IMG/VR virus record: IMGVR_UViG_3300030389_003255
Span: 1 to 64,000 of that record
Strand: one strand, 5' to 3'
From: a virus
DNA: 64,000 nt
The notes under the pieces were generated by a model. The model saw only the letters and a list, made by a program, of their open reading frames with translations, did not search any database and was not told the DNA's origin. Position 1 is the stretch's first letter. Each line of letters opens with the position of its first letter. Positions 1 to 64,000 of this stretch are shown piece by piece. A program made the translations under genes and the position numbers.

Positions 1-1
1 A

Positions 2-547
2 ATATTAGTAATTGGAGCAGGTGGTATTGGGAGTTTCTTGATACCGCTTTTAGACAAAGTAGAATTGTATGACATAACGGTAGCAGACCCCGATAAGGTA
101 GAAACAAAGAATCTACCATATCAAAATTTTCAAGTAACAGATGTTGGAAATAATAAGGCATTAGTAATGAAAGACCATTATTCATTAACCAAAGCCATAA
201 TATATCCTATTCTAACTGAAAAACAAATGCAAGGATATGATTTGGTTATTTGTTGTGTAGATAATTTAGGCCTTAGAAGAACAATGTATAACACAAAGAT
301 TAAGTGGTTAGACTTGCGGGCGCAAGGCAGGAATGCCGCACTTGTGAGCCATAAAGCCGACATTAAGATGTATGAAAGTTTATTGGCAGGTAAAGACGGG
401 TCATTCTCTTGTCAAGGAGATTCTTGGGATGGGAGTAACAAAGGAGTTCATTTTATGCAAGTTGCTATTGCGGGAATGGGCGCACAATGGATTCAAAGAT
501 ACTTCAATGATGAAGAAGTATGTGACTTCAAGGTGGTGAATGTATGA
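2..547 (+). CDS. E1/ThiF-like adenylyltransferase (5' end cut by window)
   Basis: The frame is open to the window edge. Its first visible residues form a Rossmann nucleotide-binding turn G-A-G-G-I-G (positions 14-31). This is followed by the ThiF/MoeB/E1 pattern D-x-D-x-V-x3-N-L-x2-Q and a later V-D-N segment around the usual catalytic Asp. Members of this family adenylate the C-terminal glycine of a ubiquitin-like or sulfur-carrier protein. No paired CxxC zinc motif is visible. The stop codon overlaps the start of the JAB metalloprotease, a pairing known from ubiquitin-like and sulfur-transfer operons. No ubiquitin-like partner is visible in the window; it may lie upstream. Confidence 0.75.
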   Translation: MLVIGAGGIGSFLIPLLDKVELYDITVADPDKVETKNLPYQNFQVTDVGNNKALVMKDHYSLTKAIIYPILTEKQMQGYDLVICCVDNLGLRRTMYNTKIKWLDLRAQGRNAALVSHKADIKMYESLLAGKDGSFSCQGDSWDGSNKGVHFMQVAIAGMGAQWIQRYFNDEEVCDFKVVNV

Positions 548-1065
548 GTAAAATGAAAGATAGATATTTCGATGAAATAAATAATGATGATGATGGATAT
601 GAAAAATATATGGAGGAACTAAGTGAGAAGAGGTTTTTGGCTGAGAGGCATATCATAGATAATTATGACAAAACAAAAAATATCAAAGATTTGTTTGAAC
701 CTATTTGGCATGCTTCCACTACAATTCTACCTCATTTAGAAGTTCAAGTTGTTATTGATGCTAACAGGGATATCCATGTCTCAACCGGAACAGCAGGATA
801 TGTAGACTTTCAAATAAATCCTGTTGGTATGAAACTACCTGTCGAATGTTGGATTCATACTCATCCTTTCGGTGTTGCTTATTTTAGTGGAACGGATATA
901 GGAACTGTTAGAGTTTGGCAACCCATTATGAAAGAAGCCTATGTATTAGGCGGAGTAGAACATTATGGCCATTGGACTCAAGATAGACCTAATGCACTAG
1001 ATATTTTTCATGACAATGAATATGAAGAAACACAAGTTTGGAATAGAAGAGGTGAAGAAGAATGA
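544..1065 (+). CDS. JAB/JAMM (MPN+) metalloprotease
   Basis: This is a 173-residue protein with a complete JAMM zinc signature: H105-x-H107-P followed by S115-x2-D118, giving the standard HxH-x10-D spacing. JAMM enzymes cleave isopeptide or peptide bonds after ubiquitin-like domains, or process sulfur carriers. The N-terminal 50 residues are acidic and probably helical. The start overlaps the stop of the E1-like gene (ATGA) and the end overlaps the GroES-like gene, so the four genes are probably translated together. Its target is unknown. Tailed phages also use JAB domains in tail assembly, but this copy is far from the tail genes. Confidence 0.8.
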   Translation: MSKMKDRYFDEINNDDDGYEKYMEELSEKRFLAERHIIDNYDKTKNIKDLFEPIWHASTTILPHLEVQVVIDANRDIHVSTGTAGYVDFQINPVGMKLPVECWIHTHPFGVAYFSGTDIGTVRVWQPIMKEAYVLGGVEHYGHWTQDRPNALDIFHDNEYEETQVWNRRGEEE

Positions 1066-1292
1066 AAGCATATGGAGATTGGGTTGTTCTGGAAAGAACA
1101 ACAAAGAAACTAGCAAGTGGATTAATGATTGATGCAGGTAATGTTGGATTAGTAGTAGATTCAGCAGATAAGAAAATCATAGGAAAGCGTGTTTTGTTTT
1201 CACAAAAGCATGAACAACATACCTATGGTGATTATTTCATGGTTCACAAAAATTCAGTAATGGCAATAATACAGGAAAAGGATGACGAATGA
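1062..1292 (+). CDS. GroES-like co-chaperonin (Cpn10)
   Basis: This 76-residue protein has the Cpn10 beta-barrel layout. An N-terminal G-D-W-V-V-L-E strand matches the D-R-V-(I/V)-V start of GroES. A short stretch takes the place of the mobile loop (T-K-K-L-A-S-G-L), then comes a G-K-R-V-L-F strand, and it ends with V-M-A-I-I as GroES ends with I-L-A-I-V. It is shorter than cellular GroES (about 95 residues), as expected for a trimmed viral form. It lies immediately before, and overlaps, the chaperonin gene, which strongly supports a functional GroES/GroEL pair for folding viral proteins. Confidence 0.7.
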   Translation: MKAYGDWVVLERTTKKLASGLMIDAGNVGLVVDSADKKIIGKRVLFSQKHEQHTYGDYFMVHKNSVMAIIQEKDDE

Positions 1293-2818
1293 TAATTAAA
1301 GGAACAGAAGTAAAAGAAAAACTATTGAAAGGAATAGACATAGTAGCAGAAACAGTAAAGCCTACACTTGGCCCACAAGCAAAAACAGTTATTCTTCAGG
1401 GCAAACCTCCTGTAATAATTAATGATGGAGTTACTATTACTAAATACATTAGTCACGATGACCCCTATATCAATATGGGAATTCAACTAGTTCAAAACTT
1501 AGCAAGTCAAGCACAAGATGAATCCGGTGATGGAACAACAACCGCTTGTGTTTTGGCTCAAGCAATATGTCATAAAATGCTAGAAGCAGATGTAAAGGAT
1601 GTTCACTCCTTCAACAAAACACTTAATGAACTTAGAGATACTATTGTTAGGAATTTAATGCACAGTGCCAAAGAAGTAAAAGATACAGATGTTTTAGATG
1701 TAGCCACAATAGCCGCTAATAATGATAGTGAAATGGGTTCATTGATTAATGAAGCAGTGGGTATGGTTGGAAGAAGCGGAATAATAACAGTAGAAGAATC
1801 TAATTCTTACAAAACGGAATTAGTCCTACGAGAAGGACTGGAAATCAATGAGGGATATCTAAGTCATCTAATGTGTAATACAGATGGTGGAAAGGTGGTG
1901 TATGAGAATCCTATCATCTTCCTATCTAATTTATCTTTTAATGCCTTCAAAGACCTAATACCTATGCTTGAGTATGCTAGTCAATCGGGTAGACCCCTAC
2001 TAATTTTATGTAAAGGTCTAGATAGTTCTGCCATGAATAATCTACTTATGAATATAATAAATAATACAGTTCAATGTTCAGCAATACTAGCACCTAACTT
2101 TGGTGATGAGCAATTGGATGAACTTCTAGACTTACAAACAGTGGTCGGAGGAAAGGTGTTTGCTTCAGAAGTAAAAGACGACCCTACTATATTTGTTGAT
2201 GAGTCCTTTGGAAGTTGTGAACGGGTAGTTATAACAAAAGAAAAGACCACCTTTATCGGAACTAGCGGGACAGAAGAAGCAGTAGAAAATAGAATACAGG
2301 AACTAGCGAAAACTCTAGAGGAAATAAAGGGACATAGAGCCGCTAGACTAAAGAGCAGAATTGCTAGACTTAAGGGAGGTATTGCTACCATTAAGGTTGG
2401 TGCATCTTCAACTATAGAAATGAGAGAAAAGAAAGAAAGATTAGACGATGCTCTTAATGCTACTAAAGCCGCTTTAGAAGAGGGAATTGTAGTTGGTGGA
2501 GGACTAACTTTAATTCAGGCTTGCGATACCATACCTTCTAAATATAATTGGTTCAAAGAGGCGTTACAAGCACCTTACTTAACTCTATTACAAAATAGCG
2601 GAAGAGACGACTTGATGGCTATAATTAAGGATAAGCATGTTAGAAAGGATATCGCCAAAGGTAATGGATTTAATGCCCTAACTAATAAAATAGAGAATCT
2701 ATCAAAAGCGGGTGTATTTGACCCAGTGAAAGTAACTAAGAGTAGTTTCTTAGCGGCTATGTCTATTGCTCAATTATTCTTTTCTACTGATGTAGCGGTT
2801 TTGTTACCGGAGGAATAA
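1289..2818 (+). CDS. groL: Group I (GroEL/Hsp60-type) chaperonin
   Basis: This is a 509-residue chaperonin. Near the N-terminus are T-L-G-P (26-29), N-D-G-V-T-I (45-50) and the ATP-binding G-D-G-T-T-T (80-85). The second half has the group I pattern G-G-I-A-x-I-K-V-G-A followed by E-K-K-x-R-x-D-D-A and G-G-G. The C-terminal domain keeps D-P-x-K-V-T. It lacks the glycine-methionine tail of bacterial GroEL. The sequence resembles bacterial GroEL rather than the archaeal thermosome, which is notable beside archaeal-type replication genes. It overlaps the GroES-like gene by four bases. Its likely role is folding of capsid or other viral proteins. Confidence 0.93.
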   Translation: MIIKGTEVKEKLLKGIDIVAETVKPTLGPQAKTVILQGKPPVIINDGVTITKYISHDDPYINMGIQLVQNLASQAQDESGDGTTTACVLAQAICHKMLEADVKDVHSFNKTLNELRDTIVRNLMHSAKEVKDTDVLDVATIAANNDSEMGSLINEAVGMVGRSGIITVEESNSYKTELVLREGLEINEGYLSHLMCNTDGGKVVYENPIIFLSNLSFNAFKDLIPMLEYASQSGRPLLILCKGLDSSAMNNLLMNIINNTVQCSAILAPNFGDEQLDELLDLQTVVGGKVFASEVKDDPTIFVDESFGSCERVVITKEKTTFIGTSGTEEAVENRIQELAKTLEEIKGHRAARLKSRIARLKGGIATIKVGASSTIEMREKKERLDDALNATKAALEEGIVVGGGLTLIQACDTIPSKYNWFKEALQAPYLTLLQNSGRDDLMAIIKDKHVRKDIAKGNGFNALTNKIENLSKAGVFDPVKVTKSSFLAAMSIAQLFFSTDVAVLLPEE

Positions 2819-2820
2819 AT

Positions 2821-3018
2821 ATGGGATATAGAAAAATGAAAGATTTAGCCTGTTTTGTTGCTGTCAATCTCTATGATTGGGATAAGCAAGACATAGAAAA
2901 TATGGTGCAACAAGTAGGTTGTATTGAAACCGTAGTTGATTTTCTTACAGCGTATGAACACAGATTCGGCCTTGACTTGAAAGATAAAATCGAATGGGCT
3001 TTGCTAGCGGAGGAATAG
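2821..3018 (+). CDS. small acidic hypothetical protein
   Basis: A 65-residue, probably helical protein with many acidic residues. It starts two bases after the chaperonin stop, so it is in the same operon. I do not recognise a family. The end of the gene contains GGAGG, which would serve as ribosome site for the tiny zinc-ribbon gene that follows. Confidence 0.6.
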   Translation: MGYRKMKDLACFVAVNLYDWDKQDIENMVQQVGCIETVVDFLTAYEHRFGLDLKDKIEWALLAEE

Positions 3019-3020
3019 AA

Positions 3021-3113
3021 TTGAAATGTCCGACTTGTTGGAGAAGAATGCAAGGATATTATGCTAGAAGATTTGGTAAGTGTAAATATTGTTTGGAGAG
3101 TGAAAAGAAATGA
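3021..3113 (+). CDS. 30-residue zinc-ribbon protein (TTG start)
   Basis: This frame starts at TTG, two bases after the previous stop and preceded by GGAGG at the right distance. It encodes 30 residues with two CxxC knuckles (C-P-T-C near the start, C-K-Y-C near the end) and basic residues between them. Its stop overlaps the next ATG (ATGA). The RBS, the overlap and the complete zinc ribbon make it a likely real tiny gene, probably nucleic-acid or protein binding. Confidence 0.55.
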   Translation: MKCPTCWRRMQGYYARRFGKCKYCLESEKK

Positions 3114-3511
3114 AAAAAAGAGCAGTAACAGTAACATTACCCGCACCGCATAAAGCACAGATTAAATGTCCTATTTGTAAAGGAAATAAGTGTATAGTTT
3201 GTAACATGACTGGTAATCTAAAGATAGATGTTGCACCAAAGATACCTATTCAAAGAGCGCATATCATAAAGTATGTTGTTGAGAACATACATGATATTGC
3301 AGGAGAAATCACAAAGAAATATGGTTTAGTTCCTGAAATAAATACGAAAGAAGTAATACAAGTGAATAACGGTCAATATGAGATAGTCCAAATATCTTCT
3401 TTGGGTGGGGCTTGTTGGGTAGTAAACAGATTAGACGAACTAGATACACCTAGATACTTTACTTCTAGAAAGGAACTAGATACATTCAAGCAGGGGTGGT
3501 TAAGTGAGTGA
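3110..3511 (+). CDS. zinc-knuckle hypothetical protein
   Basis: A 133-residue protein whose first 35 residues contain C-P-I-C-x4-C-x2-C, a DnaJ-like or ribbon-like zinc cluster. A mixed alpha/beta domain follows that I do not recognise. It overlaps both neighbours, which places it firmly in the operon. Confidence 0.65.
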   Translation: MKKRAVTVTLPAPHKAQIKCPICKGNKCIVCNMTGNLKIDVAPKIPIQRAHIIKYVVENIHDIAGEITKKYGLVPEINTKEVIQVNNGQYEIVQISSLGGACWVVNRLDELDTPRYFTSRKELDTFKQGWLSE

Positions 3512-3710
3512 AATGCCAATAGTAGGAAGAATAATTAGAGATGCAACACAAGAAGTCTTAGTAAAAAGAGGAGTCTATTGGAATATAGAAGTTATGGATA
3601 TTCGTTGGTTTAGAAACGATAAACCAACTAATAAAGGCATCAGGCTGAACATGGAAGAGGCTAAAACTCTTCTAAATATATTAAGGAGTGAATTAGATGA
3701 CGGGAACTAA
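3504..3710 (+). CDS. PC4/YdbC-like ssDNA-binding protein
   Basis: A 68-residue protein with the layout of the PC4 (p15)/YdbC fold. It has a strand ending in V-M-D-I-R-W-F, a turn with N-K-G-I-R-L, and a final helix (about residues 50-64). PC4-like proteins bind single-stranded DNA and melt duplexes during transcription and replication, and small viral versions exist. The preferred start is GTG at 3504, four bases after a GGGGTGG ribosome site; ATG at 3513 is the alternative. The assignment rests on pattern recognition only. Confidence 0.55.
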   Translation: MSEMPIVGRIIRDATQEVLVKRGVYWNIEVMDIRWFRNDKPTNKGIRLNMEEAKTLLNILRSELDDGN

Positions 3711-3972
3711 AGGAATAAGCAAAAAGTTTGCGAAGAGAAGTTTAGAGAAAGCAAATCAACTTAGGCAACATACGCCTAAAGCGTTAGAAGAATATTCTAA
3801 AAAGGCACATGAAATATTAGATTTGTTTTCTTGTTATTTAGAAAATAACATGAAAGTGCCACCAAACTCCGGCAGGGGTTGTCGAATGACAGAAGAACAT
3901 ATCGAATTACATTTCGGTAAGTTCTATTTAACAATGAGAAAAGCAATGGATAGTGAGAACAATGGATTTTAA
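3697..3972 (+). CDS. hypothetical protein
   Basis: A 91-residue basic, mostly helical protein that overlaps the PC4-like gene by 14 bases and the next gene by about 11. No family recognised. The conserved-looking centre N-S-G-R-G-C-R-M is a possible functional loop. Confidence 0.6.
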   Translation: MTGTKGISKKFAKRSLEKANQLRQHTPKALEEYSKKAHEILDLFSCYLENNMKVPPNSGRGCRMTEEHIELHFGKFYLTMRKAMDSENNGF

Positions 3973-4312
3973 TAAATTATATTTAATATGCAATAACAAT
4001 AAGAAATTTGACAACTGGACTCTAAAGTTCAAGAAGAAATTAACTGGTTTAGCCTTAGACCACTTCAATCAAGGTTGGGTTGATGTAAAACAAGGTAATT
4101 ATTTAGCAAGGGCAATTTTCGTGTGCTACTGGGAAATTTATGCTAATGGTAATTTAGCAAAAGTAAGTCCTGCTATTACTCAAGCCACCTTAGTTCATTT
4201 AATGCACAGATTTCTAGAACAAGAAAGATTTGAAGAAGTCGAATTAATCCAACATATGATGACTAACTTCCTGAGACTATTGACTGTAGTAGAACAGGGG
4301 GAAGAAGAGTGA
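3962..4312 (+). CDS. hypothetical helical protein
   Basis: A helical protein of about 116 residues from ATG 3962; a GTG at 3953 would add three residues. Its helix repeats look loosely TPR-like but no motif is convincing. The acidic C-terminus overlaps the GTG start of the DNA ligase, so expression is probably coupled. Confidence 0.6.
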   Translation: MDFNKLYLICNNNKKFDNWTLKFKKKLTGLALDHFNQGWVDVKQGNYLARAIFVCYWEIYANGNLAKVSPAITQATLVHLMHRFLEQERFEEVELIQHMMTNFLRLLTVVEQGEEE

Positions 4313-5844
4313 CTGATAAATGGATAACAGTTTGCAGATTATTAGAACAAACAGAAAAAATATTTCCCTCGACTCAAGTAGTATTAGTATCAAGACAACT
4401 ATCTCACTTCGATAACAAGGTGAATTTGTTTAAATTACTCTCTTTAGAATTACAAGAAAACAATATAGGCAAAGCCAAAGTAGAATTGTGGGTATCTAAA
4501 ATATTTGATTTGTTTCCTGAAGAAGTTTCTAATGCAGTTTCTAATTACGGGGATATAGGTAGTGCTATCTATTTCTTAGAGATATCTAAGAAGGCATCAG
4601 ATTTTACTTTAAAACAAATTTTAGATGTTCTTCAACTAGATTGTGCAAAATCCTCCGGTTCTACCTTTGACTTGATTAAAGAAATGGTAACTAAAATGTC
4701 CGACATAGAGAGAAAGTGGTTCTTCAGATTTTTAGTTAGAAAAACTAGGAATAATATGGGAGAAGGACAACTTAAAAAGATATTAGCAAAGCATTACAAA
4801 CTAAAAGCAAAGGATGTAAAATCTCATTTAAACTTCAACTCATTCTCTGATGCTGTAAGTTATTATGAAATGAATGAAACGCCTCCGATGAATTTATCAC
4901 ATGGCTCTTTTGTAAAACCAATGTTAGCAAAAGAAGTTCCCATGAATAAGTGGCCGGAGAATAAAATCGTAGATTACAAGTATGATGGTAACAGATACCA
5001 AATACACAAGGAAGGGGATAATGTAATCATCTTTAATCGTAAAGGCTCTATTGTCACTCCACAGTTTCAAGATGTCGTGGAGCGAGTTAGAGAGTATGAA
5101 GTAGATTGTATTCTTGATGGTGAGATTTATCCAATCAATGATGATGGCTCACCTGCCGAACATAAACTAATGGGAACAAGAGTTCATTCTAAAAACCATG
5201 CAGAAGCAAGAGAGAAAGTCAAAGTCAAGTGGGTCATGTTTGATTGTTTGAAATATGATGGTGTCACTGTTATGAATTTACCCTACTGGCATAGATTAGA
5301 GTTCATTAAACGCTTACCCGACCAAGCACTTAGAATGAAAGGGGGTGGTGATGTTCTAGCATTCTATAATAGAGCGATTAACGATGGTTTTGAGGGTATT
5401 ATTGTTAAGGATGCTTCTTTACCCTATGAAGCAGGTAAAAGAAGCGCAGGATGGGCTAAATATAAACCTCCACGCATTGAATTAGATGTGGCAATATTAG
5501 CGGCTAAATATGGCCAAGGTGATAAGTGTGATGTCTTTGCTTCATTCAACATAGGAGTAAAAACAGATGTAGGCTTTCATCCGGTTGGGTGGGTTGGAAC
5601 AGGATTTTCGGATGATGAATTGTATGAATTAACTAAGTCTTTACGAAAGAATGTGGAGTATTTTTCTGGTGGAATTTACAAATTGCTTCCAAGAACAGTT
5701 TTAGAAGTTTCAGCAGATTTAGTGTCAATGGATGAAAAAGGAAACTATGGCCTTAGATTCCCTAGATGTAAAAGAATTAGAGAAGATAAATTCGTAGCAG
5801 ACACAAATACTCTAGATGACATAATTAGATTATATTCCGAATAA
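4309..5844 (+). CDS. lig: ATP-dependent DNA ligase (replication ligase)
   Basis: This 511-residue ligase has the archaeal LIG1 layout. A helical DNA-binding domain covers about residues 1-190. The nucleotidyltransferase core follows, with the AMP-accepting lysine K224 in K-Y-D-G-N-R, motif III D270-G-E, motif IV E362-G-I-I-V-K and motif V W-A-K-Y-K. A C-terminal OB fold ends the protein. It seals nicks, such as those between Okazaki fragments. It starts at GTG, overlapping the previous gene. It lies in the replication block with the clamp and clamp loader. A second, very different ligase is encoded at 48,665-51,154. Confidence 0.95.
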   Translation: MTDKWITVCRLLEQTEKIFPSTQVVLVSRQLSHFDNKVNLFKLLSLELQENNIGKAKVELWVSKIFDLFPEEVSNAVSNYGDIGSAIYFLEISKKASDFTLKQILDVLQLDCAKSSGSTFDLIKEMVTKMSDIERKWFFRFLVRKTRNNMGEGQLKKILAKHYKLKAKDVKSHLNFNSFSDAVSYYEMNETPPMNLSHGSFVKPMLAKEVPMNKWPENKIVDYKYDGNRYQIHKEGDNVIIFNRKGSIVTPQFQDVVERVREYEVDCILDGEIYPINDDGSPAEHKLMGTRVHSKNHAEAREKVKVKWVMFDCLKYDGVTVMNLPYWHRLEFIKRLPDQALRMKGGGDVLAFYNRAINDGFEGIIVKDASLPYEAGKRSAGWAKYKPPRIELDVAILAAKYGQGDKCDVFASFNIGVKTDVGFHPVGWVGTGFSDDELYELTKSLRKNVEYFSGGIYKLLPRTVLEVSADLVSMDEKGNYGLRFPRCKRIREDKFVADTNTLDDIIRLYSE

Positions 5845-5863
5845 CGCTAAAGGTGATTATTTA

Positions 5864-6232
5864 ATGACAACCATTAACATACCACAAGCACCTGAAATAC
5901 CTGAGTGGATTGAAAAATATGGGTATGTAGATATTTTTTCATTTTTTGCTTATGGTAAACTATCTCAAGATGATGTTGATTTACTAATCAAAGGATTGAT
6001 GATAGCGTCCGATTTCAATACCTTTGATAAAATAGCAATAGCGTTTGATTACATTGGAGAAGATGAAGCAAGGGCAGTGATGAAATACAGAGGAACTAGT
6101 ATCAAATTTATCTTCGCTGGAGGGTATGCAGTCGTAGAAGATATGCTAACCACTACAATACTAGATGGTATAGATTACTTAAGATTCAAGGGAGATTATG
6201 TGGGACATACAAGGGGAGAATCAAATGTATAG
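5864..6232 (+). CDS. hypothetical acidic protein
   Basis: A 122-residue acidic protein with no recognised family. It starts after a GGTGAT ribosome site. Its last eight bases overlap the start of the next gene. Confidence 0.6.
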   Translation: MTTINIPQAPEIPEWIEKYGYVDIFSFFAYGKLSQDDVDLLIKGLMIASDFNTFDKIAIAFDYIGEDEARAVMKYRGTSIKFIFAGGYAVVEDMLTTTILDGIDYLRFKGDYVGHTRGESNV

Positions 6233-6623
6233 TAAAGAAACACTAGCAGGAATAATATTATCAAATGCTACTTTACAAATACAGGCTAACAAAGACTTAG
6301 CGTATAAACTAGGATACTCGTTTAAAGTAAAAGTGGTTTTGAGAGGCAGGTCTGAGTATCTAGAAGGCATACATAGAAGTCTGTTACAGCAACAGATTAA
6401 TTCTACTATTAGAGTAGTTGAAAGTAAAAATAGACCGAAACCAATACTGTTCATTAGTAGATTGAGTGATTTAATGAAACTTCAATTACTTATACCTAGA
6501 AACATACCCGCTAATAAATTTGATAGAAGAGTATTTGAACGACTAATAGAAATCCTAAGTAAAAAAGAACATCTAACTCTAAAGGGTTTAGATGAAATAT
6601 TAAAAATAAAAGAGGCCTTATAA
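6225..6623 (+). CDS. small protein with possible degenerate LAGLIDADG-like fold
   Basis: The start is set at ATG 6225, preceded by AAGGGGAGAA; an upstream in-frame GTG (6198) would overlap the previous gene by 35 bases. The 132-residue product opens with L-A-G-I-I-L-S, followed by a strand and helix pattern that recalls single-domain LAGLIDADG proteins. The acidic catalytic residues of the motif are missing, so it is unlikely to be an active homing endonuclease. It could be a structural relative used for DNA binding, or the resemblance may be accidental. Confidence 0.45.
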   Translation: MYSKETLAGIILSNATLQIQANKDLAYKLGYSFKVKVVLRGRSEYLEGIHRSLLQQQINSTIRVVESKNRPKPILFISRLSDLMKLQLLIPRNIPANKFDRRVFERLIEILSKKEHLTLKGLDEILKIKEAL

Positions 6624-7465
6624 TGGGACTAATAAATATAAATAAAGAAAAACCAATAATCATAGTAGGTAAAGTTGGAACGGGAAAAACAACTCAAGCC
6701 AAAAAGCAACTACCTAATGCTAGAGTAGTTTATGCAAATGATTGCGATATAGATATATTTTCTCTGTCTAGAGATAATGGATTAATAATAGAAGATGTTC
6801 ATTTTAAACCGGATACTAAAATTATCTTAACTATAATTAGAAATTTTAGAGGTAAACTGATTCTAACTTCAATAAATCAAAAATCTATTCCTAAGCAAAT
6901 AAAAACTATGTGTAAAATAAAAAGAGCAGGAAAAGAAAATTTTCTAAGAGAGAGTATAAATACTCTAGCACCGAGAAGTGTAGAACCCAACTCGTATGAA
7001 AGAGATACCTTTTCTCTAGTTCAGGACTATCTTAGAACAAAAGATAGAGAATTGATTTGTGAATTATTGAAGTTTAACAAACCAAGCGACATACAACTAC
7101 TATCATGGTTAGATAATAATATTCACCCCAACAAAATAATGTTCGTTGATAGGGTAGTAAAGAGAAGATGGAAGTTAGATTACTTCTACGAACTGCTTAG
7201 TTATAGCCACGATGGTAATCATTTTGGTAGAACTGAAATGCCGAAAAGGGGTTCTTATTCTAAGATACCTTACTTAGCAAGAAAGATGAAAATCAAAGAC
7301 TTCAGAGTTTTCAAACAATTGCTTACTGATGACGAATTCAAAGCATATGTCGGGACTAAGATGAGCAATTCAGATTATCGTAGTCTAGGCTTGGGTGAAA
7401 AAATAAAAATAAAAAAACAAAAAAGACCGGAACAATATCAAAAGACATTAGGTGATTATCTATGA
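6623..7465 (+). CDS. P-loop ATPase with C-terminal PIP box; candidate minimal RFC large subunit
   Basis: This is a 280-residue P-loop ATPase. Walker A is G-K-V-G-T-G-K-T-T (16-24) and a Walker B-like G-L-I-I-E-D-V follows. The last eight residues, Q-K-T-L-G-D-Y-L, form a PCNA-interaction box almost identical to the box ending the polymerase (Q-K-T-L-G-D-W-F). Archaeal RFC large subunits also end in a PIP box but are about 480 residues. With the RFC small subunit encoded 800 bases downstream, a reduced clamp-loader large subunit is my favoured reading. The alternative is another clamp-bound ATPase. Confidence 0.6.
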   Translation: MGLININKEKPIIIVGKVGTGKTTQAKKQLPNARVVYANDCDIDIFSLSRDNGLIIEDVHFKPDTKIILTIIRNFRGKLILTSINQKSIPKQIKTMCKIKRAGKENFLRESINTLAPRSVEPNSYERDTFSLVQDYLRTKDRELICELLKFNKPSDIQLLSWLDNNIHPNKIMFVDRVVKRRWKLDYFYELLSYSHDGNHFGRTEMPKRGSYSKIPYLARKMKIKDFRVFKQLLTDDEFKAYVGTKMSNSDYRSLGLGEKIKIKKQKRPEQYQKTLGDYL

Positions 7466-7740
7466 AACACACGATACACGGACATCAATGCGTTAATTGT
7501 GGTAAAGGAATGAGGATAACTAAAAGAAGCAGAATGTCCTCGACAACAAAACTTTGTTTTTCCTGTCTCAAGAATAGAGACGACTTACCAGAAAAATACT
7601 TCTGTGAGGCAATTTCTAAATCAACTAAAAAAAGATGTAGAACGATAACAATGGAAAGATATTGCTCTCGGCATAAAAATGGAGATGAAAATAATGAAAC
7701 ACAAATTAGCAAGAAAAAGAATAACAAAAATGTTAGATGA
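7462..7740 (+). CDS. small multi-zinc-site protein
   Basis: A 92-residue basic protein with three Cys pairs or clusters: C-V-N-C near residue 11, C-F-S-C near residue 31, and a later C-x9-C-x9-C-x3-H arrangement. The pattern suggests one or two zinc ribbons for nucleic-acid binding. It overlaps the clamp-loader-like gene by four bases. The Lys/Asn-rich tail overlaps the next gene. Confidence 0.6.
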   Translation: MKHTIHGHQCVNCGKGMRITKRSRMSSTTKLCFSCLKNRDDLPEKYFCEAISKSTKKRCRTITMERYCSRHKNGDENNETQISKKKNNKNVR

Positions 7741-7918
7741 AGATAATCTAACAACAGGACAAATAAAAGAAAAACTAATTAATGCAAAAACCGCAAAAGG
7801 CAGACCTTCTACAAAGGGAGTATTAACTAGTAACCAGTTACAAATGGTTCTAAGCCAAAACTATCGAAAGGTTAGTTTTTGCTCTAAAACAAGACAAGTA
7901 ATATGGGGGAATAAATAA
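7694..7918 (+). CDS. small winged-helix-like protein
   Basis: The start is taken at ATG 7694, preceded by GGAGATG; an earlier ATG at 7679 is possible. The 74-residue basic product has a helix, turn, helix and hairpin layout (T-T-G-Q-I-K-E-K-L, then S-N-Q-L-Q-M-V-L) like a winged-helix DNA-binding domain. It overlaps the previous gene by about 47 bases, which is large but similar to others here. Confidence 0.5.
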   Translation: MKHKLARKRITKMLDEDNLTTGQIKEKLINAKTAKGRPSTKGVLTSNQLQMVLSQNYRKVSFCSKTRQVIWGNK

Positions 7919-8037
7919 TGGGATTTGAAATAGTAGTATTATTATTTTTGGCAGGTTTTCTTTATTGGTTAGGAGGCCTACTGATGCCGGAATTTAAACC
8001 AATACAACAAGAACTGATTAAATATGAGGAGGAATAA
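7918..8037 (+). CDS. 39-residue single-pass membrane protein
   Basis: ATG 7918 overlaps the previous stop (TAATG). The 39-residue product has a strongly hydrophobic segment (about residues 4-24) and a short polar tail. GAGGAGG at its end serves the next gene. Tiny inner-membrane proteins of this kind are common in tailed viruses; its role is unknown. Confidence 0.5.
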   Translation: MGFEIVVLLFLAGFLYWLGGLLMPEFKPIQQELIKYEEE

Positions 8038-8039
8038 AA

Positions 8040-8264
8040 ATGAAAAGTGAAGATTTAGAAAGAAAAAGTGAAGAACTAAAATCGAAAGCATACGAAGCCG
8101 AACAACTTGAACAACTACTTGAATGGGCTAATAGGGCAGAAGGCTACATTACTGATATTTTAGGTATGATAGAAGAGGTTAATATTCAAGAACCTCATGG
8201 TTGGTTAAGTGAAATTGTGTATAATTTAGTTAGCGAAATAGAATCTAAGTTGGAGGCTTTGTAA
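8040..8264 (+). CDS. small coiled-coil protein
   Basis: A 74-residue acidic protein whose first 40 residues are charged and heptad-like. It starts 9 bases after a GAGGAGG ribosome site and its stop overlaps the start of the RFC small subunit. That position suggests replication or clamp-loader association, but no family is recognised. Confidence 0.6.
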   Translation: MKSEDLERKSEELKSKAYEAEQLEQLLEWANRAEGYITDILGMIEEVNIQEPHGWLSEIVYNLVSEIESKLEAL

Positions 8265-9175
8265 TGTTATGGACAGAAAAATATAGACCAAGTAAATTAA
8301 CTGAAATAAGAGGACAAACTAATTTTACAACAGATGCGTATAATTGGATTGAAGAAAACAATATGCCTAACTTGTTAATCTATGGTCAATATGGAACGGG
8401 TAAAACTGCGGCAAGTATTGTTTTAGCAAAGTCTATTCTAAAAGATGATTTCAAAAACAACTACATTGAAATCAATGCTTCGGATGATAGGAAACTAGAA
8501 ACCGTTAGAACGACAATTAAGAATGTAGCACAAAGCATGACTTTGGGTGATGCACCATTTAGAATAATCCATTTAGATGAAATGGATGGTATGACAAGTG
8601 ATGCTCAAAATGCCTTGAAGAGAATCATGGAAAGATATGCTGACAATGTTAGATTCATTATAACCTGTAATGATAGGAACAAAATTATATTTGCTCTACA
8701 AAGCAGATGTGCAAACTACAACTTCAAGCCAGTATCTAATGAATCCATGCTCGAAGTGGTCAAGGATATTCTATCAAAAGAGAGAGTTACGACCTTTCAA
8801 GAAGAGGACTTGAAGGAGTTTATATATTCTATGAATGGTGATTTACGCAGGGCAATTACTGAATTACAGGCCGCCAAATCAAGCAAGACCACACTTAAGA
8901 AACAGGTAGAATCGGGTCTAGAAGAATATCAAAAAATACTAATAAAAATAACAGATAAAAATTCCAACACAATTACTGATATGCACAATTTAATTTACGA
9001 GGGTAGGTCTATGAAAGAAATTTGTAACGGATTACACGATGTCGTGTTAGGTTCTACCGGACTAGATACAGCGCAGAAGTTCAAACTACTGCGTGTTATA
9101 GGAGAAGCCGAGTGGCGTTCTTCGACAATGACTCCAAAGATATTAGCGTCATGGATGGTGGGGCAATTACTTTAG
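8264..9175 (+). CDS. rfcS: Replication factor C small subunit (clamp loader ATPase)
   Basis: This 303-residue AAA+ protein has the RFC box layout. It opens with W-T-E-K-Y-R-P (3-9). Walker A is G-Q-Y-G-T-G-K-T (41-48) and Walker B is L-D-E-M-D (104-108). The arginine-finger motif S-R-C (147-149) is present, with sensor 2 in G-D-L-R-R-A. RFC small subunits open the PCNA ring and load it on primer ends. It is slightly shorter than cellular archaeal RFC-S (about 320 residues). It lies between the PIP-box ATPase and PCNA, giving a nearly self-sufficient viral clamp-loading system. Confidence 0.96.
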   Translation: MLWTEKYRPSKLTEIRGQTNFTTDAYNWIEENNMPNLLIYGQYGTGKTAASIVLAKSILKDDFKNNYIEINASDDRKLETVRTTIKNVAQSMTLGDAPFRIIHLDEMDGMTSDAQNALKRIMERYADNVRFIITCNDRNKIIFALQSRCANYNFKPVSNESMLEVVKDILSKERVTTFQEEDLKEFIYSMNGDLRRAITELQAAKSSKTTLKKQVESGLEEYQKILIKITDKNSNTITDMHNLIYEGRSMKEICNGLHDVVLGSTGLDTAQKFKLLRVIGEAEWRSSTMTPKILASWMVGQLL

Positions 9176-9198
9176 AGAAAAATACAGGAGGTAAGTAA

Positions 9199-10440
9199 AT
9201 GAATACTGAAATAAGTGAAGAAATGAAAAACGAAATAATGAAAAGTTTGCCATACATTGGCATGAACGAAGAAGAGGCAACAGCCAAATTCCTAGAAATT
9301 TGTGCTGAAAATGGTATTGAGCCAACCAACCCTATTGCTAAGGGTCTTTGGCGAAACTATGTTGCCAACAAAAGAAGGATGGATAACTCCAATACTTCAA
9401 ATAGCGGAAACAATGATTTGTTTAAAACCGCTACAGGCTTCTTTGTTCTTCTAGAAGAACCTAGAGATATGATGGCGTGGAACAGGGCGCAGGCAAAAGA
9501 GCAGTTTATGAGAGATTCAGATAGTGCTTTAGAAAAGGGCTTTGTCGCAGTTGCAGAACAAAAAGAAAATGGGTATCTAGTTTCTAGATATCACGATGGC
9601 GAATACAGAGAGGCAACTTTGTCTAAATTACCTGAAGGTGCAGAAGAGAGTGATGATGGTCAAATCTTTATCCCTCTAGATAATACACCAGTCTACATGA
9701 ATGGCGGCAAGAATGCTAACTACGGCAAGCCATTACCCAAAGAACTAATGAGAAGAATAGGTATTTTCTATGGAACAGTTACAGGTCAGTTTGAAGATAT
9801 GAAACCATACTTCTTTTCCTACAAGAACAAAGGTGTAGACTTCAAACCAAAGACCTTTGATTGGGTTCAGTTTGTTTGTGTAGCAGGTTCTAATGGAACT
9901 GATATCTATGGAGCAACAGATACAACACTAAAGACATTAAGAAGATGTGAGGATGTTAATCCGGATGATGATAAATATGTTAATGTCAGCATGCTTGATA
10001 TGCAAGCACTTGTTCAAAACAATTTTGATGATAACAAATGCGACCTAGTAGACCTTGATAGAGTTCATATCCTAAACCAAAATCTACCAACAAGAGAAAG
10101 ATTTGTTATTACTCAAGGCTCTGTTGTTAGTCTAAACATGACACCAACATCTAATGGTAACAGAATACTAAACATAACAGATTTAACAGTAGAAATGGAT
10201 TCATCTTCCTTTGAAGATGGCAGTCTATCTACTACTTGTTGGATTCCTGAAGCAATTGACATTGACTTTGGCATAGGTTCAGAGATTTTAGTTGCAGGAA
10301 GAACAAGTCAAAGAGTCATTGACGGTGAAGCAGACCCAGTTACAATTAATGTATCGGGAATGTATTGTCTATCTAAAGTAGGTTTAGCACCGGAAATCAG
10401 TGAAAGACTAAGTGAGGAAAACTACGACGAGTGGCTTTGA
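9199..10440 (+). CDS. probable single-stranded DNA-binding protein (RPA/OB-fold type)
   Basis: A 413-residue soluble protein with a helical N-terminus (about 1-70), a long beta-rich middle, and a C-terminal region with OB-fold-like strands (G-S-E-I-L-V-A-G-R-T) around residue 360. It ends in an acidic-aromatic tail (Y-D-E-W-L) like the partner-binding tails of SSBs. Size, tail and position between clamp loader and recombinase suggest an RPA-type ssDNA-binding protein. No diagnostic motif is visible, so this is inference. Confidence 0.45.
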   Translation: MNTEISEEMKNEIMKSLPYIGMNEEEATAKFLEICAENGIEPTNPIAKGLWRNYVANKRRMDNSNTSNSGNNDLFKTATGFFVLLEEPRDMMAWNRAQAKEQFMRDSDSALEKGFVAVAEQKENGYLVSRYHDGEYREATLSKLPEGAEESDDGQIFIPLDNTPVYMNGGKNANYGKPLPKELMRRIGIFYGTVTGQFEDMKPYFFSYKNKGVDFKPKTFDWVQFVCVAGSNGTDIYGATDTTLKTLRRCEDVNPDDDKYVNVSMLDMQALVQNNFDDNKCDLVDLDRVHILNQNLPTRERFVITQGSVVSLNMTPTSNGNRILNITDLTVEMDSSSFEDGSLSTTCWIPEAIDIDFGIGSEILVAGRTSQRVIDGEADPVTINVSGMYCLSKVGLAPEISERLSEENYDEWL

Positions 10441-10549
10441 TTACTTTCCAAGGGAATTAATTCCCCTCTTCAACAAGTGTAAGTGTGAACTTGTGGAAAA
10501 AGATTGATGCTCGAATGGGTGCGAAGCCTATTTTTAAGGAGAAATTAAA
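10441..10549 (+). promoter_or_regulatory. intergenic region with 14-bp palindrome and hairpin
   Basis: This 109-base gap is the longest non-coding stretch inside the tightly packed rightward block. It contains a perfect 14-bp palindrome GGGAATTAATTCCC at 10,452-10,465. A second inverted repeat (6-bp arms ACAAGT at 10,473-10,478 and ACTTGT at 10,489-10,494, 10-base loop) follows. Next comes a ribosome site AAGGAG before the next ATG. It could be an operator, processing site or internal promoter. Confidence 0.4.
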
Positions 10550-10813
10550 ATGAGTTTAATACAAGATAAATTACTAATAAAACCAAATAGTTATGTCATT
10601 TCTTTGGAGGATGTTACTTTTATTTCCTACAAGGAAAACGAATCAAAACATGAAGAATATTGGCTAAAATTATATTTTGGAGATATGGAATCTAGTAGAT
10701 TCGTTAGATATGTAGCAAGAACAAAAGACGAATTAAAAGAAATAGTGTATCAATGGGCGGGTCTAAAGGATATTGATATGACAGAGGATGACTTAGACAC
10801 ATTACAGAGGTGA
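10550..10813 (+). CDS. hypothetical protein
   Basis: An 87-residue alpha/beta protein starting seven bases after AAGGAG. No family recognised. It is the first gene after the regulatory-looking gap and its end overlaps the ribosome site of the Sak4-like gene. Confidence 0.6.
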   Translation: MSLIQDKLLIKPNSYVISLEDVTFISYKENESKHEEYWLKLYFGDMESSRFVRYVARTKDELKEIVYQWAGLKDIDMTEDDLDTLQR

Positions 10814-10818
10814 TAAAA

Positions 10819-11634
10819 ATGATGAATATAAAAACAAATACAGAACAAGCGAAGCAAATGACCAATAACGCTAGAGTTATTGCATTTGCGGATAAACTAA
10901 AAGAACAAACAAGCAAGAGGTTGTCTAGAAATAACAGACTACTTTGTGGCATTTGGGGAGAACCTAAAACCGTTAAGAGTGGTCTAGCATTAGATTTTCC
11001 TAATAAGCAGGTTTATGTTTTGGATTGGGATAATGGTTGCGAACCAACATGGAGACAAAACCACCAAATGACTGAAAGAATTACTTTGTGGAATCCCGAA
11101 GTAAGAAACCAAAATGGAGAACTAGATATACAGAAGTCTGAAGCCAATTCAGAGGACTTTGTATTGTTTGTTAAATCTAAGATAGAAGCAGGGGAGGATG
11201 TCTTGTTTGTTTTTGATGGAGTAGATAAATGGCTAGACTGTTGCACACTTCATGTAACAGGTTCTTCTAAAATCGGCAAGCCACAAAAGATGAAGTTTGA
11301 GTGGGGCAAAAGAAATGCACCATTTTATTCTTTATTGAAGATGTGCTTAAATCTAAATTGTGACCAAATCTACATTACTCATGCCAAAGCAGACTATGGG
11401 GCAACAGGTGAAGTTATTGGTTCTAAACCTAATTGGCACAATCTAGGAGACATGCTACACCAAATCATCTACACTAGAAGAACAAAAAGAAAGAATGATG
11501 TAGTCTACAAAGCAGAACTACAAAGCAGTAAGTCTAATACCAAACTAGTTGGAAAGGTTTGGGAGTCTCTAGAAATCTCTAATGGAGAAGTAAAGTGGAA
11601 CGGCCTTAAAGAACTAAAAGAGGGAAATATATGA
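10819..11634 (+). CDS. Sak4/RecA-like recombination ATPase
   Basis: The start is ATG 10819, five bases after GAGGTGAT. The 271-residue product has a RecA-type P-loop, G-E-P-K-T-V-K-S (47-54). A strand ending in D-W-D-N-G follows, as in phage Sak4 and related AAA_24 proteins. A Walker B-like V-L-F-V-F-D-G-V-D segment comes later. Sak4-type proteins pair or anneal single strands during phage recombination and replication. The P-loop is somewhat degenerate (V before K-S). It sits directly before PCNA and after the ssDNA-binding candidate, fitting that role. Confidence 0.7.
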   Translation: MMNIKTNTEQAKQMTNNARVIAFADKLKEQTSKRLSRNNRLLCGIWGEPKTVKSGLALDFPNKQVYVLDWDNGCEPTWRQNHQMTERITLWNPEVRNQNGELDIQKSEANSEDFVLFVKSKIEAGEDVLFVFDGVDKWLDCCTLHVTGSSKIGKPQKMKFEWGKRNAPFYSLLKMCLNLNCDQIYITHAKADYGATGEVIGSKPNWHNLGDMLHQIIYTRRTKRKNDVVYKAELQSSKSNTKLVGKVWESLEISNGEVKWNGLKELKEGNI

Positions 11635-12437
11635 AATTTGAAATACAAACGCAGGAATTAAAGAATGCACTAGAAAGAATGGAAATGAAAGGTAAATATG
11701 TTACCGTTGGCGGTTTCTCATCTTCTACTTTGGGCGAGAGCGTTTTAGGTTTTCTAAATGAACATGAACTTCATTTTATGAATGGTGATGCAACCACTAT
11801 GGCTCTTTTATCCGTAGACATAGATAACCTAGAGGACGAAAGCGTTACACCATTTTGTTTTCAGTTTAAGGAATTAATGCCGTTTTTAAAGACCTTTAGT
11901 GGTAATCTAGTCTTAAAGATAGATGAAGGAAGAATGGAGATAGCAACCGAAGATGAAACTAATGTAGTAAAAATACCCTTAATACAAACTCCAGATAATT
12001 TACAAACAGTGTATAATATGAGAGCCATGCTAACTCAATTTACTAACTATAATAGAATAGTAGAATTTATTGATGGAGACGAACTACCAATGTTTAACAA
12101 AACAAAGTTAGAGTGCGCTTCTATATTTAATAATACAGAATTAACAAAGGCTCTAAAAACTTGTGAATTAATAGGCACGGGTATTTTTGAAATGGCTATA
12201 AATCATGAAAACGGAATGTTCGATATTCGTTCTACCTTACCAAATAAAGAATACATACACACTATGCAAGATGAGGAAGTAATAGTAGGTGAAGCATCAG
12301 TCAGTTTTACTTCTCCTGTATATTCTTTCTTTGAGAAAGACTCTGATTTAATTCTTCTAACAAAAGATGATTCACCAATAATATTAATTGCAGAAGATAG
12401 AGTTCTTCTTCGTGCGCCTAGAGTAAGAGGAGATTAA
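11631..12437 (+). CDS. pcn: PCNA-like sliding clamp
   Basis: A 268-residue protein with the two-domain PCNA layout. The N-terminal domain has I-Q-T-Q-E-L-K-N-A-L and the C-terminal strand set ends in L-L-R-A-P-R-V. It is somewhat longer than archaeal PCNA (about 245 residues). It forms a ring that tethers PIP-box proteins to DNA. Two gene products here end in matching PIP boxes: the polymerase C-terminal part and the P-loop ATPase at 6,623-7,465. It overlaps the Sak4-like gene by four bases and is followed one base later by the polymerase. Confidence 0.85.
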   Translation: MKFEIQTQELKNALERMEMKGKYVTVGGFSSSTLGESVLGFLNEHELHFMNGDATTMALLSVDIDNLEDESVTPFCFQFKELMPFLKTFSGNLVLKIDEGRMEIATEDETNVVKIPLIQTPDNLQTVYNMRAMLTQFTNYNRIVEFIDGDELPMFNKTKLECASIFNNTELTKALKTCELIGTGIFEMAINHENGMFDIRSTLPNKEYIHTMQDEEVIVGEASVSFTSPVYSFFEKDSDLILLTKDDSPIILIAEDRVLLRAPRVRGD

Positions 12438-12438
12438 A

Positions 12439-14100
12439 ATGATAATTAACGCCAGTAGAAATAAAAAACAAATATACAAATCATGGAGAGAAAATGGCGA
12501 AAAGAAGTTTGAAAGAGTAAACTTTAGACCTTACTTTTTCATTAAAGAAAATGAGCATAGACCTTCAAATTATCAAGTCACTAAATATGTTCAAGGTGAA
12601 TTTGAATATGAAGATGGAGAGTTTTACAACTTACAGAAAGAAAAATTAGTAAAAGTATATTACGAAAGCGGTGCAGATAGCAAGGCTAAAAACTGTTTCA
12701 GAGAAACCTTTGAGGCAGATGTTCCTTATCATTTTAGGTATGCAGTAGACTGTATAGATGAAATGCCTATTTATGAAATGCGTAAATGGTATTGGGATAT
12801 GGAATGGCAACAAGGCGGAGAACATGATGGTTGCATTACTACCATTGTGGTGTATGATAATTATGATAAGCAATACTATCAGTGGGCGTGGTTTCCAAAT
12901 GATACGCCATTAGATAGTGTTTTTGATACACCCGATTATCAACATACAGGAATTAGATATATTTTTAATTCTGAAAAAGATATGATTGATTCTTTTATAG
13001 AAACTATGATGTTAAAAGACCCCGATATGTTGATTGCATGGTTTGGTCTTAAGTTCGACTTACCTAAGTTACTAGATAGAGCCTGTGCATTAGATATAAA
13101 TCCATTATCAATGTCACCTATCAACCACATAAAGGGAATAAAACTAACTAAGAATAAATTTGTTTTTACCAAACAAGATGGCTACTCGCCAATAGAACAA
13201 CCAATAGCGGGCAGGATAACACTTAATCTAGATTTAGCATTTGAAAGACAATGGAATGACTCTCAAAGAGGAACATTACCCTCATTGAGTCTTGATTATG
13301 TTTCTAAGACTTTATTTGACGAAGGTAAAGAAATGAATACTAAGTTCGATGACCCTAATGAATTTTATCGTAGAGCATGGTTAGAAGATACGGAAGCATA
13401 CTTACATTATGCGTTAGTAGATGTAAAACTATTAGTTAAGATAGATGAAACTAACTTTTGTAGCGAAGCAATACTGTCACTACAAAGATTGCTGAAAGCA
13501 CCATTTGATGCTTGCTTTTACGCTTCTCACATGGGTTCTATTTACTTTATGAGAAATGCTTGGTGGAAAGCACCAACTGGCGATAGAAGTGTAGAAAGAA
13601 GAGAATATGATGGGGCTATGATTTATGACCCATTAAGTGAACAAACTCAAGGCTTACATCTTAATGTAGCCGCTTTTGATTTTGCAGGTCTATATCCTTC
13701 GATGATGGTTGCTAGAAATATATCTTGGGAAACTAAATCAAACGACCCTACTGCCTTTGCTGTAAATATATCTACTCCTAGAGATTTTAGCGAAGTAACT
13801 ACAACTAACATGATGTATTATTCTACAACTGAATTGGGTCTTTTACCTAAAGCAGTATTAGAATTAAAGGAGTTAAGAAACGACTACAAAAAGAGAATGA
13901 AGAACTCTGACAATAAATTAGAATATCAAAAGTGGTATAATAACCAAATGGCGGTCAAGAGATTAATGGCTTCCTTTTATGGTGTATTAGCATTTCAAGG
14001 GTTTGGTTGGGCTGATGTAGATTTAGCCGCTAGCATTACTGCTAGTGCTAGAGAGGCAATTAGATTAGCGGCGTTTAAAGCGAAGGAGTTGGAAGTATGA
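12439..14100 (+). CDS. polB: DNA polymerase B, N-terminal part (exonuclease, motifs A and B)
   Basis: This 553-residue part carries the 3'-5' exonuclease. Exo I is D120-x-E122, Exo II is around K-F-D207, and Exo III is Y324-x3-D328. Polymerase motif A follows, D414-F-A-G-L-Y-P-S421, then motif B K507-x4-S-x-Y-G515. It stops before motif C, which is the first element of a second gene starting at 15,217. Joined end to end the two parts give one complete polymerase with no loss at the junction. In Exo II the usual Asn before F-D is absent. Confidence 0.95.
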   Translation: MIINASRNKKQIYKSWRENGEKKFERVNFRPYFFIKENEHRPSNYQVTKYVQGEFEYEDGEFYNLQKEKLVKVYYESGADSKAKNCFRETFEADVPYHFRYAVDCIDEMPIYEMRKWYWDMEWQQGGEHDGCITTIVVYDNYDKQYYQWAWFPNDTPLDSVFDTPDYQHTGIRYIFNSEKDMIDSFIETMMLKDPDMLIAWFGLKFDLPKLLDRACALDINPLSMSPINHIKGIKLTKNKFVFTKQDGYSPIEQPIAGRITLNLDLAFERQWNDSQRGTLPSLSLDYVSKTLFDEGKEMNTKFDDPNEFYRRAWLEDTEAYLHYALVDVKLLVKIDETNFCSEAILSLQRLLKAPFDACFYASHMGSIYFMRNAWWKAPTGDRSVERREYDGAMIYDPLSEQTQGLHLNVAAFDFAGLYPSMMVARNISWETKSNDPTAFAVNISTPRDFSEVTTTNMMYYSTTELGLLPKAVLELKELRNDYKKRMKNSDNKLEYQKWYNNQMAVKRLMASFYGVLAFQGFGWADVDLAASITASAREAIRLAAFKAKELEV

Positions 14101-14549
14101 GTATAACAACAGTATGTAGAGAATGTGGAGAAACTTTTAGAAAGTTCTCTATCAAATCAAGGGAAAGAATATGTCAAGATTGTAAAGGAAGTAAGGGAAG
14201 AAATAGATATAAAGTTATGACAAATAATACTTTGAATGCTATAGGAACTATAGAAACTTTAGATAAAAAGGTTGCAGACCTCGCTACTTCTATTGATGTA
14301 TTACATAGCACAATTGAAGTTGAAGTTCAGCATCAAATAACTAAGGGTCTTGAGCCAATTATAGAGAAACTAATAGAAGAAAAGAATAATCAACTAAAAG
14401 ATATTATTATTTCTTCTATGACCAAAGCACAGAAAGCCCAAGAAGAAGTTAAAGAATTAACTAAACTAATAAAGGGCTATAAGAGTTCTAACACCAGAAT
14501 GAAAAATAAAATAAAGAAGTTTGAGGAGATGCTAAACTATGAAGTGTAG
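14097..14549 (+). CDS. zinc-ribbon plus coiled-coil protein inside split polB
   Basis: A 150-residue protein with an N-terminal zinc ribbon (C-R-E-C near residue 8, C-Q-D-C near residue 28) and a long helical, heptad-rich region (about 60-145). It overlaps the polymerase N-terminal gene by four bases. It shows no intein, endonuclease or transposase motif. Its position inside the polymerase split suggests a replication role, but the function is unknown. Confidence 0.65.
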   Translation: MSITTVCRECGETFRKFSIKSRERICQDCKGSKGRNRYKVMTNNTLNAIGTIETLDKKVADLATSIDVLHSTIEVEVQHQITKGLEPIIEKLIEEKNNQLKDIIISSMTKAQKAQEEVKELTKLIKGYKSSNTRMKNKIKKFEEMLNYEV

Positions 14550-14688
14550 AACACCTTTGAGATGCAGGCCGGAATTTGAAGGAAAAAATTATTGTAAAAG
14601 GTGTGCAGAAGAAACAAGGGCTGAGGCCGAAAAATTCTTAGATTTCATAGATAAAAGACAGTATCGTAAAGGAGATGAGGAAGAATGA
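14539..14688 (+). CDS. 49-residue cysteine-containing basic protein
   Basis: ATG 14539 lies inside the end of the previous gene (11-base overlap) and the stop overlaps the next ATG (ATGA). The product has C-x5-C and C-x2-C, enough for one small zinc site, and an acidic C-terminus. Overlaps on both sides and the paired cysteines support it as real. Confidence 0.5.
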   Translation: MKCRTPLRCRPEFEGKNYCKRCAEETRAEAEKFLDFIDKRQYRKGDEEE

Positions 14689-14894
14689 AATACAAAACTT
14701 ATGTTGGTGTTGAAATAGACCATGACAGTTTAGAAACACTAGAGATAACAATGCAAGAAGTCAAAGAAATTATGCAATACATGACTAACCTTAAGCGGAA
14801 GTTTAAGGTTTCTGTAGGCAGAACCGATGGAGAAGGAAGAACATTTTATACTAACATGAAGGAGTTGAATAGTAATGATGATGGACAAAACTAA
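14685..14894 (+). CDS. hypothetical protein inside split polB
   Basis: A 69-residue protein, helix then strands, no family recognised. It overlaps the genes on both sides. The start follows GGAGATGAGGAAG, a reasonable ribosome site. Confidence 0.55.
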   Translation: MKYKTYVGVEIDHDSLETLEITMQEVKEIMQYMTNLKRKFKVSVGRTDGEGRTFYTNMKELNSNDDGQN

Positions 14895-15006
14895 TGAACT
14901 CCTAGAAGATTTACTTGCTATGATAGCAAGAAGCAATAAGATATTGATGATGGTAAATATCGTGAACATCATAACCATCATAACTATAGTAACGGTGATA
15001 ATATGA
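14875..15006 (+). CDS. 43-residue single-pass membrane protein
   Basis: Three ATGs in a row (14875, 14878, 14881) start a frame that ends in a strongly hydrophobic Ile/Val/Thr-rich helix (about residues 24-43). The stop overlaps the next ATG (ATATGA). Its start overlaps the previous gene by 20 bases. It looks like a tail-anchored small membrane protein; the role is unknown. Confidence 0.45.
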   Translation: MMMDKTNELLEDLLAMIARSNKILMMVNIVNIITIITIVTVII

Positions 15007-15212
15007 ATAAAGAAGAAATGAAAAAGAAAATTGAAAAACTAGAAATGGAGATTAAAGGATTGGAGAATGACTTAGATGACATGCAACAACAACTAGAAGA
15101 TGCTCTTAAGGTAAGAAAGGCAGTTGCAGAAATAGAAGAACACTTAGATAAACAACAAAAAGGTTTTGAAAGTCACTTTTTTCCTACGCTAAAATATTTC
15201 TTAAAGAAGTGA
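15003..15212 (+). CDS. small coiled-coil protein inside split polB
   Basis: A 69-residue protein with clear heptads (E-K-L-E-M-E-I-K-G-L-E-N-D-L type) over residues 5-45, then a basic tail. It is the last gene before the polymerase C-terminal part, which starts four bases after its stop. Confidence 0.6.
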   Translation: MNKEEMKKKIEKLEMEIKGLENDLDDMQQQLEDALKVRKAVAEIEEHLDKQQKGFESHFFPTLKYFLKK

Positions 15213-15216
15213 TAGC

Positions 15217-16101
15217 ATGAAAGTAGTTTATGGCCATACAGATTCTATTTATGTTCAAGTAGATTCTGTAGCAAAAGCGCAAATGATTTGTGCTGATATA
15301 CAAGATAGTGTAAGAGAACATTTTCCTAATGTTATGGGATTAGAGCAACACCCAGTTGTATTAGAGTTCGAGAAATACTATTCAGCATTAGGTGTCGGCA
15401 CAACTAAGAATAGAAACGCAGGAATGATTACATGGAAAGATGGCGAATGGCTAGATGAAGCAGAGTTCGTTATGACAGGCTTCACTGCTAAAAGAGTTAG
15501 TGAAACAAAGTTAGCCAAAGAAGTTCAAACAGATGTTTTGAAATGGTGGGTATCTCAAGAAACATTAGAGCAAATTAATTCTAAACTAAGTAGCACCTTT
15601 AATGATGTTCTTAGTGGTAATTACCCATTAGAGGATGTAATTAAAAGAAGTAGACTGAGAGAAGATAGGTTTACAGTTAAATGCCCTCAATGTAAAACCA
15701 AGTATGATTTAAGAAACATAAAAGAACTGAAATACTGTAAGAAGTGCAGTGTTAGTCCTTCTAAGTTTAGAACACTAGAGGGCAGAAACCCAAGTATCGG
15801 TTCAGGAATAGCGGGCGTAATTCATGCTTGTCAAAGCAATTCTAATACTTTTGATGATTCTTATCTTTATTTAAAAGTAATAAGTAAAGAAACATTTACT
15901 CATCCCTTAACTAAAGAGAACAAGCAAGTTCAGTATTTAGCAGGTTCTAATTATAAGGACTTTGAGGGTTCTTTGCCGGACTGGAAGCATTATGCAGAAC
16001 AAGTGATTAGAAAAGCAGAACCGATTTATCGAGCGATGGATTGGGACATATCTAACATAAGAACAGGAACAATACAAAAAACACTAGGAGACTGGTTTTA
16101 A
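15217..16101 (+). CDS. polB: DNA polymerase B, C-terminal part (motif C, zinc site, PIP box)
   Basis: This 294-residue part begins almost at motif C, Y-G-H-T-D-S (5-10). Only the catalytic Asp of the usual D-T-D is kept, because His replaces the first one. A thumb domain follows. A four-cysteine zinc knuckle (C156, C159, C174, C177) lies in the middle of this part. The protein ends in the PCNA-interaction box Q-K-T-L-G-D-W-F (287-294). It must assemble with the N-terminal part to be active. Split family B polymerases are known in some archaea, including Methanothermobacter and Nanoarchaeum. Confidence 0.93.
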   Translation: MKVVYGHTDSIYVQVDSVAKAQMICADIQDSVREHFPNVMGLEQHPVVLEFEKYYSALGVGTTKNRNAGMITWKDGEWLDEAEFVMTGFTAKRVSETKLAKEVQTDVLKWWVSQETLEQINSKLSSTFNDVLSGNYPLEDVIKRSRLREDRFTVKCPQCKTKYDLRNIKELKYCKKCSVSPSKFRTLEGRNPSIGSGIAGVIHACQSNSNTFDDSYLYLKVISKETFTHPLTKENKQVQYLAGSNYKDFEGSLPDWKHYAEQVIRKAEPIYRAMDWDISNIRTGTIQKTLGDWF

Positions 16102-16994
16102 TGAATTATGAAAATGAAATTAAAAATATGAAAGAATACACATACCAATGGAAGCCCGAAAATTATGACAAACCAAACGAACCAATATTAAAGGTCAGTA
16201 AATCTTCATTGGGTTCTTTTGATTGGTGTCCTAAAAAATATGAATTTAATTACATACAAAGACTACCACAAGACACAACGGATGCGATGTTAAAAGGAAC
16301 AGTTCTACATAATCATAGAGAGGATTTCTTTAATGTCTTTGACATAAAGAAAGCCAACTCTATGAATGACTACGAAATACTTGAGTATTGCACTAGTCTT
16401 ATGCCAATAGATGATTACTATGACATATCCCTAACAGTGGCCGCCTTTGAAGCACAACGCTTCATTGATGCTAAGAAAGAAAATAAAGTGCATGAGTATC
16501 TACCTGCTGTAAATGAAGGTTTATTCGATGCTGAAATAACAGTAGAGGCGGACTGGAATGAAAAGTTTCCACTAAGCAGGGACTATGTAATACACATTCA
16601 AGGTATCATTGATAGAATATTTGTAGAAGATAATAAGATTATACTCTTTGAATACAAGACCGGTGGATGGAAAGACTACAAAGCAACTAGCATGCGTAAA
16701 GAAATGGCTTTCTATCAATTACTTTTAGAAAGTGCTAGTGATGCTGTATTAGAGAAATATGGTCTAAATAGAGATATGGAGATTTCCCATTGGGGTTGGT
16801 ATTACCCTGTATCTAATCATGTTCAAGTAGAGCCTATAAAAAAGCGAAGCATGACATCAGTAAAAAATAATCTTGCTAGGTTAATACATGCCTATGAGCA
16901 AGACCATTTCTCTACAAAATATTTCTACAAGACCTGCGCTCATTGTAGTTACTTTGGTATTTGTGAAGGTAATATGGAGAGTTGGATAGCATGA
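16101..16994 (+). CDS. Cas4/RecB-like Fe-S exonuclease
   Basis: A 297-residue PD-(D/E)xK nuclease of the Cas4/PDDEXK_1 type. One cysteine lies near the N-terminus (C43 in D-W-C-P) and three near the C-terminus (C279, C282, C288), the usual arrangement for a 4Fe-4S cluster. The core G-I-I-D-R and F-E-Y-K-T carries the catalytic Asp and E-x-K. Viral Cas4-like proteins process DNA ends during recombination and replication. No CRISPR genes are present. It begins one base into the polymerase stop, so it is probably co-translated. Confidence 0.88.
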   Translation: MNYENEIKNMKEYTYQWKPENYDKPNEPILKVSKSSLGSFDWCPKKYEFNYIQRLPQDTTDAMLKGTVLHNHREDFFNVFDIKKANSMNDYEILEYCTSLMPIDDYYDISLTVAAFEAQRFIDAKKENKVHEYLPAVNEGLFDAEITVEADWNEKFPLSRDYVIHIQGIIDRIFVEDNKIILFEYKTGGWKDYKATSMRKEMAFYQLLLESASDAVLEKYGLNRDMEISHWGWYYPVSNHVQVEPIKKRSMTSVKNNLARLIHAYEQDHFSTKYFYKTCAHCSYFGICEGNMESWIA

Positions 16995-17230
16995 AGTTGG
17001 AATTTAATAATGGTATTGTTGATGTTGAGTATGATGCTTCTCCTAGCGGAGATAAATTTGCTAGAATAAGATTATCACCAACGAAGAAAGGTTGCACCAT
17101 GAATCTATATGAAGAGATTAGTGATTGGGTTAAAACTCAAAAGATTGATGGCGAAGATTGTGAGCATACTGTATTACTTATGAAACATAAAGACCCCTAT
17201 ATGGTAGTATTCAAGAAGGTGACTGAATGA
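16991..17230 (+). CDS. hypothetical protein
   Basis: A 79-residue protein from ATG 16991, which overlaps the Cas4-like stop (ATGA); a TTG at 16982 is less likely. Beta-rich, no family recognised. The end overlaps the next gene by four bases. Confidence 0.6.
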   Translation: MKLEFNNGIVDVEYDASPSGDKFARIRLSPTKKGCTMNLYEEISDWVKTQKIDGEDCEHTVLLMKHKDPYMVVFKKVTE

Positions 17231-17601
17231 ATAATATGGATAAACTAATTCAAAACAAAGTGCTGTCTAGAGAGTGGACTTTCCAAGAGATTGCACAACT
17301 TCACTCTACTATTGACTCCCTATCAAATGAAATAGTAAGTGAAATATCTTTGAAAGAAAGATTTGAACTCATCAAAGAACTAAGAATAAAGGACGACCAT
17401 GTAGGTATTCCAATTGAACAAGTAATATCAGAATTAACTTTAATTAGCGTAAAGGTAGAAGTAGCGGAAAAAATAAGAATAATGCTTAATCAAGCAACAG
17501 TAAATTTTGGAGGTAATAAAAATGAAGTTTCCGAGAGAGATGTGGGCGGGCAGTCACATAAAAAACGCACCACAAATGAAAAGAATAATAGTAAAGAATA
17601 A
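17227..17601 (+). CDS. hypothetical helical protein
   Basis: A 124-residue helical protein with a polar, charged C-terminal tail. The last 80 bases overlap the primase gene in another frame, the largest overlap in this block. No family recognised. Confidence 0.55.
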   Translation: MNNMDKLIQNKVLSREWTFQEIAQLHSTIDSLSNEIVSEISLKERFELIKELRIKDDHVGIPIEQVISELTLISVKVEVAEKIRIMLNQATVNFGGNKNEVSERDVGGQSHKKRTTNEKNNSKE

Positions 17602-18556
17602 AAGACAATTTCAAAAGTTTGTTGCATCACACAATGGCAAAGCCAATGTATATACTACAGTGTATGACTTTGAAGAGTTTAGCGAAACTGCTAAGGTTGA
17701 TTCCTCTGTAGTGCTAAATAGAATATTCTTTGATTTTGATGCACACGAAGATGAACTGGCCGAAGCGTGGGAAGATACCAAATGTATGATTTCTTTTCTA
17801 AAAGATGCAAACTACAACTTATTTTTCTCTGGTAGAGGTTTTCATCTATTTGTGCATGGTGAGCCAACCGATACCATAAGAAATATTCAGTTCTATTTTA
17901 GAAAGGCTAAGAACTACTTAGAAAGTATAAGAGGTTACGATAACACTCTTGATGATAGAGTAGGGCAGACCACTAGACTTAGAAGAATGCCAAATACAGT
18001 TAATATGTCGGCAACTAATAGCAAAGGAGAAATGTTATTCTGCATTCCTTTATGCGAAGATGATTTAGACCTATCTATAGAAGAGATACTAAACCTTGCT
18101 ACCAAACCTAGAAGTCCTGCCAAAAAAATAAACGGAAGCAAAAAAATAATATTTCCTGTATCTCCTCCTTTGAGAGAAATTGAAGGTGAAGTAAATGTCC
18201 CTAAAACGATAGGCTCAATGCCTATATTGCCTTGTTTGTATAATGCAATAATGACAGAGAATCCATCCCATTTATCTAGAGCATATCTAGTATCTTGGTA
18301 TAGAGATTTAATATCCGGCTATCAAGATTTGAGAACGATGAAAGATAAGGAAGATACTCTGAATCTAATAGTAGATGAACTGGAAAGAGTCTTTGCTTCT
18401 TCTCAAGATGTATGGCTAGACTGGGATAAAATTACCACTAAAAATCATGCCAAGTTTACTGTTTATGGAAACTACAACACCCCCCACTGTGATAAGTTAA
18501 TTAACGAAGGATTGTGTATAGGAAAGTGTTGGAGGTATTCTAGTGCTAGTGATTGA
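17522..18556 (+). CDS. archaeo-eukaryotic primase, PriS-like with PriL-type Fe-S domain
   Basis: The start is ATG 17522 after GGAGGTAA. The 344-residue product has the AEP primase core: metal-binding F-D71-F-D73, S-G-R-G-F-H108, and R-R-M-P-N downstream. The C-terminal 120 residues resemble the PriL Fe-S domain, with N-P-S-H-L-S-R and four cysteines (one before that motif, three in H-C-D-K-L and L-C-I-G-K-C near the end). It is therefore a single-chain fusion of catalytic and large-subunit functions. It would make RNA or DNA primers for the viral polymerase. Its end overlaps the XPF-like nuclease. Confidence 0.85.
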   Translation: MKFPREMWAGSHIKNAPQMKRIIVKNKRQFQKFVASHNGKANVYTTVYDFEEFSETAKVDSSVVLNRIFFDFDAHEDELAEAWEDTKCMISFLKDANYNLFFSGRGFHLFVHGEPTDTIRNIQFYFRKAKNYLESIRGYDNTLDDRVGQTTRLRRMPNTVNMSATNSKGEMLFCIPLCEDDLDLSIEEILNLATKPRSPAKKINGSKKIIFPVSPPLREIEGEVNVPKTIGSMPILPCLYNAIMTENPSHLSRAYLVSWYRDLISGYQDLRTMKDKEDTLNLIVDELERVFASSQDVWLDWDKITTKNHAKFTVYGNYNTPHCDKLINEGLCIGKCWRYSSASD

Positions 18557-19232
18557 TTCTAGAGAAAAATCTCTGCTTGCAGATTTAGTTAAAAAGAAGG
18601 CTAAGTCGCTTAATATTAAAACTGATATTAAATGGATAGAAGTAGGTGATTATGTTTATGATGATGTATGCTTTGAGGCTAAATCAGCAGTAGATTTTCT
18701 AGGTTCAGTTCTTAGTAAAAGAATGTGGACTCAACTAGACAATATGGACAGATGTTATAAAAATAATATATTATTAATCTACGGTGATTTAGATAAGGCA
18801 ATAATGAAGGTAATAGAAAATAGTAAAAGTAAGTTACCAATACAAGGGAGAATAAAATTGTTTCACAATAAGTTTCTAGGGGGTTTATCTAGAATCATAT
18901 TAGACACAGATGTTAAACCTATTTGGGTAAAGTCTGAAGAAGAAGCCGCCCTTATTATTACTTCTGTTAGCAAGATAAAACCAGTATCAAGAGATACGAT
19001 ACAACCACAAGTGCATAAAAGATTATCAACCGACGACCTACGACTAGATTTACTAACTAGCATTAAAGGGGTGTCGATTAAAAAAGCAAAACTATTGATT
19101 AAAAACTTCGGTTCAATAATGGAAATAGGTGAATGTTCAGTAAGAGAACTATGCAAATTAGAAGGGTTTGGAGACACCCTTTCCAAAAGAATACTCTCCA
19201 CTTTAAACTCCGAAGATAAGGTGAAAATATGA
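18543..19232 (+). CDS. ERCC4/XPF-like structure-specific nuclease
   Basis: A 229-residue protein starting at GTG, inside the end of the primase gene. The ERCC4 core is visible as D-S-R-E-K (5-9), V-G-D-Y, and F-E-A-K-S. The usual Arg of E-R-K is replaced by Ala, which could weaken the active site. Two helix-hairpin-helix units close the protein (I-K-G-V-S and L-E-G-F-G). It matches the nuclease-plus-HhH layout of archaeal XPF and the Hef C-terminus, which cut branched DNA. It probably resolves replication or recombination intermediates. Confidence 0.85.
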   Translation: MLVIDSREKSLLADLVKKKAKSLNIKTDIKWIEVGDYVYDDVCFEAKSAVDFLGSVLSKRMWTQLDNMDRCYKNNILLIYGDLDKAIMKVIENSKSKLPIQGRIKLFHNKFLGGLSRIILDTDVKPIWVKSEEEAALIITSVSKIKPVSRDTIQPQVHKRLSTDDLRLDLLTSIKGVSIKKAKLLIKNFGSIMEIGECSVRELCKLEGFGDTLSKRILSTLNSEDKVKI

Positions 19233-20806
19233 ATGAAAATGAAGAATATGAAATACAAGGATATCAGGAATTATATGAGGACATAGACGACTTCAAAGAG
19301 TATGATAATGCGCTTGTAGAAAGCGAGAAAGCCTACAAAGAATCTCTGCCTAAAGTAGTATTAGACTATGTTAAGTCAGCAGAAGAAGTTTCTCACTACA
19401 ATGCTATACCCGCAAGCATAAGTTATTTTACTATATTAGGAAACATATGCAAAGACTTTGTGCATATCCCAAACGGTAGAAACCATGAAGATGTTAGAGT
19501 TCACTTTTGTTGGGTTCAAACTTCAGGGACTGGAAAAACTACATTATGGAATTTTGTAGAGGGAGTATCGGATTCTGTTTTTAATAAGATAAATCAAGAA
19601 GGAACACACCCTCCCTTTATAGACCCCGATACTAAAATAGGAGGTAAAAGATTTAGTGAAGATAATCCTAATGGGTTGCCTCTAATGGATAATGATGGCT
19701 TTCCTATTAAGTTCAATACCTTTAGTGTTATAGATTATACCGATTCTTCTCTAATTGGTAAGTTTGACCAACACATGACAGAAGAAGGAGAGAAGGAATT
19801 TAAGCGTAGAGCAGGAGTATTAGAAGGGATGGGATTAGCCCATTGGGATGAGTTTGAATACTCTGGTATCTTCAAACAAAGTCAGCACAAAGAAAACTCA
19901 ATTGTGTATCTAAATACTCTTATGAACTCACTGGCAGGTAAGTCTTGGATAATCAGTAAAGCCTTAGATTCACAAGAAGGCAGAATAATGAATTGCTATG
20001 CTATGAGGTCAGTCTTTGCTACTACTTATCCTCCTAATAATATAAATCAAGTCATGGCAGAAAAGGGGGTTCTTCAAAGAATGCTTCTGTATATTTGGGA
20101 AGTTCCTGCATACAAACAACATGAAATGCGACTTAAGCAGTATGCAAAGTCCGGAACAATTGAAGATGTAGATACTCCGGTAGAAACATTCTCTGATGAA
20201 ATGTTCGAGATTTACAAGGAACTTAGAAAGAAATACTATCAAAACGGTGGCAATCCCCTTTTGACAATTGAATACACTGATGAATATCGTTCTAGTTTGA
20301 TGGAAGCATATAGACAGTTGCTAGGTGAAATGCGAGGAGTTCCGGAAAAAGTAACTAAGTTAGCATCTACTTTCCTATCTAGAATAATGGTAACTTTGAT
20401 GAAAGTGTCTACGCTATGTTGCATAGCAGAAACATTAGAGAGAAAAGAAGAAGATAGGTTCAAGGTTACTGGAGATAATGTTCGTTCAGCAGGGCTAATT
20501 GTGCGACAATGTTATAAGACATTGTTAGAGTGGTTGGAACGAAGCCTAAGAAGTAAGAAGCCGGTATCAGCAAAAGCAGGAGAAAACTACAAAACAATGT
20601 TTACAGAAGCATATGAGGGCATGAAGAAAGATGATAAAGGCTATGTAAACAAGAAAATGTATATGTTAGAGGCTAGAAATAAATTAAAATTATCAAGGTC
20701 ACAAACATATGAGGTTTACAACAAATACGGCAAAGACTACTTTGAAGAAATCAAAGAAGGAAGAAGTTTCTACATAAGAATAAAGAAAACAGGTGATGAA
20801 GAATGA
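19229..20806 (+). CDS. P-loop ATPase, probable replicative helicase (DUF3987/primase-associated type)
   Basis: A 525-residue protein. An acidic N-terminus is followed by a RecA/AAA-like core with Walker A T-S-G-T-G-K-T-T (about residue 95). A Walker B-like A-H-W-D-E-F lies near residue 209. The C-terminus (about 440-520) looks like a winged helix. The overall layout resembles DUF3987-type helicases that sit beside primases in phages and plasmids. It follows the primase and XPF-like genes and overlaps both neighbours. No other replicative helicase is visible in the window, so it is the best candidate. An MCM relative is less likely. Confidence 0.65.
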   Translation: MNENEEYEIQGYQELYEDIDDFKEYDNALVESEKAYKESLPKVVLDYVKSAEEVSHYNAIPASISYFTILGNICKDFVHIPNGRNHEDVRVHFCWVQTSGTGKTTLWNFVEGVSDSVFNKINQEGTHPPFIDPDTKIGGKRFSEDNPNGLPLMDNDGFPIKFNTFSVIDYTDSSLIGKFDQHMTEEGEKEFKRRAGVLEGMGLAHWDEFEYSGIFKQSQHKENSIVYLNTLMNSLAGKSWIISKALDSQEGRIMNCYAMRSVFATTYPPNNINQVMAEKGVLQRMLLYIWEVPAYKQHEMRLKQYAKSGTIEDVDTPVETFSDEMFEIYKELRKKYYQNGGNPLLTIEYTDEYRSSLMEAYRQLLGEMRGVPEKVTKLASTFLSRIMVTLMKVSTLCCIAETLERKEEDRFKVTGDNVRSAGLIVRQCYKTLLEWLERSLRSKKPVSAKAGENYKTMFTEAYEGMKKDDKGYVNKKMYMLEARNKLKLSRSQTYEVYNKYGKDYFEEIKEGRSFYIRIKKTGDEE

Positions 20807-21030
20807 TGTGGGAAAATACATTTTTAGTGTTTGAAGTTAGTAAAGGGCCGAAAGTTATAATTGAATCTCTAGATAATTATGGTAAAGAGGGTTGGGAATT
20901 GTGTTCAATGCTTCTTGTTGCAGGCAATCAAATAGTAGCCTTTCTAAAAAGAAAGGTCGGAGATGAAGAACCTAAAGAAGATAAGGAAGAACAAAAGATT
21001 GCTAAACTTTGGTCTGCTGATGGTAAGTGA
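20803..21030 (+). CDS. DUF4177-like small protein
   Basis: A 75-residue protein with the pattern L-D-N-Y-G-K-E-G-W-E-L-C-S that I recall from the DUF4177 family, followed by a strand and an acidic tail. The function of the family is unknown. It overlaps the helicase stop by four bases. Confidence 0.6.
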   Translation: MMWENTFLVFEVSKGPKVIIESLDNYGKEGWELCSMLLVAGNQIVAFLKRKVGDEEPKEDKEEQKIAKLWSADGK

Positions 21031-21034
21031 TAGA

Positions 21035-21628
21035 ATGTCAGTCTTAGCACTTGACATAGAAACAAAAAATATGTCTTATGAAATAGGGGGATTCTCAAAT
21101 ACCCATATGTTTCAAGTATCTACTGTTGCCACTTGGGATGGAAATACTGGAACTGTTTATGTTGATGAAAAAGTTGATTCTTTCGCTAAGTCAGGCCATA
21201 TTATAAAATCTCTTAGAGAGTTAAAATATGATTTAGATGACAGTTTTGAAAAGGGAGTCAAACTACTAGGACATAATATAGCGGCATTTGACCTACCTAT
21301 TCTTAGAGACTCTATGGACATATATTGTATTAATAAATATATTAAAAACAATCAATATATAGATACTTCCAAAATACTTCTAAAGGAACATAAAGAAAGA
21401 TTCCAGTTGAAGAATTTAGTAAAATGCACGATGAACGACGCTAAACTTATGGATAGTGCTGATGCTCCTAAGTTGTGGAAAATGGGTCAGTATGATGAAG
21501 TAGTAGAGTATTGTATGAAAGATACTCAATTAGTTTATGACCTATGGCAGATAGGTAAGAGTCAAGGAAAAGTAAAAGCATTTTCAATAGATAAAGGAGA
21601 ACATAAAGAACTGGAGGTGAATTGGTAA
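21035..21628 (+). CDS. DEDD-type 3'-5' exonuclease (DnaQ/RNase H-like)
   Basis: The start is taken at ATG 21035, just after the previous stop; upstream in-frame ATGs would overlap it. The 197-residue product has the three exonuclease motifs: D-I-E near the N-terminus, G-H-N-I-A-A-F-D in the middle and Y-C-M-K-D near the end. The Y-x3-D form of the last motif indicates the DEDDy subfamily. It is a stand-alone nuclease, separate from the proofreading domain of the polymerase, and may degrade host DNA or trim ends. Confidence 0.85.
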   Translation: MSVLALDIETKNMSYEIGGFSNTHMFQVSTVATWDGNTGTVYVDEKVDSFAKSGHIIKSLRELKYDLDDSFEKGVKLLGHNIAAFDLPILRDSMDIYCINKYIKNNQYIDTSKILLKEHKERFQLKNLVKCTMNDAKLMDSADAPKLWKMGQYDEVVEYCMKDTQLVYDLWQIGKSQGKVKAFSIDKGEHKELEVNW

Positions 21629-21777
21629 TGGATGGTTGGGATTGGTTCGGCCTTATTGCCTTTCTAATCGTTCTTATGCTTCTGTTCTTCGCCGCTTTTG
21701 GTGGTTCTAATATCACTGACCAAAGCGTAGAAGATTACATGAGGCGTTTGATGCGAGAAGATAAAGGCGTTAAGTGA
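21628..21777 (+). CDS. 49-residue single-pass membrane protein
   Basis: ATG 21628 overlaps the exonuclease stop (TAATG). The product has an N-terminal hydrophobic helix (about residues 7-25) and a charged C-terminal tail. The stop overlaps the next start (TGATG). It is probably membrane-anchored; the role is unknown. Confidence 0.5.
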   Translation: MDGWDWFGLIAFLIVLMLLFFAAFGGSNITDQSVEDYMRRLMREDKGVK

Positions 21778-21923
21778 TGGCATTAAAAGAAGTTTGTAGA
21801 TACTGTGATGAATTAACAATACCTAGAAGAATCAGAGGATTCTATTTAGGTTCGGATGAGCAAGTTAATTTATGGGAATGTAGGCATTGTTTTGTTGTTT
21901 GGTCTGACAAGACTAGGCGGTAG
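21777..21923 (+). CDS. 48-residue zinc-ribbon protein
   Basis: The last gene of the rightward block. Two knuckles, C-R-Y-C and C-R-H-C, about 30 residues apart give a standard zinc ribbon. The stop codon lies inside the left arm of the terminator hairpin. Its role is unknown; nucleic-acid binding is likely. Confidence 0.55.
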   Translation: MALKEVCRYCDELTIPRRIRGFYLGSDEQVNLWECRHCFVVWSDKTRR

Positions 21924-21960
21924 AGGAGAAATAAAAATCTCCTCTGCCGCCCTTTTTTTT
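21916..21960 (+). terminator. hairpin plus T-tract terminator at the block junction
   Basis: The arms 21,916-21,929 and 21,938-21,951 pair over 14 bp, with one G-U pair, around an 8-base A-rich loop. The sequence continues with C and eight T (21,953-21,960). This is a typical intrinsic terminator for the rightward block. On the opposite strand the loop reads as a T-rich run, which may also stop leftward transcripts, since archaeal RNA polymerase responds to U-tracts. Confidence 0.8.
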
Positions 21961-22012
21961 GGTTTTTTAAAAATCATCAATTTTTAGATTAAGGAAAAGT
22001 GAGCCTGCAAAA

Positions 22013-22147
22013 TTAATTTTTTTCATCTAGTATAATAAATCCTATATCTTCTTTTTTATCGTAAGTTAAATAAATAGTAACAAAGCCTAAAATAAAACCA
22101 ACTAGAAAAAACACAAAGAGTTGGCACAAAATGTAATTTAAAATCAT
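22013..22147 (-). CDS. 44-residue single-pass membrane protein
   Basis: The last gene of the leftward block. It has an ATG start, a hydrophobic helix (about residues 5-29) and an acidic C-terminus. The ribosome site is weak, so it is less certain than the other small genes. Tail-end membrane proteins in tailed viruses sometimes act in lysis, but nothing here proves that. Confidence 0.4.
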   Translation of the reverse strand: MILNYILCQLFVFFLVGFILGFVTIYLTYDKKEDIGFIILDEKN

Positions 22148-22162
22148 ATAAAATCAAAGCAT

Positions 22163-22663
22163 CTACATTTCAGGAAGGTCGTGCAAAATATTCCAAAAGC
22201 CTATTTTGTTACAATAAGAATCATATTTGTGTTTCATAGCGGCAATGTAGCCATTATAAGATAATGGATTCCCACCGACCCATGAATCAAACCAACCAAT
22301 ATCCCAGTGCAAACCTGCGGGAACATTCCAAGTTTCTATATCCTCTTTAATCAGAGTAAATCTACTATCCTTTGCACAATAAGGCCAAACTAAATCTATT
22401 ACATCCTGTGAGTTTTCTATAATTGTAACTGAATTAAAAGTATGATTATTTATTAGTTCTTTATTTAGAAAACCTATTCCCAAACCTGCTACCAATATAT
22501 CTCCAGTTGCGTTATTCCAAAGCCACTTGTGCGTATGATATTCCCATGCACTATCCTTCATAATAGAACTGCCGAGGTCTAACTTAACCAATGAACACTC
22601 TCCATTATCCATTTCTACTTTCCAGTTTCCCTGCTCACCTTCCGGTATATTTATTCCCAACAT
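22163..22663 (-). CDS. SAM-dependent methyltransferase-like (Rossmann) protein
   Basis: A 166-residue protein with the class I methyltransferase core. Motif I is I-L-V-A-G-L-G-I-G, followed by a strand ending in V-T-I-I-E-N, and then a D-I-E-T-W strand. The layout recalls spermidine-synthase-like and small viral methyltransferases. No N-P-P-Y-type DNA methylase motif is present, so a DNA substrate is not indicated. It lies at the distal end of the tail-fibre genes, and modification of a virion protein or host molecule is possible. Confidence 0.6.
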   Translation of the reverse strand: MLGINIPEGEQGNWKVEMDNGECSLVKLDLGSSIMKDSAWEYHTHKWLWNNATGDILVAGLGIGFLNKELINNHTFNSVTIIENSQDVIDLVWPYCAKDSRFTLIKEDIETWNVPAGLHWDIGWFDSWVGGNPLSYNGYIAAMKHKYDSYCNKIGFWNILHDLPEM

Positions 22664-22672
22664 AATAAAACC

Positions 22673-23455
22673 TCATGTCAAAGTAATTTCTACATCATGA
22701 AATGCTTGTTCTTGATTACCTGCGGTATTTGTGCTTACTGATTTATATGATATTTCAAACACTTCGCCTGCCGAGGGATTAGAACCAGTCCTTGCTCTCA
22801 AATCAAGTAAATTAATCAAATTTATATTAAAACTTGCGGGGGTGTTTGCTAGTCCTCCCGTTCCTAAAATTCCCCAATTGCTATTATTTGCGGCAGAGGG
22901 GGTCAGAAAATTATTAGCAAAATAGGGATAATCAACTGACTTTGCTAAGGAATTCTGTAGTGGAAAATTAGGTGTTTTTGTTGCCCCAAAAGGATTAAAA
23001 GTTTGTGTTCCCGACCAACCATTATTGATTGTAAGTATTTCATAAGAAACTAATGAACCTAATCCGTTAGGAACTTGTAAGAACATAGCAATATTAAGAA
23101 ATACCTCTTCCGGCTCACTTAAAAATGGAAAATACGGGCTTGTTTGTCCTGTATTTGCTGAATTTAAAAAGGTATTAAGGGTAGAAGCAGGAAGAGTATA
23201 AGCACTTTTTATTTTATTTGTCCCAATTGCGGTTATTGTTGGAGAACTAAAACCCGTTATAGCCGTTCCTGTTCCTTGTTGTCTAGTTCCATTAATAAAA
23301 TCAAAGAATAAAACATTTCGCCACATATACAAGTCTACTCCCCCACCCGCACCACTTACAGAACTATCAGAAAAATATGCTTGATTTAATGTAACTCCCG
23401 CAGGAATAGCGTTAGCCTCATCTTCGGCACAAGAACCCGCAATAGCGTTATACAA
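22673..23455 (-). CDS. virion protein, probable tail-fibre or distal tail component
   Basis: About 260 residues, Ser/Thr/Asn/Gly-rich and beta-like, with no recognised domain. No ATG is available near the start. A TTG at 23,455, spaced about 8 bases after AGGAG and just past the preceding stop, is my choice, and further in-frame upstream TTGs exist. Composition and position between tail fibre and methyltransferase suggest an exposed structural protein. Confidence 0.55.
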   Translation of the reverse strand: MYNAIAGSCAEDEANAIPAGVTLNQAYFSDSSVSGAGGGVDLYMWRNVLFFDFINGTRQQGTGTAITGFSSPTITAIGTNKIKSAYTLPASTLNTFLNSANTGQTSPYFPFLSEPEEVFLNIAMFLQVPNGLGSLVSYEILTINNGWSGTQTFNPFGATKTPNFPLQNSLAKSVDYPYFANNFLTPSAANNSNWGILGTGGLANTPASFNINLINLLDLRARTGSNPSAGEVFEISYKSVSTNTAGNQEQAFHDVEITLT

Positions 23456-23460
23456 AATAA

Positions 23461-25041
23461 TCAAACTCCTAGTGCAATCCAATTATTACTACCGATAGCA
23501 ATACAAGTGACCGCATTATAAGTTGTTACCGTTATAGCCGCACCATTACTACCACCATTAATATTAGTAGAAACACTTGGGCTAACAGTAATACTACCGC
23601 CTGTTACATTTAGAATAGTATAATGTTCTCCCTCTGTGGAAGTAGCAGGTAAAGTTACATTTCCATTACATTTTAGATATGCTCCTGCGTGAGTTGCTTC
23701 TGTTAAAGTAGTGCTTGCTGAAACAGAAACCATTGGTAGTCTTGGGCTTCTAAATGTTCCTCCAGTAGCAACTTCTAATGTAGCAGTAGGATTTGTAGTT
23801 CCAATACCAACCTTGCCGTTTTCATCAATACGCATACTTTCCTTAACAGTCCAAGTATCATCATTAGAATCATTTTGTCTTAAAAATCTTATTTGTCCAT
23901 CATCGCTTGATGATGTATTAGTAAAAATAATACCTGCTCCTCCTCTAGCATTTGTTCCCGATGCAAAACCATCATGCGTCCCTCCACTAACTGAATCATC
24001 TAATCTTAAATTTCCACCAACCATAGCATCTCCATTATCAATTGATAAGAAAGCGTATGCTCTACTGGAAGGAGAAGTAACCTCAACAGAATTTTCTACT
24101 GCTATTGCACCGGAGGCCATTATTGATACCGTATTATCATTAGCCCCCCTTACATCTAATTTAGCATCCGGCCCATCTGTTGCATTAGAAGTAGATTGCC
24201 CTATTCTAACACTAGATAATTCACCATCTATTTTTATTACTTCTGTATCGCTTCCACCATCATTAACATTAAAATTAATATCTTTGTTAGAAACAGTATT
24301 TTTAATGGTAATATTATCGCTAGATTCTGTTATTGTAAGTTCAGCCGCAGTTCCCAAACTTAATGACTTCACGCTAGTTACTCCTGTTCCGTCTACCGAA
24401 AATACTTCCGTTAGGGTATCAGTTAAATCTCCATCAGCGTCATCATCGGTTACTATCTCAAACTTTTCATCAGCCGTATTATCGCCCAATACAAATCTAA
24501 CATCTGCATCTGCTATTTTATTATGAAAAGTAGTCTTAGTTGCACTTCCCTCAATTGACATGGCTTCTGTGTATCCTGAATTATCGTAGCCTACACTAAC
24601 GGAATGTTCAGTCTTATTTACGGTAAGATACTGAATAGGCATAGGATTACTACCGTTATGTGTAACTACTGCTATAATAGTATCTCCTGTGGTATAGTCG
24701 GGAACTTTATCCTTTGCACTAGGGCTTCTAATAACAATGGCATTATTACTAGCCACTGACACTAAATGATAGGAGTTCTCACTAGCAGTAGTTCTACCTA
24801 AAGCCAAATTATTTACTGCTGAAATACTCACCCTTTTTCCATCTCTAAAAATAACTCCTGCTCCAACATCTATTTGTGTAGCACTATCAATGGTAATGTC
24901 AAAACCGCTAATTGCATAGTTTTGACCTAATCCATCGGATAGTGATTTTATTATTCCAGTATGAGGAAAATCTACACCATCCTCTATTTGATTAAAACTC
25001 GATGTCGTGCTTTGACTATAGTAATTAGGATTGCTTACCAT
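23461..25041 (-). CDS. tail fibre / receptor-binding-like protein
   Basis: A 526-residue, Ser/Thr/Gly/Asp-rich, beta-structured protein. It contains G-K-V-G-I-G-T-T-N-P-T-A-T-L-E-V (about residue 410), a repeat unit typical of long phage fibres and S74-type spike proteins. The usual S74 chaperone domain is not seen after it. The N-terminus probably binds the baseplate. It is the best candidate for the host-recognition fibre. Confidence 0.75.
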   Translation of the reverse strand: MVSNPNYYSQSTTSSFNQIEDGVDFPHTGIIKSLSDGLGQNYAISGFDITIDSATQIDVGAGVIFRDGKRVSISAVNNLALGRTTASENSYHLVSVASNNAIVIRSPSAKDKVPDYTTGDTIIAVVTHNGSNPMPIQYLTVNKTEHSVSVGYDNSGYTEAMSIEGSATKTTFHNKIADADVRFVLGDNTADEKFEIVTDDDADGDLTDTLTEVFSVDGTGVTSVKSLSLGTAAELTITESSDNITIKNTVSNKDINFNVNDGGSDTEVIKIDGELSSVRIGQSTSNATDGPDAKLDVRGANDNTVSIMASGAIAVENSVEVTSPSSRAYAFLSIDNGDAMVGGNLRLDDSVSGGTHDGFASGTNARGGAGIIFTNTSSSDDGQIRFLRQNDSNDDTWTVKESMRIDENGKVGIGTTNPTATLEVATGGTFRSPRLPMVSVSASTTLTEATHAGAYLKCNGNVTLPATSTEGEHYTILNVTGGSITVSPSVSTNINGGSNGAAITVTTYNAVTCIAIGSNNWIALGV

Positions 25042-25042
25042 T

Positions 25043-25390
25043 CTACTCTACCTCCATAATAATAAAAATTTCTAATGTAGCATCATTAGCAATCGGGCCA
25101 ATTGCATCAAAGTTAATCCTTTGAATCATGTTTTGATTTCCCGAAGCATGATTAAATAAACCAACTTCTCTTATTGTGTTTCCATTCAAAGAAGTTCCCG
25201 CAATAGAAATTTTAGCCTCTATTACATTACTAGTAGAACTACTAGTAGTGGGGGTAATATTTAGGTTAAGAGGCACATCCAATGTGTCGCTTATCGGATT
25301 AGTAGAATTACCACCCTGTCCTACATCTGCTTTCAGCATTAATGTCTTGATATGTGTCGCCACTAATTCCTGCAATTTTTCTGTTATCAT
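25043..25390 (-). CDS. small tail/baseplate or fibre-attachment protein
   Basis: A 115-residue beta-rich protein with N-T-I-R-E-V-G-L-F-N near residue 73, a pattern I recall from tail-collar and fibre-base proteins. It lies between the hub and the fibre genes, overlaps the hub gene by four bases, and ends one base before the fibre gene. Confidence 0.55.
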   Translation of the reverse strand: MITEKLQELVATHIKTLMLKADVGQGGNSTNPISDTLDVPLNLNITPTTSSSTSNVIEAKISIAGTSLNGNTIREVGLFNHASGNQNMIQRINFDAIGPIANDATLEIFIIMEVE

Positions 25391-28300
25391 AGTAAATCTT
25401 CCTCTAGCAAAGTGGTGAGTGTGATGCTTCCTTCTGCAAACCCAAATGTATTGGTGTTTGTATTTAGTGTTGCCGCAAAGCCTAGATGGAAAGTCCCCGT
25501 TGCTGACCTAGTTCTAATTAAGAGAGAAATTTCTTTTAAGTTTACTTTCTCCAATAGGTCTACCGAAGAGGATTTTTCATTGAAAGACAATGCTCTCAAA
25601 GTGTTTGATGTAGCCTGTGTTTGTAACAGTAGTTCAGCAAACACATCTTCTAGTCTCTTAGAATATTTACCCATCTCTACTGTAACAAAACCACTGATGG
25701 GGTGAGCCACATCTAAAACGATGTAATTATCTAAACCAACATTCTCTTGCTTGGACTCGAATTGGATTATATCTCCAGCCCTTAATTGTTCGTGGCCTGT
25801 TGGTATAACTCTAACCTTTATTTTTTTACTTAGAGTTCCATGTATTCTTAGCAGTTTACTTGCTCTATCGTCCACATCTTGTTGGGTTATTAAGGTAGAA
25901 TCAATCTCTTCAAGAGTTTTTCTTCCGATTTTCTGTATGCTACTCAGGTTCTTTTTATCTGCCTTGTGCGATGAGCCATAGACTATTACTTGATTATAAA
26001 AGTCAAAACCGCTATCAACAGTTTCATAATCTACTATTTTATCGTCATCTATTAGAATATTAGTTCTAAAAATAGTATCATCTCTGGGTTTAACACTAAA
26101 TGAATTTTCATTAATTATTAAAGACAAATCCTTTCTTTCTAATACATAATTGATTGCAGAAAACAAAGAAGCCCCTATAAATTTAGGGGCAATAAACAAC
26201 GGAAATGTTGGAGAAGTATTATCAAAAGTCAAACCTTCTTCTTCAAAAAGTTCATTTATTAGAGACTCAGATTCATCTGCTATTGTAGCCGTAGAACCTA
26301 TACAAGCCCTGTTTGGATTTATTTTTAACTCTTCTAATGAATTAACTATAAATGTCTCTGAAACTGAGACTACTCCATTTAGTTTCTTTTTGTCTTTAAT
26401 TACTAAACTATGAACATTTGTTGCTAAGGTCTTTGATGAGGTGTTACTCTTAAAAGAATTATCTCCATCACTATAAAATAATTCATATTCTCCTAATGGC
26501 AAAACACCGGTAGAAGAGGTTGTAATTAAATTGGTTGAGGATGTCTGTTCGTGTGCATCTAACATAACATACATGGATAATACTGCTTCGTTTGTAGTTT
26601 GATATTCTCTACCACCTTCGTTAAAAAAGTAATTATCTTTTTGCTTTCCATACATCTCTTCAGAATTGGCTTTTTTAGTATATTCCGGTCTTGGAACAAA
26701 TAATTGTATATTATCGGGAGATTCTTCATAGAAGCAAACTGGATTAGGTTGCATTATTCTATATGCCTTTCCGTTAGTTAGGGCTACTTCTGTGTATAAT
26801 TCTACTTGATTACTACCGTCTGTTACTTCTTGAGCATAAACATATATTGGTTGAACCTTATTACCTATTATAGAATCTACTGAACTGACACTAGGAGAAC
26901 CACTCTCTTCTATCAAATAGCACCCTGTTAAATCAACAAATTTTAACCAAGCAGTTTTATCAGGATGATGAGGAGTAATTATTGTTTTGTAGATTTGGCT
27001 TCCGGAAGAACGATGCAAAACCCCTCCACTTATTTTACTAGAACCTGTATTATAAAATAACCTAAGTTTGAATCCAATAAATGCTCCATCCGCAGGAGAT
27101 TCAATTGAGGTGTAATCTTTGGTTGAAGAATCATTAGTTCTAAAGAACTCTTTAAAATGATTTAATGAACATACATTTATTATTTCTCTACTGCCTATTG
27201 TTGTCCCGCCGGTTTCAATACCGCCAGCATTAGTTCCTAATACCCCTGTGCAGTTTCCCGCTTCTAGATTGTGATGAGAATCTTCAATGTCATATACATC
27301 TAAAATAACACCAATAGTTCCTCCATAAGAATTATTTTCTACGGCTTTTACAGTTTCTTGTGATGGAACTGTAAAAGCCCCATCTAAGGTCGCTACATAA
27401 AGACTATTATTAAACAACTTATCTCTGTAAATACTAGGTAAAACTACTTCCGCATCAGTAGGCATAGTTATAGCACCGCTATTTTTAGTGAAGGCATAAT
27501 CAGCACTTTGTTCACCATAATTGTATTTAGTTGTTTTAGGAATAATAGCACCCTTTAAAGGATGATACCGGCTAGTAGCAGTTCCATCTATACTATCTAT
27601 TTTATGCCTTCCGCCAATACCAGAGGAAAAGATATTCGTTATTCTAATAGGATTAGAATGAGTGCTAGAAAAGTCAGGAGTTCTAACAGTTCCAGTAATT
27701 CCGTGAACATCAGTTGTCCCGTTACTTGCTATTGTAGCAATATATTTATTATCACTAGTATATATGTCATCTCCTGCAACTAATGTTAAGGAGTTTTGAA
27801 ATGTAATAGTATTACTAACACCGTTGATAGCGGTAATACTATTGCCTGTCAAGGCTATTCTTTGAAAGAAAGTATTCACCATTGAATTAGGATTTTCTCC
27901 ATAAAATTCATCTGTGGCTTTTTCGGGGTTAATTAGATTAAAATTTTCATCATAAACACATTCAGTTAATCTCATTAAATTAAATCTCTTCAAATCAGAA
28001 AGTGTTTGTTCAGTGTTAAAGGATAGTGTCTGAAAGTTAGAATCTTTTAGAATAATATTTGCATTGTCTGTTTTTTTCGCATTATCTATCATTAGTAATT
28101 TATAATCATTAATCGTCTTAAGATTAGAAAATATACTACTACATCTATTTACATCATGCGGAAGAATATCACAAGTAATATACAGAAACAATCTAGGAAA
28201 AGAATAGTCCTTTCCTTCAAATATTAAACTCTGAGCAGAAGTAGAACTGTTAAAACCTAAAGCACTGATAGGGCTAGCAGAAAGAATACCGCTATTTCTT

Positions 28301-31300
28301 TTCATTCTTCTTTGATGTGTTATATTAGAACCGTAAGCACTAGTCATTCCTCTCATATCATATGGTATCTTTCTATTCGAGTCTGTTTTACCTTCTTCTA
28401 TAACATTTGAAATACCAGAATTAACATTTGGTTTAAACTGATAAGAGGTAAAGTTTCTACTAAAATTATTTTTTCTAACACTGTAAAGTCCAGCAGTTAT
28501 GTTATTAGAACCGTCATCAACTGTAAATTGCTCATCTCCTAATCTTTTAGTATCAGAGTTGAAGGACTTGTATATTGGCATCCCAAATTCTTTATTCATA
28601 TCAGTAGTTCCTAGATGCATATTAAAGGGAACTAAACTAACATTACCATCAGAGGAGAAAGTATGGTGGGGTATTGTTACTATTTTTCCTCCCCATAGGT
28701 GTGCTGAATTGATAACATTTAGATGACTTCTTTTTCTAGTTGATAGAAAAATAACACTTCCTATATCAAAATCTAAAATATTGTTTGCGCTAGTTTGAGT
28801 TCTATCAAGCATCACTGATATTAGCGATGTGTTACTAGATGGGTTTCCGCTACCATATAAGTTAGCAACAGAATCTTGTTGGAATATATCTAAAACATAA
28901 CCAATAAATCCTTTTGTTTCAGTAGCAGAACTAGCAAAGGTTTCGCAATATAATGGGTCGCCAATATTTACATTAGTCAGTGAAGAAGTTTGAAAGACTG
29001 CTTGACCGGAACTTGCATTAACTGTAACAACTGCGGCTTGAGTATAAGTCGTTTCTACTCTCTCAGCGTTAATACCTTCATATTGTATTTTCCTACCTAA
29101 AGTCAAAGGAATATAAGGGGCTAGTTCTATTTCCGTAATATTATCTTTTTTAGATGTAGATACCACTTCAAAGTCAATCAGCGTATCAACTGTGTCAAAT
29201 GCAGTTTCCCCATTACTACCGATTTCATCCTTTAACTTACATTGAAAGGCATTATCGTTTGCTATACTAGAGGGACTATTTATGTGATAGCCAATTGCCG
29301 ATTCATCATTATCATCGTATGCTCCGGTTGTAAGACTAAAAGAACCAAATGATGATGTCCCTACCAGACTTCCTCCTTCTGCCGCATCAAAGCCTAATCC
29401 TAAGTTCATATTGCCCGCAGTAAAGATAACTCCTTTACCGGCAGAACCTACTAAAGAAGTGGGGGAAGAAGAGGCAATATGAGAAGAACCAAGAGCCTTT
29501 GTAAAAATATAATTTTTCTCATTTTGTTTGTATATTGTTTCTCCTGCACTTACTCTAGTTATAGCCCTAGTTATCCCAACTTGGACTAAACTTCCGCTAT
29601 AAGTGCTAACAGAAGTAACTCTGCCAATATATCCATTAATAGAAAATAACAAATCACCAACGACAGGCATTGAAGCAAAACTGGAAGAAGAAACTCCAAA
29701 CTGAATAAGATTATCAAAACACTCTACTTCGTTAGGTGCAGAAGAACCATTACCTGCATATGTTATTGTTAATTTATTATACGGGCTAAATGAAGAATAG
29801 ATAATATCTTCACTAAATGTAGTATCTTTATTGATAACAGGTGATAGTAACTTACTTAGTTTATCTCTACCTTTAATGTCTAAAAAAGTCTGAGAACCCT
29901 CTTTTGCCGTATCTATTTGCTCTACTTCTCCTTCAAACTTAAGAGAATATACAGTATATTCTCCCCTAATAAATTCTAAAGGATTAGTATAGTAACTATC
30001 TCCTGTATAAGATACGGTCATCATAGACTTATCTTTATCAACTGCTGAAATAGTAGCAAATAATTTATTTTCATTTGTGGAATTAAATACAATTTCTAAG
30101 TTGTCTGTTCTATTGATTAAGTTCATTGTGGTTATAATTGTATTATCTGTAGGATTATACGCCCTTCTCGAAAGAATATCATCAGCAGTAGGAGTAAAAC
30201 TTAACGAAGTAAATGATTGAGCATTCTCTGTTCTTTTTTCTGCTCTAACTGTTAAAGTTTGTAGAGTTGCCGGATTAGTAAAAGAACCTATGCTAGACAC
30301 TAACATTATCTTATCTTGTATTTTTACTTCATCTCCTACATTAAGAACCGTTCCTAAATCGTATTCAGTTCTAATGTTAAAGGTATTTGCTGATGCTTCG
30401 GAAACAAAAGAAGCCTTAAGTTCTATAAAATCATCTAGGTTAGCCCTATGTAATAAATTTCTAACCTTATATGGGTCAAAGACATTTATCTTTTTGTTCA
30501 TTATTCTCCCATTATCTACTATTCTACTTTCGGAAAAACTACCTTGATTAATAGAATCTCTGGTTTCATTCTCTATTACTGCTGTAGCCAAATTACTTTT
30601 TTCGGGAGAATGACTGTAATGTAAGTATCTAGTCTGCCCTAGAGTATCTCTAGTTGTTATAGAATTATCACTACTTCTTCTAGCGTTTATGTAAGAATCT
30701 TTATACACATTATAGTCAAGAGAAACTGTTCCTCCTTCATTAGAAGTTGTGTTCCCACCTGCTCCGATATCTAATGTTCTAAGTTTATCAGTCATATTAA
30801 CTACTAAAGAATATTTACTATAGTCAATTATTCTTTTACCAAAGTCTGAGACTGTTCTAAAAGTTATACCGTCCGAAGCGTGTTGTGCTATTGTTACAGT
30901 GGTAGAACTTCCTGCTTTTCCTAAAGCATAATACTTAGTGTTGTGGTCTAGTTCATTTTTTTTGTCTAATCTTTCATTAAAGAAATAAAATAAAGGTCTA
31001 GCGCAAACCAAGTTATCTTTTAAATTAGCACTAGAGGCATCTTGTTTTAACCCAACCGACAAAGCGACAATTTTATTGTTGGTATCATTTATTCCAGTAA
31101 TGATTCTGTATTTTGTTCCTTTTGGTATTTCATTTCCTAATTTTGGCTCAAATTCAAACGCGTCACAGGTGCTAGTCCCATTACCATTATCTTCAACAAT
31201 AAGATTAGTTACTTTAGCAAAATGGTGTTTCTTATCATCATCAGAATGAATTAATACAAAGTAATCTACTGTATCAAAATTATTAAATGTTAAAGTAGAT

Positions 31301-31497
31301 TCACTTTTTATTCTAAAGCCTTTTGTCGTAGCCCCGTTGTTTAGTTCTGAACCTATTGTCATACTAGTGCTAAGGCTATCATCAGCCATAACAATAACAG
31401 AAATAAAATGTCCATCTGTAACACTACTTGTTTCTTGAAACTTTACATTAGTAGGTGCATCATCCTTTGCCGCAGTTGGGTTTGTATTGAAAGCCAT
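25387..31497 (-). CDS. giant tail hub/tip protein (2036 residues)
   Basis: The largest gene of the window. The first 1,600 residues are Ser/Thr/Asn-rich repeats of beta-type domains. The C-terminal 350 residues resemble baseplate hub proteins of the gpD/gp27 type, with a stretch R-I-H-G-T-L-S-K-K and R-A-G-D-I-I-Q-F near residues 1870-1900. Such proteins form the tail tip and penetrate or contact the cell surface. It overlaps the LamG-domain gene at its start and the small baseplate gene at its end. Confidence 0.7.
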   Translation of the reverse strand: MAFNTNPTAAKDDAPTNVKFQETSSVTDGHFISVIVMADDSLSTSMTIGSELNNGATTKGFRIKSESTLTFNNFDTVDYFVLIHSDDDKKHHFAKVTNLIVEDNGNGTSTCDAFEFEPKLGNEIPKGTKYRIITGINDTNNKIVALSVGLKQDASSANLKDNLVCARPLFYFFNERLDKKNELDHNTKYYALGKAGSSTTVTIAQHASDGITFRTVSDFGKRIIDYSKYSLVVNMTDKLRTLDIGAGGNTTSNEGGTVSLDYNVYKDSYINARRSSDNSITTRDTLGQTRYLHYSHSPEKSNLATAVIENETRDSINQGSFSESRIVDNGRIMNKKINVFDPYKVRNLLHRANLDDFIELKASFVSEASANTFNIRTEYDLGTVLNVGDEVKIQDKIMLVSSIGSFTNPATLQTLTVRAEKRTENAQSFTSLSFTPTADDILSRRAYNPTDNTIITTMNLINRTDNLEIVFNSTNENKLFATISAVDKDKSMMTVSYTGDSYYTNPLEFIRGEYTVYSLKFEGEVEQIDTAKEGSQTFLDIKGRDKLSKLLSPVINKDTTFSEDIIYSSFSPYNKLTITYAGNGSSAPNEVECFDNLIQFGVSSSSFASMPVVGDLLFSINGYIGRVTSVSTYSGSLVQVGITRAITRVSAGETIYKQNEKNYIFTKALGSSHIASSSPTSLVGSAGKGVIFTAGNMNLGLGFDAAEGGSLVGTSSFGSFSLTTGAYDDNDESAIGYHINSPSSIANDNAFQCKLKDEIGSNGETAFDTVDTLIDFEVVSTSKKDNITEIELAPYIPLTLGRKIQYEGINAERVETTYTQAAVVTVNASSGQAVFQTSSLTNVNIGDPLYCETFASSATETKGFIGYVLDIFQQDSVANLYGSGNPSSNTSLISVMLDRTQTSANNILDFDIGSVIFLSTRKRSHLNVINSAHLWGGKIVTIPHHTFSSDGNVSLVPFNMHLGTTDMNKEFGMPIYKSFNSDTKRLGDEQFTVDDGSNNITAGLYSVRKNNFSRNFTSYQFKPNVNSGISNVIEEGKTDSNRKIPYDMRGMTSAYGSNITHQRRMKRNSGILSASPISALGFNSSTSAQSLIFEGKDYSFPRLFLYITCDILPHDVNRCSSIFSNLKTINDYKLLMIDNAKKTDNANIILKDSNFQTLSFNTEQTLSDLKRFNLMRLTECVYDENFNLINPEKATDEFYGENPNSMVNTFFQRIALTGNSITAINGVSNTITFQNSLTLVAGDDIYTSDNKYIATIASNGTTDVHGITGTVRTPDFSSTHSNPIRITNIFSSGIGGRHKIDSIDGTATSRYHPLKGAIIPKTTKYNYGEQSADYAFTKNSGAITMPTDAEVVLPSIYRDKLFNNSLYVATLDGAFTVPSQETVKAVENNSYGGTIGVILDVYDIEDSHHNLEAGNCTGVLGTNAGGIETGGTTIGSREIINVCSLNHFKEFFRTNDSSTKDYTSIESPADGAFIGFKLRLFYNTGSSKISGGVLHRSSGSQIYKTIITPHHPDKTAWLKFVDLTGCYLIEESGSPSVSSVDSIIGNKVQPIYVYAQEVTDGSNQVELYTEVALTNGKAYRIMQPNPVCFYEESPDNIQLFVPRPEYTKKANSEEMYGKQKDNYFFNEGGREYQTTNEAVLSMYVMLDAHEQTSSTNLITTSSTGVLPLGEYELFYSDGDNSFKSNTSSKTLATNVHSLVIKDKKKLNGVVSVSETFIVNSLEELKINPNRACIGSTATIADESESLINELFEEEGLTFDNTSPTFPLFIAPKFIGASLFSAINYVLERKDLSLIINENSFSVKPRDDTIFRTNILIDDDKIVDYETVDSGFDFYNQVIVYGSSHKADKKNLSSIQKIGRKTLEEIDSTLITQQDVDDRASKLLRIHGTLSKKIKVRVIPTGHEQLRAGDIIQFESKQENVGLDNYIVLDVAHPISGFVTVEMGKYSKRLEDVFAELLLQTQATSNTLRALSFNEKSSSVDLLEKVNLKEISLLIRTRSATGTFHLGFAATLNTNTNTFGFAEGSITLTTLLEEDLL

Positions 31498-32735
31498 TAC
31501 TCATCAACCTCCTCGAATCTAAGATACACCAAAGCATCACTATAAGTCGGAGTAAGATTAGTTAAAGTAGAGAACACATCTTTTCTTTTATTCACTATTG
31601 ACAACTCATGAAATTCTCCCATAAATTGTTTATTTGTGCTTGCTGAACCTGCTCCTGTATTTCCTTGACCATTAGCCCCTAAGAATAAATCCTCTCTAGC
31701 AAAGATAAAATCACCAGTATCTTGATGAGTTTCTTTCAGTATTCTAGAACCGTTTAAGTAAATAGAAACTTCTCTACTAGTATTATCAAATGAACATGCT
31801 ATATGAAATGAATTATTTACATAAGCAGGGTCAGCCCTTCCCTTAACAAATACCTCACAACCCGCATTTATTATCGCTTCGTTCTCCGAAGAAATGCTAT
31901 TGTTAGGAAAGTTCAACCTAGTAGTGCCTTTAGCAACAACAAATCCTATGTTTATGTATTGTGAATTTTGCCTTATGAATATATCTGTCTTGCCGTCACT
32001 AGCAAGAGAAACTTCTGTATTATCTAATGAAGAGAAGTTTATCTGTTCTGTTCCACCAAAGCCTAAAGCGGGGTCGTTTACTCCACTAGCCGCAATAGAA
32101 GTAGCGTCACCGATTTTAATATATTCAGTTCTACCATTTACTAACCCAGTTAAATCGTCATCACTAGAATATTTAACAAAAGAAGAACGATTTGGTTCTA
32201 TAACAACAGGGCTAGTAAATGTTCTAACTGCATTACTTCCTATTTTTATCTTAGCCATAATCTTGTATCTAGCAGGATTATTCCTAGTTCTACCTGTCGT
32301 AGAATTAGGATGTGTCCCAGTAAAATCCGAATTCAATGCTTCATTTACTAGAAATAAAGAAAAATTAGTGCTGTGAAAAAGAGCCATTTCATGAGTATCT
32401 CTTTCTGTTTTATCTAGATATGTCTCTCCTTGAAGAACTGCATCGTTGGTTTCTGTAACTAAATGAGCAGGAAATATTTTTTTTGAGGTTAATCTATTAG
32501 GAACTGCCGCTTGACCACTAACATTAGTTCCTGCCCCCATTATATCGTAAGGTGTCACTACTGCCTCTATTGTAAACGAACCAGTATGCGCCCATATTCC
32601 ATAAGTAATATCATCAGTAGTATCGCTAGATGTTCCAGCATCGGGTATATTTTCGGCATAGTCAATAGTAGCAAAACCATTACACATTACAGGAAATACC
32701 AAACTTCTTTGTTTTCCTACGAACACATTATACAT
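31497..32735 (-). CDS. tail protein with concanavalin/LamG-like lectin domain
   Basis: A 412-residue protein. The last 100 residues follow the LamG/concanavalin fold: an F-H-I-A-C-S-F strand, V-S-I-Y-L-N-G, L-F-L-G-A-N-G, and a closing G-E-F-H-E-L-S-I. These domains bind sugars on cell surfaces. Position between the hub and the distal tail protein suggests a carbohydrate-binding tail-tip component. Confidence 0.7.
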   Translation of the reverse strand: MYNVFVGKQRSLVFPVMCNGFATIDYAENIPDAGTSSDTTDDITYGIWAHTGSFTIEAVVTPYDIMGAGTNVSGQAAVPNRLTSKKIFPAHLVTETNDAVLQGETYLDKTERDTHEMALFHSTNFSLFLVNEALNSDFTGTHPNSTTGRTRNNPARYKIMAKIKIGSNAVRTFTSPVVIEPNRSSFVKYSSDDDLTGLVNGRTEYIKIGDATSIAASGVNDPALGFGGTEQINFSSLDNTEVSLASDGKTDIFIRQNSQYINIGFVVAKGTTRLNFPNNSISSENEAIINAGCEVFVKGRADPAYVNNSFHIACSFDNTSREVSIYLNGSRILKETHQDTGDFIFAREDLFLGANGQGNTGAGSASTNKQFMGEFHELSIVNKRKDVFSTLTNLTPTYSDALVYLRFEEVDE

Positions 32736-32744
32736 CTATTCACC

Positions 32745-33380
32745 TCAAGGCAATACATCTGCAATAGTAAACTCCATACTAAATTCAATTTCAACTGTTT
32801 CGGCCGCTAAAGTAAAACTAAAACTAGATACAAATCCTTTCAGCCCTGTGCTTGTAAGACTAGTGGGAAAATTGTCCCTAGCCAAAAAAGCACCCTGATT
32901 ATCTAGTTCTCCCGCCCCACCTCTAGCCTTGAAGGTAAAAGGTATCTGGGTTGTGCTTGTTCTCTGATTGTAATCCTTATCTACCTTAGAGTCCATTAGA
33001 ATAGTTATTTCTTGAAACGCCTGATATTCATTTATTCCTGTAGCATCTACACCCGAAGCAATGAGTTGTGCAATCTCTTGTGCTGTAAACTCTAACGATT
33101 TAACAGCAGAAGCACTATCATTAGGGTCTATTCTCGTATGACTTCTTTTGAGAGTATCGTCCACAATAAAACCTGTCAAGGACAATCTTCTCTCGGCTTT
33201 ACCAGTATCTAGAGCAATTGTTCTAGACTGACCTAATCCAATTCCGCCAAAGGGAATAGTAAAATTTGGAATATTTTTATCTACACTAAAAGCCGCAGAA
33301 GTTATTTTTAGCGGTATAGTGTCTACCGTTAAATCACTACCACTGAATTTTTGTAATTTTAAGTAAACATAATCTGACAT
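32745..33380 (-). CDS. tail protein, possible distal tail component
   Basis: A 211-residue beta-rich protein encoded directly after the tape measure gene, the usual place for the distal tail protein. No diagnostic motif is visible, so the role is assigned from gene order. Confidence 0.55.
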   Translation of the reverse strand: MSDYVYLKLQKFSGSDLTVDTIPLKITSAAFSVDKNIPNFTIPFGGIGLGQSRTIALDTGKAERRLSLTGFIVDDTLKRSHTRIDPNDSASAVKSLEFTAQEIAQLIASGVDATGINEYQAFQEITILMDSKVDKDYNQRTSTTQIPFTFKARGGAGELDNQGAFLARDNFPTSLTSTGLKGFVSSFSFTLAAETVEIEFSMEFTIADVLP

Positions 33381-33388
33381 CTAATCAC

Positions 33389-35137
33389 CTATATAGAATT
33401 CCTAAAAGAAGAACGCCTATTTATTTTAGTGCTAACCATTCTTCCTATTTCATCAGCAACCTTTCTCATTTCATCTCTTGATGTATCTTTAGCGTTAATG
33501 GTTATGTTGAAGTTATTTACAGTCGAACCCATCATACTTTTAGTATCTTTATCATTGTAAACTCTAGAACCTGCATTCAATCTAACTAATTCTGCCCCTC
33601 TTTCTCCGACTAATTGCATACCAGTCTTTCTAACTAAACCACCATCAGCATAAGAACCTGCTATATTTATTCCAGAACCTAATTCAATTCCTCCTCCGAT
33701 TTGTTTATTGAAGTTATTAACGGCCTTTGAAAACTTATCTCCAATACCTCCGAAAAAGTCCTTTGTTTTATCAACTGCCGCCCTCACTATGCTCACTCTA
33801 AGAATAGCGTCCTTTAGTCCCTTTAAACCATCTTGTAACAATATACTACCTACTTTGTATACCGCAATACCTATCAAAGCGACTAACCAAACCGGAGCAC
33901 CTAATATGAACGATGTTACTGCAATTAACGCACCTGCGGCTAGAGCAATTTTACCCTTAGTAGATAATTCTGATATTTTCTCTATTATTGTGGCAAATAA
34001 TCCAAATCCTACTCCCGCAACAAAGGTAATTATCGCTCCTCCTAATGTTATTAGTAGGCCTACTGCTAATTGTAATATTCCCCACGATAGCGTTATTATG
34101 CTATTTATGAAATCAGTTAAAGTGCCGTCTCCGAAAAATACATTAAATATTCCTTTTAATCCATTAAAGATATCTTTCATGGCAGGTAAAATTAAACTCA
34201 AACCAAATAAAACTACAGCCTTAGTAGCCGTAAGTGCTTTTTTAATAGTTGGCCCTAATAATTTTAAGATAATATATAATCCTGAAACAAAAGCAAGGAA
34301 GGCTGTAAAAAAGAAAGCCACTCTTCTTCCTATTAATGTAATAGTATTGCCTATTGATTTCATGACATCTGCAAATTTAATATTTTTTAGTTTTTCTAAA
34401 AATTCTTCTCTTTTCTTTTGAAATGGAGTTAGTTGTTTTACAAACCTTCCTGCCCTTTCTCCTTCTCTAAGACCTCTACTAATTCTTCTTCCTGCTATAT
34501 TTTTTCTAGTGTCTAAACCAAAGAATGTTCCTAACTTGCTAGTTCGTATATCCTTTATCATTTTCTTACCTAAGAATCCTCCGCTATAACTTAAGAATTT
34601 GCCGACATTTCCTAATGCTTTCGATAATTTACTGACCTCTTCGGTTGTCTCTGTTATTTCTTTTTTTGCTCTTGGAAATGCAGTTCTTAATGTTCCTCCG
34701 ATAAATTGGAAAGTCAATGCAATCTTATTTAATACAGCGAAAGAACCCGGAACAAAGCCGAAAAAGAACCTTCTAAATTTAGACGCTTCAAAACCTAATA
34801 TTCTAACATCTTCTTCTGTTTTTGTCAAAAACTCGGCAAAGTATTCTAATACTGTTCCGCCTTGTTTCCTATAAGACATTAATGTTCTAGGACTAAACAA
34901 CTCAAATCTTTTGGGGTCTGCTCTTTCCGATAAGTCTTTTAGTGTGTCTTTAAAGATTTGAGTTCTTTTGTTTGCTCTTGTTATGGCTACTCCAAAAGCA
35001 TTTACTTTATTTCCAAATTTGTCTACTTTATCTCCGGCCTCATCAACAAGTGGTGCGGTTTTTTCTAATAGAGATTTAATGTCGTTTAACAACCGCATAG
35101 TAGCGTTATTTGCCATTTGACCTACCATATTAAACAC
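33389..35137 (-). CDS. tape measure protein
   Basis: A 582-residue protein with a coiled N-terminus and several hydrophobic helices (about residues 265-440). The C-terminal signature G-G-L-V-R-K-T-G-x-Q-L-V-G-E-R-G-A-E-L-V matches the V-G-E-x-G-P-E pattern of many tape measures. The gene is preceded by two small tail-chaperone genes, as expected. The length suggests a relatively short siphovirus-like tail, if the usual length rule applies. Confidence 0.88.
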   Translation of the reverse strand: MFNMVGQMANNATMRLLNDIKSLLEKTAPLVDEAGDKVDKFGNKVNAFGVAITRANKRTQIFKDTLKDLSERADPKRFELFSPRTLMSYRKQGGTVLEYFAEFLTKTEEDVRILGFEASKFRRFFFGFVPGSFAVLNKIALTFQFIGGTLRTAFPRAKKEITETTEEVSKLSKALGNVGKFLSYSGGFLGKKMIKDIRTSKLGTFFGLDTRKNIAGRRISRGLREGERAGRFVKQLTPFQKKREEFLEKLKNIKFADVMKSIGNTITLIGRRVAFFFTAFLAFVSGLYIILKLLGPTIKKALTATKAVVLFGLSLILPAMKDIFNGLKGIFNVFFGDGTLTDFINSIITLSWGILQLAVGLLITLGGAIITFVAGVGFGLFATIIEKISELSTKGKIALAAGALIAVTSFILGAPVWLVALIGIAVYKVGSILLQDGLKGLKDAILRVSIVRAAVDKTKDFFGGIGDKFSKAVNNFNKQIGGGIELGSGINIAGSYADGGLVRKTGMQLVGERGAELVRLNAGSRVYNDKDTKSMMGSTVNNFNITINAKDTSRDEMRKVADEIGRMVSTKINRRSSFRNSI

Positions 35138-35138
35138 C

Positions 35139-35351
35139 TTAAGTTTTCATTTGTCTTTTAGCCTTCTCCATCTCTTCTGCTTCAAGTTCCTTAACTGTTT
35201 GATGTATAAATAACATTTCCTTAACTAAACTAGCGGGCATTCTATAAACTTCCAACGGACTTATAGAAAAAGTAGTTGCTAAAGTATAAACTACTATTTT
35301 AGATAAGACTTGAGGAGAGCCATTTCCTGTCCTAATTGCTCTCCTCATCAT
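35139..35351 (-). CDS. tail assembly chaperone, downstream (gpT-like) part
   Basis: A 70-residue basic helical protein. It has its own ATG overlapping the upstream stop, but it is also reached in frame by a -1 shift at the slippery site 35,354-35,360. It is therefore probably made mainly as the C-terminal part of a fusion, like the lambda gpG-T product. It lies directly before the tape measure gene. Confidence 0.7.
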   Translation of the reverse strand: MMRRAIRTGNGSPQVLSKIVVYTLATTFSISPLEVYRMPASLVKEMLFIHQTVKELEAEEMEKAKRQMKT

Positions 35352-35710
35352 TCGTTTTTTTCTTCATCACCACTTTCTGCTAATGGATTTGGCAAAATCT
35401 CTTTTATTTGGTCGCCAACATAAGGAGTTAATCTAAGAATATCAATTGCTGAAAGACTTGGTTCTGTTTTTACAATAAAGTTTTCAACCATGTATTTGAA
35501 CATGCCATTTATATCAATGTCCATACTTTGCGTTTTAGCATCTATTTTCATTAATGTATTAATGGCTCTATCGACTTCTATCCATGTAGGTTCTTTTACC
35601 CATATTTTTAGATATTCATCGCTTTCAGGTGCTACTTTAATATAATGTAGCGTAGGCTCACTTGGCGCAAATAGCGCACTCTTATCACTTATTATTTTCT
35701 TTTCAGTCAT
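35348..35710 (-). CDS. tail assembly chaperone, upstream (gpG-like) part
   Basis: The start is ATG 35,710 after GGTGGAT; an in-frame upstream start would add eight residues. The 120-residue product is acidic and helical, like phage tail chaperones that coat the tape measure before tube assembly. The gene ends right after the slippery site, so two products are expected, the short form and the -1 fusion. Confidence 0.7.
   Translation of the reverse strand: MTEKKIISDKSALFAPSEPTLHYIKVAPESDEYLKIWVKEPTWIEVDRAINTLMKIDAKTQSMDIDINGMFKYMVENFIVKTEPSLSAIDILRLTPYVGDQIKEILPNPLAESGDEEKNE
35354..35360 (-). promoter_or_regulatory. -1 ribosomal frameshift site A-AAA-AAC
   Basis: The zero-frame codons read GAA-AAA-AAC-GAA-TGA. 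The heptamer A-AAA-AAC fits the X-XXY-YYZ slip rule exactly. After a -1 slip, the next codons are CGA-ATG-ATG, which is the frame of the downstream gene. The site is four codons from the stop. Whether a stimulatory structure follows was not assessed. Confidence 0.75.
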
Positions 35711-35763
35711 ATTATCCACCTTCAAAACCAACAAACAAACAAACGGTGTTGGTGGAATGTAAC

Positions 35764-35901
35764 TTATTCAGACTTTGGTTCTTCTTTTTTCTCCTCAGTC
35801 TTTTTAGTTTCAGTTTTTTTAGCCCTAGACTTCTTAGGCTTTGATTTAGATTCTAACTCTTCTTGCATTCTCTTTAAATTCTTTTGAAATTTAGAACCCA
35901 T
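35764..35901 (-). CDS. 45-residue lysine-rich protein
   Basis: ATG 35,901 follows GGTGATT and lies five bases after the tail-tube stop. The product is almost entirely Lys, Glu, Ser and Thr, and is probably unfolded or helical. It sits between the tail tube and the tail chaperones. The spacing and ribosome site support a real gene; the role is unknown. Confidence 0.5.
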   Translation of the reverse strand: MGSKFQKNLKRMQEELESKSKPKKSRAKKTETKKTEEKKEEPKSE

Positions 35902-35906
35902 TTGAA

Positions 35907-37514
35907 TCACCCTTGTAACATCCAATGAGTTCTAACTTTACATTCTTGTAAGTCTCTTGGCATAATAGTAGCACTAACTTCTATTGGGCCTTTATCGTCG
36001 GGCATTGGAAATTCATTAGCACTTAAGAAATAGTTTTTGAACTTGAGAACTATATTTTCTCCAGTTGATTTAGTAAAAATTAATTCAACATGATTACTTC
36101 CAGTGTTTTCTGTATTATTGATTAGTTCTTTGTATAGTTGATTGTCAGTAACATATCCATTGAATTGTATCTCATATGTTCTTTGAGCAGGCAGAGCCTC
36201 TTGTATAGACTTATTGCCGACTCCCAAATATCTTTTATCTGTTAGAGAGTTATTCATGGTAAGAGTAAGACTAGTTACTTTCAAGAAGTCTACATTGAAT
36301 GCTTTTAAACTTCCATCAGAAAAGAAAAATGGTTCTCTAAGTTCGGAGGCTGATGTAAAATTAAAGAAACTAGTCTCATCTGCTACTCCTCTTCTTGCTG
36401 TATATTCTTCATTAGATTCTAGGTTGTGAACATTTCTAGTATTAGCATTAACTGTCATCTTTACTTCTTCATTTTCGTTAGCAGTCATAGTTAGAGTATT
36501 GACCCTACATCCTCTAGCAATCTTAACGAAGTTAAATGACTCATTTGTTTCTACTGTTTCAGTTTCATAGATATCAGTTCCTCCATCATGGTCTACCAAT
36601 TTACTAAATACTTGTTCTAGTGCAAACGATGGTAATAAATCTCCATCTTGTTCTGCAAAGGTATATTCTATTGCATCTTCAATTTTGCCATTTGTTCCAA
36701 CAGTAGGCAAAGTTACAATATGTAGTCCAGAAATAGCATCTTGAGCAGGATTAACATAGGGAGTCATGACCGTTCCAATTGACCTATGAAAAATTGGCCC
36801 AGTTTCTTCTACATCATCATAATTAATGTATATGCCATTCTCACTAGCGGGAACAGCCCTATTAGCAGGATTGCTACCGCTAAGACCTGCTTCAACTAAT
36901 ACATCACTAGCATTTACATTTCCAATATCTACATTAGTGCATTTACCAAAGAAATAATAGAGCCATGTTCCTTGATTAGCGACAAGGTTGATATCTGCCG
37001 CACCTGCGGTTTCTATTCCCTTGTATTGATAAGTAAAGTTTCTTTTGCCACCTAATGAAATATTTGTTTGTTTCATTTCCACTTCCGTTGTTGGAAAGGT
37101 CAAAGATTCTACTATTCCCAACCAAGTATCGGCTAAGAGTGTTTTCTTATCAGTATTAATTTTTGGAGCAGGACAAGGCGCACCATAATTGTCTATTACA
37201 AAATAGTCCCCGCTACTTAGAGTAGCAGATGGAGTAAATGAGATTGTAGTTGCTGTGTTAGCAGTAATCCTATGGGTGGTTTGTAGAGCATTTCCCGAAC
37301 TATATTTTCTAAATAAACAGCCGACATAAAGGTTATTTACTAAAGAAAAATCTGCTCCAAATACCACATCTGCTACTGTGGTAGTAGTAGACCCGTTAGC
37401 AGTAACCGTAGTTACAGTTCCACTAGTTTCTTGAATTGGAAAATAAATATCCAATTCCGGTATTTTCGTTATGCTTGCTCCACTTCCTAAAAATATATCT
37501 GTATTTTTTACCAT
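35907..37514 (-). CDS. major tail tube protein
   Basis: A 535-residue protein. The C-terminal half has the tail-tube pattern L-T-L-T-M-N-N-S-L followed by R-Y-L-G-V and a strand-rich domain with I-Q-F-N-G-Y-V. The N-terminal half contains a Thr-rich beta insertion (about residues 35-110), probably surface exposed. Its place between tail terminator and tail chaperones fits the standard order. It is longer than most tube proteins, consistent with added domains. Confidence 0.8.
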   Translation of the reverse strand: MVKNTDIFLGSGASITKIPELDIYFPIQETSGTVTTVTANGSTTTTVADVVFGADFSLVNNLYVGCLFRKYSSGNALQTTHRITANTATTISFTPSATLSSGDYFVIDNYGAPCPAPKINTDKKTLLADTWLGIVESLTFPTTEVEMKQTNISLGGKRNFTYQYKGIETAGAADINLVANQGTWLYYFFGKCTNVDIGNVNASDVLVEAGLSGSNPANRAVPASENGIYINYDDVEETGPIFHRSIGTVMTPYVNPAQDAISGLHIVTLPTVGTNGKIEDAIEYTFAEQDGDLLPSFALEQVFSKLVDHDGGTDIYETETVETNESFNFVKIARGCRVNTLTMTANENEEVKMTVNANTRNVHNLESNEEYTARRGVADETSFFNFTSASELREPFFFSDGSLKAFNVDFLKVTSLTLTMNNSLTDKRYLGVGNKSIQEALPAQRTYEIQFNGYVTDNQLYKELINNTENTGSNHVELIFTKSTGENIVLKFKNYFLSANEFPMPDDKGPIEVSATIMPRDLQECKVRTHWMLQG

Positions 37515-37548
37515 ATCAAACTCTCTCCCACTACTTACTTACAAACTA

Positions 37549-38076
37549 CTACGGGATGCTTAGTCCAAATCTCTTTACCTCAAGCGATACTTTATATCCA
37601 TATAATCTTTTTGTCCTATCATTACTCTCAGTTCTAGAACCTAAAAACAATTGACTAAACTTAGAGCCATCACTTGCGGTAAATCCTTTTCTATTATCCT
37701 CTATTACTTTTTTTAAAATAGCATATAAATCTCTTAGTCTATCTCTTCCATAATTTAGATTGTTATTTGCTCTTTCGTCATGTATAACCCTAAGATGTAA
37801 AGTAAAAGAATAAGTTTCATTTCTAATATCGTAATGAATTGTTGGGTAGTCTATGCTTTGAGAATCTTCAAAGACTAATATGGTTGCCCCACCACCACTG
37901 TTACTCATATCATATCTATTTCCCTTATTAGGTTGTAAAGTCCTAACATCAATTATAGTAGGTATTGTTATAGTATTATCTAAAGATAAAGCATCTCTAG
38001 CCCTACTCCATCGAGAAGAACTTTGCCCTGCATCAGTCCCCGTTAGTAATTCTACGATAATACTGACTTCATCCAT
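37549..38076 (-). CDS. tail terminator / tail-completion protein
   Basis: A 175-residue alpha/beta protein. Position between the neck protein and the tail tube matches the tail terminator, which caps the tube and joins it to the head. R-D-R-L-R-D-L-Y-A-I-L and strands around it are compatible with that fold, but the call rests mainly on gene order. Confidence 0.55.
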   Translation of the reverse strand: MDEVSIIVELLTGTDAGQSSSRWSRARDALSLDNTITIPTIIDVRTLQPNKGNRYDMSNSGGGATILVFEDSQSIDYPTIHYDIRNETYSFTLHLRVIHDERANNNLNYGRDRLRDLYAILKKVIEDNRKGFTASDGSKFSQLFLGSRTESNDRTKRLYGYKVSLEVKRFGLSIP

Positions 38077-38267
38077 GCTTCTACCTCTTCTTTAATTGAA
38101 TTATTGACTTTTTTTAATATCTCTTCTTGTGCAAATTTGGCAACCTCTTCATCACTAAAACTGATATCAATACCTAATTGCTCTGATAGTTGTTGCGTTA
38201 CCAATTGCCTTTCTTTCTGTATTCTAATTAATTCATCAATTTCTTTCATATCAATATAGAAGGCCAT
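38052..38267 (-). CDS. small neck/tail-completion protein
   Basis: A 71-residue acidic, helical protein from ATG 38,267; the upstream in-frame start overlaps the connector gene. It overlaps the tail terminator gene by 25 bases. The position suggests a head-tail joining or gp10-like role; no motif is recognised. Confidence 0.5.
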   Translation of the reverse strand: MAFYIDMKEIDELIRIQKERQLVTQQLSEQLGIDISFSDEEVAKFAQEEILKKVNNSIKEEVEAWMKSVLS

Positions 38268-38272
38268 AGTAA

Positions 38273-39652
38273 TCAATCCAAGAAATAAACTAAATCCTTT
38301 TTTCCATTCAAGGTTTCCATAGCCTCTTTTCTAAGAATATCATATTTTTCCTTAGTTGAAATATTAGCCCCTGTGTCTGTCACCAATATGCTTTGGTCAT
38401 CATGTCTTAATATTTCAGCCGCCACTAATTTAGTAGTTGCTTCGTGGATTTGTGCAGGAACTCTACTATCTCCTGCCTCATAAGTTACTATGATAGAATT
38501 CTTGCTATGGAAAGGATACTCTTGCATGAAAAATATTCTTCCTTCTTCGGCAATAGTCCAAAAATCTCCTAGCCTTCTAACATCCTCTTTGTCAGTAAAT
38601 CGAGATACCGAACATACACTAGGAACATCTTGATTTACTGAAACAAAATTAAGTGTATTTGTTCCAGCAGTTATTCCTGAGCCACTGTCTAAGACAACGG
38701 TATTAGTATCAGTAATAGAACTAATTGTTTTACTACCTGTTATACCTGCTCCACTTACCGTCATACCAACAGCAAGTTTTGAAGAATCTTCAACTGTAAG
38801 ATTTGCAGAAGATAAAGTAGTAGTGCATGACTGTTGAGTAGTTATCTCAACAACACAATCCGAGCCGTCATCTCCTGCTAATAGAGAGGATATCAAGATA
38901 TTACTTCCACTGCTTTTATCTTTTGAAGCGTAAAAGAAATCAGAAATAGATAATTGATTAGTTGTATCTAATAGTGCTTTGTGGTTTCTAGCCTTTGTAA
39001 ATGATTGAGTTTTACTGGGCTTTTCTTCATTAATTAAAGAAATAATTTCATTAACAGTAGTCTTTATTCCAAACGCATTATTAAATTCACTATCTAATAG
39101 TCTTGGTGAAGAGGTCGTAACTATTTTATTTGAGGATTCTAAATTAAAAGAATAAGTGCTATTTGGTGTTTTAAGAGTTATTATTTTTATGTCCGTATGA
39201 TTCTCTAACAGTCTTATTTGTGCTTGAGCCGATGCTAATTCTTCATAATGGCTACCTTGCCAAACTTGTAGAGATACAATCTTTCTAACTTTTAATGTAG
39301 GCAACTGAATAAAACCAACATACCCACCGTAGTAAGTATTCATTGGTAGGTTTTTAAATTGAAAATCATGAAACTCATCTCTAGTAATAATAGGCCGATA
39401 AGAACGCTTAGTTGTTTCATCAACAGTTCCTTCTATTCTTTTTATTATTTTACCTACTTGCGCCCTACTAGGATAGGTTGTATCGGTAAAATGTGCTATC
39501 TGTAACATATCTGCTACAGAGGCAAAGTCGGTATAAAATCCAACACCTTTATCATAAGCCCCTGTAAAAAAACCCAATGCTACAGTGTATGTAGCAACAC
39601 CGTTTAGTTTCTCATCAAAAGAATAGTCGCTTGGATATCCAGTTGTTCCCAT
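38273..39652 (-). CDS. head-tail connector (adaptor) protein with inserted beta domain
   Basis: A 459-residue protein. The C-terminal helices (A-Q-I-H-E-A-T-T-K-L-V-A-A-E-I-L near residue 405) resemble the adaptor proteins that dock under the portal. A Ser/Thr/Gly-rich beta domain is inserted at about residues 275-340. The ATG at 39,652 overlaps the upstream stop. Compared with the usual 100-200 residue adaptors it is long. Confidence 0.6.
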   Translation of the reverse strand: MGTTGYPSDYSFDEKLNGVATYTVALGFFTGAYDKGVGFYTDFASVADMLQIAHFTDTTYPSRAQVGKIIKRIEGTVDETTKRSYRPIITRDEFHDFQFKNLPMNTYYGGYVGFIQLPTLKVRKIVSLQVWQGSHYEELASAQAQIRLLENHTDIKIITLKTPNSTYSFNLESSNKIVTTSSPRLLDSEFNNAFGIKTTVNEIISLINEEKPSKTQSFTKARNHKALLDTTNQLSISDFFYASKDKSSGSNILISSLLAGDDGSDCVVEITTQQSCTTTLSSANLTVEDSSKLAVGMTVSGAGITGSKTISSITDTNTVVLDSGSGITAGTNTLNFVSVNQDVPSVCSVSRFTDKEDVRRLGDFWTIAEEGRIFFMQEYPFHSKNSIIVTYEAGDSRVPAQIHEATTKLVAAEILRHDDQSILVTDTGANISTKEKYDILRKEAMETLNGKKDLVYFLD

Positions 39653-42003
39653 CAATATCCCTCTATTGTTTCTCTAATATCTAGTATTCTATTACTTAGG
39701 TCATCTAAGTATTCTCTCATGGCTTTATTTTGCCCTCTTCCTCTTAGTGGGCTTAGATTAAAAGAGGCGTATTTTTTAAGATAGACGCTATAAAATACTG
39801 CAACATCTTCTTCATTATCTTCCATTATTGGCTTACCGTCTTTATCTTTTTTATCGCCTTCTACTTGCATTAAATCTTCAACAGTAAATGCTGTTGCTTC
39901 ATATTTATCTTTACCGAACTCACTACCTTCTATTATCTTAGAACCCTCAACAACCGCAGTTTCCGAAACTAAAGGAAGAAGAATGTATATTTGAGCCGCT
40001 TTCTTATTAGTTTCATAGAGTTTAATCCATCTCTTAGTTTTCATTTTTTTCTCTACGCTAATATCATCTAAGTCTTGTTTATTTAATTCATCTCTACTAA
40101 GCCTTCTTCTAGAATCTGCTCCGCCTTCTGCTGGAGTTATCTTAGGAGTTGGAACATTAGCGCCCGTAGGCCTAATTACATCTTTATCACTATAAGAAAT
40201 TCCCAATACATCTAATAGTTTTTGGGAGGCAGTTTGGGGAGAACCAAGAATACTAGGTAATTTTACATTTGCTTTACCTGTTAGAATATAGTAATAAAGG
40301 TCTGCCCTTTGTTCTTCATTAAGACCCAAATCAGCATATTTACCGATATCGGTTTGTTTAACCTTATCTTTTCTATAAAACACATAATCGGAAAATGCTT
40401 CTCCATACTCTTCTTGCACTACTCTAAAGTCACCTTGTTCTATTTGTCTTGCTTCTGCTTCTGTAATGGGTTCGTCTCTTCTATCTATATATGCATACTT
40501 TAGTCTTTCTTGGCCTTGAAAATCTGAATCAAACAGAGCCTTATCTTTGAATTTACTAGTTCCTTCCTTTTTTATCATTTCAAATTTTTCATCGAAGAAA
40601 CTATGAATTATCATTCTTATCTTATTGTTACCAAACCCAAACTTATCGTATGCTTTTTCTGCCTTTTTGTAAACAGGATTGTCACTAAAAATCAACAAAT
40701 ATTTATTTCCATCTACTTCTATTTCAGTTGTAGCGGCTCTCAATTCATTATATTCAGCAGTTATTTTTTGTCTCTCTTCTTTTAATTTATTGTAGATTTT
40801 TTGCCTAGCATTTTTATTTTCTTCACTATCTCCCTTTAGTCTATCGGGTATTCTGTATTCTTTCATAGGTATCAATGGATATTCTTCTTCCGCAGTAACA
40901 TCAAAGTTTGGATTAATAGCAAACGCTTTTGGTATTCTATACTTTAAGGCAGTGAATTTACTATATTTATCTTTTATTTTAGCATCATCATCCGGTAGTG
41001 TTTCTTTTACTCTCTGTGTTAGTGTTTTTGTTTTCTTTTGTTCTCTAACAAATGAGGCCTCTACCATTAATTGATAGAGCGTTCCGTCTTGAACCATAGT
41101 GTTAAAATATTCGTCACCAATTGTCCTATCGAACCACTGTTCTAATTTTAAATTAAGTTCATCTATGAATTTGTAATCAAACTGTAGACCATCTTTAATT
41201 TCACCTTCTTCTATATATTTATTCATTGATGAAAATTTAATTGCGTTTTTAATCCCCTCTTTATCTATTGCACTATCAATTAGAATTTTTCCTCTCTTTG
41301 GTAGGAAGGTAACTTCTGCACCTGTATATCTAACAATTATGTTTTGTGCCTTTGCAATTAATTCCTCCATACCGTCATCTGTTGGAAAAGTCATAACAGA
41401 GTGTGCATTCTTAAACCCTCTATTGTTGCTTTTTGAAAAACTTAATTTGTTTTCGCCTGTTATAGTTTTAGCAGTTTTAAATCTTATTTCTGACTCTATT
41501 CCTAACGATAAAGAATCACTCTCAAATTCTTCATCTGACATATCTGCTTGTGATATTACCGCAACAATATCCTTTCTAATTTGTTCTCCTACATTAGCAA
41601 TATCGCTGACCACTGTTCCACTTAACTGAGCAACTAATTTTTCATCAAACTCAGGATTATCTTCTTCTATGTTTTTAAGACTCGCCTCTGCCAGCATTTT
41701 TTCATCTTCTTCTTTTCTTTTTTCAGGCCGTCTCTTGACAAAACTACTATATGCTTGTCTGTTAGATTTTAAGTATAAAGTAAGAGGACTCTCTAATAAT
41801 TCTTTAAAAACACCTTTTAGTTGTTCTGTTAATTGTTTAGGGTCATTATCTCTTGCCTCTATTAAATTTATTGACTGCTCGATGAGTTCAACGAAACCCT
41901 CGTCTTTACTAGTTCCTAAAATGTATTTTTCCATCTGTTCACTAATAAAATTTGATGCGGCAGGAAATCTTCTAGTTACTCCATCATAATCAAAAGCAAC
42001 CAT
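39652..42003 (-). CDS. large hypothetical head/neck protein (783 residues)
   Basis: A highly charged protein, mixed helices and strands, with no membrane segment and no enzyme motif I can identify. It lies between the minor head proteins and the connector. It could be an internal head protein or neck whisker. Function unknown. Confidence 0.55.
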   Translation of the reverse strand: MVAFDYDGVTRRFPAASNFISEQMEKYILGTSKDEGFVELIEQSINLIEARDNDPKQLTEQLKGVFKELLESPLTLYLKSNRQAYSSFVKRRPEKRKEEDEKMLAEASLKNIEEDNPEFDEKLVAQLSGTVVSDIANVGEQIRKDIVAVISQADMSDEEFESDSLSLGIESEIRFKTAKTITGENKLSFSKSNNRGFKNAHSVMTFPTDDGMEELIAKAQNIIVRYTGAEVTFLPKRGKILIDSAIDKEGIKNAIKFSSMNKYIEEGEIKDGLQFDYKFIDELNLKLEQWFDRTIGDEYFNTMVQDGTLYQLMVEASFVREQKKTKTLTQRVKETLPDDDAKIKDKYSKFTALKYRIPKAFAINPNFDVTAEEEYPLIPMKEYRIPDRLKGDSEENKNARQKIYNKLKEERQKITAEYNELRAATTEIEVDGNKYLLIFSDNPVYKKAEKAYDKFGFGNNKIRMIIHSFFDEKFEMIKKEGTSKFKDKALFDSDFQGQERLKYAYIDRRDEPITEAEARQIEQGDFRVVQEEYGEAFSDYVFYRKDKVKQTDIGKYADLGLNEEQRADLYYYILTGKANVKLPSILGSPQTASQKLLDVLGISYSDKDVIRPTGANVPTPKITPAEGGADSRRRLSRDELNKQDLDDISVEKKMKTKRWIKLYETNKKAAQIYILLPLVSETAVVEGSKIIEGSEFGKDKYEATAFTVEDLMQVEGDKKDKDGKPIMEDNEEDVAVFYSVYLKKYASFNLSPLRGRGQNKAMREYLDDLSNRILDIRETIEGY

Positions 42004-42012
42004 TTAACCAAC

Positions 42013-42666
42013 TCACATTAACCATTTAGCCCAAGCCGCACCTTTCTGTATTGCACTACCTAAACCTAAACCGCTTTGTGGTGGTTCATAACTCATTTGT
42101 CCTTGAGCATCTATCCAATATGGTCTACCATATCCATCTGTTCCGCTAGGTGGAATAGGATATCCACTACCATTATTCATAGCACCCTGCATTTGATTAT
42201 ATTGTTGCATATTGCCAGTTAATCCTGCTATTGCCGCAGTAGCAGTAGGTTGAGCCATTTGTCCTCCACCACTGAATCCTTGAGACTCTAAGTATTGTTG
42301 CTTTGCTAATTTTCTTTGATTTACTACTTCTGTGTTGATAGCGGAATTAAGGAGTTTTTGAATATCCAAGTCTATATTTTCTTGAGTAATTTTCTCATAT
42401 TCTCTAAGAGAATCCGCATTCACTATAATATTGCTACCATTAGAAGTAAGTTTTAGTTTTGATAGCATTTGGCTAACTACTCTTTCTATGACATCTTCCA
42501 TCATTTGTTCTAAAGCCGTCAAAAACATTTCTCCATGATATTGGAAAAATTCTTCTACATGATTATCTTGTAGAGAAAGTAAGTTGTTCATTGACTTGAA
42601 GTTGTTTTGCTGACCTTGTTGAACAGCCCCTAAAACCGTTCCATTACTTGTTCCTAGTATTCCCAT
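42013..42666 (-). CDS. hypothetical structural protein with Gln/Gly-rich tail
   Basis: A 217-residue protein. The first half is helical; the second half is Gln/Gly/Pro/Tyr-rich and probably flexible, ending in a Trp-containing segment A-A-W-A-K-W-L-M. It lies two bases before the 42,669 gene. No family recognised. Confidence 0.55.
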   Translation of the reverse strand: MGILGTSNGTVLGAVQQGQQNNFKSMNNLLSLQDNHVEEFFQYHGEMFLTALEQMMEDVIERVVSQMLSKLKLTSNGSNIIVNADSLREYEKITQENIDLDIQKLLNSAINTEVVNQRKLAKQQYLESQGFSGGGQMAQPTATAAIAGLTGNMQQYNQMQGAMNNGSGYPIPPSGTDGYGRPYWIDAQGQMSYEPPQSGLGLGSAIQKGAAWAKWLM

Positions 42667-42668
42667 AT

Positions 42669-43346
42669 CTATTCCTCCACGACTTCTTCAATAATTTCTT
42701 CTTTTACTTTTTTAATATCATCAACTTTAACTTCTTTATTTATCATTAAATAATTCAATCTATCTGTTAGTATATTTATTTCTCCAATTATCTCTACGGC
42801 TTCATTGGTCGCTGACCTGTTATCTCCTAAAGTTGGTGGCTTTATTAAATAACCGTTTGCTGTTAGTGCTACAATATCATCCTTTGTTAGATTAGATACT
42901 GGGCCGCTTTTTAAAATCTTAGGCATTTTAGGCTTAAATGCCTTAAAATCTAAGCCATGCTTATCTGCTAATATTTGCTGTTGTAGCATTTCTAATTGCA
43001 TATACATTGAAGCATGTTTAGGGCAGTAAGTTCCCATTAATGGACGACCCTTTGTTACCTTATCTAGAGGAATAGGTGGCCTAAGATAATCTCCTGCTTC
43101 CCAAATATGATGCATTCCACATACAACACATCTATCCTTAAGATTAAATTTCTTTCCATATCTTAGAAATAGTAATTTCTTAGGTTCTGCTTTTAGGACA
43201 GCAGTTAATTCTGCTAATTGCTTTTTAGGTTTGATAGCCATAAAGTGATATTCTGTTACTGCCCCACTTGCTCTAGCCTGTTTAATAGGCGATAGGCCTA
43301 AATTCATATTATTCGTTTGTGCTAATATTTGCTGGTTTTGATACAT
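42669..43346 (-). CDS. zinc-binding hypothetical virion-module protein
   Basis: A 225-residue protein. A zinc site is likely: C-V-V-C-x-x-H near residue 76 and C-P-K-H near residue 108. The C-terminus is very acidic and Val/Glu-rich. It lies ten bases after the small GTPase gene, so the two are probably co-expressed. Confidence 0.55.
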   Translation of the reverse strand: MYQNQQILAQTNNMNLGLSPIKQARASGAVTEYHFMAIKPKKQLAELTAVLKAEPKKLLFLRYGKKFNLKDRCVVCGMHHIWEAGDYLRPPIPLDKVTKGRPLMGTYCPKHASMYMQLEMLQQQILADKHGLDFKAFKPKMPKILKSGPVSNLTKDDIVALTANGYLIKPPTLGDNRSATNEAVEIIGEINILTDRLNYLMINKEVKVDDIKKVKEEIIEEVVEE

Positions 43347-43356
43347 CTTTTATTCC

Positions 43357-44019
43357 TCAATAATCCTTTATCATAGTAGTTATTCCTTTATACACCATTT
43401 CGGGGTCTGATTTTGCTGATACAATATATTTGAAACAAGGTATTCCCTTATCATTAAGTTGCCTCATACCATAAGAGAACGGCTCGAATATCTCATGTTT
43501 ATCTATCGGCTTTTCACTTTTATATTTATCTCCCCAAATGTCATATTTATTAGCCCAAATAGCAACTGCCATTGGATAATCAGAATCTTTTTTCTTTCTT
43601 CCGGTAGGCCAACGACTAGCAGTAATAGTATCTACTAGAAATTTCCAAGCAACTTGATGGTCTAAATTAGAAGGATTATCTAAATGCCTATGGTCTACCA
43701 TAAATATAACATATTTTACTCTACGAGTTTGCATATCTTTTACCCATTCTTTCCAGTAGATGGCTTCTCCTCCAATATCAGCACTCTTTATTGTATGCGA
43801 ATCTCCGTCTAATTTTATCGTTTTTCTAGAAGCCCTATGCAACCCCACCGTTCTTTCATTTATCTGAGGAACTTCTCCTCTAGTTCTTAATTGATGACTT
43901 AAGGTTGTTTTACCAACCATAGTAGCGCCATAAACACCAAAGTTTATTGCATGAATTTTTTTGTAAAAACCTATTATGGCTTCACCAACTAATATGGCAA
44001 AGCCTGTCATTATTGACAT
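43357..44019 (-). CDS. Ras/Arf-like small GTPase with N-terminal hydrophobic helix
   Basis: This 220-residue protein has all five G-boxes of a small GTPase. G1 is G31-A-T-M-V-G-K-T38, the G2 Thr is near T57, G3 is D81-I-G-G84, G4 is N157-K-Y-D160, and G5 is S201-A-K203. The glycine-rich G3 (D-x-x-G without Gln) recalls Arf-like and Gtr-like proteins. The first 20 residues form a hydrophobic helix that could anchor it to a membrane. It is encoded between minor head proteins and two membrane proteins. Its role in the virus is unknown. Confidence 0.85.
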   Translation of the reverse strand: MSIMTGFAILVGEAIIGFYKKIHAINFGVYGATMVGKTTLSHQLRTRGEVPQINERTVGLHRASRKTIKLDGDSHTIKSADIGGEAIYWKEWVKDMQTRRVKYVIFMVDHRHLDNPSNLDHQVAWKFLVDTITASRWPTGRKKKDSDYPMAVAIWANKYDIWGDKYKSEKPIDKHEIFEPFSYGMRQLNDKGIPCFKYIVSAKSDPEMVYKGITTMIKDY

Positions 44020-44020
44020 A

Positions 44021-44239
44021 TTAATGACTCCAAATATCTTTAACCCTCTCTATAATCCAACCCATTATATTGATGTCAAAGACTCCCATAATATTACCAA
44101 TTAAGAACATAGACAAAGTAGAAAAGCCTCCCCAAAACCATGCTCTCATTTTCAAAAAGAAAATGTCTGCTGAGTGCGCTCTAGATTGATTATAGGCGTA
44201 GTCAGAATCAGAAAAACCCATTATATCTCCGAGAACCAT
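44021..44239 (-). CDS. small membrane protein next to GTPase
   Basis: A 72-residue protein with one strong hydrophobic stretch (about residues 34-62). It starts four bases after GGGGTGG and ends one base before the GTPase gene. It is a probable partner or anchor of the GTPase. Confidence 0.6.
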   Translation of the reverse strand: MVLGDIMGFSDSDYAYNQSRAHSADIFFLKMRAWFWGGFSTLSMFLIGNIMGVFDINIMGWIIERVKDIWSH

Positions 44240-44250
44240 TTAGCCACCCC

Positions 44251-44640
44251 TCATTGAAGGACTGCTAAAAACTCATTACTAACGGTATTTTCATCGTTTT
44301 CATTCTGATTCGCTGAATAGGTAAAACTAGTATTATATTGCTTTGCGCTTTCAGCCATCTTTCTTCTCTGTTGGTCATCTCTAGCCTTTCTTTCCCAAAA
44401 CGCAGAAATCTTTCTATCTAGTAGCCAAATTTCTATCTTGTCATTTAGGGCTAAATCAAACAAAGCCTTCATTACCATAATTGCTCCGATTGTTCCTAGT
44501 CCAAATAATACGGAATGTGCTAAAGCACCATAGGGAAAACCAGTTCCTATTTTAGCATAAGCAAAGACATTAGCCCCACTTACTGCTCCAACAAAAAGTA
44601 TAGTCATTACTAATCTAGTATCTTGATTTAAAACTGCCAT
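44251..44640 (-). CDS. membrane protein with two predicted helices
   Basis: A 129-residue protein. Two hydrophobic helices (about 9-30 and 36-66) are followed by a basic, then polar C-terminal region. With the 72-residue neighbour and the GTPase it forms a likely three-gene membrane module inside the head operon. Confidence 0.6.
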   Translation of the reverse strand: MAVLNQDTRLVMTILFVGAVSGANVFAYAKIGTGFPYGALAHSVLFGLGTIGAIMVMKALFDLALNDKIEIWLLDRKISAFWERKARDDQQRRKMAESAKQYNTSFTYSANQNENDENTVSNEFLAVLQ

Positions 44641-44649
44641 TGTAAAACC

Positions 44650-44931
44650 TCATGAGAACTCAATAGAACAAGCCACTGCACCACTTACTTCCTCGAAAAA
44701 TAATCCATTTTCACAAAGAACAGAATGCATATCAAACTCTATCGTTTGTCCCGAAGATAGTTTTAATCTTGCTATTTCTTTTCCGGAGTTACTAGTTCCA
44801 TCAAATACTTTTACTTCTGCTGTGCTACCACCTACTTCACAAACATGGATAGAAACTAATCTACAACTGCCAGTAAAAACAGTTGCCGATGCAGTCAAAA
44901 CTCCACTTGTTCTACAACCACCGCTAGGCAT
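44650..44931 (-). CDS. small beta-rich virion protein
   Basis: A 93-residue, beta-rich, Ser/Val/Gly-rich protein with four cysteines. The ribosome site is GAGGAGATATT before ATG 44,931. Composition suggests a small capsid decoration or spike protein. No family recognised. Confidence 0.55.
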   Translation of the reverse strand: MPSGGCRTSGVLTASATVFTGSCRLVSIHVCEVGGSTAEVKVFDGTSNSGKEIARLKLSSGQTIEFDMHSVLCENGLFFEEVSGAVACSIEFS

Positions 44932-44964
44932 AATATCTCCTCAAACAGCGTTAGTTACAATACC

Positions 44965-44972
44965 TATTATAA
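44965..44972 (-). promoter_or_regulatory. candidate archaeal TATA element
   Basis: The sequence TTATAATA on the minus strand lies about 34 bases before ATG 44,931 in a 56-base gap. Distance and composition fit an archaeal TATA box with a short leader, but no clear BRE is visible. It may be chance in AT-rich DNA. Confidence 0.25.
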
Positions 44973-44987
44973 CTTTCCTAAGTCAAT

Positions 44988-45332
44988 CTACTCCTTTTTT
45001 GGAGTTTTTGCCTTAGTAGTTTTAGGTTTTGTAGACTTAGGTTTGGTATTTCTAGTCTTTTTTACAGTCTTTGGTATTAGCAAATCCACTAAATCTTGAT
45101 GGGTCTTTATCGCTTGTTTGGTCTCAAAAGCGGCCACTTTTAGTTTAGCCTCTTCTAAGTCAAGTATGGCTTTTTCATCTTCTTTAGTAAATGTAAACAT
45201 AAAGTCTGGGTGTCCCAACATAGATATTGCAGACCTCAAAGGAAACTCAACGGGTGTATCTTTTGTTATCAATACACCCGCTAAGTTCTTTTTTTGTATT
45301 TCTGCTTTTTCTGTTAGTATAACAGTAGGCAA
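44988..45332 (-). CDS. hypothetical protein with Lys/Thr/Pro tail
   Basis: A 114-residue protein. The first 85 residues are mixed alpha/beta; the last 25 are K-T-K-P-type repeats that could bind DNA or capsid surface. It lies after the decoration-like gene in the head module. Confidence 0.55.
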   Translation of the reverse strand: MPTVILTEKAEIQKKNLAGVLITKDTPVEFPLRSAISMLGHPDFMFTFTKEDEKAILDLEEAKLKVAAFETKQAIKTHQDLVDLLIPKTVKKTRNTKPKSTKPKTTKAKTPKKE

Positions 45333-45341
45333 TAAATCACC

Positions 45342-45917
45342 TCAAAGGTTTCCAAAGACCTTTAGTTTTACAGTTCCCAAATCACCGGATTGTAGAGAAG
45401 CCGACAACAAAGCGGCTGAACCTGTGGTATATGCATAAAGGTAAAAGAAAGTCTTATCCGCAGAGATATCTCCTATAATGTAGTGGCAGTCGTGGTCAGA
45501 TTGACCCACTAATTCAACAGAAGTTATAGTGTCTAATCCAAAACTAGATGCTAAGATTTTTTCACCTGCATGAGTAAACTTTTCATTTCCTCCACCAGTA
45601 TCGGCCGTAACTGTTTGAGCAGTAGTTAAACCAGTAGCGGTTAGCGCAGTTATTTTAATAACATCGTCATTGTTATTTGCGGCTGAACCTTCTACAACAA
45701 CATGGTCGCCAACAACAAATCCATCATCCAAATAACTACCCGCATCTCTTGTGTAAGTTTGTAAAGCGGCAGTAATAGTTTGACTTGCCGCAGTAGCGGT
45801 TGTTCCTGTTCTGTAAGAAGAAATGGCTACACTACCCAATGCTATGTATTCATCACCAACGGCTCTAGGTTTAGTAAATCCCTTATGGTCGGGTAAAAGT
45901 GTTACAGTATTAGTCAC
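45342..45917 (-). CDS. minor capsid/decoration-like protein
   Basis: A 191-residue Thr/Ala/Gly-rich beta protein directly downstream of the major capsid gene, the normal place for a capsid decoration or head-completion protein. No specific motif is recognised. Confidence 0.55.
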   Translation of the reverse strand: MTNTVTLLPDHKGFTKPRAVGDEYIALGSVAISSYRTGTTATAASQTITAALQTYTRDAGSYLDDGFVVGDHVVVEGSAANNNDDVIKITALTATGLTTAQTVTADTGGGNEKFTHAGEKILASSFGLDTITSVELVGQSDHDCHYIIGDISADKTFFYLYAYTTGSAALLSASLQSGDLGTVKLKVFGNL

Positions 45918-45927
45918 TTAAACCACC

Positions 45928-47310
45928 TCAAAGTAGATTTGTAATCTTACCCTGTCCTCTAAAGTATGAACAACCAACCTCACCAATAGTTCGGTAAAGT
46001 GCTTGGTTTCCTAGAGTTCCAACACCGAATGGGTTTCCGTTACTAATACCATCTTCAAAGTATTGAGTTGGTTTCATAACTGATAGCCACAAATGGTCAG
46101 TATCTAGAATCAACATATCAGAAAGTCCAGTAGATAGAGAGTGGTGCTTTGTTGATGGCATAGCCGCAACAGGAATTAGTGGGATATCGTAATAAGTAGA
46201 AACTCTAAATCCGACTTCTTGACCCTTTACACCACGAACACCATTTACGGTTGGCACAATTTCTTTACCATCCATGAATCTTTCTTGTGCTTGTAGCAAA
46301 TCACTCAATGTTTGTAGAGTATCATATCCAGTTAGTATAACCTTTGGAGAACCACCGTTTTGTCGAATTTCTCTTAGAGTTTGGTTAATCAAACTTAGAG
46401 TCAAAGACCTTTGGCCACTTGCTGAGTAAGTTCCATCATTTACAACTGCGTTCATGAAAGAAGAAGTTGTAGCGGCTCTATCACTGTTACCGAATAGAGT
46501 AGAAACTTCTGCTACACCATTTGTAGTGTCTGTATCATCGTATGTTCCGTTCTTAATCAAATCATTTGCTTTCATGTTCTGTAGTTCTTCGTTACTAGAA
46601 ATAACCTTTAGTAATGAAGTATAGTTTCTTTCAATTGTAGCAATTGTTGTTGTTACTCCGCCATCGAAGTCATAAACTTCTAGAGGCATAACTAGCATTT
46701 GGTTCTGAACTTCTGCATGGTGCTTACCCATATCTTCACGCATTTGCGCTCTAATGTCGCCAATACCATCATCAATTTGTGCAAGTTCCATAGCAAGTTC
46801 GCTGAACTCAAATTGATGTGCAATAATCTTTGGGCTTGTAAATAGTGTAGAATACTTTGGTGCAATAGAAAACAACCCATCAGCGTTAGTTCCTAGTTTA
46901 GCATTTTCAGGAACACCACCAATCAAATCGGGTCTTAGTGTGCTTGCTCCAATAAAGGCATCAGAATTAGCCCCTGTTCTTGCGCTTACATCTAGTGAAT
47001 TTCCACTACCACCAGCAGGTCTTTCTACCAATACTCTCCAACCACTTGAAACATATGGTCTCTTTGAAATAACTGAAAGTGCATTACATTCTCTGTTTAG
47101 CATTGACCAAACCTTTTGACCAAATACTCGGTTATATAAAGCGGCTCTATCTCCTATTGATGAAGTTCCGCTTCCTACTCCTAGTGTGGTATCATGGCCA
47201 CTGTGTAGTGCTTGAACTGCACCACTTTGTTTTAGCAATTGACCGCTAATGCCCGATAGTCCGTATGTCTGTCTTTCTAAATCTGCTATTGTGTTAATAT
47301 ATCCTGTCAT
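45928..47310 (-). CDS. major capsid protein (HK97-like fold)
   Basis: A 460-residue protein right after the protease-scaffold, the standard place for the HK97-fold capsid protein. Helix E-type segments (E-D-M-G-K-H-H-A-E-V-Q-N near 190), a P-domain strand pattern, and a C-terminal domain with I-L-D-T-D-H-L-W are compatible with the fold. Composition is richer in Ala/Gly/Asn than its neighbours, normal for a capsid. Assignment combines length, order and composition. Confidence 0.85.
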   Translation of the reverse strand: MTGYINTIADLERQTYGLSGISGQLLKQSGAVQALHSGHDTTLGVGSGTSSIGDRAALYNRVFGQKVWSMLNRECNALSVISKRPYVSSGWRVLVERPAGGSGNSLDVSARTGANSDAFIGASTLRPDLIGGVPENAKLGTNADGLFSIAPKYSTLFTSPKIIAHQFEFSELAMELAQIDDGIGDIRAQMREDMGKHHAEVQNQMLVMPLEVYDFDGGVTTTIATIERNYTSLLKVISSNEELQNMKANDLIKNGTYDDTDTTNGVAEVSTLFGNSDRAATTSSFMNAVVNDGTYSASGQRSLTLSLINQTLREIRQNGGSPKVILTGYDTLQTLSDLLQAQERFMDGKEIVPTVNGVRGVKGQEVGFRVSTYYDIPLIPVAAMPSTKHHSLSTGLSDMLILDTDHLWLSVMKPTQYFEDGISNGNPFGVGTLGNQALYRTIGEVGCSYFRGQGKITNLL

Positions 47311-47311
47311 C

Positions 47312-48607
47312 TTAATAACCTCCTACCATTTTGTGAATCTCTGACCAATCCATTTCAGCCAAATCTTCCATACTTGGGAGTTCTTCTTCTGCCGCCTTTT
47401 GTGCCTTTAGAATTGTTTCTTTTTCAGCAGTCAAAGACTTTCTTAATTGAGTAAACTCATCTTTTAGAGATGCTATTTCGGCTTGAGCATCATATTGTGA
47501 CTTTGCCAAAATATTTTCTCGATTTGCTCTTTCTGCGTTAAATCTTGCATTAAATTGCTTTTCTAAATTACTTAGAGCAATTTCTTCTAGTTGCTCTTGT
47601 CGATAAGACTCATATGCTTTCTCGATATTTAGGTTAGAAAGGTTTAGTGTATCTAATTCATCATTGTTAAATGCTTTAACAACAGGAAGTCCACTTGGCT
47701 TAGGATTGCCATTATCAATAACAATTCTATCAGCAGGTTCTCCAATTTCGACACCTGCTCCGTCCAATGTAGCAACATAGGCTTTATCTGCCATTTTGTC
47801 ACCATATGCACCTCTTTCCATGTCATCAGTAGGGACATCTTGCATTCTTTCCATGTTTTTCATCCTTTCCATGTCTTTCATCCTTTCCATGTCCTTCATA
47901 GATTCCTTTTCTTCATCCATGTTTTCCATCATATTCTCATCTTCCATAGACTCTTTCATGGATTCTTTATCCTCCATCATTTCAGTGTCCATCATTTCGG
48001 CTTCTTCTTTTCGTAGCGTATTGACTTGCTCCATTAGAGTGTCAAGTTCCGCCAATGCTTTTTCTAACTTGCTCATATTTTTCACCTGTTTATCTTGCTT
48101 TAAAATATCAAATCTTGCTTCGGGATTTATTCCTTTTTCACAAATTGTTACCTCATGCAATTCCAGTTTGCTTATTTCATTGTAATCTCCTAACTCCGGA
48201 TGACTTTTCTTTACTTTTTGTAATGCCTGTCCTCCTATGCTAAATGACCTCAATGAACCTTTTCTTACGCCTCTTCCTATTTCTTTGGCTTTTTCTATAT
48301 CATCTCTTAACTTAATTACTACGAAGAAACCAACATCATCTACTTCTGTTTTCCACAATCTCCCCGTTTTATCTCGATATGATTTTACTACTTCTCCAAC
48401 TTGAACATTTGAGTGATTTGTCATTACATTTCTAAACTTTGGATTTTGCATATACTTCTCTACTGCTTCTTCTAAAGCCTTTAGTGTAATTAAATCGTTT
48501 TGTTTATCCACGATTTCTATGCTTGCATATCCTCCAATCATCAAGTCTTGATTACTTTTTAAGATGCTAAAGTCGTTGGCTCTATTACTTATCACCGCAG
48601 AACTCAT
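47312..48607 (-). CDS. prohead protease fused to scaffold
   Basis: A 431-residue fusion. The first 170 residues are the prohead serine protease, with catalytic H65 in M-T-N-H-S and S121/S123 in S-L-R-S-F-S. A long, charged, Met-rich helical scaffold follows, with tandem M-K-D-M-E-R repeats near residues 236-260. The C-terminus carries W421-S-E-I-H-K-M-V428, a motif also ending the 51,414 gene and resembling the N-terminal tags of the basic cassette. Scaffold C-termini commonly bind the coat protein, so this motif may be the coat-binding site. Confidence 0.88.
   Translation of the reverse strand: MSSAVISNRANDFSILKSNQDLMIGGYASIEIVDKQNDLITLKALEEAVEKYMQNPKFRNVMTNHSNVQVGEVVKSYRDKTGRLWKTEVDDVGFFVVIKLRDDIEKAKEIGRGVRKGSLRSFSIGGQALQKVKKSHPELGDYNEISKLELHEVTICEKGINPEARFDILKQDKQVKNMSKLEKALAELDTLMEQVNTLRKEEAEMMDTEMMEDKESMKESMEDENMMENMDEEKESMKDMERMKDMERMKNMERMQDVPTDDMERGAYGDKMADKAYVATLDGAGVEIGEPADRIVIDNGNPKPSGLPVVKAFNNDELDTLNLSNLNIEKAYESYRQEQLEEIALSNLEKQFNARFNAERANRENILAKSQYDAQAEIASLKDEFTQLRKSLTAEKETILKAQKAAEEELPSMEDLAEMDWSEIHKMVGGY
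47842..47900 (-). repeat. 18-bp tandem repeats in the scaffold gene
   Basis: About three copies of an 18-bp unit encode the hexapeptide M-(K)-(D/N)-M-E-R in the scaffold coiled region. The unit is nearly identical between copies, so recent slippage is likely. Confidence 0.7.
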
Positions 48608-48638
48608 ACCTCTCGTTTTAATGATTTTAAACTTTCAC

Positions 48639-48646
48639 TATTTAAA
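48639..48646 (-). promoter_or_regulatory. candidate archaeal TATA box before protease-scaffold
   Basis: TTTAAATA on the minus strand sits 32 bases before the ATG at 48,607 in a 57-base gap, and GAGAGGT precedes the ATG. Spacing suggests a promoter with a leader of only a few bases, driving the head genes (protease, capsid, decoration). No clear BRE is seen. Confidence 0.4.
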
Positions 48647-48664
48647 GAACACGGTATTTTCTAT

Positions 48665-51154
48665 TTATTTTGGTATTTTCACAGAATTAAATTTATCTTC
48701 GTAAATATCCCAAATACCCTCATCTCCGGCTTTATCGGCAGGTTTTTGTTTATATCCAGTCCATGCTAGCCACATCTTTTTATCTTCAACAGGTAAATAT
48801 CTAATATGTAACTTAGTCTCAAATTTGTTACCTTCTAAGAAATATTCGTGATATCCATTTCTTTGTATTCCTAATTTTATCTTACCGTAATCAATGGTTT
48901 TTTTGTTTTGAACATTTTCTGAAACCTCAGCAGGGTATTTTCCCGCCGCACCAAATAAATCAAACAGTTCTTTTTCATCGTCAATCTCAATAGTCCAATG
49001 TAAATTTTTATCTTTTAATCTAATTGAAAATTGTATATTATTATCTTCTCTAAGTGATATTTTGAATTCACCCTCTCTATATTTTTCAGGAGTTTCATAT
49101 TTTTTAATTTCGTCTGCACCAAATTTAAATTCGGGGTCTGCTTTTATTTTATTATTCTGTCCTTCTAATATCGGTTCTCGCTGAACAGCCCAATCTCTTA
49201 GTTTGTTTTGTTTAGCATCTAGTATATCTTGATACAAACTCCTATGATTAGTTATTAAGAATTCATGTAGTTGTCGAGTTGTCTGCTCTCCCTTCTTAGT
49301 TAGGAATTGATGAATAGCCGCAGTAAGTTCTCCCTGTTTTGTTTTCATTATCTCTATTGCCTTGCTTTTCCACATATCTAAATCTGCTAAAGCATTCTTT
49401 GACATTAAATTGTTTTCTTCAAAGCCATACAGGGTAAAACCATTCATATCGTATTTGAGAATAGCAGTAGTTTCTCCATGAACATAATCTGTTACCTTGA
49501 TTCCTTTTTCCAATGCTGAAACATCATAGTTCAAAGACTTCTTTGTGTCTTTAGCAAGCATGGCTAAAGTAACTAATTTATCCGGATATTCTACTTCCGG
49601 AACTTCGATTACCTTAGCAGAAAATAAAGAGTAGCCGTTAGCCGTTTTCTTAACTTCATCTACCTTTACTCTAATAATATCCCCAACATCAACCGCTATC
49701 TTAGTGTTTAGTGCTTTACCTACATTTAGATATCTTGTATCATCTATTTCAACAGTATTAGGTATATCATCTAGTATTGGGCCAACTCCTACACTATAAG
49801 AATGCAAGCCACTTTTTGTCTTAGTTTTGCTAAGAACCACTACATCTAAATCTACAAACTTCTTCCATTTGACCCACTTAGGATTCTTTTTAGTTCCCAC
49901 ATAATATATTGAAGTAATGTCTTTTATCATGACTCCTTCCGCAGTAGGAATATCCATTATGTCTTTAGAGTATTCTGCTACCTCCTTAATTGAATCAGCA
50001 AAGCGAGTATCTTTCTTTGAGGGGAAAAGCAGAACATCAGAAGAGTGCTGTGAATAATTATTAAACAAAGTCCTAATTCTACTATCTAATTCTTCTTCTA
50101 ATAACATTTGAGAATCGTGTCTCATAATATCAAAGACATGGGCTTTTAGAGTGGCTTCAGGATATTTATTTTTAAACACATGAGCAATTGTATCAGCCCG
50201 ATGCAGTGCTTCTTTACCATCAAATAAAATCAATTCTGCATCTAAAATACACTCTCCGAAGTGTTTTGCTTTTAATTCTTTAACTATGTCTTTACACTTT
50301 TCAGTAATATCCTTTTCATTATATGAGTATATCTTTACATTACCGTCTATCTTATGCAGTTGTATTCTCATACCGTCATACTTTTCTTGAACAATATATT
50401 CTCCACTAAATCCTTTTAGTTCGTTCATATCATTTATCTCAAATATTCTATACATTGGTTTGTTGGGAATAATAAAGTCGCTTTGGGCTTTTTCTGCTTT
50501 CTTCATATCAATATCTAAAAGTTCATCCCAATCTTCTTCACTGTGTTGTGAAAAGTAAATTAACTCTAACATATCCATAGCGGCTTTAACTTTGGATTTG
50601 ACTTTTTTAGAATCTTTATCATCACCATAGTTTTCTATTATGTATAGTGCTACATCATCCGGTTCTAAATCTAGTCCTGCTAGTCCATCGGTTAAAGTAT
50701 CCTCTTCCATATCTTTTATTTGTAGGGTTTCTTTTCCTAGCGCATGAGTGTTATCTCTGATAGCATAATGAACAAACTTAACCATAGATTCAGGATTATC
50801 TAGTAACTCTTCTAAGACACCCTCTCCAAATCTTTTGGCAAATGGGTCTATAACGACATCCGATTTATATCTAATAAGTTTAATATCTTCATAAAGTTCT
50901 CTTGCTTGAGGAGATGTGGGGTCACTAACATCTTGATGTTCTAATAGATTTCTTTCTATAAAGTTCTTTAATTCTCTGCCTGCTATATCTAAGTCATCAT
51001 AAGATTCTCTAACTTGCTCTACAGCCTTTCTCCATTTGTGACCGTATTCTTTAGGGTCACTATTAGCCGATAAGAAAGCAACTCTAGATATCTCAAATAA
51101 TTTTACTAACTCTACCGAAGGACGCTTATCCTTTTCTAAAGAGCCGAGTTTCAA
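48665..51154 (-). CDS. second ATP-dependent DNA ligase, large, in the virion module
   Basis: An 829-residue protein. Residues 1-230 form an unfamiliar helical region. The nucleotidyltransferase core has K258 in E-K-Y-D-G-M-R, motif III D305-A-E, motif IV E-G-V-M-I-K and motif V W-V-K-W-K, then an OB fold to about residue 520. The rest holds extra domains; the last 130 residues (I-Q-F-S-I-R-L, then E-G-N-K-F) recall the LigD 3'-phosphoesterase fold but lack its histidine pair. Its place beside the scaffold suggests it may be packaged or act in DNA repair at entry. Confidence 0.85.
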   Translation of the reverse strand: MKLGSLEKDKRPSVELVKLFEISRVAFLSANSDPKEYGHKWRKAVEQVRESYDDLDIAGRELKNFIERNLLEHQDVSDPTSPQARELYEDIKLIRYKSDVVIDPFAKRFGEGVLEELLDNPESMVKFVHYAIRDNTHALGKETLQIKDMEEDTLTDGLAGLDLEPDDVALYIIENYGDDKDSKKVKSKVKAAMDMLELIYFSQHSEEDWDELLDIDMKKAEKAQSDFIIPNKPMYRIFEINDMNELKGFSGEYIVQEKYDGMRIQLHKIDGNVKIYSYNEKDITEKCKDIVKELKAKHFGECILDAELILFDGKEALHRADTIAHVFKNKYPEATLKAHVFDIMRHDSQMLLEEELDSRIRTLFNNYSQHSSDVLLFPSKKDTRFADSIKEVAEYSKDIMDIPTAEGVMIKDITSIYYVGTKKNPKWVKWKKFVDLDVVVLSKTKTKSGLHSYSVGVGPILDDIPNTVEIDDTRYLNVGKALNTKIAVDVGDIIRVKVDEVKKTANGYSLFSAKVIEVPEVEYPDKLVTLAMLAKDTKKSLNYDVSALEKGIKVTDYVHGETTAILKYDMNGFTLYGFEENNLMSKNALADLDMWKSKAIEIMKTKQGELTAAIHQFLTKKGEQTTRQLHEFLITNHRSLYQDILDAKQNKLRDWAVQREPILEGQNNKIKADPEFKFGADEIKKYETPEKYREGEFKISLREDNNIQFSIRLKDKNLHWTIEIDDEKELFDLFGAAGKYPAEVSENVQNKKTIDYGKIKLGIQRNGYHEYFLEGNKFETKLHIRYLPVEDKKMWLAWTGYKQKPADKAGDEGIWDIYEDKFNSVKIPK

Positions 51155-51168
51155 AACAACCCCGCCCT

Positions 51169-51417
51169 TTAGAACTCATATGTATCTCCGGCTTGGCCGT
51201 AACCTACATTTGTTCCTTCTTTTTGACTTTCTGGAACATTTTCCTCTTCTTTTGCTTTAGGTCTTTTTAGTTTCACTGCTTCATTTTTATCTTCAGAGGG
51301 AAGCCTATTATTATCTGTAAGAGATTGATGTAGTATTTCTTTAACCTCTTTAGCCTTCTCTATGGTCATAGAAATGACTCTTTCTTCCTTTGTTACTCTT
51401 TCCGGCATATACATCAT
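51169..51417 (-). CDS. small charged hypothetical protein
   Basis: An 82-residue, highly charged helical protein with Lys and Glu clusters. It overlaps the stop of the W-S-E-I-H-K-tagged gene by four bases. No family recognised. Confidence 0.5.
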   Translation of the reverse strand: MMYMPERVTKEERVISMTIEKAKEVKEILHQSLTDNNRLPSEDKNEAVKLKRPKAKEEENVPESQKEGTNVGYGQAGDTYEF

Positions 51418-51644
51418 CCCATACTGTCTACCATTTTATGAATTTCGCTCCATTCCATGCCACTTACTTCTTCCTTAGTATCTATTACTTTCATTGTAGG
51501 AGATGGGCTATCAACAACAACAAAACCGGATTTCATTAATAGATTATCGTCATTGTAAACCGTTCTTTCTAAGTTTTCTATCTTAGCAGTAAGGGCTTTT
51601 ATTATTTCAAGTAGTTCTTTATTAATTGATTCTTCTTCACTCAT
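51414..51644 (-). CDS. small coiled-coil protein with C-terminal W-S-E-I-H-K-M-V tag
   Basis: The start is ATG 51,644 after GGTGAG. The 76-residue product has a short coiled-coil (about 8-30) and ends in E-W-S-E-I-H-K-M-V, an exact match to the end of the protease-scaffold (W-S-E-I-H-K-M-V). The shared motif suggests the same binding partner, most likely the coat protein. It may be a minor scaffold or an internal head protein. Confidence 0.65.
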   Translation of the reverse strand: MSEEESINKELLEIIKALTAKIENLERTVYNDDNLLMKSGFVVVDSPSPTMKVIDTKEEVSGMEWSEIHKMVDSMG

Positions 51645-52002
51645 CTTTCTCACCTTTTCTTTTTGGATAAACTAAATCTCTAATCTGTCTATAAAGCAGT
51701 TCATACTCTTTACGAAGTTTCGTAGCAGTGGCGACTATATCAATATTCCTTTCATCCATTGACTTAACCTTTTTATTTAATTTTTTATCGGCTTTGGTAA
51801 AATCTAAGCCATCAATCATCTCTAATAAATCGCCTAATTTGGTAAAATCTTGACCAAAAAATTCAGTTGGTTCAGCCGCTTGTAATGTTTTCTTTAATTT
51901 CTTTTTCTGTTTAGGGTTCAAAGAGTCTAATATATTTTGAGACTTCTTTTCCTCTTTAGATATATCGAATGTTTTTCCCTCTTCATAATAATCCCATGTC
52001 AT
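51637..52002 (-). CDS. hypothetical head-module protein
   Basis: A 121-residue helical, Lys-rich protein. It begins M-T-W-D-Y-Y, which shares only the first three residues with the tagged family. No domain recognised. It overlaps the next gene by eight bases. Confidence 0.55.
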   Translation of the reverse strand: MTWDYYEEGKTFDISKEEKKSQNILDSLNPKQKKKLKKTLQAAEPTEFFGQDFTKLGDLLEMIDGLDFTKADKKLNKKVKSMDERNIDIVATATKLRKEYELLYRQIRDLVYPKRKGEKDE

Positions 52003-52027
52003 TTTATCAATCTCCTTTTAGCCTTCT

Positions 52028-52360
52028 TTAATTCATCTTCGCAAGTTCTCTTAACTGAACTAATAACGGATTAAAATCATTTTGTAGTTTATTTTGTAAT
52101 TTCGACTCATCTCCCATATAGGAATTTTCATAATAGTCTATTAGGTCATATGCCTCTTCAAGAACTTCTTGAAATTTTCTTCCACGCTCAGTTTGAAAAA
52201 ATCCCTCTTTTTCCTCATTTACAAAATCTCCATAATCATCTAATATGGCTCTTTTTTTAGAGAATAATTTATTCCTTTTTCCTGCCACTTCGGGCATAAA
52301 TCTCCTTGCATCTGATATTGCGTCTCTTGTGCTTATTTTTATAATATCTTTCCATGTCAT
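52028..52360 (-). CDS. tagged small basic protein (M-T-W-K-D-I-I-K)
   Basis: A 110-residue helical protein beginning with the tag M-T-W-K-D-I-I-K. The rest is charged and not recognised. The ribosome site AAAGGGATTG lies before the start. It is the member of the tagged group closest to the capsid genes. Confidence 0.6.
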   Translation of the reverse strand: MTWKDIIKISTRDAISDARRFMPEVAGKRNKLFSKKRAILDDYGDFVNEEKEGFFQTERGRKFQEVLEEAYDLIDYYENSYMGDESKLQNKLQNDFNPLLVQLRELAKMN

Positions 52361-52364
52361 TTTA

Positions 52365-54068
52365 TCAATCCCTTTTATCTAACATATTTCTAACTATATT
52401 TATCTGTTCTTGTAAAGAATCAAATCTAGTATTTACTCTGTCTACTAACTCTCCAATAAGTCTAACTTCTTTAGGGGTAGTATCTCCTATTCCTGCTCCT
52501 ACTTTTCCATACATATTCAGGTCTAGACTTACACTCTTTTCGGCGTTTCCTATCCACTCTTCTAAAGACTGTTCATTTTCTTTGTTTAGTTGTCTTAATA
52601 TTCTGTCTATTTCCTTTATTCCCTGTGCGGCAAGTTTTACTTTGTTGCCTAAAGTCACTTGGGCTTGGAATATCTCTTGGTCTCCTGTATATTCTCCAAT
52701 CAGACCCCTAGCGTTACGAAATAGTGGCCTATATTTTTCTACAGTTTTTAATTTAGTTTCTATTTCTGCAAGTCTTTCTTTTTCTATTTTCAACTGACCT
52801 TCTATTTCTCTTTGAATGTCTTTTCTTGCTTCCTGTAATATTTCCGGCTGTGCAGACTGAAGTTCTTCCAACATATCTTCTATCTGTTTTTTGGTTAATC
52901 TTCTAGAAGTGCCTCCTAATTTTACTCTAACTGCTCCCTCGGCCTCTTCAACTAACTGTCGCCTTGGGTCTGATTTTCTCAACTCCCTTTTTTTCTTAGC
53001 ATCTCTTTTGTATCTCTCTAATCTAGCAGTTTCTTTTTTTCTTTCTCGTTCAATGCTTTCTGCTATCTTTCGTTGCTGTTCTTCTTCTTCAGGAGTTTTA
53101 TCCCTCTTAGGTTTTTTACCAAGGGCTTCTCTAAACTTACTATCATCTACTAATGTCCTATCTGTATCATCGGAAGCAATATCCGGTAGTCTCTGCGCCA
53201 CATATTCAGCAACTTTTCTTTGAACAGTAGAATAGGCTAAGGTCAGAGCCTTCATTCTTCTTTCAATTAGTATTTCTAAGTCAGCGTCCTTTAGAGTATC
53301 TAAATCATCAATCTGTTTAGTTAGTAATTCTTTAGCACTCATAAGTTCACTAAAAGCAAACATGCTCCTATTTAACGAATTAAGCATGTCCTGTTGTATT
53401 TCCCTTTGTCTAACTATTCCACCGGTAGGGTCGCCAATAACTATGGAACTAAGAAGTCTATTCAGTTGTTGTCTACTTTTAGGTTTATCAATTAAAGAAG
53501 GAGGTATTTCACCGTTAAATCTTCTAGTATATAGCCCCTGTAAAAAAGTTAGAAAATCTTCGTCTGCACCTAGTTCGGTATATTCCCGTTGTAGTTTTTT
53601 AACATCTACTAATTCAGAACTATCGCCTTCTCCCAATCTAAACTTTCCATCAATAATAAATTCTTCATAAGGTTGCTCCATCAAAAGATTTCTTCTACTC
53701 TGTAAAAATACCAACTTGTCGATAATGATATTTATATTGGCCTTACTTATTTTCTTGAAAGTATTTCTAGACATTATATCATAAATTCCATCTTCTACTG
53801 TTCCTCTTTCCTTTATATTTTTCATGTCTTGTAGATATTGATTAAGGACTCTAATATCTCTAGCGGGTTTTCTTCTCCGCTTTTTAGCCATATCGGTCTT
53901 TAGCCTTTCAGCCGCTTCCTCTACCTCAGTTTGTTTAGTTCTATCTTCTAAAGGGTCGAGTCCCTCACTAAAATCTTCTTCTAATTTTTTATCTTCTTCT
54001 AAGTCTCTTGCTATTTCGTCAGGTATGAAGTCATCATCCTCATCTTCCTGTTTGAAAAACAAAGTCAT
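52365..54068 (-). CDS. long coiled-coil protein of the head module
   Basis: A 567-residue, highly charged protein with a strongly acidic N-terminus (about 1-45) and long coiled coils (about 310-460 and 530-560). No enzyme motif. It lies between the portal and the tagged genes. It may be a portal-associated or internal core protein. Confidence 0.55.
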   Translation of the reverse strand: MTLFFKQEDEDDDFIPDEIARDLEEDKKLEEDFSEGLDPLEDRTKQTEVEEAAERLKTDMAKKRRRKPARDIRVLNQYLQDMKNIKERGTVEDGIYDIMSRNTFKKISKANINIIIDKLVFLQSRRNLLMEQPYEEFIIDGKFRLGEGDSSELVDVKKLQREYTELGADEDFLTFLQGLYTRRFNGEIPPSLIDKPKSRQQLNRLLSSIVIGDPTGGIVRQREIQQDMLNSLNRSMFAFSELMSAKELLTKQIDDLDTLKDADLEILIERRMKALTLAYSTVQRKVAEYVAQRLPDIASDDTDRTLVDDSKFREALGKKPKRDKTPEEEEQQRKIAESIERERKKETARLERYKRDAKKKRELRKSDPRRQLVEEAEGAVRVKLGGTSRRLTKKQIEDMLEELQSAQPEILQEARKDIQREIEGQLKIEKERLAEIETKLKTVEKYRPLFRNARGLIGEYTGDQEIFQAQVTLGNKVKLAAQGIKEIDRILRQLNKENEQSLEEWIGNAEKSVSLDLNMYGKVGAGIGDTTPKEVRLIGELVDRVNTRFDSLQEQINIVRNMLDKRD

Positions 54069-54077
54069 TTAATCACC

Positions 54078-54302
54078 TTAGAATGGAATATTTTCTTTTT
54101 TTCCTCTCTGTTTAGGTGGAAGAGTTATCACATCGGGGATATCCGCACTACTAGGCCTTGGTTTTGGTGTAGTGTCTTTTGGCAGTCCTACACTAAAATC
54201 TCTATTTTTAGTAGTCTTTCTACTTTCGTTGTTATTAGCGGCTCTCACCTGTGCCAACTCTTTTCTTAGTCTTATTTCTTTTTGTCTATTATCTTCGGTC
54301 AT
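54078..54302 (-). CDS. small basic/polar hypothetical protein
   Basis: A 74-residue protein, charged N-terminal helix and Pro/Lys-rich tail, likely disordered. It overlaps the portal stop by four bases. No family recognised. Confidence 0.5.
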   Translation of the reverse strand: MTEDNRQKEIRLRKELAQVRAANNNESRKTTKNRDFSVGLPKDTTPKPRPSSADIPDVITLPPKQRGKKENIPF

Positions 54303-55933
54303 GGTATTCTCCTCTCACTTCTTCTATCTACATTTTGATTGCCAGCATCTTCGGGTAATCCTGTTAGTCGCTTATCCGGCCCTACACTCATAGAAGGTTT
54401 ATTTCTTGTGGTTGCTGGATTTTCTTGTTTCTTTGAACCTTGTAGTTGTTGTTCTTGCATTTGTCCCAATTGACTTGCATCAATATTAGTTCCCGCATAA
54501 GGGTCTAGTTCGACTTTATTCTCACTAGAACCTTCTTGTGGGGGTTCTTCAACAGGTTCGGGCTTTTTGAAAGTAAAGTTTCCGTCCTCATCCATTTCAA
54601 CTTCAAAGCCTAGATTCTTAGTAGAGGCCGCAATATTAACTTCGATTTCTCTTTTTCTTAATACTGCTATTTCATCTTCTTCTTCGCTCGGTGGTAGTTT
54701 TAGATTCCAGTCAGTAATGCCGAATTGCTTAACTAAAAATGGAAATACATAATTGTTGTAAACATTCTGTGCCATTTGAACGGCTCTATTAGTTACTAAT
54801 ATCTGCATGCCTTCATTATTCAATCCACCACTAGTAGTATTATCTGCCATAAACACTTTACTAACTCCAAAGAAAGCAGAAATTCTATCTCTCAAATCAT
54901 CCTTAACAGAAACATATTCCATTTCTTTTAGACTATCCATAAATTTAATCCATTCTACAGAACCTTTGCCCTCTGCTTCTATACCCATAATAGGAATAAA
55001 GTGAGGGTCTTGTTCCATCTTTTCTTTTACGGCTTTCCAAAAAGATTGCATAGAATCCATATTTCTAGTCTGAACTGCTAATAATCCTCTAGGCATACGG
55101 CTTTTAGTATAGGAAGAATTGACATAATTTTCCATAGCAATAAGTGTCATTATGTTATTAAATAAGGTAACAATAGGAGATTGACCATATAATCTAGAAG
55201 GACTATACTTACTAAAATGTAATACTTCTCCTTTCAAGAAATACTGTTCTTCTCCAGTTGCCCTATTAACATAATGAACAGGAAATGTCTTAGCACCGCA
55301 ATGTTCACAAGGAACATGAGCGTCTTTTGAGAAAAATTCTCTATGATTAACACAAGTAAAAGCAGTATTTCCTCTTTCTCCATATTCATCAGTATAGATA
55401 TACATTGTTGCAGGGTCGCCACGATACACTTCTTTGATTCGATGCATTCTAATATCGCCATTACCATCTAAAAAGTATTCTTTTACCAATACGATGTAAG
55501 CGTCATCCATAACATTTAGGTCATCTTCTAATTGTTTTAGCACATCAATAAACAACTGCTCTGATTTATTGACATATCCCTCGATAAACTCCTCTGCATA
55601 TTTTAATTGGTCTACATCCGGAACTTTTAGTTTTTCACTACCACATCTAGAACATTCAGAGACAGGCCTTTGGTGTTTCTTTTTACAGTCTAAACACATA
55701 GCCTCGTATGCCTTTTCCCAAACATACCCTCTACGAAATATCTCTTGTTTTAATTGAGTGATACAAGTTCTAACAATTACCGACTGATTTACTATGTGGT
55801 AAATTAGAGGGGCAGTCATATGATAGGTATTTGGCCTCTCTTGTATTCCTATATTGTAGATTTGCCTATCAGCAGGTTTTGGAGTAGTTCTTCTAAATAA
55901 ATTCCTAATTGAGAATCGTCTTTGCTCAACCAT
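54299..55933 (-). CDS. portal protein with two zinc-binding insertions
   Basis: A 544-residue portal of the head-to-tail channel. The crown and stem region has the recognisable R-D-R-I-S-A-F-F-G-V-S-K-V-F portal segment (about residue 370), followed by the long N-R-A-V-Q-M-A-Q-N-V helix. Two zinc-type clusters are inserted in the N-terminal half: C80, C83, C94, C97 and C194, H197, C209, C212. The C-terminal 100 residues are acidic and polar. These insertions are unusual and may mark archaeal-virus portals. Confidence 0.88.
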   Translation of the reverse strand: MVEQRRFSIRNLFRRTTPKPADRQIYNIGIQERPNTYHMTAPLIYHIVNQSVIVRTCITQLKQEIFRRGYVWEKAYEAMCLDCKKKHQRPVSECSRCGSEKLKVPDVDQLKYAEEFIEGYVNKSEQLFIDVLKQLEDDLNVMDDAYIVLVKEYFLDGNGDIRMHRIKEVYRGDPATMYIYTDEYGERGNTAFTCVNHREFFSKDAHVPCEHCGAKTFPVHYVNRATGEEQYFLKGEVLHFSKYSPSRLYGQSPIVTLFNNIMTLIAMENYVNSSYTKSRMPRGLLAVQTRNMDSMQSFWKAVKEKMEQDPHFIPIMGIEAEGKGSVEWIKFMDSLKEMEYVSVKDDLRDRISAFFGVSKVFMADNTTSGGLNNEGMQILVTNRAVQMAQNVYNNYVFPFLVKQFGITDWNLKLPPSEEEDEIAVLRKREIEVNIAASTKNLGFEVEMDEDGNFTFKKPEPVEEPPQEGSSENKVELDPYAGTNIDASQLGQMQEQQLQGSKKQENPATTRNKPSMSVGPDKRLTGLPEDAGNQNVDRRSERRIP

Positions 55934-55985
55934 ATAACTTACCCCTAATCATTCTCAATCTACTACACATTATAGTATCTTTGGC

Positions 55986-56324
55986 TCAACTTCCCTTTCG
56001 CCATTTTTTATTTTTCTTTTCTTTTGTTTTTCTAGGACTCCATTTTACTTTATCAGCCCAATAAGCCGCAGACATTTTACCCCTCTTAATATTCTTCTTA
56101 TGTCTACTTTTGAAAGCCCTTCGCTGTCCTGCGGTTTGATTTGTTTTTACTCCTTGTTGTCCAAACCTAATTGTTTTTACTTTATCACCATCTTTTACAA
56201 CAACAATGTGAGATTTACTTGGGTGCTTTGGAGTTCTTTTTGGCTTGCTAAATCCACTTACTCCGGCTCTAGCAAGAGCAGGATGTTTCTTCTTCTTTTT
56301 GAGAATATCCATCCAATTACTCAT
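55986..56324 (-). CDS. tagged basic protein with phage cationic domain
   Basis: The start ATG 56,324 gives M-S-N-W-M-D-I-L-K followed by Lys-rich sequence. The 112-residue product contains K-T-I-R-F-G, R-R-A-F-K-S-R-H and A-A-Y-W, a pattern I recall from small cationic domains on phage head proteins. It is strongly basic, so it probably binds DNA. It overlaps the PAP2 gene by eight bases. Confidence 0.6.
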   Translation of the reverse strand: MSNWMDILKKKKKHPALARAGVSGFSKPKRTPKHPSKSHIVVVKDGDKVKTIRFGQQGVKTNQTAGQRRAFKSRHKKNIKRGKMSAAYWADKVKWSPRKTKEKKNKKWRKGS

Positions 56325-56889
56325 AAGCATCACCTAACATATATCCTATTTTTTTTCCCGCCTCTATATCGCTTGGATAGTGGCTTCCCATCTGTATTCT
56401 AGATAATGATATTCTATCGGCCATTTGTTTTAATTGTTTCTTCTTTTTCGGAAACTTTCTACCTAACACTCTTTCTAACCCATGTGCTAGCATAGAATGA
56501 CCACTAGGGAAAGCAGGAGTATCATCGGTTGTTGTTTTCGTTGTGGGTATTTTATTACTCACTTGAAATGGTCTAGGTCTTTTATATTTCATTTTTTCAG
56601 TGATAGCGTAGTGATTCACATCTAACATAAAATCTTCATAGTCATCCCTATTCTCTCCAACGATTTTAAACATCTCTATATCAGGCTTTAAATCAGCATC
56701 TTTCATTTCTGTTGGTTCAAGTTTCTTTTCTTTCATAACCTTTAGAACTTCAGGTATTTCTTTTTCTTCTTTAGGGTAACTCATTTCAGGTATCTTTATT
56801 TTTATTGATGGAGTTCTCTTTAAGGATTCTTTTCTATTAGCGGCAAGTTCTCCCTGCCACTTTCTTTTGAGAATATCCATCCAACTCAT
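56317..56889 (-). CDS. tagged soluble PAP2-family phosphatase
   Basis: The start ATG 56,889, just after the preceding stop, gives M-S-W-M-D-I-L-K at the N-terminus. The 190-residue product has the full PAP2 signature: K99-x6-R106-P107, P128-S-G-H131, and S163-R-x5-H170-x3-D174. The conserved catalytic His is H170. Unlike most PAP2 enzymes it has no membrane helices, so it is probably soluble. With the tag it is a candidate enzyme carried in the head. The substrate could be a phospholipid or a nucleotide; this cannot be told from sequence. Confidence 0.82.
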   Translation of the reverse strand: MSWMDILKRKWQGELAANRKESLKRTPSIKIKIPEMSYPKEEKEIPEVLKVMKEKKLEPTEMKDADLKPDIEMFKIVGENRDDYEDFMLDVNHYAITEKMKYKRPRPFQVSNKIPTTKTTTDDTPAFPSGHSMLAHGLERVLGRKFPKKKKQLKQMADRISLSRIQMGSHYPSDIEAGKKIGYMLGDAYE

Positions 56890-56893
56890 GCTA

Positions 56894-57097
56894 TCACTTT
56901 GGTTTATGAGTGTAAATATCTCCATCTTTATGCATGAATATCTTACCGTCTTTTTCTAATTCGGCTAAGGCTCGTTTTATTTCCGCTTCTTCACCAAATT
57001 GTTTTAGATTCTTCATACCCAATGCCCCGCCTTCTTTTTTAATTTCAGCAAGAATTTTTGCTTTTATGTCTTGTTTTATTATGTCCTTCCATGTCAT
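56894..57097 (-). CDS. tagged small winged-helix-like protein
   Basis: A 67-residue protein with tag M-T-W-K-D-I-I-K, then two helices and a hairpin ending in I-F-M-H-K-D-G-D-I-Y that resembles a winged helix. It likely binds DNA. The stop lies four bases before the PAP2 start. Confidence 0.6.
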   Translation of the reverse strand: MTWKDIIKQDIKAKILAEIKKEGGALGMKNLKQFGEEAEIKRALAELEKDGKIFMHKDGDIYTHKPK

Positions 57098-57549
57098 GCT
57101 TTCATCCTCTTTGTTTTTTCCTTGCTTGATTCTCTTCTTGCTAATGCTACTTTATGTGCCGCATTCAATCTCTTTTTTGCTTCAGGGTCTTTAGCCCTTC
57201 TAGCCGCAACTCTCGCTCTTTGTTCTACTAAATTAATTATTTGTGATTGTCTTTTGTGAGGTTTATCTTTAAACGCAGAACTTGAGAAGGTTTCTCTTAC
57301 ATCTTGTGCTGTTCTAAATTTTACGGGAACAGTATCTTTTGGATTCTCATCTGTATATAGCCTTCTAGCAGAACCCTTTGGTTTTTTACCAGTTCCTTTT
57401 TTGGGGTCTTTCTTTAGAATATCTTGCCAACTCTTTTTTACATAACCGCTAGCATAAGCCGCTTGAGCGACTTGAACCGCTTTCTTTCTTGTTTTAAATG
57501 GCCCTCTAGAACCCCAATAATAACCATCTTTCTTTTTAGTAATAGGCAT
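57094..57549 (-). CDS. basic protein with internal tag and DUF6321-like domain
   Basis: The start is ATG 57,549 (151 residues). A first 40-residue domain (Y-Y-W-G-S-R-G-P-F) is followed by the tag as an internal copy, S-W-Q-D-I-L-K-K at about 40-47. The second half carries G-T-G-K-K-P-K-G-S-A-R-R-L-Y-T-D-E-N, a cationic domain I recall as DUF6321 in phages. The internal position suggests the short N-terminal domain was added in front of a tagged protein. Confidence 0.6.
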   Translation of the reverse strand: MPITKKKDGYYWGSRGPFKTRKKAVQVAQAAYASGYVKKSWQDILKKDPKKGTGKKPKGSARRLYTDENPKDTVPVKFRTAQDVRETFSSSAFKDKPHKRQSQIINLVEQRARVAARRAKDPEAKKRLNAAHKVALARRESSKEKTKRMKA

Positions 57550-57554
57550 ATTAA

Positions 57555-57863
57555 TCACTTTCTAGTAAATTCAGTAGTTTTTTTATATCTCTCAGCAATA
57601 TTAGCCCCTACCACTATACGCATTCCCACTTGACCCATCCAATTATTAAGTTTAGAATATATTGACCTTCTATTTCTAAAAATATTTGAAGGAACATTAT
57701 TTATTTTCATATTCTGTATGAACTTATCAATAAATTTTTTATCCTTTAAATTAAACTTTTGACCTGTAGGTATTTCTTCAACTGTTTGTATCAAAGACTT
57801 CTTAACTTTTTTAAAATGCTTGCTTAAAAAATTAGAAGATTTCAAAATACTAATCCATTTCAT
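57555..57863 (-). CDS. tagged basic protein (M-K-W-I-S-I-L-K)
   Basis: A 102-residue basic protein with N-terminal tag M-K-W-I-S-I-L-K. The remainder is helical, Asn/Lys/Arg-rich and not recognised. Confidence 0.6.
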   Translation of the reverse strand: MKWISILKSSNFLSKHFKKVKKSLIQTVEEIPTGQKFNLKDKKFIDKFIQNMKINNVPSNIFRNRRSIYSKLNNWMGQVGMRIVVGANIAERYKKTTEFTRK

Positions 57864-57869
57864 GGTTAA

Positions 57870-58358
57870 TCACCTGCCTCTATCAAAAGATTGTTCTAAA
57901 TCTTTAGCATATCTAAGCATATTCCTACCTTCTCTGATTCTTTTTCTACTACCAGTCATTAACAACTCGCCAGTTAGTTTCATCATCTTTATTGTTTTTT
58001 GAAACATGGCTTCTGTTCCTTCATCTAACTTATCGGAATATTTTCTACGCTGTGTATATTTTCCCCTTTCAAAATCTTTCAAAACATTCTCAACTATTCC
58101 ATTAGTAATCGCTTGTTGTAGACTACCTTGCGATAATTCAAACCATCTACCATCAGCATAAAATTCAGCAAGAAAATTATAATACTCTTGAAATTTTTCC
58201 TGTGGAACTTGTATCGGTATTGAAGAAAGATTTTGAGGTTTAGATGTAAAGACATTACCTATATTTTGTTTAGTTCCTTTTCTTTGTAACCAAAGATTAG
58301 CATTAGTGGCCATTCTGCCAACTATTGCTGTTTGTTTGATTACACTTAACCAAGACAT
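57870..58358 (-). CDS. tagged helical protein (M-S-W-L-S-V-I-K)
   Basis: The start ATG 58,358 gives M-S-W-L-S-V-I-K; an in-frame GTG nine bases earlier overlaps the previous gene. The 162-residue product is basic and helical with no recognised domain. Confidence 0.6.
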   Translation of the reverse strand: MSWLSVIKQTAIVGRMATNANLWLQRKGTKQNIGNVFTSKPQNLSSIPIQVPQEKFQEYYNFLAEFYADGRWFELSQGSLQQAITNGIVENVLKDFERGKYTQRRKYSDKLDEGTEAMFQKTIKMMKLTGELLMTGSRKRIREGRNMLRYAKDLEQSFDRGR

Positions 58359-58363
58359 TTCAA

Positions 58364-58633
58364 TCACTTTTGACTAAACTTTTTTCCTGTTGGAACATGC
58401 TGTTTTCCTTTCTTTCGGCCTTTTCTTTTCTTAGCATCTTGATACCTTAGAGTTTTTTTATCTGTTCTTTTGTAAGTTGCTCTTGGCATGTATCTTCCTT
58501 TAGTTTTAGATTTAGGTTTTTTACCCTTATCTTTGGCTCTATGCTGTTCAGCACTTCCCCAATCCTCATCAGTCCATGTGGATAAATCCCGTTGCCTTTT
58601 TGTTTTGGCTTTGAGGATATTACGCCAATTAAT
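58364..58633 (-). CDS. tagged cationic protein, apparent ATT start
   Basis: No ATG lies near the expected start. ATT at 58,633 overlaps the preceding TAA by one base and would yield M-N-W-R-N-I-L-K, matching the tag, in an 89-residue protein. A GTG at 58,645 would add four residues before the tag. The body (Y-M-P-R-A-T-Y-K and the Lys/Gly-rich end) is a cationic head-protein type domain. Confidence 0.55.
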   Translation of the reverse strand: MNWRNILKAKTKRQRDLSTWTDEDWGSAEQHRAKDKGKKPKSKTKGRYMPRATYKRTDKKTLRYQDAKKRKGRKKGKQHVPTGKKFSQK

Positions 58634-58841
58634 TCTTATAGCCACCACCAGCCCTTTTATATGCTTGAGCCAACATTTGTGCTTTTCTTGCAGACCATTG
58701 ACCTGCCGCACCACCCTTAGTTCCTCTTTTTATTCTATTGAATATTCTTTTACGCATAGCGGGTTTAGTGTAATTACCCGACTGATTAACAGTTGATTTT
58801 CGCTTTTTCTTTTTCTTTTTCAATACATCTTGCCAACTCAT
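58629..58841 (-). CDS. tagged basic protein with DUF5872-like domain
   Basis: A 70-residue protein beginning M-S-W-Q-D-V-L-K followed by a run of Lys. The rest, Y-T-K-P-A-M-R-K-R and G-Q-W-S-A-R-K-A-Q, matches the DUF5872 cationic domain I recall from phages and large eukaryotic viruses, suggested to be DNA-binding. Confidence 0.65.
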   Translation of the reverse strand: MSWQDVLKKKKKKRKSTVNQSGNYTKPAMRKRIFNRIKRGTKGGAAGQWSARKAQMLAQAYKRAGGGYKN

Positions 58842-58857
58842 CTTTTATCACCTTTAA

Positions 58858-59625
58858 TTATATCTTGCCTCTTTGCCTTAACAGTTGTATTGCTTGTTTA
58901 TATGCCTCATCTGCTCTATAATCCCAGTTTTGATTGATATTTATTCCCATCTCTTCTGCAACATCTTGTTTCAATGGAATTTCTTTATTCATATTAACTA
59001 GCATGTTTACGGTTTCTTTAACCACATTAGGGTCAATTTTTCTTTCATCTGTTTTTTGCCCCACACTACCTGCTAATTTAACTGCACCCTCGACGGGTTC
59101 TAAGCCCTCTACTCTCATAGTTTCCATAAATAGTCGTAGTGTTTCGGGGTCAGTTAAATCAATATAGTATTTATCATTAGCATATTCAGTTAATTTAACA
59201 GGGTCATTGAATATTTCTAATTTTTCATCAACAGACATATATGTATTTAATCTTCTTTGTAAGTTATTTTCTTTCTTAATTAATTTTCTAAGTTGCCGTT
59301 CTAATTGTTTATTTCTTTTAGCGTTATATTTTATATCTTCATCATAATAACTGCTATTGTCCCAACTATAGTTTTCTTTTTTAGAATTTTCATAATCTTC
59401 TTTAGTTTGAAAGATTACAATTTTATTATTGTATAAGTCTATTTCTCCTAAATTATTTTGATTAACATTGTCTATTATTTCGTTAATTTGTTTTACTACT
59501 TTTTTTAACTCGTTTGAAGTTTTTGTGACCATGCCTTTAAAGTTCTGCACAAAAAAAGGTTTAATTTCTTCTACAAAAGTTCTAACCCTACCAAGACTAC
59601 TTTTTAATATATCCTGCCATCTCAT
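58858..59625 (-). CDS. tagged coiled-coil protein (M-R-W-Q-D-I-L-K)
   Basis: A 255-residue protein beginning M-R-W-Q-D-I-L-K-S-S, preceded by GGAGGTAAAGGT. Central coiled region (about 95-125), then a charged C-terminal half. It is the largest tagged protein. No enzyme motif is visible. Confidence 0.65.
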   Translation of the reverse strand: MRWQDILKSSLGRVRTFVEEIKPFFVQNFKGMVTKTSNELKKVVKQINEIIDNVNQNNLGEIDLYNNKIVIFQTKEDYENSKKENYSWDNSSYYDEDIKYNAKRNKQLERQLRKLIKKENNLQRRLNTYMSVDEKLEIFNDPVKLTEYANDKYYIDLTDPETLRLFMETMRVEGLEPVEGAVKLAGSVGQKTDERKIDPNVVKETVNMLVNMNKEIPLKQDVAEEMGININQNWDYRADEAYKQAIQLLRQRGKI

Positions 59626-59768
59626 ACCTTTACCTCCTGCGGACTACCTTTTCTTACCCAACACTCTTTACAAAATCCAAACGCATACGCTATATCTGCT
59701 ATATAACAGCATCCAAAATACTTGAATTGTGTGGATTGTTTATATCTCACCCACTCAATTAATGTCAA
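59622..59768 (-). CDS. 48-residue cysteine-rich protein (TTG start)
   Basis: This open frame fills the gap between the LAGLIDADG gene and the first tagged gene. TTG at 59,768 overlaps the upstream TGA and the stop overlaps the next ATG (ATGA). Four cysteines (C-C, then C-K-E-C) suggest a small zinc site. GTG at 59,750 is an alternative start. Overlaps on both sides make it likely real. Confidence 0.45.
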   Translation of the reverse strand: MTLIEWVRYKQSTQFKYFGCCYIADIAYAFGFCKECWVRKGSPQEVKV

Positions 59769-61123
59769 GCCAAAATTCCTCCTATGTTTTCTAATTCATC
59801 CATTACTGACATTTTACAATTGTCCTTGTATTTCTGTATGTCATCTAAATATATTCCTTCTTTTAGCCAATCAAAACCAACATGGTCTTTGTGATTTTCC
59901 CACTTCATCAATTTGAAAATTTCATCACAACGGCTCTTATACCAGTCAGCCTTCTTGTAAGATTTTTTCATGCGTATCAATTCTAATAGTAGTTCAGCAT
60001 TACCTTTCTTTAGCCTAAAATGAGGTAAACATTTTGTTAGTAGTTCACTAACATCTGCCTGAGAATAAAAGTTTAAGCGGTTAATTAGTCTAGTATCTTG
60101 CGGTGATTTTTGGTCTAAGTGCATACGACCAAATCCTATTGACTTGTGCATTTCTTTCATGAATACCTTTCCTCTTTCACCAGTAGCAACTAGTCCGACT
60201 CTAGGATTCATATTTCTATCTAAAGTAATATAACCATCTGAATCAATAAATGCGGCAGTATAAGCCCAAATATTCTTTTTGATGAGAGATGGGACTTTGT
60301 AGTAAGAACCATTATGTGAAGCAACATCTAACTTTCTTATTGTTTTGGAAATCATATTTGGATTTGTTATATTAAACATATCAACAGGCATCTTTTCATG
60401 TATACCTTTAGCCGTAATGCCTTGATGTTTTGTTATAGTATTTTCAATAAATTCTAGTTGTCTTTCTTTTTTGCTTTTGTTTAGAGTCTGAGTCTTGACT
60501 GCTTTAAGACACTCCCTAAATTCCTTTTTTGCTTGCGACATTTCCTTAGATAATCTACTATATTCTTTTGAATAAGCCATTCCCTCTCTATCTAATTCAG
60601 CCTCCCAGTATTTACAAAGCGAATCTACTATGCCTCTCCTAGACTCAATATCTTTCATTTTATTTAGTCTCGATAAATCTTTTTCAGTAAATCTCATTTT
60701 CCTAAAAGGTTGTTTGTAAGGTGCTAACCAAAAGATACTATCAATTGATTTCTCTAAATGCTCACTATAAGCATCTATTACTACATCAATGGCCTTAGAC
60801 ATATTTTCTCTAAGACTCCCCTTTAATTCTCTACGATTGCTTCTCATTTTTTTAACAAGTTCTGGAACAGTTTGCTCATGAATAATATATTGTTTTGGAA
60901 AAACATCTAGCATCTTTCTTGCTTCACTAGCATTGATAGAATATGTTTTAGAAACCAGTGCCAATTCATCTACTTCTGACATAACATAATCCGTTACTAA
61001 CAGTTTTTTAACTTCTATATTTTCGGGTAAGTCATCTAGTATTTCTTCTTCTTGTTGTGCTAACTCTTTGATTCTTCTAAACTGTTCTTCTGCTTCCCCT
61101 GCCTCTTCTACAGTTAGACTCAT
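59765..61123 (-). CDS. LAGLIDADG-domain protein with helical N-terminus
   Basis: A 452-residue protein. Residues 1-225 are helical and charged. A winged-helix-like part covers about 225-280. Then comes a LAGLIDADG motif (Y-T-A-A-F-I-D-S-D-G-Y-I, 288-299) and one homing-endonuclease domain to about residue 425. It lies ten bases after the terminase large subunit. It could be a homing enzyme fused to, or captured by, a packaging protein such as a terminase small subunit. The N-terminal part may serve that packaging role. Confidence 0.7.
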   Translation of the reverse strand: MSLTVEEAGEAEEQFRRIKELAQQEEEILDDLPENIEVKKLLVTDYVMSEVDELALVSKTYSINASEARKMLDVFPKQYIIHEQTVPELVKKMRSNRRELKGSLRENMSKAIDVVIDAYSEHLEKSIDSIFWLAPYKQPFRKMRFTEKDLSRLNKMKDIESRRGIVDSLCKYWEAELDREGMAYSKEYSRLSKEMSQAKKEFRECLKAVKTQTLNKSKKERQLEFIENTITKHQGITAKGIHEKMPVDMFNITNPNMISKTIRKLDVASHNGSYYKVPSLIKKNIWAYTAAFIDSDGYITLDRNMNPRVGLVATGERGKVFMKEMHKSIGFGRMHLDQKSPQDTRLINRLNFYSQADVSELLTKCLPHFRLKKGNAELLLELIRMKKSYKKADWYKSRCDEIFKLMKWENHKDHVGFDWLKEGIYLDDIQKYKDNCKMSVMDELENIGGILA

Positions 61124-61132
61124 ATAAACACC

Positions 61133-62557
61133 TCAAAAATTTAACCCTAATAATCCTGCATTATTTCGTGTTGGCTTAGGGTCATCAAATAGTCCCATAT
61201 TATCTAATAGTATGAATTTATCTGATATTTGGTAAGTGGCCGCATTTGCTAAGGCTAGGCTCATAACCATGTCGTCATGCGCCCCTACACCCTCAAACTT
61301 ACCTCTTTCAGTAATAGCAAACATAGATAATTCTTCTATCAATGTTGAAGTAACTCTTCTACTTTCTTCATTACCATAAGGAAAATTTATCTTATTGTTT
61401 TCTAAACTCATTTGTAGATTAAGAATTATCTCCTGTTTCTTTTTTCGAGTAGTATTAAAATCATATAAGTTTAAATCAGCAACCTGCCGTAACTCTTGAG
61501 TAAATGATTTAGCAAAAGTGTTCGTTTCAAATAAGATTACCTCCGGCCTAAATACTTGATTAATTAGTTTTACTTTCTGTATATTTTCTCTAAACTCTAC
61601 ATTTTTTGCTCTGTCTACATAAACTATTGATTTATTTTCTTCTTCATCCATCTCGATTACTGTGATTACATTATAATCTCCATCAGTAGAAATAGCAGGG
61701 TCAATTCCAACATAATATTTGTAGCCCTCTCTTTTCATAGGCTTCAAAACTAAACTACTATTTTTTGCCGACTCTAAATATTCCGGATTAAATAAAGAAG
61801 TCCCTGTAGAAATAGGAACACACATATATTCTCTTGTAAACATTAGTGAACCCACTTCTGCCTTTCTAGCCATAAGAGAATCATAATCCCATCTATTAGG
61901 CCATAGCGGTTCATTAAGAGCATTAAGGCATGGATATGTTCTAAGAGTGTATGCAGGATTTTCTGATAGTTGAGCATAAATGTCGGTATAACTAAATGGA
62001 GTTCCGATAACTCTTAGCGATGCTGAGTGATGAAGTGTCGGTATCATATCGCCATAAAACCAATCAGTTACCTTTTGAATACCACTTATACTAAACTCTT
62101 TTAGAGGGTCGTCAATGATAATTTCTTGCGGGTGAAGTCCACGAATCTGTGAACCGACAGAACGCTCTAAGATTTGATTACCATTAGTCAATGTAATATT
62201 TCCTATCGCCCAACCTCTAGGCGGCTTGAATTTTTTAAGTAGAGGATTATTGAATAGTTTATCTATATCTCTCATGTGAACCATAGTCTGTTTTTGGTTA
62301 GAAGAAATATATAGCATTTGATATGGTGGTTCTTGAAATACCAAATTCCATACTACCCAAGCATGCATAAATACTGATTTACCGTGACCTCTTGAACAAA
62401 TTATGACAGTTCTTTGAGTATCATTCATAAGTTCTAACCATTCTTCTTGATGTTTAGCGAACTCCCAACCTAATACATTTTGAAAGAAGTATGGAAATGA
62501 GTTTTTAGATAACTCCATATCCATTTGATGTTCAAAGTTTAACGCCTCTATATCCAA
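61133..62557 (-). CDS. terL: terminase large subunit
   Basis: A 474-residue packaging motor. The ATPase has Walker A S-R-G-H-G-K-S (55-61) and Walker B I-I-I-D149-D150, the latter without the usual acidic pair spacing. The RNase H-like nuclease has V-G-I-D286-P, an acidic strand I-L-F-E, and the final H-D-D-M near 435. It cuts and pumps viral DNA into the prohead. The gene shows no frameshift or intein. Confidence 0.94.
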   Translation of the reverse strand: MDIEALNFEHQMDMELSKNSFPYFFQNVLGWEFAKHQEEWLELMNDTQRTVIICSRGHGKSVFMHAWVVWNLVFQEPPYQMLYISSNQKQTMVHMRDIDKLFNNPLLKKFKPPRGWAIGNITLTNGNQILERSVGSQIRGLHPQEIIIDDPLKEFSISGIQKVTDWFYGDMIPTLHHSASLRVIGTPFSYTDIYAQLSENPAYTLRTYPCLNALNEPLWPNRWDYDSLMARKAEVGSLMFTREYMCVPISTGTSLFNPEYLESAKNSSLVLKPMKREGYKYYVGIDPAISTDGDYNVITVIEMDEEENKSIVYVDRAKNVEFRENIQKVKLINQVFRPEVILFETNTFAKSFTQELRQVADLNLYDFNTTRKKKQEIILNLQMSLENNKINFPYGNEESRRVTSTLIEELSMFAITERGKFEGVGAHDDMVMSLALANAATYQISDKFILLDNMGLFDDPKPTRNNAGLLGLNF

Positions 62558-62558
62558 A

Positions 62559-63062
62559 TTAATACCTCTTTAAAATTAAATGCCAAGACTTTTCTATCTT
62601 GTCAGCCGGTTTGATTCCCCAAGCCGCACCCTTTTCTTCAGCATAATCCGTTATTTTTTTAATTATATTTTTAGGAATAGAATTTAACAGGTTAGGTTCT
62701 ATATTTGTTATTTGCCAACCTGTTTTTTCATTAGCCGCTATCCAACTTGGCGCATTAACAAATGTAGCAAGTAGGGGCTTATTGGGTATGACTTCAGCAC
62801 GAAAAGGAACTAGGTCACTCATATGTCCTCTAGGAGAACCTTGAATAGATTGAGTTCCCCCGACTATTACATAATCGGGATGCTCTGTCCAGCCAGTAGT
62901 AGAGATTGTTTTATCATTATCATCAACTCTAATAATCCATTTATTTAAATCATAAAAAGAGGGAGGAGAGCCTGCTCTAACATAAGGTTCATTTGGATTA
63001 TCAGTATTCCATCTTTCCTTCATCTCCTCGAAAGAAAAAATCTCATCCAAAACTTTCGGCAT
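62559..63062 (-). CDS. hypothetical protein upstream of terminase
   Basis: The start is ATG 63,062 after AGGGATAA. The 167-residue product is mixed alpha/beta and unrecognised. It ends one base before the terminase gene, so it may be part of the packaging operon. Confidence 0.55.
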   Translation of the reverse strand: MPKVLDEIFSFEEMKERWNTDNPNEPYVRAGSPPSFYDLNKWIIRVDDNDKTISTTGWTEHPDYVIVGGTQSIQGSPRGHMSDLVPFRAEVIPNKPLLATFVNAPSWIAANEKTGWQITNIEPNLLNSIPKNIIKKITDYAEEKGAAWGIKPADKIEKSWHLILKRY

Positions 63063-63070
63063 AATTATCC

Positions 63071-64000
63071 CTACCAAACTCTTTGTCTAAATCTAGCCTT
63101 GATTAAATACACATGGTCAGTAGTTATGCCATAGTCTCTACCTATAGATTCATGAGAATCAATTGATTTAACAATGTTCTCTACTTCCATATGACTCAAA
63201 TCCAAGTTTTCTTCTTTGTGCATTTTTTCTATTACCAAATCTATGTTATCAAAAGTCAATGGTAAGAATCCATACACGGTTTCTTTTCCTAAAGATTTTC
63301 TTATAACATCGTGCGCTTTCAATAATTTTTTATTAACCATTTTACCGATAGTTAAAGGAGAATCTTTCTTAACACTATCTCTTAATAGTTGTATTAGTTC
63401 AAAGTAGGCTTCTCTTTTATCTCCTTCATCTTGGCCGCCTCCAGCAAACAGACTTTGTTTCTCCTCTAGTGTATTAATAAAATCTAACTTAAATGAAGAA
63501 CTACCCGTTTTTGTTTCGTTAGCCCTATCTTCTATCGTTTTTCCTTTTATCTTCCTATCCTTTTTAGAAAAGTCTTGTGTTTCATCCATTATATTAAACA
63601 ATAAAAGTGAAATAAAACCAAAGGCATCATTATCTTCTACTCCAAATTTCTTCAGAGAGGTTGCGGCTCTTTTGCCTGAAGCAATAAGTTGGTCATTTAC
63701 ATTAGTGTCAATGTCTTGGTAGTCTCTTAGATAATCTATAATGTTTCTAAAATCTACTGAACTTATATTTCTAAATCTCCTACTTCCCCTAAAAAACGGA
63801 CTAGTAATCCCAGTCTTATTACCTAGTAACTTATTTATTTCCTTAACTACCTTTCCGCCAACAGCATTGTAGAAAGAGGGGACAGAAACAGGTAACATAC
63901 CTCTATTCATAGGCTCGTAGTAATATTCCTCAGCAGACTTAAAGAACTTTTTAAGAACTCTTTTTGCCTCGGCTTCGTCAAAGGTTTCATTGAATTTAGG
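63071..64000 (-). CDS. hypothetical protein cut by the right window edge
   Basis: The frame runs open from the window edge to its stop at 63,071; the first ATG inside is at 63,910 but 30 in-frame codons precede it without a stop. The visible part is charged and helical, ending in a helix-turn-helix-like D-S-H-E-S-I-G-R-D-Y-G region. That end could bind DNA and act as a small terminase or regulator, but this is guesswork. Confidence 0.6.
   Translation of the reverse strand, partial: PKFNETFDEAEAKRVLKKFFKSAEEYYYEPMNRGMLPVSVPSFYNAVGGKVVKEINKLLGNKTGITSPFFRGSRRFRNISSVDFRNIIDYLRDYQDIDTNVNDQLIASGKRAATSLKKFGVEDNDAFGFISLLLFNIMDETQDFSKKDRKIKGKTIEDRANETKTGSSSFKLDFINTLEEKQSLFAGGGQDEGDKREAYFELIQLLRDSVKKDSPLTIGKMVNKKLLKAHDVIRKSLGKETVYGFLPLTFDNIDLVIEKMHKEENLDLSHMEVENIVKSIDSHESIGRDYGITTDHVYLIKARFRQRVW

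Follow-up and report, generated by a model that had tools for sequence, protein, structure and literature searches.

A magrovirus (Magrovirales) probably encodes a self-contained cassette for conjugation and deconjugation of a ubiquitin-like protein (Ubl) that relies on an E1 only, and resembles in this respect archaeal SAMPylation. The cassette includes the Ubl, a ThiF-like E1 and a JAMM/JAB metalloprotease, which very likely work as one functional unit. That the output of the unit is the conjugation of proteins is a fairly probable reading, and the virus probably tags proteins in the course of infection.

Organization of the locus

The window, i.e. the whole stretch of DNA analyzed, makes up the opening 64 kb of a virus record of 92,771 bases (92.8 kb). 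The earlier note had described an E1/ThiF-like gene and a JAMM gene overlapping by four bases and followed by chaperonins, and coordinates, Pfam hits and fold matches all agree with this description (Table 1). Overlaps of 4 bases join ThiF to JAB (ATGA), JAB to the cochaperonin, and the cochaperonin to cpn60. The latter matches the PHROG chaperonin groEL family (5.4e-111), and is 37% identical to phage GroELs; the cochaperonin family is kept beside cpn60 in most loci. GroES/GroEL have been reported for the family Aoguangviridae, and the gene content of the record (PolB, RFC, ATP ligase, TFB, GroEL/ES) agrees with the Aoguangviridae/Magrovirales description (PMC10768690).

Table 1. Coordinates of the cassette genes and of the adjacent chaperonin genes
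Feature	Position	Strand	Remarks
E1/ThiF-like adenylyltransferase, ~186 aa in full	2..547	+	open at the left edge of the window
JAMM/JAB metalloprotease, 173 aa	544..1065	+	E66, H105-x-H107-x7-S115-x2-D118
Cochaperonin-like (GroES-like) protein, 76 aa	1062..1292	+	from ORF and position; translationally coupled to JAB
Chaperonin, phage GroEL-type cpn60	1289..2818	+	Pfam Cpn60_TCP1 2.7e-46
Ubl ORF, 68 aa	record 88583-88789, outside the window		upstream of ThiF, at a distance of 3.7 kb counted through the record junction

The final 280 bases of the record are an 88% identical copy of positions 1-281 of the window, the final 77 being identical. At this end of the record (92477-92771) the ThiF gene starts as MKRKILVIG..., with the initial ~4 codons, the only ones missing from the gene in the window. 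Judging from these repeated ends, the record is most likely closed within the ThiF gene, at a spot that varies in the population. The same genes are uninterrupted in relatives of the record, where intact ThiF proteins measure mostly 184-188 aa. As the end of the record re-enters ThiF, the region upstream of the window is the other end of the record. The earlier note had suggested to look there for a Ubl gene ending in Gly-Gly, and a 68-aa ORF was indeed found; its Gly-Gly carries a short C-terminal tail, which the JAMM protein could remove.

Additional features mark the record. Protein C-termini made by EEE or EE are common where the start of the next gene overlaps (e.g. window 1040-1065 and 2810-2818), and are probably caused by the purine-rich ribosome-binding site of the following gene. 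DNA polymerase B is split in two ORFs (window 12439-14100 and 15217-16101), ~1.1 kb apart, with small genes between. Some twenty or more late proteins, encoded at positions 51000-59700 of the window (- strand) and 63000-78000 of the record (L004, L003), share the N-terminal leader M[ST]Wx[DN]I(L)K, as in MSWVDILKETITQ...; several of them form a tandem family, and the shared stretch resembles a tag for virion targeting, or a leader tag.

The ubiquitin-like protein

The Ubl ORF of this virus (MIKLRIMNDTGHTDL...VDLVNAIVGGNL) has the C-terminus ...VGG-NL. The Gly-Gly pair is invariant in 65/65 distinct Ubl sequences, and is followed by two residues in 48, by one residue in 1, by none in 16. The two-residue tails are of 22 kinds (NL, SL, CY, SC, QE, HC and others). 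An invariant Gly-Gly with an unconstrained short tail has the appearance of a precursor which is trimmed. The Gly-Gly codons vary synonymously and, in magroviruses, no gene begins just downstream, which rules out a disguised ribosome-binding site. As a control, a conserved C-terminal Gly-Gly was found in 2 of 41 conserved families of these loci, the other one being ribonucleotide reductase.

The protein is confidently predicted to adopt the ubiquitin fold. The AF2 model (pLDDT 88) has the beta-grasp topology b-b-a-b-b-(a)-b, and its matches in PDB are mostly ubiquitin, NEDD8, SUMO and ISG15, with probability mostly 0.8-0.99 and E-values of 0.003 or worse. Matches in BFVD include giant-virus ubiquitins and phage tail-tip proteins. 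Sequence methods detected no relation to PDB Ubl chains, and no match of the Ubl to PF02597 (ThiS/MoaD family) was found in eight records. Searches for Ubl relatives in named phages returned only chance matches inside long proteins of 201phi2-1 and of a Vibrio phage.

The ThiF-like E1 and the JAMM protease

The earlier note had considered that the complete ThiF gene might prove to be a different Rossmann enzyme. The window protein matches Pfam ThiF above cut-off (E 1.3e-14), and E1 residues are mostly conserved. The profile of the family matches UBA3, UBA5, Cap2, MoeB, Uba4, ThiF and BubCD in PDB. In the family alignment the Rossmann ATP-binding features GxGGI, DxD, K56, D91-N92 and R96 are invariant or nearly so; Cys141 (SCQ) is invariant, and lies beyond the point where alignments to PDB entries end. 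The arginine of the NLxRQ motif, an ATP contact carried by PDB E1s such as UBA3 and 9egb, is replaced by Tyr44 in all members (NLPYQNF), and adenylation by the viral ThiF is therefore not certain.

The window JAB protein alone matches Prok-JAB below cut-off (E 0.0086), and 27 of 28 members of the JAB family match this model. The JAB profile matches solved AMSH-family deubiquitinases (DUBs; AMSH-LP, E 4e-5), and the HxHP...S..D stretch aligns with that of AMSH-LP. Across an alignment of 28 relatives, residues E66, H105, H107, S115 and D118 of the zinc motif show no or almost no variation, E66 having been assigned by conservation and alignment. The AF2 model (pLDDT 84) retrieves with Foldseek the JAMM DUBs BubCD (first), AMSH-LP, CSN5 and CsRpn11; the probability of the top PDB matches is mostly 0.97-0.99, with low TM-scores and modest E-values (>0.001). 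Values of dN/dS are 0.09-0.17 for JAB and about 0.07-0.34 for ThiF, and all three cassette genes are under purifying selection. The JAMM gene is retained also where the Ubl has no tail; trimming cannot thus be its sole role, which argues that the enzyme may additionally deconjugate the modifier.

Linkage of the three genes in viruses

A scan of viral contigs for ThiF led to 68 loci. The order TFB-ThiF-(insert)-JAB-cpn10-cpn60 is found in about 60 related loci, and the arrangement of ThiF, JAB and chaperonins is thus not due to chance. The insert, a gene located between ThiF and JAB in other magroviruses and absent here, is most often HTH/Myb-like. Inserts were considered as Ubl candidates, and none of those read is a Ubl.

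The Ubl was found in 7/7 records of at least 80 kb examined, that is this record and six others, all retrieved through ThiF, which were searched whole by profile; JAB is present in all six. The reverse scan, in which the Ubl was used as bait, identified 202 relatives, 80 of which were examined as loci. ThiF lies downstream of the Ubl in 76 of the 77 bait loci with at least 6.9 kb (about 7 kb) of downstream sequence; in the remaining one, the sequence ends just before the ThiF position. JAB was found downstream in 50/77. In the 27 loci with no JAB match ThiF is located >5.1 kb downstream or past the end of the sequence, and the position of JAB would accordingly fall mostly beyond the end of the sequence examined.

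The association extends to tailed phages unrelated to magroviruses, which carry a sigma-70-like factor and Pol I. In two phage loci (L073 and L075) a small ORF ending in ...LTNALVGG is followed by JAMM, and then by ThiF. The small ORF of L073 and the magrovirus Ubl are similar in BLASTP (E 3e-6, in a two-sequence comparison). Ubl, JAMM and ThiF are contiguous also in L102, whose ThiF is 69% identical to that of L073. One phage contig, possibly incomplete, carries Ubl and ThiF, and JAMM was not found in it.

A 413-aa protein (record 89550-90791; L003:13550-14791) is encoded between Ubl and TFB in nearly all magrovirus loci, and is possibly an extra component of the cassette. It was considered as an E2 and set aside: Pfam returned nothing for it, and its comparison by hhalign with the upstream protein of the phage gave 1.5%.

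A cellular origin of the genes was also considered and rejected. Relatives of ThiF on genome contigs were found only in bacterial MAGs, assigned to Maricaulis (L094 and L096) and Altibacter (L095). L094 shows the magrovirus gene order, and by this order is a mis-binned virus sequence in GTDB genomes.

Proposed function and alternatives

In the proposed mechanism, the 68-aa beta-grasp Ubl would be synthesized in precursor form, carrying a dipeptide behind Gly65-Gly66. JAMM would trim the dipeptide and expose Gly66, which the ThiF-like E1 would adenylate; the Ubl would then be taken, probably, as a thioester on Cys141. The activated Ubl would be transferred to lysines of viral or host proteins with no help by E2 or E3, as UbaA does with SAMPs, and the same JAMM would take it off again. 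E1-only conjugation is established for SAMPs. No UQ_con match was found in the records searched; this model is weak for prokaryotic E2s, and a divergent E2 may be present. No E3 and no substrate were identified. The adjacency of chaperonin and TFB genes suggests, as a speculation, that the system acts on viral proteins just after their synthesis, or on the transcription or proteostasis machinery. Precise trimming after Gly-Gly has been demonstrated for the Caldiarchaeum JAMM, which acts on an archaeal ubiquitin precursor (PMC6043591), and Ubl-proteasome targeting has been described in archaea (PMC4895103).

It is rather unlikely, though worth weighing, that the Ubl serves as a sulfur carrier. 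The E1, together with a host cysteine desulfurase or rhodanese, would make a Ubl thiocarboxylate, the sulfur would be donated, for example, to host or viral tRNA, and JAMM would mature or regulate the carrier. E1s of the ThiF/MoeB/Uba4/TtuC type carry out such activation, and MoeB, Uba4 and ThiF are among the matches of the viral profile. The best TM-score among the PDB fold matches listed for the Ubl (0.58) is that of a sulfurtransferase entry, 5ztb. Yeast Urm1 performs both modifier and sulfur roles (PMC5349211), and the Ubl system is linked to archaeal tRNA thiolation (PMC4048286). Against this, the thiamine and Moco sulfur pathways have no JAB, according to Iyer et al. 2006 (PMC1779556). 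Rhodanese, ThiS and ATP_bind_3 (NcsA/TtuA-type thiolase) were found neither in this record nor in seven comparison records. A sulfur pathway complete in the virus itself is therefore unlikely, but enzymes of the host, sulfurtransferases included, could serve and supply the sulfur. The 25 top early-gene families contain no sulfur enzyme.

Interference with the modifier of the host, which we take to be a member of the Poseidoniales, is less likely still. Here viral Ubl, E1 and JAMM would compete with host SAMP conjugates, or strip them, and thereby protect viral proteins. A comparable role has been proposed for Borgs, whose JAMM proteins are predicted to act as deSAMPylases (PMC12660748), and bacterial Ubl conjugation boosts anti-phage defence (PMC10097602). 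For such a task, however, JAMM alone would do, whereas the E1 and a dedicated Ubl are conserved alongside it in every complete record tested; moreover, a JAMM can act exclusively on its own Ubl (PMC6043591). The earlier note made its reading depend on the existence of a ubiquitin-like substrate in host or virus; the virus encodes one of its own, and a self-contained system is thus likelier than the simple editing of host SAMP conjugates.

That the 68-aa protein is a protease inhibitor akin to T4 PinA (a Lon inhibitor), unrelated to the ThiF-JAB pair, is very improbable: 14/22 Ubl members (L003:12583-12786 and homologues) match PF10465 of Pfam weakly (E 1.4e-4 at best; with 20.1 bits, the first member is below the cut-off of 27) and the PHROG Lon-inhibitor family is hit at E 0.0085, but hhalign of Ubl to T4 PinA gives a probability of 15% over 44 aa, PinA has no C-terminal Gly-Gly, and an inhibitor would not explain why the protein ends in an invariant Gly-Gly, why its fold is that of ubiquitin, or why Ubl, JAMM and ThiF form contiguous operons.

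Relation to known systems

The E1-only conjugation cassette favoured here is most similar in plan to the Haloferax SAMP/UbaA/HvJAMM1 system, which features a beta-grasp modifier ending in Gly-Gly, a single MoeB/ThiF-type E1, no E2 or E3, and a JAMM deconjugase. In contrast to the Haloferax system, the magrovirus genes are virus-encoded and linked in one region, the E1 measures only ~186 aa and has NLPYQ for NLxRQ, the modifier matches neither ThiS/MoaD models nor PDB chains in sequence, and most Ubl members have a precursor tail. Caldiarchaeum CsUb/CsRpn11 also features a Ubl precursor with residues after Gly-Gly that a JAMM removes, but includes an E2 and a RING E3, and the tail measures 9 residues (PMC6043591), against 0-2 residues and no E2 found in magroviruses. 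E1, JAB and Ubl are likewise linked in bacterial JAB+E1+Ubl operons (PMC1779556), CBASS Cap2/Cap3, Bil and Bub. Many of these Iyer-type, Cap, Bil and Bub systems contain E2 domains, and belong to defence or to cells, whereas the magrovirus set is made by core genes of a virus order.

Phage ThiF proteins with a JAB, the latter featuring a similar ...FSGTD JAMM motif, are known in crAss001 (gp76-77), DAC15 and ME3 (PRTRC-like), and the two genes are side by side in crAss001 and DAC15. Their annotation goes no further than thiamine biosynthesis and metalloprotease, the terms used in crAss001, or hypothetical. Unlike its magrovirus counterpart, ThiF has in these phages a long extension at the N-terminus. 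The beta-grasp-like proteins encoded nearby, crAss001 gp79 and DAC15_91, lack the Gly-Gly end of the magrovirus Ubl, and no relative of this Ubl was found in crAss-like phages or ME3. Phage E1-JAB pairs are thus broader than magroviruses, but with other modifiers. ThiF, JAB and beta-grasp-like protein form a single gene run in crAss001 (gp75-79, L078) and DAC15 (L077), which is probably another viral system of Ubl type.

Significance

Ubiquitin-like proteins are carried by eukaryotic giant viruses. A search of the literature retrieved no paper pairing magroviruses with ubiquitin; the founding magrovirus paper was outside this search, and may hold a prior mention. A complete modifier-E1-protease set as conserved core of an archaeal virus order was not found in the search either, and for E1/Ubl systems of phages and jumbo phages nothing of the kind was retrieved beyond Iyer 2006 (PMC1779556). 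With sizes of 68, 186 and 173 aa, the three proteins would form one of the smallest ubiquitin-like systems. Their size makes them testable in vitro, and they may be informative on E1-only conjugation and on the origin of ubiquitin systems. Magroviruses are ubiquitous in the surface ocean, where they infect one of the most abundant archaeal groups (PMC10160649). On balance, and with some reserve, we lean to the view that an entire, abundant order of marine archaeal viruses has a viral ubiquitin among its core genes, would process its precursor, and would attach it during infection, with only an E1, to proteins of the virus or the host, independently of the ubiquitin system of the host.
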